The notes under the pieces are model-generated. The model did not search any database, was not told the DNA's origin, and saw nothing but the letters and a program-made list of their open reading frames with translations. A DNA stretch of 28,416 bases from IMG/VR virus record IMGVR_UViG_3300021511_000197, positions 1 through 28,416 of that record, one strand, 5' to 3'. The translations under genes and the position numbers were made by a program. The DNA is from a virus. The stretch's first letter is position 1. Every line of letters begins with the position of its first letter. Shown in pieces: positions 1 through 28,416 of the stretch.

Positions 1-77
1 GCCCCCAGGCCGTTTTTGTTCTTGATGTTGAATTCGGATGGTATGTCGAACGCTTCAATCCCCTCGGCGTTCTTCAT
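1..77 (-). CDS. 5' end of an unidentified gene, cut by the window edge
   Basis: An ATG at 77 opens a frame that runs off the left edge. The 25 visible codons begin MKNAEGIEAFDIPSEF. The start overlaps the TGA of the upstream methyltransferase as ATGA (77-74), and a GGGAGGG Shine-Dalgarno lies just upstream, which strongly supports it as a real translationally coupled gene. The visible part is too short to name a family. By position it continues the sugar and methyl-transfer cluster. Confidence 0.6.
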   Translation of the reverse strand, partial: MKNAEGIEAFDIPSEFNIKNKNGLG

Positions 78-676
78 TCGACCCTCCCCAGCAGGACGAA
101 GGTGTGGTGGTTGGTCTGCGGTCTGAGGTCCGCCTCATAGGCTTCCCGTTCGCAGATGGTGTAGGTCACCTGCTTTTTCAGTCGAAACAACGTTCGGCAC
201 TCGCGGTGGAACTCGGCCACGCTGAAGCGGCGCATGCACTGTTCGGTGAACGTGACCAGGACGTACCGAGTGTGCGTATGGATGTTTCGCATGATGGCCA
301 TGACACGCTTGAGCGTGAACCGTTCCAGAATCCCCATGAGCAGCACGACGTCGTAATCCCCTTGCGGCTGGTAGGTCTCGGCGTCACCCACCGAAAACCG
401 CAGGCGCGGGTCGCGGTGCCGTTTCCGGGCGTGCTCGATGGCCGCGGGCGACAGATCGACGCAATCGACCTCGGCGAGCAGCCCGCGCTGCACCAGGTGA
501 CTACTGAAGTCGCCGAGGAAACAGCCGACGTCCAAACCCTTGCGGGCATCTTCAGGGACGAGCGAAGCGATCAGTTGGTAGTAGGTGTTGGTGGGGGGTG
601 CGAAGTTGTAGCAGTTCGGGCCTCGTCCCTGGGCGACACTGCGTCGCACCAGCGGGCTGATGTTGTCCTTAGCCAT
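74..676 (-). CDS. class I SAM-dependent methyltransferase
   Basis: A 200-residue Rossmann-type methyltransferase. Motif I is GLDVGCFLGDF (47-57). The strand-2 acidic residue is in VDLS (about 73-76). A GDAE turn lies at 97-100, and motif IV/post-IV is DYDVVLLMGILERF (107-120). These are seen directly; the substrate is not evident. The start is ATG 676, and the sequence ATGGCTAA overlaps the stop of the upstream methyltransferase by 8 nt. The next gene starts on its stop codon. Neighbours are glycosyltransferases and a deacetylase, so a sugar or lipid-carrier substrate is a reasonable inference, but nucleic-acid or small-molecule methylation cannot be excluded. It is unlike the next methyltransferase outside the core motifs, so this is not a recent tandem duplication. 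Confidence 0.8.
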   Translation of the reverse strand: MAKDNISPLVRRSVAQGRGPNCYNFAPPTNTYYQLIASLVPEDARKGLDVGCFLGDFSSHLVQRGLLAEVDCVDLSPAAIEHARKRHRDPRLRFSVGDAETYQPQGDYDVVLLMGILERFTLKRVMAIMRNIHTHTRYVLVTFTEQCMRRFSVAEFHRECRTLFRLKKQVTYTICEREAYEADLRPQTNHHTFVLLGRVE

Positions 677-1460
677 CGGGCTTCTTCCTGAACACCGTGG
701 GGCTCACCTGCTCCACATGGGCGGCGAGCCACGCACGGGCCTCCTTCATGTCCGGGGTAAGGTGTTGCCACTCGACCTGTTGTTGGTGCCGGATGTTGTT
801 GATCTTCAGGCACCCGCCGGCGGGCAGGGCCTGGTGGATATTCTCCAGTACCGTTGCCGGCTTCCTGACGTGCTCGATGGCGTTGAACAGCGCGGCCAGG
901 TCGCACGGCGGCAGCACGGGGTGGGGGATCTCGGGCGTGACCGCCACGGTCCGGCAGTTAATGCCATGTTTGTGCATCCGCCAGGCGGCGAACTCCAGTC
1001 CCATGGTGTCGAGGTCCACCAGGATGACGTTGACGCCGTGCCGCCTGGCGAAGTCAAAGCTGCGGCTGGCCGTCCCGCAGCCGTAGTCCAGCAGCCACAT
1101 CCCCTCGACGCCTTGCCGGTAGTGCGGACTCCAGCTGGCGATCTCTTCGGGTCGTCCAACCTGGTCAGCCAAACTGCGGCCGGCCCGACGCTCCTGCACT
1201 TCGTAGGACACCATGCGGTAGAGATAGGGCAGTTGAACCAGCCGGTACCGGGCGAACAGGGCCGCGTCGTCCGTGCCGGGGATCAGACAGGCGAACAGGT
1301 CGGGGATGGTGTTCAGCAGCAGGTCGCGGAAGCCCGCGCTCCTGAAGTCAAACCGGCGCTTGGTCCGGCAGTACAACTCCTCGATGCGCTCGGTGTCGGC
1401 ACTGGCCTTGACCGCCAGAAACTCGACCAGGTCCCGTTCGACAGCGGCAAGATCATTCAT
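669..1460 (-). CDS. class I SAM-dependent methyltransferase with a helical N-terminal domain
   Basis: 263 residues. The first 120 are mainly charged helix (segment FDFRSAGFRDLLLNTIP near 37-53) and match no family I know. A methyltransferase core follows: LLDYGCGT (about 123-130), the acidic LVDLDT (about 148-152) and ALFNAIEHVRKP (about 190-201), the last typical of small-molecule methyltransferases of the UbiE/UbiG type. I chose ATG 1460 because GGAG lies 7 nt upstream; longer frames starting at 1466 or 1490 lack proper spacing. The start overlaps the end of the deacetylase-like gene by 8 nt. Substrate unknown; context suggests a glycan or carrier. Confidence 0.78.
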   Translation of the reverse strand: MNDLAAVERDLVEFLAVKASADTERIEELYCRTKRRFDFRSAGFRDLLLNTIPDLFACLIPGTDDAALFARYRLVQLPYLYRMVSYEVQERRAGRSLADQVGRPEEIASWSPHYRQGVEGMWLLDYGCGTASRSFDFARRHGVNVILVDLDTMGLEFAAWRMHKHGINCRTVAVTPEIPHPVLPPCDLAALFNAIEHVRKPATVLENIHQALPAGGCLKINNIRHQQQVEWQHLTPDMKEARAWLAAHVEQVSPTVFRKKPDG

Positions 1461-2097
1461 CACCATTCTCCGATGCGCGCAGGAACTCATGGATGGCTGC
1501 GAGTTGTTCGGTCAGCGCGGCGTGCGGGACCTTGGTCCCGTACTTCCAGTAGTGGTAGCGCAGCGTTTTGCCGAGCCAGTGCGGCCGGGGCACGCCGGCG
1601 TTCTCCAGCAGGATCGAGCCCGTGGCGTCACTGATCTCCAGGCCCAATCGCTCACACGCCCGCCGCGTGTGCCCGTTGGTGGCGTTGAACGGCGGGATGA
1701 ACACGCGGACTTCTTTGCGGGGGAAGAGCCGGGCCAACGCCCCCAGGGTTTTTTCCAGTTCGGACATCTGGGCGTCGTAGCCCTCGTGGGCGTAGCAGAT
1801 GTGGTGATAGCCGTGGGCGGCGAGCTCGTCGTCGCGGCCATTGAGAAATTCGATGATCTCGGGATTACTCTCGATGTGCCGGTTACAGTGTGCGATGATT
1901 CCCCGCTTGCCTCTGGCAAACAGTGTGTTTGCGCCGGTCGGATTGGCCACTGGGCCCCAGATGGTGACCCCGTGCAACTGCCGGAACCCGTACCGGTCGA
2001 ACGGGGCGCAGAACGCCCGGAACGGCTCGACCTCGGTGTCGCCCGACACGTCGTCGTTGCGGAAGACCGGATACACTCTCTCGGTCAGCCGGCTCAC
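1453..2097 (-). CDS. polysaccharide deacetylase-like (NodB-fold) protein
   Basis: 214 residues from GTG 2097, which overlaps the upstream stop as GTGA and has GGGAGAGG in front. Metal-site motifs of carbohydrate esterase 4/DUF2334-like proteins are visible: FRNDD (12-16) for the catalytic and metal aspartates, AHGYHH (94-99) for the metal histidines, and a barrel strand FIPPFNATN (133-141). Family members remove N-acetyl groups from sugars using Zn or Co. No signal peptide or membrane segment is seen, so it would act in the cytoplasm, which favours a nucleotide-sugar, lipid-linked or other internal substrate over cell-wall peptidoglycan. Deacetylase fold is well supported; substrate is unknown. 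Confidence 0.78.
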   Translation of the reverse strand: MSRLTERVYPVFRNDDVSGDTEVEPFRAFCAPFDRYGFRQLHGVTIWGPVANPTGANTLFARGKRGIIAHCNRHIESNPEIIEFLNGRDDELAAHGYHHICYAHEGYDAQMSELEKTLGALARLFPRKEVRVFIPPFNATNGHTRRACERLGLEISDATGSILLENAGVPRPHWLGKTLRYHYWKYGTKVPHAALTEQLAAIHEFLRASENGDE

Positions 2098-2942
2098 CTC
2101 GCCTCTCCCTTCAGGTAAGGCTCGACCCACCGTGCGATCTGCGTCGATCCGACCGGGATCTGCCGATCCACCAACGCGGCCAGCAACTTGTGTTCACGCC
2201 CCCGGTGGGCGCTCAGGAACCCGTCACCCAGCGCCGTGGTGGGCACGCCCATCATCACCGCCTCCAGCAGGCAGGTGGAGTTGATGCCCACCACCCGGCC
2301 GGCGTTCTCGGTCATCTTGAGGAAGTCGCCGCCGCGGACGATCGGCGTGCGGGTGCGATACCGGCGCTGCGCCGCGACCGGGTGCGCCTTGAACACCACC
2401 GTGTCGCGGGAGAACATAGCCCGCTCCACGTGGTCGATAAACGCCTGCATGTTCCTGAACGGCGAGTGTTCCTGGATGTTGGTGTCCTCCTCCAGTTGCA
2501 GCGGGCACAGCACGTATTCGCCCGAACCGCTCCAGGACCGACCGCTCAGGTATTCGCTGGCGAACTCGTCGAGACGAGCCAGGTGCTCTTGCGTGACCCA
2601 AGCCAGCTCATCAGTCATCAAGGAGGATTTGGCGTTGATGCCCAGGTGGTCGAGGTGGTACCACACCCTCTGCGGGAACCAGCCCACCTCGACGATGGTG
2701 ATGGGGATGTTGCCCTCTCGCGCCAGACGGAGAAGCGGCTGGTAGTGGTCCAGGTTGCCGTTCCAGAGGAAGACGTGGTCGATACCGTCGAGCAGTTGGC
2801 GGAATCCTGCGGCATCCCGCTTGCCCGGCCCCTTCTGCGAGGCCGGGACCACCGAGTGGCCCCGCTCGCGGAGATAGCCGACCAGCCCCATCAGCCAGTC
2901 GCGGATGTGATCGCCATAGATATCGTAGATCAGCACGTTCAT
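2094..2942 (-). CDS. capsule-synthesis-type glycosyltransferase (KpsS-like)
   Basis: 282 residues. The C-terminal half resembles capsular polysaccharide biosynthesis proteins (PF05159 type): CPLQLEEDTNI (146-156), FKAHP (184-188) and the nucleotide-sugar loop VVGINSTCLLEAVMMGVP (217-234), which is the most diagnostic stretch. Known relatives transfer Kdo or other sugars during capsule assembly. The N-terminus MNVLIYDIYGDHIRDW is a Rossmann strand-loop-helix, consistent with a GT-B fold. There is no membrane segment. ATG 2942 overlaps the preceding glycosyltransferase stop as ATGA. The family call is by motif only and the donor sugar cannot be read from sequence. Confidence 0.72.
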   Translation of the reverse strand: MNVLIYDIYGDHIRDWLMGLVGYLRERGHSVVPASQKGPGKRDAAGFRQLLDGIDHVFLWNGNLDHYQPLLRLAREGNIPITIVEVGWFPQRVWYHLDHLGINAKSSLMTDELAWVTQEHLARLDEFASEYLSGRSWSGSGEYVLCPLQLEEDTNIQEHSPFRNMQAFIDHVERAMFSRDTVVFKAHPVAAQRRYRTRTPIVRGGDFLKMTENAGRVVGINSTCLLEAVMMGVPTTALGDGFLSAHRGREHKLLAALVDRQIPVGSTQIARWVEPYLKGEAR

Positions 2943-3724
2943 GTTCCCTCTCCCCAGTCCGACCCGTTGCGAACAACCTGTTTCGGGTCCTTCGATTCAA
3001 ACAGTCTTGAGTTCGATCCTATGGTGCGGCTCCAGAACTTCGGCTGCGGATGCCAGATGTGGTAGGTCCAGACCTGCGGGTCGATCTGTATCTTCAACCC
3101 CGCGGCCACGAGCCGATGGAGCATGTCCCAGTCTTCGTACCCGTAGCCGAAGGCGTAGTCTTCGTCGTATCCGCCCATGGCCACCAGTTGGGCCGTTTCG
3201 ATGGCCACCCCGGCGTGGAAACCTTCGGAGATGCCCCGCCGGGTGTGCCAGACGCGAAGAGGTTGAAGCTCATTGAGCGGCACCGTCCTGGGGTTGTTGA
3301 ACACCTTCTGCACGTCGACGTCGCGCAGTTCGGTCATGCCGCCGGTGCGGTAGACGACACCGGACGGCAGGGCGGGAACGGTCTCGACGAACCGGTCGCC
3401 CTCAATGACAATCTCCGGGTCGCGGGTGCAGAGCAGACGGCTGCGGCATCGCCTGATGAAATAGTTGCGGATCATGCACCCATTGCGTTCGACCACCGGG
3501 TTGCGCTCGAAGGTGAACCAGGCCAGGTTGAACCGCTCGGCCAGGTCGGACAGGTCTTCGTGCAACCCGTCGTTCACGGCCACGATGAGCCAGCGGTCCT
3601 TCGGCACCGCCGTCTCGAACCGTTCGAGCGTTGCCGCCAGGTAGTCCCTGCGGCCGAAGTTGGGCACGAAGATGATTAAATCGCGCTCGGTCACCGCCCA
3701 GTCGAAGTTGTGCTGATTGAGCAC
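2939..3724 (-). CDS. family 2-like (GT-A) glycosyltransferase
   Basis: 261 residues. The N-terminus carries a GT-A nucleotide-binding strand (LIIFVPNFGRRDYL, 16-29) and AVNDG (49-53), the counterpart of the usual xxDDG. CTRDPEIV (99-106) is in the place of the metal-binding DXD. GGYDEDYAFGYGYEDWDM (184-201) is the acceptor-side motif seen in chondroitin-synthase-like and GalNAc-transferase-like enzymes, followed by TYHIWHPQ with a likely metal-binding histidine. The start is GTG 3724, two bases after the polymerase stop, with GGGGGAG upstream. It is soluble, with no transmembrane anchor. Being directly coupled to a replicative polymerase is unusual for a surface-sugar gene, so a nucleic-acid acceptor is worth considering as inference. 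Confidence 0.78.
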   Translation of the reverse strand: MLNQHNFDWAVTERDLIIFVPNFGRRDYLAATLERFETAVPKDRWLIVAVNDGLHEDLSDLAERFNLAWFTFERNPVVERNGCMIRNYFIRRCRSRLLCTRDPEIVIEGDRFVETVPALPSGVVYRTGGMTELRDVDVQKVFNNPRTVPLNELQPLRVWHTRRGISEGFHAGVAIETAQLVAMGGYDEDYAFGYGYEDWDMLHRLVAAGLKIQIDPQVWTYHIWHPQPKFWSRTIGSNSRLFESKDPKQVVRNGSDWGEGT

Positions 3725-3726
3725 CG

Positions 3727-6063
3727 CTACTCCCCCGTCTCCACGTGTGCTTCGTCAAATGTCACGCTCTGGCCATCGCCGTTGACCAGTCGTTCGGCGA
3801 ACCAGAGCTTGTCCAACACCGTCACGCCCAGGAAGTCGAACTTGACCGCGCCCATGGTCTCGGCGTCGCCCATCTCCAGGCCGCACACGCGGGCCTTGGT
3901 CTTGGCGTCGTAGGCCAGGGGGAGCAGGTCGGCGATGGGCACGTCGGCGATGACGATGCCGCCGGCGTGCCGGGACTGCGACTTCTTGGTCCCCTCGATC
4001 CGCATGGCCTGATCGAACAGGGGCTTGTACCACTCGTATGCCCGGCCCACTTGGTTCACGTGCTCGACGGCCCAGCGCAGGATGCCGTAGTTGTCCTCGC
4101 CGGTCTCTTCGCGCATTTGCCGCAGGTCATCGACGATCATGGCCTCGTCCGGGATGTGCCGGGTGATGTCGTTGCACACGTCGAAGGGGTGCTCGGCAAT
4201 GTTGTTGGGGTCCTTCCCCTCCTTGACCGCCTTGACCTTCATCAGGTGCCTAACGGTGTCAGGCTGGGCGCGGAACACCTCCTTCAGGGCGGCCTTGCCC
4301 TGCAAGCGGCCGAAGGTGATCATCTGGGCCACGTGGTCTTCGCCCCACCGGCGCTTGAGGTACTCGATCACCTCGCCGCGGAAGACGACGCCGACGTCCA
4401 CGTCGATGTCCGGCAGACTCACGTGCCCCTCGACAGTCTGGAACAATCTGTCGGCATCGAGTTCATCCGTGAGACTCAGGGCATAGGCCAGGTGCGAGTT
4501 GTGCGGGTTTGGATGGTCCTGAACCGGACCGTCTTCCGGAAGCTGATCCGAGAGATAACACCACGTTCTCGGGTTGTGGTCATCGATCCACTTGGCTTCC
4601 TGCCGGAGTAACGAACAGCTGGGCATCCGTTTGAGCCGTTTGGCCCACCGGCCGAGTCGGCGCCGCGCCGCGGATGGGTCGCACTCGTGCAGGTTCTCGA
4701 AATTCTCCCCGTACCAGGACATGAAGTCCCTGGCCCCGGCGTTGAAATGCGGCGGGATGTTCCTTGATGCGTTGTAGAACCGCTCGAAGACCAGCCCGTA
4801 TTCGATCGGATCGACGTCGGTGATCCCCAGCACGTAGTTGACCAGGCTGCCGGCGCCGGAACCCCGCCCTTTTCCCCGCGGACCGTTGCGGCTGTCCACG
4901 TAGTTGCAGGCGTCCCAGACGATGAGGAAGTAGTCCGCCAGTTTCGCCTCGGCGATGACGCGCAGCTCGCGCTCGATCCGCGCCCAGTAGACCTTCTTCT
5001 GTTTCGGCGAGAGGTGAGCGAGCTTCCGGGCCGCCCCTTCCCGGCACAGCCGGGCGAGGTACTCGTCGGACGTGCATCCGGCCTGCTCGGTGGTCTCGTT
5101 CGAGAACCGCGGCAGGCACGGCTTGCGACCGATCTCCGGCGACCGGACCATGTCGGCGATTTCGAGCGTGGCTTCGATCTCGGCGTCGGTGTATTGGGCC
5201 CGCATCTCGTCGAGGTCGTAAATGTGGAACGTGTCCAGGTGGAAAAACGCCATGGTGTCGCCGCCGCGCATCTTGAGGCGCTCCTGCGCCTCCGCCGTAG
5301 TGTGCATCTGGGAGTAGAGCAGCAGCCGTTGGTCTTCCGCGTCGCCTTTACAGGCGTAGTGGGCGTCGAGCGTGGCCACCGAGCGCAGGTTCATCCCCCT
5401 GGCCACATCGCGCAGACAATCGACCACCACCTGCTGGACGGCCATGCCCTCGTTCTGAAGCTCGATCCAGAAGTTCTCGGGGCCGAACACCTTCTGGTGC
5501 TGCTCGACAATCTCCGCGGCCCGGTCCTTCCAGTCGTCCCGCAGCAGCGTCCGAACCCGCTTGGGATCTTCGGTGCGCGTGCTGATCCGGCAGGCCTCGT
5601 CCAGGTCCACGAACAGCCCGCTGGACAGCCGGCCCGCCAGGCAGCCGGACAGGCAGATCAGGTTGCCGCCCGCGGCGAACTCGGCGAGCCCGGCCAGGTT
5701 GATCCGGGGTTTGCGGTAGAAGAAGTCAGGCCGGTTCGTCTCACTGACCAGCTTCATCAGGGCCTTGAACCCCGCCTCGTTCCTGGCCAGCACGGTCAGA
5801 TGGAATCGCTTGTTGTTGGCGGCGGTCTTGATGCTGGGGTCGTCGAGGCAGACGTATAACTCGATTCCTGGGAGCGGCTTGATGCCTGCCTTCCGGGCCG
5901 CCTTGACGAAGGCCACGATGCCGAAGATCGAACCATGATCGGTCAGAGCGATGGCCGGCGCGCCGATCTCCTGGGCGCGCTGGACGATGCGCTGCGGGCT
6001 GGGCAGTCCATCGAGTAGTGAGTAGTGGCTGTGAACGTGCAGTGGAGCGTAAGTCGGGTTCAT
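3727..6063 (-). CDS. dnaE: DNA polymerase III alpha-like protein, PHP plus palm only (half-length)
   Basis: 778 residues; bacterial DnaE is usually about 1,100-1,200. The N-terminal PHP domain keeps a full metal-ligand set: HVHSHYSLLDG (9-19), TDHGS (41-45), GIELY (66-70), H88, ELQNEG (201-206) and DAHY (233-236). Palm motifs are present: GRGSGAGSLVNYVLGI (399-414), LVFERFYNASR (424-434), the two catalytic aspartates in PDIDVDV (551-557) and the third in KFDFLGV (741-747). The protein ends 35 residues after that aspartate, so fingers, clamp-binding and OB regions are absent, and the next gene is a glycosyltransferase. Residues about 435-548 form an insertion between two motifs that are adjacent in E. 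coli DnaE. Start ATG 6063 overlaps the upstream stop as ATGA. Either a partner subunit lies elsewhere or the protein has a changed role. Confidence 0.9.
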   Translation of the reverse strand: MNPTYAPLHVHSHYSLLDGLPSPQRIVQRAQEIGAPAIALTDHGSIFGIVAFVKAARKAGIKPLPGIELYVCLDDPSIKTAANNKRFHLTVLARNEAGFKALMKLVSETNRPDFFYRKPRINLAGLAEFAAGGNLICLSGCLAGRLSSGLFVDLDEACRISTRTEDPKRVRTLLRDDWKDRAAEIVEQHQKVFGPENFWIELQNEGMAVQQVVVDCLRDVARGMNLRSVATLDAHYACKGDAEDQRLLLYSQMHTTAEAQERLKMRGGDTMAFFHLDTFHIYDLDEMRAQYTDAEIEATLEIADMVRSPEIGRKPCLPRFSNETTEQAGCTSDEYLARLCREGAARKLAHLSPKQKKVYWARIERELRVIAEAKLADYFLIVWDACNYVDSRNGPRGKGRGSGAGSLVNYVLGITDVDPIEYGLVFERFYNASRNIPPHFNAGARDFMSWYGENFENLHECDPSAARRRLGRWAKRLKRMPSCSLLRQEAKWIDDHNPRTWCYLSDQLPEDGPVQDHPNPHNSHLAYALSLTDELDADRLFQTVEGHVSLPDIDVDVGVVFRGEVIEYLKRRWGEDHVAQMITFGRLQGKAALKEVFRAQPDTVRHLMKVKAVKEGKDPNNIAEHPFDVCNDITRHIPDEAMIVDDLRQMREETGEDNYGILRWAVEHVNQVGRAYEWYKPLFDQAMRIEGTKKSQSRHAGGIVIADVPIADLLPLAYDAKTKARVCGLEMGDAETMGAVKFDFLGVTVLDKLWFAERLVNGDGQSVTFDEAHVETGE

Positions 6064-6263
6064 GCCATCTCCGGCGCCGCACGTTTCCCTGGAGTGTCCC
6101 CAACATCGTCCTTATCACCTGATCCGCCCCGAGGCGGCCGGCCCGGCAATCCCGCGGTGATCCATCTGCGGCATGCCTTGCAATAGCCGGTCTCGTCCGC
6201 GCGCCGGCTCAGACAACTGATGCACGAGTCCGGACCGGGCTGGGTTACGGTTCCCTCTCGCAT
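6060..6263 (-). CDS. small zinc-finger protein
   Basis: 67 residues from ATG 6263, preceded by GGGGGGAAG at good spacing; an ATG at 6281 is possible but overlaps the upstream gene more. One treble-clef or ribbon-like site is visible: CISC (14-17) and CKAC (28-31). The tail is rich in Gly, Arg and Pro and probably disordered. It sits between an unknown gene and the polymerase, overlapping the polymerase start as ATGA. A nucleic-acid or protein-contact role in replication is inferred from position only. Confidence 0.6.
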   Translation of the reverse strand: MREGTVTQPGPDSCISCLSRRADETGYCKACRRWITAGLPGRPPRGGSGDKDDVGDTPGKRAAPEMA

Positions 6264-6565
6264 GGTCTTCCCCCCACACATTTCATCCGCCGTATCAGTC
6301 TCTCTGGTGAGGCGCCTCGATAGGGCCCGCGGTCATCCAGCGGCATCGGTTGACCTTTCATCCACATCAGGTCGATCACCATTTGCAGCATGGGCACGAC
6401 CTGGGGGCGTAAACCCGGTAAACCCGGATCAACGACGGTGACGACAGTGCCCTGGTGGTCGAAAAACCAATCGAAATGGTTGAGGTAGGCCGCCATCGGC
6501 GTGGCGACCTGAACGCAGTGGTCGGCGTTGGTGAGCGGGATGTCTGTCATAGGGTTATACGGCAC
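6245..6565 (-). CDS. unknown protein, about 100 residues
   Basis: 106 residues if started at GTG 6565, or 101 from ATG 6550; neither start has a strong Shine-Dalgarno. GTG 6565 overlaps the stop of the nuclease gene by 11 nt, in keeping with the operon. Visible features are a hydrophobic central part (TVVTVVDPGLPG and VPMLQMVIDLMWM) and a basic end. I recognise no family. Gene status is supported by exact fit between neighbouring genes and by lack of an alternative frame on this strand. Confidence 0.5.
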   Translation of the reverse strand: MPYNPMTDIPLTNADHCVQVATPMAAYLNHFDWFFDHQGTVVTVVDPGLPGLRPQVVPMLQMVIDLMWMKGQPMPLDDRGPYRGASPERLIRRMKCVGGRPCEREP

Positions 6566-7475
6566 AGTCGGCCTTCTGTTTCTGTTTTTCCAAATTCATG
6601 CCCTGGTACCGATCCTGAACGTATTCATGTCCCCTAGCATTCAGGTCGGACCAGACCCGGTCGCAGATGCCGGTGCGGCCGAAGGGGCAGATACGCTTAC
6701 AGCGCCAGGTGCGGCTACGTGGGATCACGGCACCGTGCTTGACCCGCTGGAACCAGCGCCAGACGGCGGCTGTGGTGGCGATGGCGTCCTCGAAGGTGAG
6801 CGGCACGGTCACGGGCCCACCGTCAGCCAGCCAGTGGAAGGTGACCATGACGGTCGGATGAGGCAGCAGGTGCAGCGCCGCCAAGTGGTACAGTCGGACC
6901 TGCACGTCCCGGCGCATGGCATCGAAGTCTTTGGATTTACCCGTGGCGAAGTCGGCCCGCTTACCCGTCTTCCAGTCCACGATCTCGGCCATGGCAGGGT
7001 TGATCTCGTGAACCAGGTCTATGTAGCCGTTGATGACAAACTGGCCGGTGGTGCCGTCGCGCCGGGTGACTTGCCATTCCTGGCCCGGCATCTCCAACTC
7101 GAATCGTTGTTCGGCGCTGACGACCTTGAGTTTCGAGGGGTTGTAGTGCGGATCGTCGAGGATCGTCTCGACGAACGTGCGCACCTTGCGGAAGTCGGCG
7201 GCCTCGCCGCGCGAGGTCTCCCGGCGCAGGGCGATCTGGGGGTTCTCGGCGGTGTGCCGGTCCCAGGCCGCGTTGAGCAGGTCCATGGGCTCTGGGACCG
7301 TCTCACCCGCTTTGTTGGCCAGGGCCAGCTTCTCGAAGACCTCATGGGCGATCTTCCCCTGCACCGCGGCCTTGCCCGTGGTCGTTTCCATCTGGAGGTG
7401 ATACTTGAGGAAGTATTGGAACGGGCACCAGCGGTAGGTGTTCACACAGGAGGCCGAAGCATGACTACAAAACAT
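6555..7475 (-). CDS. Cas4/RecB-like PD-(D/E)XK nuclease with a likely iron-sulfur cluster (copy 1)
   Basis: 306 residues. Motifs of the RecB/AddB/Cas4 nuclease fold are in order: SASCVNTYRWCPFQYF (7-22), GKIAHEVFEKL with H44 (40-50), D153 in NGYIDL, EIVDWKTGK (164-172, catalytic D167 and K169) and VQVRLYHLAAL (191-201, Q192). One N-terminal cysteine (C17) and three C-terminal ones (C259, C263, C271) fit a 4Fe-4S cluster as in Cas4 and AddB. Such enzymes trim DNA ends with 5'-3' or 3'-5' polarity. It lies among replication genes rather than beside a CRISPR array. A second, diverged nuclease of the same type is encoded at 17924-18835. Start ATG 7475 overlaps the HNH gene end by 11 nt. Confidence 0.85.
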   Translation of the reverse strand: MFCSHASASCVNTYRWCPFQYFLKYHLQMETTTGKAAVQGKIAHEVFEKLALANKAGETVPEPMDLLNAAWDRHTAENPQIALRRETSRGEAADFRKVRTFVETILDDPHYNPSKLKVVSAEQRFELEMPGQEWQVTRRDGTTGQFVINGYIDLVHEINPAMAEIVDWKTGKRADFATGKSKDFDAMRRDVQVRLYHLAALHLLPHPTVMVTFHWLADGGPVTVPLTFEDAIATTAAVWRWFQRVKHGAVIPRSRTWRCKRICPFGRTGICDRVWSDLNARGHEYVQDRYQGMNLEKQKQKADCAV

Positions 7476-8106
7476 CGCCTTGGTCTCCCGTTGATGCTTC
7501 GGCTAGGGCTCTCTCCACTTGCCAGCCACGACGAATGCGCTGGCTGGTACATCCGGCAAACAGGCCCAGTGTCCTGTCCCACTGTGCCATACACTGAGTG
7601 CGTCCGTTATGGGAAAGCAAACGGTTGCGGCGCGTATTGCGGTTGTTCTCTGCGCGGGTGACCCACCGACAGTTTCTGGGTTCATAGCTCTTGTCGTTAT
7701 CGATGCGATCAATTTCATGCCCCGGCGGTGGTTCGCCCATGTCCTTGAGAAAGTTTCTGAATTCCCTCCATCGTTCACACACTGTGATGCCGCGACCGCC
7801 GTAGTAACGATAATCCTTGTTCTTGTGGTTGGTGCATCGCTGGATCATATGAGTCCAGCTCTCGTATGCCGGTGAAGCTTTGCCGCCGCGTTTGTGGCCG
7901 TGGATTGTCGCCTTGGCGACGGATATGTCTCGCCTCAGGCACCCACAACTCCTAGTGTTGCCGCTTTTCAGGTTACGACTGTCGACGGCGGTTTCCCGCC
8001 CGCAATCACAGCGGCAAAGCCACTTAGCGCGCCCCTGTACGTTGCAGCCGTACCTCTCGATCACGACGAGACGGCCGAATCGCTCCCCCCCCAGATCAAC
8101 GATCAT
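7465..8106 (-). CDS. free-standing phage-type HNH endonuclease
   Basis: 213 residues from ATG 8106, which has GGAGGGG upstream; the open frame reaches 8166 but that extension lies inside the dNMP kinase gene. A zinc knuckle module comes first (WLCRCDCGRE then TRSCGC, about 28-57). The HNH core follows: YYGGRGITVCERW, then HEIDRIDNDKSYEPRNCRW. A C-terminal DNA-contact region has the SQRIRRGWQVERAL helix typical of this family. It overlaps both neighbours by about 11 nt, as expected for a homing-type gene that has settled into an operon without disrupting it. Function (nicking or cutting at an intronless or allelic site) is known for relatives only. Confidence 0.85.
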   Translation of the reverse strand: MIVDLGGERFGRLVVIERYGCNVQGRAKWLCRCDCGRETAVDSRNLKSGNTRSCGCLRRDISVAKATIHGHKRGGKASPAYESWTHMIQRCTNHKNKDYRYYGGRGITVCERWREFRNFLKDMGEPPPGHEIDRIDNDKSYEPRNCRWVTRAENNRNTRRNRLLSHNGRTQCMAQWDRTLGLFAGCTSQRIRRGWQVERALAEASTGDQGDVL

Positions 8107-8878
8107 GCTCCAGCCCCTCCAACCACTCGGTGACCGTGTCTTCCATGGCCCGGTTCTGCTCGGCAATGGTCATCGTGCGGTTGTCGAGGATGTGGGTGAA
8201 CGTCGTGTCGGGAAGGTCGTCCAGGGCGTTCTCCGAGGCGTGGGCATCGGGAGAACAGACGTTGCGTAGCAGGCGCAGCGTCCTGCCGCCGTGGTCGTTG
8301 GCCGCGGCGACCTCGTTGGGGAACCGCCCGTCGGTGATGACGGCGAGCGCCGGTGAGTCCCGCCTGATCCGGGCCATGGTGGCGGCGGCCCAACCGTCGC
8401 AGAACATCTCGCGGACGACATCGGTGCCGAAGTATTGCAGAACCTCGCGAGCCGTCATGCACCGCTTGCGGTCCAGCAGGTCCAGAACCATCGCACCGTT
8501 GCGGTCCTGGAAGGTGGGCATCTCTTCCCACCTCAATCGGGTCAGGGTGTTCTTGTCCGCCTCGCTGCCGTAACACTGCTGGTAGGTCAGGCCGAAGACG
8601 TCCATGCAGAACCACTTGAGGGCGTCGGCGAAGCTGTAGAGCGCCACTCCGGAGAACCCGTGCTCGTCCAACGCACCCTCGGCAACGTCCACCCAGGCCT
8701 CACCTTCGGTGCGCAGGTATCTCAAGTGCCCCATCTCGGAGATGTCGAACTGGTGGACCTGACCCGTCTCCACCAGGAACCGTCCGACGATGTAGTTCGC
8801 CGCCGTGTTCTTGCCGGACTGCTTCCTGCCGCACAAACAGACCACAACCGTGCTCAACAGTGCTCTCGGTACCGACAT
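8096..8878 (-). CDS. deoxynucleoside monophosphate kinase-like P-loop protein
   Basis: 260 residues. The P-loop is GRKQSGKNTA (17-26), with Asn after the lysine, comparable to the GxKxSGKDT loop of T4 dNMP kinase. Further landmarks are SFADALKWFCMDVFGL, REVLQYFGTDVVREMF and VITDGRFPNE, the arrangement found in phage dNMP kinases. These phosphorylate dNMPs to dNDPs to feed phage DNA synthesis. Start ATG 8878 has GGTGGGG upstream and lies 14 nt after the primase stop. The long N-terminal half between the P-loop and SFADALK is larger than in T4. Base specificity cannot be read. Confidence 0.82.
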   Translation of the reverse strand: MSVPRALLSTVVVCLCGRKQSGKNTAANYIVGRFLVETGQVHQFDISEMGHLRYLRTEGEAWVDVAEGALDEHGFSGVALYSFADALKWFCMDVFGLTYQQCYGSEADKNTLTRLRWEEMPTFQDRNGAMVLDLLDRKRCMTAREVLQYFGTDVVREMFCDGWAAATMARIRRDSPALAVITDGRFPNEVAAANDHGGRTLRLLRNVCSPDAHASENALDDLPDTTFTHILDNRTMTIAEQNRAMEDTVTEWLEGLEHDR

Positions 8879-8892
8879 GCTTCGTTCCCCAC

Positions 8893-10026
8893 CTACCGTG
8901 CCAACTGCCTGCTGCGAGACGCACCGTTGATAGTGGGAGCGAGGTGCTTGCGGATGTCCTGAGGAAGCATCTCGCCGATGTCGTGCTTGTGGGTCGGTGC
9001 CACAAAGAATAGTCGGAAGTAGTATTGGAGTTGTTCTTCGAGGGTCGCCCTCGCCTTTTGCCCGGCCTCGTCGTTGTCCAGGGTGAACACCAGGGTCAGC
9101 GCCCCGGCCCGCTGGAGCATCTTCCTTTGAGACGCCGACAGGCTCACGCCGAACATGGCCACCGCGTTGCGGATGCCCGCCTCCTCGTAGGCCCAGACGT
9201 CACCCGGCCCTTCGCAGACAATCGCGACGCCGGTCTTGAAAATGAACGGCCTGGCGAACCAGAGGTTGTACAGGCAGCGCTCCGCCCGGAACCCCTGGGA
9301 GTGACGCCACTTCCGGTACCAGCCCGCCCGCTCCCTGGGCGGACAAGCCATCTTGGTGGCGTGATAGAGACCACACCGCTCGCACTTCTCGTGGACCGAC
9401 CTCGCCGAGTAGCCGACCACGTACCGACCTGATTCGTCGAGCACCGGGAAGAACGCCCGGTCTGAGAATGGCTTGTCGGGCCGGTCGCAATACGAGACGT
9501 GGTAACGGGCAATGATGCGTTGGGAGACGCCTCTACGGGGGTAATACACCGTATCCGGTGTCAGGTTGGGCAATACCTCCGCCAGCGGAACCCCGACCCG
9601 ACCATGGTGCTCGACCTTCCTCTGCCGGTGCCGCCTGAGAACCCGCTCGATCTCCAGATCCTGCACGCTGTAGCTGCCGCCCTTGGCCTGCCCCAGGTTC
9701 AACGCCACCACGACGAAGTCAATGGCCTGCTGGAAGCTGCATGCCCGGCCGTTCTTGTGGGCCAGCACGCCGCGCACCAGGCCGAAGATGCTGCTCGACG
9801 GGCCGGTGACCGGGTCGCGCTGGCACTGCCGGGTCATGCACCGCCAGTGCACGGTCCGCATGGCCCAGTACCATGCCCGCGGGTTGTCGCCCTCGTGGAC
9901 GGGACAGGGGCCGTGGATGTAATCGTGTCGTTCGTCGTACTCCACGCCGAGCGCGTCCAGCACCTCGGTGATCCGCTCCGTAGCGCGGTCCTGGATGAAG
10001 CGAATCTCGCGCTCGTCGTAGGCCAT
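8893..10026 (-). CDS. dnaG: DnaG-type DNA primase
   Basis: 377 residues from ATG 10026, which overlaps the helicase stop as TGATG. The zinc-binding N-domain shows CPVH (41-44) and C63/C68. A second cysteine cluster, CERC (215-218) plus C228, lies in the middle and is not part of the standard DnaG scheme. The TOPRIM domain is clear: AIVCEGPGD (268-276, E272), then VFTLDNDEAG (313-322). It lacks the long DnaB-binding C-terminal domain of cellular DnaG, in line with phage primases. It lays RNA primers on the lagging strand and is directly coupled to the DnaB-like helicase gene. The frame extends upstream to 10272 but that part lies in the helicase gene. Confidence 0.88.
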   Translation of the reverse strand: MAYDEREIRFIQDRATERITEVLDALGVEYDERHDYIHGPCPVHEGDNPRAWYWAMRTVHWRCMTRQCQRDPVTGPSSSIFGLVRGVLAHKNGRACSFQQAIDFVVVALNLGQAKGGSYSVQDLEIERVLRRHRQRKVEHHGRVGVPLAEVLPNLTPDTVYYPRRGVSQRIIARYHVSYCDRPDKPFSDRAFFPVLDESGRYVVGYSARSVHEKCERCGLYHATKMACPPRERAGWYRKWRHSQGFRAERCLYNLWFARPFIFKTGVAIVCEGPGDVWAYEEAGIRNAVAMFGVSLSASQRKMLQRAGALTLVFTLDNDEAGQKARATLEEQLQYYFRLFFVAPTHKHDIGEMLPQDIRKHLAPTINGASRSRQLAR

Positions 10027-12734
10027 CAGTCCGGCTCCTCGATTGGCGTGTTGTCGGTAGCGCTGTTGGCCAACTCCTGCGACCACGTCTTTCCCTCGAC
10101 GAAGCGGGCGCACTTCAGTTGACTCTTGACGTTGATGTAGTCGGTCGGCTCCATGGCCGGGCCGTATCGCGTGTCGGTGACCACCAGCTTGTGGGTACCG
10201 TGGGCCGGCGGGTCCTCGGCAAGCTCCTCCTTCAGCTTGCGCTTCAAAATGGTAAAACTGGAGCAGAGCCACAGGATGCGGTCGGACCCGGCGATGACCT
10301 GCCCGCCCTCCTTCTCGACGCCGTCGCGGTTGAGCTGCACGGTGGCCAGGATCGGCAGCCCCCAGCGCAGGGCCCAGTTGTGCAACTCCGTGAGCAGGAA
10401 TCCCAGGATTTGGAATTCGGAGATGTTCCCTTTGAGATCATCCGCGTTCATGAGCTTGATGTAGTCATAGATCAGCAGGCAAGGTTTGGCCTGTCCCGCG
10501 TCGTCCAGGCCCACGTTCCTCATCAGCCATCTCCGGGCCAGCGACAGAACGCACCGGAGTGACTGGCCAGCGATGGAGCAGTAGGTAATCGGCAGGCTCT
10601 CGATCGGCTCCCTCACGGACAACACCGCTTCCCGTTCCTCCGGCACGCTGCCGAACTGCCCGGTCTCGATCCGATTCAGTTCGACGTTGCTGGCCAACGC
10701 CGCGAGCCGGTTCATCTGGGTTTGGCGGTTGAGTTCCGTATCCAGCAAGAGCACGGGAATATCCGTCTTCGCGGCGTGGTAAGCCACATTAAGACAGAAC
10801 ATGCTGTTGTGGCTGATGACCCCATTAGTAATGAAGCTGTGCCCGTCCGGGACATAGAAATCACAAGTCCACGCCTTGCTCCAGGACAAATGCTTTACTG
10901 GCTCGAAGAGCAGGTGAGGATCGATAAGAGACTGAATGTGCCGGTATTCAGGAAGACCACGATACTCGGGAAATTCGTTGAGCAGCTTTTCGACTGTACA
11001 TCGCAGCGCCCTCTTGGCACCGCGGATCCAAGAGTTACTCGAAACCCGCAGGTTCACGTTTCCGCGCAAGAAGTACCCCCGACGTTGCAAGACCGCCGTT
11101 TTCAGTTTTCGCAAAGGCTCAGCCAGGTGGGGGACGACGCCGCCGCTCCTCGCAACGACGGGGCGGTTGCAGAATTCCTCCAGGGCCTTACGCTTTCGTG
11201 CGATGCGGAATCCGATCAGGTCGCGGAATACCCTTGCAGATTCGATACCCTGTATCGAAGTCGCCCAGTAAGGACGGGTGCAATCCCATTGTGGCAAAGC
11301 GTCATGCAACGTGTAGGTGACGGTCATGATGCCTAGGTTGCGCAACAACGCTCGCAATTGAATCGACAGCATCTCGGAATTGGTGTAGGCGGTGATGCCG
11401 TTGCGCCCCACAGTCCCATCGGCGTCAAAGTACCCTGAGAGCGCCTGGCACACCGCGCGCTCGTTCGCCATGCGAATTTGCTTCGGGAAGATTTTGAAGC
11501 GCTGCTCTGTATAAAAGCCGAGTTCAGCTACGCCTTTCGCAACTCTGCTAAGGTTGCACCTAAGATACCGCGGATTGTCTGAGCCCATGGTCCCGCCTCG
11601 CCGCTGGATAAAAGCTCTGAACAAGTCGCGGCACTCGTCATCGCAGCTCGACATCTCGACCATGCGGTTGCTTATGCTACCATCCCCAACCAGCAGGCCA
11701 ATGATGTACGCATCGTCTGGATCAACGTCTCGATCACCCCAGTAACGGTCGCCGCAACGATGCACCAAGTAATCACCGACTCGAAGATCACCGGCATTTC
11801 TCCACGCAATACACCCGTTCGGAGCCAGCACGCGGACGGGGTGGTCGGGAGTGACCGACAACCGTGTGCCCTGCTTGGTTTCAATGTCTACGACCTCAGA
11901 AAGACCGTTGTTCCACCAGTGCGAGGCGCGCCGGGATTGGCCGTGCTGGTCCAACAATTCAAGGTCGCTGCACGTCACTTTCTGATTCGCCTTGGCGTCG
12001 AACATCTCGTAAGGCATGAGCACCCCACGATTTGTGAGTATTGCGGTACGAAATGAACTTGTGCATTTGCCTCGCTTGGGGCGCGATCCGACCAGGTTGA
12101 CCGTCCCGCGCCGCTGCCCGCCGCCGATGGCCTTGTCCCAATTCGGGAAACACGTTGGAAGACCGACCACGTCCACGGGGTGCGTCATCTGGGTCTGCAT
12201 CTGCTTGGCGAAGTCAAGGCCCAGAGGCACGAGCGTCTCGTTCGTGGAAGTTAGTTTCGACGTGAAGTCAAAGATGGGGTTCTCGACCAGGCCCAGGATG
12301 TCGGTAATCTTCTCCTCCCCAGTCATCTGTCCCAGCGATTTCTGGATCGCCAGGGTGGTGTAGTACGCCGCGCGGGCCATGCTCAGCTTGAAGACGACCG
12401 TGGCCAACGACCGGGCATTGTCCAGGCTGACGTGCTCGGCGAAGAGGCTGCCGAGATACTCCTGTTCCCTGGCCCGTCCCGCGAAGTCCTCCATTCCCTG
12501 GGCCTTGGCCCCGGCGAGGATGGTCGGTTCGTCGAACGTCCGGGCATCGCGTTCATGCACCAGGTGTCTCAGTATGTTGAAGATTCTCTGGTTGACCGGC
12601 CAGTAGAAGTCTTTGGCCCCCACGATTTCTTCGATCTCCATGAAGCCATCGGCCCCATGGCGGAGGATGGCGGCCAGCACCGCCCGCTCGGCGCCGCCGT
12701 CCTGACACTTCGCGTTGGCCTTGGGTCTGCCCAC
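10026..12734 (-). CDS. dnaB: replicative DnaB-type helicase interrupted by an intein
   Basis: 902 codons from GTG 12734, which overlaps the upstream stop as TAGTG and has a GAGAGAG tract in front. After removal of the 420-residue intein the host protein is 482 residues, normal for DnaB. The N-domain (about 1-130) starts with AERAVLAAIL. The RecA-like domain has the P-loop GSRPKRGK joined to SMFCLN after splicing, LLLDTE, Walker B LLIYDYIKLM and the C-terminal block of a DnaB ATPase (LATVQLNRDG; the usual arginine-finger region near SDRILWLCSS). It is a hexameric 5'-3' helicase at the fork that works with the primase encoded next. The longer frame to 12830 is inside the upstream gene. Activity depends on splicing, because the intein splits the P-loop. 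Confidence 0.92.
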   Translation of the reverse strand: MGRPKANAKCQDGGAERAVLAAILRHGADGFMEIEEIVGAKDFYWPVNQRIFNILRHLVHERDARTFDEPTILAGAKAQGMEDFAGRAREQEYLGSLFAEHVSLDNARSLATVVFKLSMARAAYYTTLAIQKSLGQMTGEEKITDILGLVENPIFDFTSKLTSTNETLVPLGLDFAKQMQTQMTHPVDVVGLPTCFPNWDKAIGGGQRRGTVNLVGSRPKRGKCTSSFRTAILTNRGVLMPYEMFDAKANQKVTCSDLELLDQHGQSRRASHWWNNGLSEVVDIETKQGTRLSVTPDHPVRVLAPNGCIAWRNAGDLRVGDYLVHRCGDRYWGDRDVDPDDAYIIGLLVGDGSISNRMVEMSSCDDECRDLFRAFIQRRGGTMGSDNPRYLRCNLSRVAKGVAELGFYTEQRFKIFPKQIRMANERAVCQALSGYFDADGTVGRNGITAYTNSEMLSIQLRALLRNLGIMTVTYTLHDALPQWDCTRPYWATSIQGIESARVFRDLIGFRIARKRKALEEFCNRPVVARSGGVVPHLAEPLRKLKTAVLQRRGYFLRGNVNLRVSSNSWIRGAKRALRCTVEKLLNEFPEYRGLPEYRHIQSLIDPHLLFEPVKHLSWSKAWTCDFYVPDGHSFITNGVISHNSMFCLNVAYHAAKTDIPVLLLDTELNRQTQMNRLAALASNVELNRIETGQFGSVPEEREAVLSVREPIESLPITYCSIAGQSLRCVLSLARRWLMRNVGLDDAGQAKPCLLIYDYIKLMNADDLKGNISEFQILGFLLTELHNWALRWGLPILATVQLNRDGVEKEGGQVIAGSDRILWLCSSFTILKRKLKEELAEDPPAHGTHKLVVTDTRYGPAMEPTDYINVKSQLKCARFVEGKTWSQELANSATDNTPIEEPD
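10806..12065 (-). other. intein with LAGLIDADG homing endonuclease, inside the DnaB P-loop
   Basis: Residues 224-643 of the 902-residue precursor. It begins with Cys after PKRGK and ends with His-Asn before Ser (VISHN then SMF). Block A is the start CTSSFRTAILTNRG. Block B is RLSVTPDHPVRV with the TxxH motif. The two endonuclease motifs are IIGLLVGDG and LSGYFDADG. Block F is DFYVPDGHSFITNG. All splice-critical residues (Cys1, block B T and H, penultimate His, terminal Asn, +1 Ser) are present, so splicing is predicted to work. About 190 residues separate the second endonuclease motif from block F, longer than usual, and may hold a DNA-recognition domain. Confidence 0.95.
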
Positions 12735-13312
12735 TACGCTCTCTCTCGGGATGCCCCCGCCAGACACCTGGAACACTGCTGGCCGACGTCCTTCGGGGTC
12801 CGCACCGGGACCTCGAACTCCTGCTCGCACTGGGTGCAGACCTGCTTATGGACCTTGGGCTTGCCGCGATGCCGCTTCCGCGTCCGGCGCGCTCGGGTCC
12901 GGTTCTTGGCGATGCGTTGCGATGGCGGATCGCCCTCGGCAGTGACGAATTCCTGCGTATTGCCGTAGATGGTCTGCTTGCCGCTCTCGCCGGCCGCGGC
13001 CACCGCCTCGACACGGTTCTCTTCGTCCCCGTCCTCGTCGTCGGGTTCGTCGTCAGGTTCGGTGCCGGGGCGGGGCCCTTGCCCTTCCTGTTGCTCGCCG
13101 GGCACCTCGGCCGTCGCTTCCGGCTCCGGCCGCGCCGGCGTGAGTTGCAGTTCCTCGGCCAGTTCCGCGACCAGTTGGTGTACGCGACTTCTTGTTGCCA
13201 GGGGCGTGTCGGGTACGGGCAGAGCCTCGCCGGTCAGTTCGGCGTACCCCTCCACCACGATGCTCCAGTCACCAGCGCTGATTCCAGCCTTGAGCTTCTC
13301 CAACGCACTCAT
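12734..13312 (-). CDS. unknown protein with acidic linker and C-terminal zinc ribbon
   Basis: 192 residues from ATG 13312 with GGAGAGAG upstream. Residues 1-55 are helical (MSALEKLKAGISAGDW). Residues 56-100 are rich in Pro, Glu, Asp and Gly and probably disordered, with a run of acidic residues at 86-98. Residues 132-155 are strongly basic (RTRARRTRKRHRGKPKVHK). A zinc ribbon closes the chain (CTQC 159-162, CSRC 180-183). It precedes dnaB with a one-base overlap. The basic stretch plus ribbon suggests DNA or single-strand binding, and the location would suit a helicase loader or cofactor, but no known loader family is recognised. Confidence 0.6.
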   Translation of the reverse strand: MSALEKLKAGISAGDWSIVVEGYAELTGEALPVPDTPLATRSRVHQLVAELAEELQLTPARPEPEATAEVPGEQQEGQGPRPGTEPDDEPDDEDGDEENRVEAVAAAGESGKQTIYGNTQEFVTAEGDPPSQRIAKNRTRARRTRKRHRGKPKVHKQVCTQCEQEFEVPVRTPKDVGQQCSRCLAGASRERA

Positions 13313-13325
13313 CACTCTCTCTCCG

Positions 13326-13736
13326 TCACCGCGCCGCCCACCCAATGCGGTGCAGGCATTGCGACATGAACTCCAGCCGTTTGGTCAGGTACTCGATCCG
13401 GGTGATCTTGATCTCGGCGTCCTGTCTCAGGCGTTCGAGCCGTGCACCATCGCTTCCGCTCATGGCTCTGCGGTTGTAGTTGGCCCAGCGGATGAACGCA
13501 TGGCAGCGGTTGACGCGCCGTTGGACGTAGAAGGCGAACTGAGCCAGGACGAAGGCGTACTCGGCCGCCTCGCGGCCCGACAGTTCCGACAGCCGCCGGC
13601 GGTCCATGGCCAGAACCATGTCGATGTCGGCGGTGTCCACCGGGCACGTATCGCCGCACGATGGGAAACCCAGTTCGTCTTCCCACCGATCGAGGGCCGC
13701 CCGAGACCGCTTCATGGATTCATTCAGGCTGCTCAT
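13326..13736 (-). CDS. small all-helical protein in the recombination cluster
   Basis: 136 residues from ATG 13736, with GAGG six bases upstream; it overlaps the nuclease gene by 17 nt. Predominantly helical with a pattern RLSELSGREAAEYAFVLAQ and FAFYVQRRVNRCHAFIRWAN, ending in charged helix. No catalytic motif is visible. Size, helicity and position between RecA/nuclease and DnaB are like phage recombination mediators such as T4 UvsY (137 residues), which load RecA-like UvsX onto ssDNA; this is inference, as I cannot show sequence homology. Confidence 0.55.
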   Translation of the reverse strand: MSSLNESMKRSRAALDRWEDELGFPSCGDTCPVDTADIDMVLAMDRRRLSELSGREAAEYAFVLAQFAFYVQRRVNRCHAFIRWANYNRRAMSGSDGARLERLRQDAEIKITRIEYLTKRLEFMSQCLHRIGWAAR

Positions 13737-14088
13737 CGTGTACCTCAATGAGCCTCAGATTATTCAACGCGCACCACCGGCGCTTGCGATCGTCACGGTC
13801 CTGTTGTCGATGGAACCCCGAACGGCTCCCGTGGAAGTGGTGGACGTACTCCGTGTGCTGACGACCATGGCACTCCACGACCAGGTGCAGCGACGGGATC
13901 AGGAAGTCCAACACGAGACGTTCTCCGGGGACCGGGACCTCCTCGAAAACTTGGTCATTGGGGTACCTCCGCAAAAGCTCCCGGCCGATGCGCTGCTGGA
14001 ACCGGGACTTCGACGGGCTATCCGGCTTCACCCTTCGACCTCGAAGCCTCAGCCTCACCGTCCGCCCGTTCAGCGTTCTGACTTCCAT
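13720..14088 (-). CDS. Vsr/DUF559-like PD-(D/E)XK endonuclease
   Basis: About 122 residues from ATG 14088. The core reads KSRFQQRIGRELL, then FEEVPVPGERLVLDFLIP and LVVECHGRQH, giving the D...ExH arrangement of Vsr and DUF559-type nucleases, followed by the basic QQDRDDRKRRWCALN and a final strand LRLIEVH. The start is uncertain: ATG 14088 overlaps recA by 71 nt and has no Shine-Dalgarno, while GTG 14031 has GAGG seven bases upstream and would give 103 residues, still with the whole core. The basic N-terminal stretch RLRLRGRRVKP looks like genuine protein, so I keep the longer form. Likely a nicking or junction-processing enzyme beside RecA; target unknown. Confidence 0.65.
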   Translation of the reverse strand: MEVRTLNGRTVRLRLRGRRVKPDSPSKSRFQQRIGRELLRRYPNDQVFEEVPVPGERLVLDFLIPSLHLVVECHGRQHTEYVHHFHGSRSGFHRQQDRDDRKRRWCALNNLRLIEVHDEQPE

Positions 14089-15118
14089 CGCCAAACACCA
14101 TGCTGCGAATCTCGTCCTCGATTCTCTTGAGCTGGTCCGGGTTGTGGTTCAGGTGCTCCAGAACGGCGTTGATCCCCTGGTGCTTCTCCGCACCCAGCAT
14201 GGGGATTGTGTACCAGGCGCCGGCCCGCTCGATGAGCCCCAGGTTCTCGCCGGTGGTCACCACGTCTTTGGCGACATCGATCCCCCTGCCGAAGCGCAGC
14301 GGCACCACACAGGGAATAAACGGACGGCCCAGCGCCGAGCACTTCACCTGCATGTGGATGTCGTGGCCCAGCGGTGCCTGGGCGTCCTTGTCCGCCTCCC
14401 AGAGCGACGTCCACTGGACGTTGATCCAGACCGAGCAGGCGTACTGCACCGCCAGCCCGCCCTTCTCGGTGTACCGGGGGCCACGGGGCTGCCGGTTGGT
14501 CATAAGCTGCGAGATGAAGATCAGGGTGACGTTGAGCGGGTCGATGATCTCGGCCATCTTGCGGAAGAACGCGGCCAGCAGCTTGGGCACCCCGGCCAGA
14601 TCCCGGCTCTCGCCGGTCAGCGCTTCCTGCTCCGCGGCCGTGGACAGTGCCGCCAGGCTGTCCACCACGATCACGGAGCCGGGATGGTCCTTGATGCTGC
14701 GCTCCAGAATCCGCAGCCACTGTTCGGCGGTGAGCTTGACCTCTTGAGTGGACTGGAGGAAGCGGAGTTTGCCCAGGTCCAGGCCGCCGATGGTGTGCAA
14801 CAGCTCGGCCTTGCAGCGCCGCTCGATGTTCAGGTAGAAGGCCTCGCGGCCCAGGTCGATGGCGTTCTTCAGAACGTGCAGACAGAGCGTGGTCTTGCCG
14901 GCCTTGGCCTTACCGCTGAGCAGTACGATGGACCCTTCGGGAATCCCCCCGCTCAGGGAGACGTCCAGCGACAGGACGGTGGGGATGATCTTGCGGGGGC
15001 GCTCGATGATGGAGTCCGCGCTAATCAGGACGCCCTCGCCGTAGACCCGCTCGACGTACCGGTCAAAGTTTTCGAGGTCCGGCCTGACCGTTCCCTTGTT
15101 CCTGGCTCGTTTCGCCAC
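14018..15118 (-). CDS. recA: RecA-family recombinase
   Basis: 366 residues from GTG 15118 with AGAGGTGG upstream; overlaps the preceding gene by 56 nt. Walker A is GKAKAGKTT (69-77), the catalytic glutamate is in YLNIERR (95-101, E99), Walker B is VIVVDS (149-154), and FISQL (201-205) is the sensor strand. It is RecA-like with a changed loop region and a disordered, charged tail. It forms ATP-dependent filaments on ssDNA for strand exchange, and in phages supports recombination-dependent replication and repair. Flanked by a nuclease and a helical small protein. Whether it is closer to RecA, RadA or UvsX would need an alignment. Confidence 0.9.
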   Translation of the reverse strand: MAKRARNKGTVRPDLENFDRYVERVYGEGVLISADSIIERPRKIIPTVLSLDVSLSGGIPEGSIVLLSGKAKAGKTTLCLHVLKNAIDLGREAFYLNIERRCKAELLHTIGGLDLGKLRFLQSTQEVKLTAEQWLRILERSIKDHPGSVIVVDSLAALSTAAEQEALTGESRDLAGVPKLLAAFFRKMAEIIDPLNVTLIFISQLMTNRQPRGPRYTEKGGLAVQYACSVWINVQWTSLWEADKDAQAPLGHDIHMQVKCSALGRPFIPCVVPLRFGRGIDVAKDVVTTGENLGLIERAGAWYTIPMLGAEKHQGINAVLEHLNHNPDQLKRIEDEIRSMVFGDGSQNAERADGEAEASRSKGEAG

Positions 15119-15569
15119 GACGTTCCACCTCTCGTATCCTGCTCAAGCGATTCCGCTGCGTCGTCGGCGACAATGATCGGTTCCTCTCCACGTAGCCTTC
15201 CAGGTCACCCACCGGCTCGCTTGCGGTCGCGGCCAGGGTCTCCCGCTGGGCGACCAGCTCCCGGTGTTTCGCCCGGACCCGCTTCACGTCCCCGCTTTGG
15301 TTCCTGGTCATCAGCGTGCGCATGCACCGCCCGTCCACCACTTCGATGACCGCCCGCCGGACCACGGGATCGTTCTCGTCGAAGTGTTCTAGCAGCCGGG
15401 CCAGGGCGACCGATTCCCGCACGAACTTCGGCTGCCAATACTTCCGGTCCTTCCAGAACCGCGGCCCGAGATCGGGTCGCAAGTTCAGGCACACCCGCTC
15501 CACCACGTAGGCCCTAAACGTCACCATCAGGCCGGGCGTGGTCGGTGATTCGTAGTCCTTAGCCGCCAT
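15063..15569 (-). CDS. unknown basic helical protein
   Basis: 168 residues from ATG 15569, overlapping the previous stop by 11 nt. Central part FWKDRKYWQPKFVRESVALARLLEHFDENDPVVRRAVIEVV resembles a helical ligand or nucleic-acid-binding segment (key: WKDRKYWQPKF near 39-50). The C-terminal third is rich in Arg, Glu and Gln. No family is recognised. Its 3' end overlaps recA by 56 nt, so the two are likely co-translated, pointing to the recombination module. Confidence 0.55.
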   Translation of the reverse strand: MAAKDYESPTTPGLMVTFRAYVVERVCLNLRPDLGPRFWKDRKYWQPKFVRESVALARLLEHFDENDPVVRRAVIEVVDGRCMRTLMTRNQSGDVKRVRAKHRELVAQRETLAATASEPVGDLEGYVERNRSLSPTTQRNRLSRIREVERRGETSQEQGNGQAGPRKL

Positions 15570-15987
15570 CCTCAGTGTTCTCGATCAGCATAAAGCCCGC
15601 TCTCTGTTTGCTGCGCTGCTCGGAGAACTGATGGTTGAAGTGCGGCAGGGCCAGCCAGTTGATGATGACGCTGTTGCCATCGTAGTAGCCGATGCCGACG
15701 TAGTGCTGCTGGGGACCGCCGACGATGGCCTGCCCCTTAAAGCCAAAGAAGTACCCCCGCTGGTGGCTGAGCACGGTCAGTTCCTTGCCCTTGACCCCCT
15801 GGAGACGCAGCCCGGTGACCCTGAGTCCGGGGTTGGCCGCCAGGAACTCGCGCAGCCGGTGCCACGCGGCCGGCGCGTTCTTGCGGTCGTCCTGGATCAC
15901 GGTGCGGCCGTCCGACAGTGAAGCCAGCCAGCGCACCGGCGGCGTGTCCGGGGTCACGTTGAAGGCAACCAGGTGTTCCTTAGCCAT
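15559..15987 (-). CDS. unknown protein, mixed alpha/beta
   Basis: 142 residues from ATG 15987, overlapping the previous stop by 8 nt (ATGGCTAA). Strands LRVTGLRLQGVKG, GYFFGFKGQAIVGG and YVGIGYYDGNSVIINWL suggest a compact beta-rich fold. No signal peptide, metal site or catalytic motif is visible. It lies in the run of small operon genes upstream of recA. No family recognised. Confidence 0.55.
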   Translation of the reverse strand: MAKEHLVAFNVTPDTPPVRWLASLSDGRTVIQDDRKNAPAAWHRLREFLAANPGLRVTGLRLQGVKGKELTVLSHQRGYFFGFKGQAIVGGPQQHYVGIGYYDGNSVIINWLALPHFNHQFSEQRSKQRAGFMLIENTEDGG

Positions 15988-16312
15988 CGCTCATCTCCGG
16001 GGTGTTGCCCGCCCTGGTGTCGATCTTCATCGACTCGCCCTGGGTCATCTCCACCACGCCGCCCGGCAGACCGCCTTGAATCCGCGGCGTCACCTTATGG
16101 ACACGGGTGTCGGGGCCGGGCTCGACCTGCGGTTCCGCGTCCGGCTCGACCCGCGGTGAGGTTCGATGTACGTCACCGTCGAAGAACCGTTCAATCCGCG
16201 CCCCCACCTCGTCGAGAAACTCCCGTCGAGTGGCCGTCCCTGGGCGCCCCACGTTTGCCTCTTCCAGAAAGGCCGTGAGCTCGTTGACGAATTGAGCCTG
16301 TCGATCAGTCAT
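15980..16312 (-). CDS. unknown protein
   Basis: 110 residues from ATG 16312 (first residues MTDRQAQFVNELTAFLEEA); an upstream GTG at 16333 is less likely because it lies deeper in the preceding gene. The N-terminal 50 residues are helical, the middle is Pro/Glu/Asp-rich (SPRVEPDAEPQVEPG), and the end is a short strand region. No known domain. It overlaps the gene before it by 8 nt. Confidence 0.5.
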   Translation of the reverse strand: MTDRQAQFVNELTAFLEEANVGRPGTATRREFLDEVGARIERFFDGDVHRTSPRVEPDAEPQVEPGPDTRVHKVTPRIQGGLPGGVVEMTQGESMKIDTRAGNTPEMSDG

Positions 16313-16619
16313 CGAGAAACTCCCGCTGTGCAATCACCAGATGCACTCTGTTCTTGGTCCGGAGGTAGTCGGTGTACGTGTCAAACACACGCTTGCTGCA
16401 CCGGCGCAGCTTGTAGAGCGGTTCACCCCGTTCCCGATCCCGCGCCTGCGGGATCGTCGGGTGCTCGACGGGGTTGAACAGCGTCCCGTCCGCCTGGGCG
16501 AGCACCTGCCATCGGTCATCGGCCAGAGCGCGGGCCGCGATTTCGCTGGAGGGCACGGGTGGTGGATGGGGATCGTCGTAGGAGTGGGGCGTGCCGCCCA
16601 CGTCAACCACGATCATCAT
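16305..16619 (-). CDS. unknown small protein
   Basis: 104 residues from ATG 16619, which overlaps the preceding stop as ATGA. Residues 1-26 carry the strand MMIVVDVGG and a Pro/His stretch (DDPHPPPVPSSE), and the C-terminus is a charged helix with a strand (RVHLVIAQREFLDD). RRCSKRVFDTYTDYLRTK is basic. No family recognised. The frame is open much further upstream but that part runs through the neighbouring zinc protein. Confidence 0.5.
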   Translation of the reverse strand: MMIVVDVGGTPHSYDDPHPPPVPSSEIAARALADDRWQVLAQADGTLFNPVEHPTIPQARDRERGEPLYKLRRCSKRVFDTYTDYLRTKNRVHLVIAQREFLDD

Positions 16620-16957
16620 AGCTTGCTCCTGACGTTGAAGGCCGCGTCGCACCCCTCGGGTGCGTTCTCTTCGTACTCGCAGAGCAGGGCATCGTCGGCG
16701 GGCCCGTAGTGGAACTGCCCCTCGATGGTTCGTCGGTAGGACTTCCCGCCGCACAGGCCGCACTTGGCCTGCACCACGGTCGTCACCGGACCGGGGGATT
16801 TGTCCATCGCGGCGAGGTCCGCGTTGTTGCGGGTGATCTGGAACTCCATCAGCGCCCGGCCGCAGTCCGCACACTCCAGTCGGACCTTGCCCCGATCCTT
16901 GAGCCCCTTGGGCTCCCACTTGCCCTCGGTGATCTCTAATCTCGCTTTCTCTGGCAC
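16616..16957 (-). CDS. small zinc protein with two CxxC pairs
   Basis: 113 residues from GTG 16957, placed there because AGGTGG and GGGAGG precede it and the next gene's stop lies just upstream; an earlier GTG at 16975 would add six residues. Cysteine pairs CADC (29-32) and CGLC (66-69), plus C93 and C103, indicate one or two zinc sites. The pattern resembles a zinc-ribbon protein that binds nucleic acid, but no named family is recognised. It overlaps the next gene as ATGA. Confidence 0.6.
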   Translation of the reverse strand: MPEKARLEITEGKWEPKGLKDRGKVRLECADCGRALMEFQITRNNADLAAMDKSPGPVTTVVQAKCGLCGGKSYRRTIEGQFHYGPADDALLCEYEENAPEGCDAAFNVRSKL

Positions 16958-16964
16958 AAGCCAC

Positions 16965-17315
16965 CTACCTCCCACCAGTGACCGCCAGCGGCACTGGTGC
17001 CCTGGCCCCGATCTCGCCCGTGTGGATGTAGTGGTCAGGGTTTTTGAGAACGTCCGGGTTGATCCGGTCGCCGGACCGGTACCACGGCTTCTCGCGTTTT
17101 TCGCCCTTCTTTCTGCGCCTGGCCCTGGGCGGCCGGCGCGAGGGATGACACGGCGTCGAGGTGCCCCTCACCATCACGGCAGCGCCCATGCCGATCAGAC
17201 GGACCAGCGCCGGCCGGCGGCACCGGGGGCACTCTTCGAGGCGCTCGGCCGACATGCTCTGGAACGCCTCGAACTCGTGTCCGCAGTCCCGGCATTGGTA
17301 CTCATAGGTGGGCAC
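16965..17315 (-). CDS. FmdB-type zinc-ribbon protein
   Basis: 116 residues from GTG 17315. The N-terminus MPTYEYQCRDCGHEFEAF is the hallmark of the FmdB/PF09723 zinc-ribbon family, with zinc ligands C8, C11, C29 and C32. The family is widespread in bacteria, archaea and phages; FmdB was proposed as a regulatory protein but its biochemical role is poorly defined. The remainder is basic (RRKKGEKREKPWYRS) and likely contacts nucleic acid. Its Shine-Dalgarno GGAGGG is part of a CCCTC-TTG-GAGGG inverted repeat (17330-17337 and adjacent), so translation start could be modulated by RNA structure. Confidence 0.72.
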   Translation of the reverse strand: MPTYEYQCRDCGHEFEAFQSMSAERLEECPRCRRPALVRLIGMGAAVMVRGTSTPCHPSRRPPRARRRKKGEKREKPWYRSGDRINPDVLKNPDHYIHTGEIGARAPVPLAVTGGR

Positions 17316-17332
17316 GTCTTCTCTCCCTCCAA

Positions 17333-17366
17333 GAGGGTTGTACGGACGACTTCTACTTTTGGTCAG
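17333..17366. repeat. fragment of the repeat family at a gene junction
   Basis: GAGGGTTGTACGGAC, nine unrelated bases and TTTTGGTCAG match 23521-23554 at identical spacing (25 of 34 positions). Here the block covers the last codons and stop of the coiled-coil gene (17353) and the leader of the FmdB-type gene. It is the only copy found inside the compact operon. Confidence 0.65.
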
Positions 17367-17901
17367 CGAATGTTCCGTTTTCGCGGGTGAACTGGGCGAG
17401 CGCGGTTTTATCCTCGGGCTTGAACGGGCCGCCGTTGGTGACCTCGCGTTCGATCTGGCGCTTGACCTCCCGCTGTACGTCCGGCGACATCTTCTGCACC
17501 GCGCAGGTGACCAGCTTCAGCAGGTTGCCGTTGGTCTTGGCCCGCTTAACGAAGATCCCAAGCAGAAGCAGGCCCGCCCCCAAGAACAACGACACGATCA
17601 CACCGGCCCCCAGGACCACCCACCCGGCGCCGCCGTAGGTGATGTTCTCGGCCTGGACGGACTTCTTCCAGGCCAGCAGCGTTTCGGCTACCTGGGTGGT
17701 CTGGTTGGTCTCGTTCTCGATCCTCTCGATCGTTTCGGCCAGGAACTGGGTGTCGGCGTGCTGCTCGGTCAGCTTCTCCAGTTTGGATTCGAGAACCCCG
17801 AGTTTGGCCTGGACCGCACCGGGGGCTACACAGGCGGTGGTGATAGTGCCCGACAGGCACAGTAGTGAGATCACGACGCTCGCGATCTTCACCGTTCGCA
17901 T
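17353..17901 (-). CDS. exported, membrane-anchored coiled-coil protein
   Basis: 182 residues from ATG 17901 with GAGGGAGAAG upstream. Residues 1-24 form a signal sequence (KIASVVISLLCLSG) ending near a cysteine (TTAC, C24) that could be a lipidation site but departs from the lipobox at the -3 position. Residues 30-85 are a heptad-rich coiled coil (LGVLESKLEKLTEQHAD). Residues 91-118 are a strong transmembrane helix (VLGAGVIVSLFLGAG), and the remaining 64 residues are charged. Architecture recalls phage membrane-fusion/spanin or anchor proteins, but no lysis cassette is adjacent. Unknown function; envelope location is likely. Confidence 0.62.
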   Translation of the reverse strand: MRTVKIASVVISLLCLSGTITTACVAPGAVQAKLGVLESKLEKLTEQHADTQFLAETIERIENETNQTTQVAETLLAWKKSVQAENITYGGAGWVVLGAGVIVSLFLGAGLLLLGIFVKRAKTNGNLLKLVTCAVQKMSPDVQREVKRQIEREVTNGGPFKPEDKTALAQFTRENGTFADQK

Positions 17902-17923
17902 GGCTTCTCCCTCGTCCCGATTC

Positions 17924-18835
17924 TCATCCCATCGCCCCTTCGCAGATTTCCCCGAAGGGGCACCGCTTGCACTCGATCAGGTCGTCGCACGTGGGGAAGT
18001 GACCCATCTCGTTCTTGAGTCCTTCGACGCGCACCAGTTCCTCGTATTCCTTCTGGATGCTGCCGGCCTTGCGGCCCAGGTCGTCCCAGGTGAAGGGCAC
18101 CTCGGGCATGGCCCGGCTCTGGTCCTCGGCATTGAGGTACACCGGACAGCAGCAGAGATGCTCGGGGTCGGTGGCCCAGCCGGCCTTGAGCGCATACATG
18201 GCGTATGCGCAGAGTTGCTCGGCCACGTCGGCGGATGGCCTGCCCGTCTTCCAGTCGATCAGGAACGCCGTGCCGTCAGCGCGGATGGCCAAGTCGAGCT
18301 TGACCGAAACGACCGCCCCCTGCTTGGTGCGAAAGGTCAGGAACTCCTCGGTGGTCAGGTAGTCCGCCGGATCGGCCTTGCGCAGACGCTGCATGACCAC
18401 GCCGTGATAGAAGTTGTGCAGGCAGCGCAGCACGCGCTGCTTGTACTCTTCGCACTTTTCCTTGCTGGGCTTCGGTCCGTAGTAGTGCTCGGAGAGCAGC
18501 AGGAACTTCGAGGGATGCCTGCGGCCCAGCCCCTTGGTGGATTCGACCCAGCCCTTGCGCAGGAGCTTGACGGCATGGGCCTGCGCCTTGTCCCGCGGGA
18601 CGAGCTCGCCCCTGGTCCGCAGCCCGTGGATGACGTGCTCGATGATGGTGTGGACGATGTCCCCGGTCCACAGTGGCAGACCCGAGAGCTTCTTGAGCAG
18701 ATAGGCTTTGCGACGCTCCGGGCTGGCCGATTCCATCCAACCGCCGTCCGCCAGGAAGTAATGATAGTAGTACCGGCGCATGCAGGTCTTGAGCGTCCTG
18801 ATCCTGGAATGGCTCCACGCAACTTGCGCCATCAT
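17924..18835 (-). CDS. Cas4/RecB-like PD-(D/E)XK nuclease with a likely iron-sulfur cluster (copy 2)
   Basis: 303 residues from tandem ATGs at 18835/18832, AGGG upstream. Motifs: WSHSRIRTLKTCMRRYYYHYF (7-27, C18), TGDIVHTIIEHV with H62, KLDLAIRADG with D181, FLIDWKTG (191-198, D194 and K196) and EQLCAYAMYAL (206-216, Q207). The C-terminal cysteines C283, C289, C292 and C298, with C18, supply a 4Fe-4S site. Same fold as the nuclease at 6555-7475 but widely diverged outside motifs, so the pair is old rather than a recent copy. Likely end-resection or recombination nuclease working with RecA; Cas4-like roles in spacer acquisition have no support here because no cas1/cas2 or array is present. Confidence 0.85.
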   Translation of the reverse strand: MMAQVAWSHSRIRTLKTCMRRYYYHYFLADGGWMESASPERRKAYLLKKLSGLPLWTGDIVHTIIEHVIHGLRTRGELVPRDKAQAHAVKLLRKGWVESTKGLGRRHPSKFLLLSEHYYGPKPSKEKCEEYKQRVLRCLHNFYHGVVMQRLRKADPADYLTTEEFLTFRTKQGAVVSVKLDLAIRADGTAFLIDWKTGRPSADVAEQLCAYAMYALKAGWATDPEHLCCCPVYLNAEDQSRAMPEVPFTWDDLGRKAGSIQKEYEELVRVEGLKNEMGHFPTCDDLIECKRCPFGEICEGAMG

Positions 18836-18861
18836 TCTACCCTGCTGCGTTGTTCCTTTGG

Positions 18862-20043
18862 TTATCCACCAACGACCATCTGCTGTTGAAGATCGTCGCG
18901 AAGCTCGTAATAGCGCTTATCAAAAAACGGGAACCACTCGGGGACGAAGCGGACGATGCCTCCGTTAACATCTTGTTGGAACGTGCAGATCACGAAGCCG
19001 ACGTGGGCTTCGAGCTTCTTTTTTCTCATAAATGTGCTCTGATCCGCGCAGCATCCGCACTGAAGCGTGTGAACGTTTCGGGGGAAGCAGTAATCAAGTT
19101 TGTGAGTGTGCCCCAGCAGCAATATGGCCGGCTTGAGCCCACCTTGTAAGGACTCGACCATCTTCTGAGCGGAGTAGGAAATGGCGTAGGCGGAACCGCC
19201 TCCGGGGTGCATGATCTTGATCGTCGCATCGCCGTTTGGCGCTTGCAGCAGAACATCCGCTTCCAGATAGCCCAGATACTGAAGGTCGTTGCGGCCCCGC
19301 TCTTTGGCTTCCAGGTACAGGTAGCGACCGAACTCCACTCCCTCCCGCTGGTAGTACCAACCCTCGTGGTCGTCACCGTCGACGTAGTACGTGGTGATCC
19401 CTTTGCGCTGGGGCCAGTTGTCGATGGCGAACAGGGCCTGGTCGGTGAACCCGTGGACGACCAGTTCATGCGTGTTGAACCTAGCCTCGCCGTCCACGTA
19501 GTTGCCGGGACAGAACACGGTCTTGATCTTGCGACGTGCGAACTCGTCGTAGGCGGCTTCGAGCACGTCGAGACGGGAGTGTTTGTTCCCCATGTGCATG
19601 TCCGACACGACGCCGAACTGCATGGGTTTGCCGTGGAAGTGGTTAGGGAAGTGAATCCTGCGCCCACCGGTCTGGACGGTCTTGCCAAGCTGGACGGTGT
19701 TGCCCACCCGCTTGACGATGTAGCCGCGATCCTCCAGGTCGGTGAGCGCCGCCTCAACCTCTTCGACCGAGACGTTGAGCTTGCCGGCGAGCGTCTTGAC
19801 GGTCCTGGGCCGGTTGAGTTGTCGCAGCAGGATCGAGCGGAACTGCGGATCGGTGGCGTCGAACCTGACGGTGGGGACGTTCTCCAGCAGCACCCTGGCT
19901 TGAGTGATGAGTTGCCGCGCCTCCCACACCGACACCTGCAACGCCAGGGCCACGTCCTTGCGGCCCTGGCCGCGCTGCACCATCTTGGCCACGTCGGTCA
20001 GGAGACGCTGTCTTTCGTCGCCTTGCTTGAGCATCCTCCACAC
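18862..20043 (-). CDS. metallophosphoesterase with an N-terminal winged-helix region
   Basis: 393 residues. Residues 20-120 contain helix-turn-helix and winged-helix segments (VALALQVSVWEARQLI; TVKTLAGKLNVSVEEVEAAL). The calcineurin-like core follows: VVSDMHMG (145-152), PGNYVDG (179-185), GDDHE (223-227), KIMHPGGG (276-283) and LLGHTHK (309-315). This is the five-block metal-binding set, although block 2 reads GNYVDG, not the common GDxxD, and block 3 GDDHE. Related phage and archaeal enzymes act on nucleic acid or nucleotides. GTG 20043 is used; the only nearby ATG (20034) has GGAGG with no spacer, so the start is unsure. Confidence 0.78.
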   Translation of the reverse strand: MWRMLKQGDERQRLLTDVAKMVQRGQGRKDVALALQVSVWEARQLITQARVLLENVPTVRFDATDPQFRSILLRQLNRPRTVKTLAGKLNVSVEEVEAALTDLEDRGYIVKRVGNTVQLGKTVQTGGRRIHFPNHFHGKPMQFGVVSDMHMGNKHSRLDVLEAAYDEFARRKIKTVFCPGNYVDGEARFNTHELVVHGFTDQALFAIDNWPQRKGITTYYVDGDDHEGWYYQREGVEFGRYLYLEAKERGRNDLQYLGYLEADVLLQAPNGDATIKIMHPGGGSAYAISYSAQKMVESLQGGLKPAILLLGHTHKLDYCFPRNVHTLQCGCCADQSTFMRKKKLEAHVGFVICTFQQDVNGGIVRFVPEWFPFFDKRYYELRDDLQQQMVVGG

Positions 20044-20091
20044 CTGCTTTCGCGGCGCGGATGGTGGGGCCGAATGGTGGGAGCCTACAGG

Positions 20092-20388
20092 TCACACGCT
20101 CCGGCGGGGCAGTCGCCCACCGCAACGCCGGCCGTCAGGTTGCCGAGGTGTTTGGCGTCCTCGGCGACCGGGAGCGGGCTCACCGGAGATGATCCGCACG
20201 ACGGGGAACAGCATCCCCGTCGAGCGGTTGTCGCCTTCAGTCGTCGCCGGGCCCGTCGTTGTTGTTGGTAGTGTTACCGTTGGGGGTGGTAATGATGATG
20301 ATTGTAGGTGGGCCGGTGGTGGTTGGCCGTTGGTGGGTGAGGCGATGATGGTCAGCGAGATGACAATGACCAGCAGCGCCGTTTTCAT
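20092..20388 (-). CDS. small secreted Pro/Thr-rich protein
   Basis: 98 residues from ATG 20388, which overlaps the upstream stop as ATGA. Residues 1-20 are a clear signal sequence (MKTALLVIVISLTIIASPT), followed by a Pro/Ser/Thr-rich linker (LPPPTVTLPTTTTGPAT) and a basic tail ending RRCGGRLPRRSV. No domain is recognised. Codon-coupled start supports it as a gene; it would be exported and is compositionally unusual. Function unknown. Confidence 0.5.
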   Translation of the reverse strand: MKTALLVIVISLTIIASPTNGQPPPAHLQSSSLPPPTVTLPTTTTGPATTEGDNRSTGMLFPVVRIISGEPAPGRRGRQTPRQPDGRRCGGRLPRRSV

Positions 20389-20843
20389 TTCGCGCCGTCC
20401 CGAAACTCGACCAGCGCCTCGATGGCGCCGTCAACGGCCGCGCCGAGCACGATCTGCATAGGCCCCAGGTTGTCGCCCAGTTCCGCCAGATGGCTCGCCG
20501 CGTAGCGCTCGATGACGTCGATCACCGCGATGGCCACGTAGCGATAGCGATCGTCATCGAACTGGGCCAGGGCCAGCGCCCTGGCGGCATCGAAGCTCGG
20601 ACCTTCGGGGTCCAGCAGCAACTCCTTCGCGGCTTGGAAGTATTGCAGCAGGGGATCGACTTGCTCGGGCTTGATGGCGGTTTCCCCGAGCGCGATGCGG
20701 GTGCCGATCTTGACGAAGAACTTGACGTCCTCGCTGTACCGGGTGACGTTCTGGGGATCGCCCCAGTCGCCATCCGGGAGGCCGGAACATCCACTGACGA
20801 TCGGAACCAGGAACAGGGTCAACAGAACACAGAGGGTCTTCAT
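20385..20843 (-). CDS. small lipoprotein
   Basis: 152 residues from ATG 20843, preceded by GTGGAGATGAGAG. Signal sequence LCVLLTLFLVPI is followed by lipobox VSGC (16-19), predicting lipidation at C19. The mature part is helical (LLQYFQAAKELLLDPEG; AIAVIDVIERYAASHLAEL) with no known domain. It shares signal and size style with the lipoprotein at 20996-21538 and probably belongs to the same exported group. Function unknown; an envelope role, for instance superinfection exclusion as in other phage lipoproteins, is only a guess. Confidence 0.68.
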   Translation of the reverse strand: MKTLCVLLTLFLVPIVSGCSGLPDGDWGDPQNVTRYSEDVKFFVKIGTRIALGETAIKPEQVDPLLQYFQAAKELLLDPEGPSFDAARALALAQFDDDRYRYVAIAVIDVIERYAASHLAELGDNLGPMQIVLGAAVDGAIEALVEFRDGAK

Positions 20844-20951
20844 CTCTCATCTCCACTTTCAAAGGACAGGACATTCACAAAACAGTTCGCCGCAGGCTTA
20901 TACACCAACCGATGACGTGTAGTGGAAATGAAATCGTCAAAACAAGGGAAT

Positions 20952-20975
20952 GGGGCCGGGCTTTCGCCCGGCCCC
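20952..20975 (-). terminator. GC-rich hairpin, candidate terminator
   Basis: A perfect 10-bp inverted repeat GGGGCCGGGC / GCCCGGCCCC with a four-base loop, read as GAAA on the minus strand (a GNRA-type loop). It lies 21 nt past the stop of the lipoprotein gene 20996-21538. The following bases (ATTCCCTTGTTTTG) have only a weak U tract, so termination may be partial. Confidence 0.6.
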
Positions 20976-20995
20976 GGCTCTCTCCCCCTCCCAGG

Positions 20996-21538
20996 CTACG
21001 GCGACGGCGCTTCCGGGATCAAGCCCTTGAGCTTGGGCAGCACGCCGCCCAGCAGCGCCCCCCAGGCCTCGATCTCGGTCGTCGCTTCCATGATCGCCGA
21101 GCGCAGTTGGTCACTGCGTGACCAGATCGGCTTCTGGGCCTCGATGAACCCGTACACCTGATCGAGATACGAGTCGGCCCGCTCGCCCATGACGGCGAGT
21201 AATGCGAGGAAAGCGAAGTTTTCCGAAGTGACGATCTCATCGGCGGCAAGCTCGGCGGCCAGGGCGTCGAGGACTTCCATCGCCGCCCCGGCGTCCACGG
21301 TGCCGTCAGGTCCACCGGCGCTTTCCAGGATCGCCAGCTTGGCCTCGGCCACGTACCCCCGCCGGGACTCGGTGATCAGGACCCGGTTCAGGCCCCAGGA
21401 CTTGGCCAGGAAGGCGTTGCGAATCTCCAGGTTCGAGTCCTGGCCGGTCGCCAGGGACTCCTGGGCCAGCCGCATGGAACTACAGCCGCTCAGCAACAGC
21501 ACGCCGGCCAGCGCGAAGGAAGCAGTTTGCTTCATCAT
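20996..21538 (-). CDS. lipoprotein
   Basis: 180 residues from ATG 21538 (a second ATG follows at once), with GAGGTGAGAG upstream. Signal ALAGVLLL plus lipobox LSGC (16-19) predicts an outer- or inner-membrane lipoprotein. The mature region is helical (VDAGAAMEVLDALAAELAAD; DQVYGFIEAQKPIW) and ends in a Pro-rich tail. No known domain. It is followed by a terminator-like hairpin and preceded by a small soluble gene, so it may end a short envelope-gene unit. Confidence 0.68.
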   Translation of the reverse strand: MMKQTASFALAGVLLLSGCSSMRLAQESLATGQDSNLEIRNAFLAKSWGLNRVLITESRRGYVAEAKLAILESAGGPDGTVDAGAAMEVLDALAAELAADEIVTSENFAFLALLAVMGERADSYLDQVYGFIEAQKPIWSRSDQLRSAIMEATTEIEAWGALLGGVLPKLKGLIPEAPSP

Positions 21539-21546
21539 CTCTCACC

Positions 21547-21822
21547 TCACACTCCAAATGCTGCCATGAGTTGCAGCGCCATCACGAACCCCTCGACCCA
21601 CTTCTCCGTGGCGATCGCAGCCATCAGCTTGGCCTGCTGCTCGCGGATGTCTTTGCGCCGCAGCATCCGCACGCCAATGTTGAACCCGCCCGTGTCCCGC
21701 AGACCGACCGTCTGCCGGGACAACCGCCTGACCTCCTTGAAATCATCGGCGTTCACGTCCGTCAGAGACCCGAACACCTCGGCGACCTTGGTCGCCACCT
21801 CCTTCATCAACGCTTCATCCAT
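21547..21822 (-). CDS. small unknown protein
   Basis: 91 residues from ATG 21822, GGGAG eight bases upstream. Helical and charged at first (MDEALMKEVATKVAEVFGSL), with a hydrophobic end (FVMALQLMAAFGV) that could insert in or lie along a membrane. The stop is 8 nt before the lipoprotein start, so they form one unit. No family recognised. Confidence 0.55.
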   Translation of the reverse strand: MDEALMKEVATKVAEVFGSLTDVNADDFKEVRRLSRQTVGLRDTGGFNIGVRMLRRKDIREQQAKLMAAIATEKWVEGFVMALQLMAAFGV

Positions 21823-22455
21823 TGAGCTTCTCCCTCGGCGGCCTCGCCGCCTGCGCCTGCTATGATCCCGACGTAGTGGGTGGATGTGGTAGAATCCGTT
21901 ACACTCAGTTTTATGACTTGGCCGGTTGCGGCTTGTCTGATATCAATGGCCCGTCAGGAGGTTATACACCTGAGTTCAGGTTATGGTCGGTCCATTTTCG
22001 AAGTTGGGTACTTTTTTCTGAATCCCGTCACCGCTTGATCCCGGATGGAGACAGTCCATGCCTCGATCCCTCTGTGAGGGTTGTACGGATTCTCGGCCAC
22101 GCCCGTCGCCGATTGTCGGGGCCCAACAGGCCGTCAGGGGGTTATACGCCAGAGTTTAGGGATTGGTCGGCCTGCGCACTAAGGCGGGGCATCTTCGCGG
22201 GACACCGCCAGTTTGGAGATGATCAAGAGACGTGCGATCAGGGGCGACGTGCGGCTTCCCCCCGTGCTCAGCAACCACAAGATCCATTGGACTCGCCGAG
22301 TGGCTCATGGAGTGCGGTTCTGACGGCCCCGTCTTTGAGGATATGGGTGCGACCCGCCCAGGGATGCGCAGATGCTTGAGCAAGCCATTCAGCGCACTTC
22401 CAAATGCTGGTGTTTGGTTGGCCAAAGAAGTCCTCCCATCGTTCGAGGCGACTGC
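21823..22455. repeat. gene-poor block with two decayed copies of the sigma-tail/66-aa-gene junction
   Basis: No convincing gene fills these 633 bases. Copy C (about 21935-22095) has a TAA at 21983-21981 preceded by codons for RDQAVTGFRKKYPTSKMDRP, close to the tail of the sigma-like protein at 28138. Exactly 26 bases further on, ACG replaces the ATG that starts the 66-aa genes elsewhere. Copy D (about 22115-22173) repeats the junction with more decay and sits about 178 bp away in direct orientation. Bases 22174-22455 show no recognisable feature. Confidence 0.7.
21981..22088 (-). pseudogene. decayed 3' end of a sigma-region-4-like gene (copy C)
   Basis: The frame reads (…)RPYNPHRGIEAWTVSIRD and then QAVTGFRKKYPTSKMDRP to a TAA. 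The last 20 residues align without gaps to RDRAVARVRKTYPTLMMDRP of the gene at 28138 (13 identical). Upstream it diverges and no start is visible, so it is a fragment. The next codons in the same order would be the 66-aa gene, but its start is ACG and a stop follows three codons later. Confidence 0.6.
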
Positions 22456-22902
22456 TCAGCCATCAACACCGGTGTCGTCTGCGGATTCGCCGTCCGGCTC
22501 CCACAATCGATCCTCCATCGGCTCTTGTCTGCGGGGAAACTGGATGTTCTGTATCGGTTCCGCTTCGATCTGTTCGAGTTCTTCTTCAAGAGAGTTCTGT
22601 CTCGGGGGATCCCAGTAAGAGGAGATGGTTTCATAGGATTGCCGCGTCACTTTTCGTATCGTCGCGTGACTGACCTCCAGGCCAGCCCCTTCCAAGAGCT
22701 TGATGGCCAAGCGCACTTTCTCCCTCGCGGCGCGCGACTGGTGCTGCCCATAAACTCCAAATCCCTCGCGGGCGGATCCCCGGCCAGAGCTCCGCCGCTT
22801 GGTATAGAACCCGTTCAAGATAGCTTCTGTCTTGGCTTCAGCGCGAGGGAGCCATATTTGGCGCACTTCTTCGATGGACATACCACGCCGCACTCGCGTC
22901 AT
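22456..22902 (-). CDS. helix-turn-helix DNA-binding protein
   Basis: 148 residues from ATG 22902, with AGGAGG eight bases upstream (the best ribosome site in this block). A helix-turn-helix lies at about 61-97 (EKVRLAIKLLEGAGLEVSHA then TIRKVTRQSYETISSYWDP). The pattern recalls KfrA-like or transposon/plasmid-associated accessory regulators, but the family is not certain. N-terminal 1-58 is basic and Gly/Ser/Arg-rich, and the C-terminal 100-148 is acidic (SLEEELEQIEAEP). A promoter-like site lies upstream at 23010-23038. It stands alone among repeats, suggesting an independent regulatory unit. Confidence 0.65.
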   Translation of the reverse strand: MTRVRRGMSIEEVRQIWLPRAEAKTEAILNGFYTKRRSSGRGSAREGFGVYGQHQSRAAREKVRLAIKLLEGAGLEVSHATIRKVTRQSYETISSYWDPPRQNSLEEELEQIEAEPIQNIQFPRRQEPMEDRLWEPDGESADDTGVDG

Positions 22903-23198
22903 TGATGGGCCTCCTGTAATAACGGTGGCTGCACGCTGATGATTGGCCCGTCGAACCTTACGAGATGGTTGTGTGCCAAACTCGCTCGCGCTGCGCTACT
23001 CATAACCAGACGCTACGACGCGGCACAACGCCTGTCAATAGTGATGTCGTCCTCGTGGGATCGCTCGGCACGGCGGTCCATCCTCTGGCAATTGAGCCGG
23101 TGCCGAACCGTTGGGCGACGCCGTCCGCTCGATTCCGAATGTTTGTGGGCATCATGCTGTGGCCCCGGGCACAGAAAGCCATAGTCAGTGCAGCGGTA
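22903..23198. other. non-coding stretch of about 296 bases
   Basis: It carries the candidate promoter at 23010-23038. A minus-strand open frame at 23000-23182 has no ribosome site and unremarkable composition, so I do not call it a gene. No RNA gene is recognised. Confidence 0.4.
23010..23038 (-). promoter_or_regulatory. candidate sigma-70 promoter upstream of the HTH gene
   Basis: A perfect TTGACA (23038-23033) is followed by a 17-base spacer and TAGCGT (23015-23010), a weak -10 that matches TATAAT at three of six positions. It points toward the HTH gene at 22902 and leaves a leader of about 100 bases. Confidence 0.35.
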
Positions 23199-23399
23199 TC
23201 ATTTGTGCCGTTTCCAATACTCGATCTGCCGCAGGCGCTCCTGGGCTACCTCCTTCGTCCGGTAGCATCCCAGCTTCCTGCCCGTCTCGGAGTGGACGCA
23301 CCACGGACGATCGGAGCTTTCATCCTTGCGAATAACCGCCTCGACATGTTGCGCCGCCTTCTCGGCGGCATCACGGATTGCTTGATCCCAACGGCCCAT
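23199..23399 (-). CDS. 66-residue protein, paralogue of the gene at 27911
   Basis: 66 residues from ATG 23399: starts MGRWDQAIRDAAEKAAQH and contains RPWCVHSETGRKLGCYRT and AQERLRQIEYWK. The WxVxSxxGKxLGxYxTxExAxxRLRQIE pattern recalls a short motif seen at the ends of several phage proteins (for example near prohead-protease genes), but a function is not established. It is 58/66 identical to the copy at 27911. No good Shine-Dalgarno is present, so translation may depend on the gene in front of it, which here is only a decayed fragment. It is therefore possibly not expressed. Confidence 0.6.
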   Translation of the reverse strand: MGRWDQAIRDAAEKAAQHVEAVIRKDESSDRPWCVHSETGRKLGCYRTKEVAQERLRQIEYWKRHK

Positions 23400-23425
23400 C
23401 AGCCGGTTATACACTTCGGTTCAGG

Positions 23426-23521
23426 TTATGGTCGGTCCATCATCAAGGTCGGGTGCGTTCTCCTGACTCTCGCCACTACCTAGTCCCGGATGGTGACGGT
23501 CTATCCCTCGATCCCTCTGTG
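23426..23521 (-). pseudogene. decayed 3' end of a sigma-region-4-like gene (copy A)
   Basis: In the frame ending at the TAA (23428-23426) the translation is RGIEG-stop-TVTIRD-stop-VVARVRRTHPTLMMDRP. Two in-frame stops interrupt it. The final 16 residues VARVRRTHPTLMMDRP match VARVRKTYPTLMMDRP of the gene at 28138 except at two positions. It aligns with copy C over 31 codons without gaps. The 66-aa gene begins exactly 26 bases downstream, as in copy B. Confidence 0.7.
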
Positions 23522-23731
23522 AGGGTTGTACGGACGCACGCCGGTTTTGGTCAGAAAAAACTCGGGTGGTCAAGAATAGTTGAATCGGGTTTTCACTTGG
23601 CGCGAACTCGACGCAGTATGTCCCGGACGCGCCGATTCCACGTCTGCATCTGAATCGCCGGCCTGAAGGCGCGCCCGACGCGGCTGGCAGCACGTCTTGT
23701 CCAGGATGGCCCGCAGAGCCGTCCTGTGCGG
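23522..23731. other. non-coding stretch with repeat fragment
   Basis: The first 35 bases carry the shared block GAGGGTTGTACGGAC (23521-23535) and TTTTGGTCAG (23545-23554), also found at 17333-17366. The rest, to the stop of the HNH_5 gene, holds no recognised gene or RNA. It is only a little over 200 bases and I see nothing else in it. Confidence 0.4.
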
Positions 23732-24652
23732 CTACGTGCTCAGGCCGAGTGTTTGCAGTTGATGTTCAAAGAAACCGAGCTTACGAGTCTTCCGTCGCCG
23801 AGCATCGCAGATAGCAATGGTTCCTTGACCGACTTCAAGAAGTGGGGCGCTGGCTTCGGACAAGACGATGAACAAACTGTGAAAACCACCGCCGAAGAGC
23901 TGGACACCCACTACGAGTCCAGCCATTTGGATGTTAGCGACCACTGCCAAGTGCTCGTGACTCTCTATCCGTGGCAGGAACGCTGGATGGTCTGGCGGCT
24001 CGAATGCGAAACCTGGTATCTCCAATTCGTGCAGCAGATCACGATCCTCGGCGAAGATCGCCTGCCGACACTTCTCGATGACCGAATCGGATAGGACTGA
24101 TTCGCCAAGGCACTCGTAGGCTGTGGCGAGAGCGATTTTGAGCATTGCTCGGACTAGCAGTCCTGCGTCAACATGCGGTTCAACCCGATACTCTCCGGCG
24201 AGCGACGTTTCCTCCAGAAGCTGCACCAATCTTCCCCGGTCCACCTGTCCGGCCAAGAACTGCTTCAGGATGCGTTCGTCTTGCTCGGGGGAGCAAACGA
24301 CGCTCACGTGAAGACCGTCGTCACTTCGTGAGATCGGGCCGTGAATCTCAACGTTCGTTTCATCAGCGCGAAAGGTGATCGTGGCGCGCTTCCCCGTTGG
24401 CGTGTGCGTGGCCGGTAGTTTCCAGGCGGGTTCCCCGGCACGCGACCGGACTCCATGTACGAGTCGAAGCGCCTGGATGAGCGGACTGTCAACGAGTGGG
24501 CCGTCCAACCTGGTGCCCAACTCGCTATTCGCCTTCTTCGACACACGTATCGAGTAGTCGAGACTTCCACCGATCGCATGGGGGAAGATATGCTCGTCCG
24601 TGAACTCGTCTGCCGGCACCGGTGTACCAAGGTATGGACAATTGCCATTCAT
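23732..24652 (-). CDS. HNH_5-type protein with missing zinc cysteines
   Basis: 306 residues from ATG 24652, which overlaps the upstream stop as ATGA and has GGGAG upstream. The N-terminus NCPYLGTPVPADEFTDEHIF (4-23) then PHAIGGSLDYS and SKKANSELGTRLDGPLVD (38-55) are the diagnostic stretches of the HNH_5 family (PF14279), whose members often carry CxxC zinc pairs there. Here the first pair is CPYL (one cysteine) and the second is KKAN (none), so the usual zinc site looks lost. The catalytic EH (20-21) remains. The long C-terminal part is unrecognised. Role unknown; such proteins often accompany defence or modification loci. Confidence 0.72.
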   Translation of the reverse strand: MNGNCPYLGTPVPADEFTDEHIFPHAIGGSLDYSIRVSKKANSELGTRLDGPLVDSPLIQALRLVHGVRSRAGEPAWKLPATHTPTGKRATITFRADETNVEIHGPISRSDDGLHVSVVCSPEQDERILKQFLAGQVDRGRLVQLLEETSLAGEYRVEPHVDAGLLVRAMLKIALATAYECLGESVLSDSVIEKCRQAIFAEDRDLLHELEIPGFAFEPPDHPAFLPRIESHEHLAVVANIQMAGLVVGVQLFGGGFHSLFIVLSEASAPLLEVGQGTIAICDARRRKTRKLGFFEHQLQTLGLST

Positions 24653-24846
24653 ACAAGAAACTCCCGAATCCGTGCCCTCGCTCCGACCTTGATTCCTTCG
24701 CCCCCCCTTGGTTTTTGGCGCGTGGTCCTCTCCCTACCACACATCTGTACGAGTGGAAGCGCAGCCGCCCGGCGATACGGCGCCCTGTACTGCCATTCTG
24801 CTTGTTCGACTCGTCTGAGAACGTCTTCGAGGATGGCGCCTAACAA
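24649..24846 (-). CDS. 65-residue protein coupled to the SPASM radical SAM gene
   Basis: 65 residues if started at TTG 24846, which has AGGAG five bases upstream and overlaps the radical SAM stop. An earlier TTG at 24876 is in frame but lacks a ribosome site. Helical start LLGAILEDVLRRVEQAEWQY, basic later part (RERTTRQKPRGGEGIKVGAR). Its stop overlaps the HNH_5 start as ATGA. No family recognised. Its place directly behind a peptide-modifying enzyme makes it a candidate partner or second substrate, by position alone. Confidence 0.4.
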   Translation of the reverse strand: MLGAILEDVLRRVEQAEWQYRAPYRRAAALPLVQMCGRERTTRQKPRGGEGIKVGARARIREFLV

Positions 24847-25922
24847 ACCGTCTCCTGTCCAAGGCTTCTGATCCAATCGCGGACTTCTGCGAAGAGACGC
24901 TGGTAGGCAACACAGAACACGTCACGGCGGTACTGATTCCAGCTCCGGGGACATCCAGCGCCACAGATTGCATACCAAACACAGGATTCGCAGGCGCGAC
25001 GGGCCTCTTTGATTGTTCCTCGAAGCCGACGCCGCACTGAGTCAATGTCCTCGTCACTGTGGATATTGCCCAACCGATACTCCGTCCCTGTTCCATAGTC
25101 ATCGCAGAGAAACACGTCTCCGTTGGCCATTACGGCATGGATGTTCCCGCACAGATCCGCATTGAACTTGCATAGACGGGAGGTGCGGCCAACAAGGGAC
25201 CGAATCACATTCTCAAAGAAGTTCAGCCTGAGGCTGCCGGGATCGGATATCCAGAGGTGAAAGAACTTCACCAGGAATCTTCCAAACTCATCTGGCTCAA
25301 CGAGAGGGCGGTGTGATTGCAGGTCCATAGCGGCATTGAAACTGTAACTCTTGACTCCAAGGCCCTTCATGAATACGTAAATATCCGAGGCACGCTGAAG
25401 GGATTCTGGCGTGAGGACGCCGAGTACCCCGTGGCGAATTTGGTGCCGCCGGAGCGCATGGATGGTCTGAAGAACCTGCTCACTTGTTGGGCCACCGTCA
25501 AGACTGCGTCGGTGGAGGTCATGAAGGTCAGGTGTGCCATCGAAGCTGACCGATACCCCGACGTCGTGACGCTTAAGGAGAGACAACAACCCTCGATGAA
25601 CATGATATCCGTTTGTCTGAATCTGGTTGTCAAACCCGACCAGTCCCAGTTCCTGCCGCTCGATCTCGCGTTGAAGGTTGAACGCGCTTTCGTAGAAGCC
25701 GTGGCCGCGCAGGAAGGGTTCCCCACCGTGCCAAGTTACAAGAATGCGAAGCCTCCGATCCTGTGCGCGTTTCCGAGCAGCCGAGACCATCCATTGAAAG
25801 GCCGATTGAAGGTCGATGTCTTCCGGAGGCGCGGGTTTGCGGTTCCTGATGTAGCAGTAGTCACAGGACATGTTACACGCGTTGCCTGCGGGTTTCATGA
25901 GGAACATAGCGTTGTAGGGCAT
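24840..25922 (-). CDS. radical SAM/SPASM peptide-modifying enzyme
   Basis: 360 residues from ATG 25922, with GAGG five bases upstream; the frame continues to 26132 but the upstream part looks non-coding. The radical SAM 4Fe-4S motif is CNMSCDYC (16-23, CxxxCxxC), with GGEPF (66-70). The SPASM domain is complete: C258-x9-G-x4-C273, then CESCVWYAICGAGC (311-324, Cx2Cx5Cx3C) and C337, enough for two auxiliary clusters. It belongs to the anSME/RiPP-maturase group, which modifies Cys, Ser or other side chains in peptides or proteins through a 5'-deoxyadenosyl radical. Shares the locus with a second radical SAM enzyme and a peptide gene. Substrate not known; anSME-like sulfatase maturation is possible, but no sulfatase is encoded here. 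Confidence 0.88.
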   Translation of the reverse strand: MPYNAMFLMKPAGNACNMSCDYCYIRNRKPAPPEDIDLQSAFQWMVSAARKRAQDRRLRILVTWHGGEPFLRGHGFYESAFNLQREIERQELGLVGFDNQIQTNGYHVHRGLLSLLKRHDVGVSVSFDGTPDLHDLHRRSLDGGPTSEQVLQTIHALRRHQIRHGVLGVLTPESLQRASDIYVFMKGLGVKSYSFNAAMDLQSHRPLVEPDEFGRFLVKFFHLWISDPGSLRLNFFENVIRSLVGRTSRLCKFNADLCGNIHAVMANGDVFLCDDYGTGTEYRLGNIHSDEDIDSVRRRLRGTIKEARRACESCVWYAICGAGCPRSWNQYRRDVFCVAYQRLFAEVRDWIRSLGQETVC

Positions 25923-26173
25923 CGAGTCCTCAGGGTGCGGCGAGCGCGTTCTCCGACAGCCAACCGCGGACGTATTATGACCAAGAGGAGGACAACCAAT
26001 CAGTCCAGACGGGGACTGGGAGCACGGCGTCCCACCACATATGGTCGCCTTCCGCTTGGCTGGGGCGTTGACATTAGCTGATGGCCGGGGCGTTGCGCGC
26101 ATTCCTACTCTTCCCATGTGGTCGACTGGCACATAGACTGCGCCACAACCGCGTCAGTCGGACGGCACTCGCG
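25923..26173. other. intergenic stretch between candidate peptide and SPASM enzyme
   Basis: 251 bases. Part is open in the SPASM enzyme's frame (ATG-type start at 26132), but there is no ribosome site and the composition (Pro, Ser, Arg and Cys scattered) is not protein-like. A CATAAT-like -10 is present around 25976 on the minus strand, but without a credible -35. No other gene is supported. Confidence 0.35.
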
Positions 26174-26329
26174 CTAATTCGAGGGCGGGCTTATGTCCGT
26201 GTAATCACCGCAACTGACATCCTGAGGATCCTCTGTCAGAATCCTCTCTAGGAGTCGTCGCTGTGCTGCTTCTTCGGTACGGGCATCGGTTTCTTCAGGA
26301 CACTCAACGGTGGTTTTGCTGTCTTCCAT
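26174..26329 (-). CDS. candidate ribosomally made peptide precursor (51 aa)
   Basis: 51 residues from ATG 26329; GGAGG lies 11 bases upstream, rather far. The N-terminus MEDSKTTVECPEETDARTEE is acidic, followed by a helical stretch AAQRRLLERILTEDP and a short C-terminal part QDVSCGDYTDISPPSN. This layout (charged leader, helix, small Cys/Tyr/Ser/Asp/Pro-containing core) is that of a RiPP precursor; placement between two radical SAM genes is the main support. The first 82 bases overlap the radical SAM gene upstream in another frame, and that overlap coincides with its low-complexity Lys/Pro tail. No homologue is recalled, so this is an inference. Confidence 0.45.
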   Translation of the reverse strand: MEDSKTTVECPEETDARTEEAAQRRLLERILTEDPQDVSCGDYTDISPPSN

Positions 26330-27273
26330 TTCTTCAAGACCTCCATTCGTGACTCGCATGGGAAAAGGTGCCAGAATTGCTTCCAAGAACCCGAACACAG
26401 ACCGCGTTCGGGACAGTCTTGGGCACATGGTGGCAGAACAAGGCCATAGGGTTTATTGCGAAGGCGCTCTCTCTTCACTTGATCGTAATCGAGATTCGTT
26501 GTTTCGGTATTGTCCAAGAGGGGAATCAGACTTCCAGGCCGGCAATCGGGCAGAATGCAGTACGGAATAGAGTTCGAGTACCACGAAAGCTTGTTACTAT
26601 CCAGCCAAGCTACACATTCCTCGATAAAGGGCCTGGATTGAGAAAACGGAACAGCCGCGGTCGGGCAACGGGCCGGGGGGATGAGGTTCTGAATCGAAAA
26701 CCTCCTAATGCCAAGAGAGACGGCAAACTGCGCGATGGGAAGGAGCTTCCTGAAATTCCATGTGTGGATGAGAATCTGGGCTGTGACAGCCCGGAACCCA
26801 ACGGAGAGGCAGGCCTCGACGGCCCGGAGGAGTCGGCGCATACTGCCGACTCTGGCGGTTAGCATGTCGTGTTCGCGATCTGTGTCGGAGTGAAGGGTGA
26901 GGGTCACAGCGCTAAGACCGGCCAAGGAGAGGCTTGCACAGAGATCGCGGTCGAGGCGAGCTCCGTTCGAGAACATATGAATGTCGGCCTGGGATCGGCT
27001 TCTGCAATGCTCGACGAGGGAGACAATGTCGGGGTAGAGGCTGGGCTCGCCACCACCAATTGACACGAAGTTATAGTCGCTAGCTTGGCCGATGAGGAAC
27101 TTGAGCTCGTCCAGCGAGTACCGGGCTTTGCGCTCGGCGTCGTGAAGAAAGCAAGTACGGCAGTTGTTCGAGCAGGAGTAGGATGGGAAAAGGAAAAGCC
27201 GTTTGATGTCGGCTGCCCTTGAGGGCCTAGGCGCAAACGCGATCGGCGGTGACGGATTCGAAACTGATACCAT
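26248..27273 (-). CDS. radical SAM protein, MoaA-like, with C-terminal cysteine cluster
   Basis: 341 residues from ATG 27273 (no clear ribosome site). The radical SAM motif is CSNNCRTC (34-41), with SIGGGEPSLYPD (71-82). Extra cysteines at 203, 239, 244, 283 (CAQDC), 287, 293 and 306 suggest an auxiliary cluster, but they do not fit the SPASM pattern of the neighbour. A radical SAM enzyme is certain; its reaction is not. The last 30 residues are Lys/Pro-rich (KPPLSVLKKPMPVPKK) and overlap the peptide gene. Codon composition here is less GC-rich than in the replication genes, consistent with a separately acquired locus. Confidence 0.85.
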   Translation of the reverse strand: MVSVSNPSPPIAFAPRPSRAADIKRLFLFPSYSCSNNCRTCFLHDAERKARYSLDELKFLIGQASDYNFVSIGGGEPSLYPDIVSLVEHCRSRSQADIHMFSNGARLDRDLCASLSLAGLSAVTLTLHSDTDREHDMLTARVGSMRRLLRAVEACLSVGFRAVTAQILIHTWNFRKLLPIAQFAVSLGIRRFSIQNLIPPARCPTAAVPFSQSRPFIEECVAWLDSNKLSWYSNSIPYCILPDCRPGSLIPLLDNTETTNLDYDQVKRERLRNKPYGLVLPPCAQDCPERGLCSGSWKQFWHLFPCESRMEVLKKWKTAKPPLSVLKKPMPVPKKQHSDDS

Positions 27274-27910
27274 GGAGAAAGCGTATCAGCTAAGCAAACG
27301 CTCGGCAAGCCGTACCGCCCGTTGGCAGCGAGTCCGCAGGTGGGCGGCTAAAGCCCGTAACCGGCGGGGTTTGGGCTTGTTTGGCGGAGGCAGCATATTC
27401 GCACGGCGGTGATCGACCACCTCCGGTATGCTTCCGGCCGAGTTCGGGGCGCCTTTCGACCCGTCAGCGCTGACCGGCCCCAGCGAGCGTGACGCGATCG
27501 TTGCGCCGCGCGGTTCGTGCGGGGCGATGTGTAGCATAGGGAGGGAGACCGAACTGGTCAGATCGGGATCGGCGATCCGGCGGTCTGCTCGCTGCCGGCC
27601 CGCTCTCCGGGGCAACGAGATCCAGGGGGAGAACCAGATCCACGGCGCTTGCGCCGAGGGGACAGAACCACATCCAGCGCTTATGCGCAAGGAGAACCAG
27701 AACCCCCACTACGGCCCAAACCGCCGGAATACCGCGGATTCAAACGGCTGCGAACACCAGTGTCGGCGGCGGCTCGCCGCCGCAGCAACCTTGCCCCAGG
27801 CCTCCGCGCCGATCACGCCGCAGGGGCGGGTCTGGATTCGCCTGACGACCTCGCGGATCAGCAACTCAAACTCGCAACGCCAGTCATCCTTGCCCTGCCG
27901 TGCGGTCGCT
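27274..27910. other. gene-poor stretch of about 637 bases with tandem palindromic units
   Basis: Minus- and plus-strand open frames exist but none has a ribosome site or recognisable domain. At 27609-27708 there is an imperfect tandem repeat of about 33 bases built on GGGGAGAACCAGATCCA, with inverted repeats GGCGCTTGCGCC and GCGCTTATGCGC. No RNA gene is recognised. The stretch separates the radical SAM locus from the duplicated 66-aa gene. Confidence 0.45.
27609..27708. repeat. imperfect tandem repeat with small palindromes
   Basis: Two near-complete units, 27626-27657 and 27658-27690, each start GGGG, contain AGAACCA and ATCCA, and end with an inverted repeat (GGCGC-TT-GCGCC; GCGC-TTAT-GCGC). 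Partial units flank them at 27609-27625 and 27691-27708. The period is 32-33 bases. Seen directly; function unknown, could be a protein-binding array or a repetitive extragenic element. Confidence 0.6.
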
Positions 27911-28111
27911 TCACTTCCGCCGCTTCCAATGCTCGATCTGCCGCAAGCGCTCTTGGGCTGCTTCCTTCGTCCGGTAGCAGCCCAGCTTCTTGCCCGTCTC
28001 GGAGTAGACGCACCACGGACGATCGGAGCTTCCATCCTTGCGAATGACGGCCTCGACGTGTTGGGCCGCCTTCTCGGCGGCATCACGGATTTCTCTGTCC
28101 CAACGGCCCAT
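27911..28111 (-). CDS. 66-residue protein, second copy
   Basis: 66 residues from ATG 28111: MGRWDREIRDAAEKAAQH, then RPWCVYSETGKKLGCYRT and AQERLRQIEHWKRRK. Eight substitutions separate it from the copy at 23199-23399. It starts exactly 26 bases after the TAA of the sigma-like gene, and this spacer contains the direct repeat ATAACC-N13-ATAACC. No strong ribosome site lies close to the ATG (GAGGGG is 13 bases away). Both copies keep an open frame, suggesting a selected function, possibly together with the sigma-like protein. A C-terminal WxVxSxxGKxLG pattern resembles phage structural-protein tails; function unknown. Confidence 0.65.
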   Translation of the reverse strand: MGRWDREIRDAAEKAAQHVEAVIRKDGSSDRPWCVYSETGKKLGCYRTKEAAQERLRQIEHWKRRK

Positions 28112-28137
28112 CAGTCGGTTATGCCCCTCGGTTTAGG

Positions 28138-28416
28138 TTATGGTCGGTCCATCATCAAGGTCGGGTACGTTTTCCTGACTCTCGCTACCGCCCGGTCCCG
28201 GACGGAGAACAGATTGACGTGTGAGCAGCCTATCTCCCGCGACACCTGGCGCACGGACTTCCCCTCGGCCAGGTGACCCCAGAGCAGGGCGCGCTCCTTC
28301 TCGTCGAGCCCGTCCAGGATTTCATGGGCCGTCAGGGCTTCCGCCGGGTCGTCCGACTCGCCCACCGCGAAGTCGGCGAGCCTCTCCTCGTCCATCAACT
28401 CGACGCGATGGTGCCG
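28138..28416 (-). CDS. sigma-factor region 4-like protein, N-terminus off the window
   Basis: The visible 91 codons end in TAA at 28140-28138 and the frame is open to the right edge, so the start is probably beyond it; an ATG at 28395 gives an 85-residue minimum. Sequence features: acidic start, ILDGLDEKERALLWGHLAEG, then the helix-turn-helix KSVRQVSREIGCSHVNLFSV with RDRAVARVRK. This is the pattern of sigma-70 region 4 (-35 recognition). A full sigma factor, an anti-host regulator or a small stand-alone region 4 protein are all possible. Fragments of the same tail occur at 21981 and 23426. Confidence 0.65.
   Translation of the reverse strand, partial: RHHRVELMDEERLADFAVGESDDPAEALTAHEILDGLDEKERALLWGHLAEGKSVRQVSREIGCSHVNLFSVRDRAVARVRKTYPTLMMDRP

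Follow-up and report, generated by a model that had tools for sequence, protein, structure and literature searches.

To our knowledge, the peptide chemistry of radical SAM (rSAM) enzymes has been studied almost exclusively in bacteria. In the sactipeptide systems with two rSAM enzymes, these two are relatives of one another, and the system includes an exporter. The His-Xaa-Ser (Hxs) system consists of a precursor (HxsA), a SPASM-domain rSAM enzyme (HxsB), an HxsC or HxsC4 rSAM enzyme and HxsD, and both rSAM enzymes act on the one precursor. The SPASM maturases that form cyclophanes include GrrM/OscB, YhhB, FxsB, DynA and ChlB, the last being a cyclophane synthase (PMC12636437). In the case of thuricin CD the two rSAM enzymes, TrnC and TrnD, work together and form a complex (PMC12093266).

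The DNA analysed here (the window) is a virus record of 28,416 nt, a contig representing a fragment of a phage. Its minus strand carries, between 27273 and 23732, five ORFs pointing in one direction: rSAM-A, a 51-aa ORF, rSAM-B, a 65-aa ORF and an HNH_5 gene (Table 1). An earlier sequence-only reading had listed the same five ORFs and recognized two unlike rSAM enzymes, one with a SPASM domain, alongside a small peptide gene; all of this was found again, the enzymes and the peptide ORF sharing one operon. The span it had quoted, 24649-27273, encloses four of the ORFs and leaves out the HNH_5 gene. Because the window belongs to a virus record from end to end, the genes sit inside a phage, not beside phage-like genes as had been stated. 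Both enzyme types are already known from bacteria, and their combination in a virus is undescribed in the literature and collections searched. The literature search turned up no report of a phage carrying such a two-rSAM cassette. Nothing closely related to the whole locus was found in the viral, phage, plasmid or genome collections searched, and a DNA search with the cassette gave no match in plasmids.

Table 1. Features of the two-rSAM locus and its surroundings (positions in the window)
Feature	Position	Strand	Remarks
rSAM-A (P0002, 341 aa)	26248..27273	-	MoaA/HxsC-type radical SAM enzyme
51-aa candidate precursor MEDSKTTVECPEETDARTEEAAQRRLLERILTEDPQDVSCGDYTDISPPSN	26174..26329	-	ORF with GGAGGT 9 nt ahead of ATG
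rSAM-B (P0003, 360 aa)	24840..25922	-	SPASM-domain enzyme, anSME-like grade
65-aa ORF	24649..24846	-	Doubtful gene; TTG start overlaps rSAM-B stop; AGGAG upstream
HNH_5-domain protein (P0004, 306 aa)	23732..24652	-	Last gene of the operon; ATGA overlap with 65-aa ORF
Direct repeat copy A	23188..23487	.	300 nt; 87% identity with copy B; flanks cassette
Direct repeat copy B	27900..28199	.	87% identical to copy A; flanks cassette
Extra copy of intergenic repeat	21929..22089	.	Left boundary of sister-phage colinearity

The two-rSAM cassette is an exchangeable cargo of the phage. This follows from comparison with a sister phage (90-94% identity), an independent contig colinear with the window on each flank of the cassette (on the left up to 22089, on the right 27828-28416), which lacks the cassette and has a TPR-CHAT gene in the same interval. 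It follows also from the 300-bp direct repeats flanking the cassette, present in the sister phage in one copy (L008:7388-7702), and from the lower GC content of the cassette (57.2% vs 63.0% in the phage core). The sequence-only reading had missed both the cargo status and the absence from the sister phage. The GC difference could also be explained by an assembly chimera, or by host DNA fused to the phage contig, but the colinear flanks and the position of the cassette between two phage repeat copies make such an artefact very improbable. Repeat copy A contains a small gene (23414-23199) and an intergenic leader, copy B a small gene (28111-27911) and the end of a sigma-factor-like gene. The window contains no Rfam families and no tRNA.

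rSAM-A belongs to the radical SAM superfamily (Pfam Radical_SAM 70.9 bits, cut-off 29.5) and has the cluster motif C-x3-C-x2-C at residues 34/38/41. The extra Cys-rich C-terminus noticed earlier is indeed there (C239, C244, C283, C287 and C293, with the spacing C283-x3-C287-x5-C293), and C239, C287 and C293 are invariant across rSAM-A and its relatives in alignment A5. The best NCBIfam matches all fell below cut-off: HxsC (TIGR03977) gave 50.4 bits vs 267.9 and HxsC4 (NF038332) 39.1 bits vs 500, thus by neither score is rSAM-A an HxsC. Its C-terminal P-x-C, followed by C-x2-3-C-x5-C-x-G, and its grouping with HxsC/HxsC4-like enzymes in the tree (25-row half, support 88/99, long branch) place it in the wider HxsC-like clade. 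A single-sequence structure prediction (pLDDT 45) was left unused.

The nearest kin of rSAM-A, at about 30% identity, are HxsC/HxsC4-like enzymes adjoining His-Xaa-Ser or NHLP precursors. The best match among the genomes (L206:3396-4484; residues 14-305 at 30% identity) has as cluster neighbours an HxsA4 His-Xaa-Ser precursor above cut-off (62.8 vs 55) and another HxsC4-like rSAM enzyme; two further relatives (L209, L210) stand beside HxsB/HxsD-like genes. A bacterial cluster (L221, G624) combines two HxsC4-like rSAM enzymes, a GrrM/OscB SPASM enzyme (324 vs cut-off 310) sharing 26% identity with rSAM-B, plus an NHLP precursor (71 vs 50.9). About 1,640 genome searches in several phyla, one of them drawn twice, yielded nothing above about 30% identity to rSAM-A over substantial length, and tblastn gave no match in phages or plasmids. 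Exact-pattern searches in viral and genome contigs detected no relatives, nor did a degenerate pattern run over viral contigs, whose 114 matches included none. Alignments A2 and A3, which hold made-up residue-substituted rows, guided only the choice of search patterns and underlie no conclusion.

rSAM-B is likewise a superfamily member (Pfam Radical_SAM 56.5 bits, cut-off 29.5), with the CxxxCxxC motif at residues 16/20/23. The SPASM pattern looked for was CX9-15GX4C ... CX2CX5CX3C ... C, and every SPASM cysteine is present (C251, C258-x9-G-x4-C273, C311-x2-C-x5-C-x3-C324, C337), as the term "textbook" had promised; TIGR04085 scored 44.7 bits vs a cut-off of 27. A longer N-terminus, to 26102 or 26132, was rejected, its codon usage resembling that of non-coding frames. 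An exact-pattern search of viral contigs found no relatives. Like rSAM-A, the enzyme stays under the cut-off of every full-length NCBIfam family: its top match was the anaerobic sulfatase maturase (anSME) model TIGR03942 (214.5 vs 349.45); GrrM, YhhB and DynA gave 131-148 bits and FxsB 98 bits, all sub-cut-off. The AlphaFold2 model (pLDDT 88) matched anSMEcpe best in the PDB (TM 0.85), then ChlB (TM 0.81).

These similarities raise the question of whether rSAM-B is an orphan anSME activating host sulfatases during infection, with rSAM-A as unrelated cargo. The top family match and the best solved fold suggest this; D274, the Asp adjoining a SPASM Cys, is retained, and other phage records (L003, L004, L005) contain anSME/sulfatase pairs. 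But the score is far under the cut-off, rSAM-B is tightly packed with a second rSAM enzyme in a single operon, and at the position of its Ile25, Tyr is found in 21 of the 29 aligned rows. In the tree it forms a deep branch beside the anSMEs, falling close to L105 and L092 and not within the crown anSME clade (long branch, modest support). The window, a fragment, contains no sulfatase with Cys/Ser-x-Pro-x-Arg. We regard an anSME role as distinctly unlikely. L105 and L092 have no sulfatase nearby and carry short aromatic-rich peptide ORFs immediately upstream: that of L105 has an AGGAGG site and the C-terminal end ...YGDWFNCGSWH, that of L092 seven Aro-x-Asp/Asn motifs (P=0.001). Since these two anSME-like enzymes are sulfatase-free and sit beside such peptides, part of the "sulfatase maturase" annotation, the data suggest, hides peptide maturases.

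The 51-aa candidate precursor is the weakest part of the RiPP cassette reading. Its ORF begins within the final 27 codons of rSAM-A, overlapping it by 82 nt in a different frame. ATG ORFs with 50 aa or more and their stop in that gap arose in 41% of shuffles, so length alone says little for the 51-codon gene proposed earlier; what speaks for it is the strong ribosome site, as the same length with GGAGG at proper spacing occurred in 2.5% of shuffles. In the non-overlapping half the coding score was slightly positive in this frame and negative in the others. The family search suggested earlier placed both enzymes in Radical_SAM and left the peptide without a homologue, by pattern search in viral contigs or by tblastn in phages. 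The peptide contains Cys10, Cys40 and one aromatic residue, Tyr43; the latter lies in Y-T-D, the only aromatic-x-Asp/Asn site, and one such site among 51 residues falls short of significance (P=0.14).

The enzymes could thus be peptide or protein maturases and the 51-aa ORF a chance frame, the true substrate being encoded by phage sequence beyond the fragment, by the host or by the 65-aa ORF. The frequency of such ORFs in shuffles, the overlap with rSAM-A, the lack of homologues and the fragmentary nature of the window fit this explanation, whereas the GGAGGT site, the codon usage of the non-overlapping part and the peptide genes immediately upstream of the related SPASM enzymes of L092 and L105 argue against it. 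On balance it is unlikely, though a chance to be reckoned with. The 65-aa ORF has a coding score of about zero, codon usage lending it no support, and belongs to no NCBIfam or Pfam family.

P0004 matched Pfam HNH_5 with 27.6 bits, barely above the cut-off (27.5). In plasmids tblastn returned four weak matches annotated as HNH endonuclease, in phages none. Its presence in the operon would suit anti-phage or counter-defence enzymes that act on nucleotides or RNA in the manner of viperin, with P0004 as nuclease partner. In the sister phage the slot holds the TPR-CHAT protein, a domain pair known from defence systems, and both rSAM enzymes gave weak matches to prokaryotic viperin models (PADLOC pVip, 21-33 bits). 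These matches, however, span the shared rSAM core, not the whole protein, and are far below the peptide-maturase scores, and rSAM-B has a full SPASM domain, absent from viperins. Membership in the prokaryotic viperins was rejected, and a defence function of this kind appears improbable.

In our view the locus is best read as a RiPP-type maturation cassette borne as phage cargo, an assignment we hold with somewhat better than even confidence; product and role are putative. Most likely, the two enzymes and the small peptide gene together yield a peptide with chemical modifications. The RiPP context claimed earlier is supported in part: relatives of both enzymes adjoin precursors, and the bacterial cluster L221 unites HxsC4-like and SPASM enzymes with one. 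The 51-aa peptide, taken in that reading for the shared substrate, is a putative substrate of either enzyme or of both. Further support comes from the peptide ORFs of L105 and L092, the ChlB-like fold, the strong ribosome site of the peptide and the comparable layout, with a different peptide, of viral contig L061. Against it count the peptide's lack of homologues and its commonplace ORF length, the sub-cut-off scores and long branches (modest support) of both enzymes, the non-significant Y-T-D, and the many true sulfatase maturases among the close kin of rSAM-B. As stated earlier, no sulfatase, transporter or protease gene was seen in the window, itself a fragment; that it showed no protease, exporter or RRE/PqqD-like protein also counts against the reading.

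A mechanism can be proposed for this maturation cassette. The presence or absence of the small operon in the variable slot between repeats is observed; the phage may have gained it by homologous recombination between the repeats. In the precursor the N-terminal helical part EEAAQRRLLERIL would serve as leader and the end VSCGDYTDISPPSN as core. rSAM-B would take hydrogen from the core and close a ring. Judging from the relatives, the cassette possibly makes a three-residue cyclophane, Tyr43-Thr44-Asp45, as the likeliest product, or alternatively a Cys40-Asp thioether. rSAM-A might add a second modification or help rSAM-B in a complex, by analogy with TrnC and TrnD. The product could, speculatively, act within the host or against competing phages or cells. 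We further propose, while thinking it rather unlikely, that a single repeat-flanked slot lets this group of phages exchange small cargo modules, one module being the two-rSAM operon, HNH_5 protein included, whose crosslinked peptide serves the phage, e.g. to keep out competing phages or to control the host. If true, a phage carrying HxsC-like and anSME-like enzymes with a peptide as cargo would mean that viruses use peptide crosslinking, and the cassette would offer a small, self-contained system for probing the undefined HxsC-type chemistry on a short substrate.

Compared with the known systems, the locus shares two rSAM enzymes and a small precursor with the sactipeptide pairs of thuricin CD (TrnC/TrnD) and ruminococcin C, but here the enzymes are dissimilar and the fragment showed no exporter. 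With the Hxs system it has in common a SPASM enzyme and a smaller HxsC-type enzyme, the nearest kin of rSAM-A being HxsC/HxsC4-like. It differs in that rSAM-B is not HxsB (53 bits vs cut-off 370), that the window contains no His-Xaa-Ser repeats, HxsB or HxsD and so no Hxs locus, and that rSAM-A, besides its low HxsC score, has C-x3-C where HxsC has C-x2-C. rSAM-B resembles anSMEs in best family match, best solved fold, SPASM cysteines and the Asp after the SPASM Cys, and departs from them in its sub-cut-off score, its place outside the crown clade, the sulfatase-free window and the Ile replacing Tyr of C-x3-C-x2-C-[FY]-Y. As to the cyclophane maturases, all rSAM-B scores are sub-cut-off and the single peptide site is not significant alone, but the fold is ChlB-like and the Tyr-Thr-Asp of the peptide fits the aromatic-x-Asp/Asn site of these enzymes.

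The five minus-strand reading frames in which the sequence-only reading had seen a possible peptide-modification locus were confirmed: the HxsC-like radical SAM enzyme rSAM-A (341 aa), a 51-aa open reading frame (ORF), the SPASM-containing radical SAM enzyme rSAM-B (360 aa), a 65-aa ORF and an HNH_5 gene. The genes overlap or almost touch; the one larger gap, of 251 nt, separates the peptide stop codon from rSAM-B. The HNH_5 gene was counted in the operon by its gene overlap, not by any functional link. The operon lies further along this 28,416-base fragment of an IMG/VR virus record than the phage replication genes, which fill the first 21.5 kb on the same strand. In that region the DnaB helicase gene contains an intein (splicing domain, residues 275-675; LAGLIDADG domain, 463-540). 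The DNA polymerase III alpha gene encodes only 778 aa, with polymerase-profile matches about 240 residues apart, possibly reflecting an insertion or a shortened enzyme.

Coordinates of the window's genes and repeats and of the loci compared with them
Feature	Location	Strand
Replication genes: PHP/DNA polymerase III alpha, Toprim primase, DnaB helicase	first 21.5 kb	minus
UvsX/RecA-like recombinase, two exonucleases	first 21.5 kb	minus
DNA polymerase III alpha gene	3727-6063	minus
DnaB gene with intein	10026-12830	minus
148-aa protein	22456-22902	minus
HNH_5 gene	24652-23732	minus
65-aa ORF	24846-24649	minus
rSAM-B	25922-24840	minus
51-aa ORF	26329-26174	minus
rSAM-A	27273-26248	minus
300-nt direct repeats	23188-23487, 27900-28199; sister L008:7388-7702	
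Intergenic repeats	21929-22089, 23374-23602, 28087-28212; L008:2706-2933, 7592-7702, 9086-9176	
TPR-CHAT protein, sister	L008:3258-6281	
Recombinase-sigma-small-gene unit, sister	L008:9236-7388	
Sigma-70-like to BrxL-like genes, sister	L008:7628-12195	
anSME-like enzyme without sulfatase, downstream of aromatic-rich short peptide gene	L105:1774-3131; L092:2608-5846	
Top rSAM-A match	L206:3396-4484	
Multi-rSAM clusters	L209:374-17991; L210:177-15926	
Four-rSAM cluster with NHLP precursor	L221:5463-12220	
GWSHGGW peptide locus	L061:4274-7116	

The sister phage contig (G001/L008; IMGVR 3300021511_000224, 38,395 bp), 90-94% identical to the window, is colinear with it in two stretches, one reaching as far as window position 22089 and the other running from 27828 to the end of the window. 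The sister lacks radical SAM genes, and its interval corresponding to the cassette is occupied by a 1007-aa TPR-CHAT protein. Two direct repeats of 300 nt each, 87% identical, bracket the cassette; the sister has a single copy only. GC content is 57.2% for the cassette and 57.0% for the CHAT cargo of the sister, compared with 63.0% for the window's phage core. Presence/absence and the repeats identify the cassette as phage cargo, which may be exchanged by homologous recombination between the direct repeats.

Among the intergenic repeats, R1 and R2 have the appearance of a tyrosine-recombinase gene leader fused to the 3' end of the sigma-factor-like gene, with an identical junction in three copies. 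They are reminiscent of shortened copies, with internal deletions, of a larger recombinase-sigma-small-gene unit, which is complete in the sister phage. Also present in the sister are genes for a sigma-70-like protein, a tyrosine recombinase, a ThyX-like enzyme and a BrxL-like protein; BrxL is known from defence and would not be expected in a phage. Next to the cassette, the variable region codes for a 148-aa protein of no family, absent at the sister's corresponding place.

rSAM-A exceeded the cut-off of no NCBIfam model (NirJ2, MoaA and HxsC scored 50-55 bits), and close relatives were not found in viral, phage, plasmid and genome collections or about 1,640 genome searches. The top match, in genome G272 (L206), has 30% identity over residues 14-305; an HxsA4-family protein carrying an extended His-Xaa-Ser tail (62.8 bits against a cut-off of 55) is encoded upstream of it, with a second HxsC4-like enzyme in between. 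Relatives in two further genomes (G078, L209; G029, L210) belong to multi-rSAM clusters, the latter with HxsB- and HxsD-like genes. rSAM-A and these relatives have the layout CxxxCxxC ... P-x-C ... C-x2-3-C-x5-C in common. Maximum-likelihood analysis placed rSAM-A in the half of the tree (support 88/99) that contains these HxsC/HxsC4-like enzymes; its branch is long (1.93), and the exact neighbour of that branch is uncertain. As many as ten rSAM genes occur in the G078 and G029 clusters, beside Hxs-like genes and a prepilin-peptidase-like membrane protein; that of G078 also has an asparagine-synthase-like gene.

rSAM-B has a complete SPASM domain. Its top family is the anaerobic sulfatase maturase, at 214 bits well under the 349 cut-off, followed by DynA, YhhB and GrrM (131-148 bits). 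In a tree of 76 relatives it stands outside the crown sulfatase-maturase clade, close to L105/L113 and L092; support is moderate (84-89) and the branch is long. A sulfatase-signature gene was nearby in 12 of 36 relatives' loci (23 genome, 10 viral, 3 phage) and in none of L092, L105, L113 and the window. Ile25 stands where 21 of 29 aligned rows have Tyr, and D274, the Asp following a SPASM Cys, is kept; their counterparts in anSMEcpe, Tyr24 and Asp277, are important for catalysis. An AlphaFold2 model built from the 29-row alignment (pLDDT 88) best matched the solved folds of anSMEcpe (TM 0.85) and ChlB (TM 0.81). ChlB is a cyclophane synthase (titles cited in PMC12636437).

Two tree neighbours, picked as such and not for peptides, have a short peptide ORF just upstream of the enzyme. 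In L105 it has 46 aa, an AGGAGG site and the ending ...YGDWFNCGSWH; in L092 it has 75 aa and seven aromatic-x-Asp/Asn motifs (P=0.001 vs shuffles). The third, L113, has none upstream. L105 and L092 are candidate cyclophane RiPP loci. In L092 a second SPASM rSAM follows.

The 51-aa product is MEDSKTTVECPEETDARTEEAAQRRLLERILTEDPQDVSCGDYTDISPPSN. Shuffles preserving the rSAM-A protein and, approximately, the gap dinucleotides gave an ATG-initiated ORF of 50 aa or more ending in the gap in 41% of cases, and one that also had GGAGG at the right distance in 2.5%. Codon usage in the non-overlapping half is slightly positive and in the other frames negative. The ORF is probably a gene; a homologue search of its peptide found none. 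Its sole aromatic residue is the Tyr of a Tyr-Thr-Asp sequence, the type of aromatic-x-Asp site on which cyclophane maturases act (Aro-Xaa-Asn motifs are discussed in PMC9062424); a single site of this type does not reach significance (P=0.14). The peptide-modification reading is sensible and is backed by relatives at the family level, but not for this 51-aa peptide. The ordinary alternatives, a chance ORF or an orphan sulfatase maturase, jointly take about a third of the probability.

The layout of the operon, the cofactor motifs, the family context and the status as phage cargo are established. If the cassette does modify the peptide, its substrate, chemistry, order and role might be as follows. 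The 51-aa peptide would consist of a leader helix and a C-terminal core, on which rSAM-B would close a ring, most likely a Tyr43-Asp45 cyclophane and, as second choice, a Cys40-Asp thioether. rSAM-A could add a second change or support rSAM-B, by analogy with TrnC and TrnD, which act together (PMC12093266).

What the phage carries is a pairing of the Hxs-like type in which the partner is anSME-like. Genome G624 (L221) groups two HxsC4-like enzymes with a GrrM/OscB enzyme that scores 324 bits (cut-off 310) and has 26% identity to rSAM-B across 338 columns; the cluster also includes another SPASM enzyme and an NHLP-leader RiPP precursor (71 bits against a cut-off of 50.9). In viral contig L061, a peptide that ends ...GWSHGGWNNSGGGANW is accompanied by an HxsC-like rSAM (117 bits), an HxsB-like SPASM rSAM (145 bits) and additional rSAM genes. 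Pairing of both enzyme types on a precursor is therefore a known pattern, of which rSAM-A and rSAM-B are a divergent instance.
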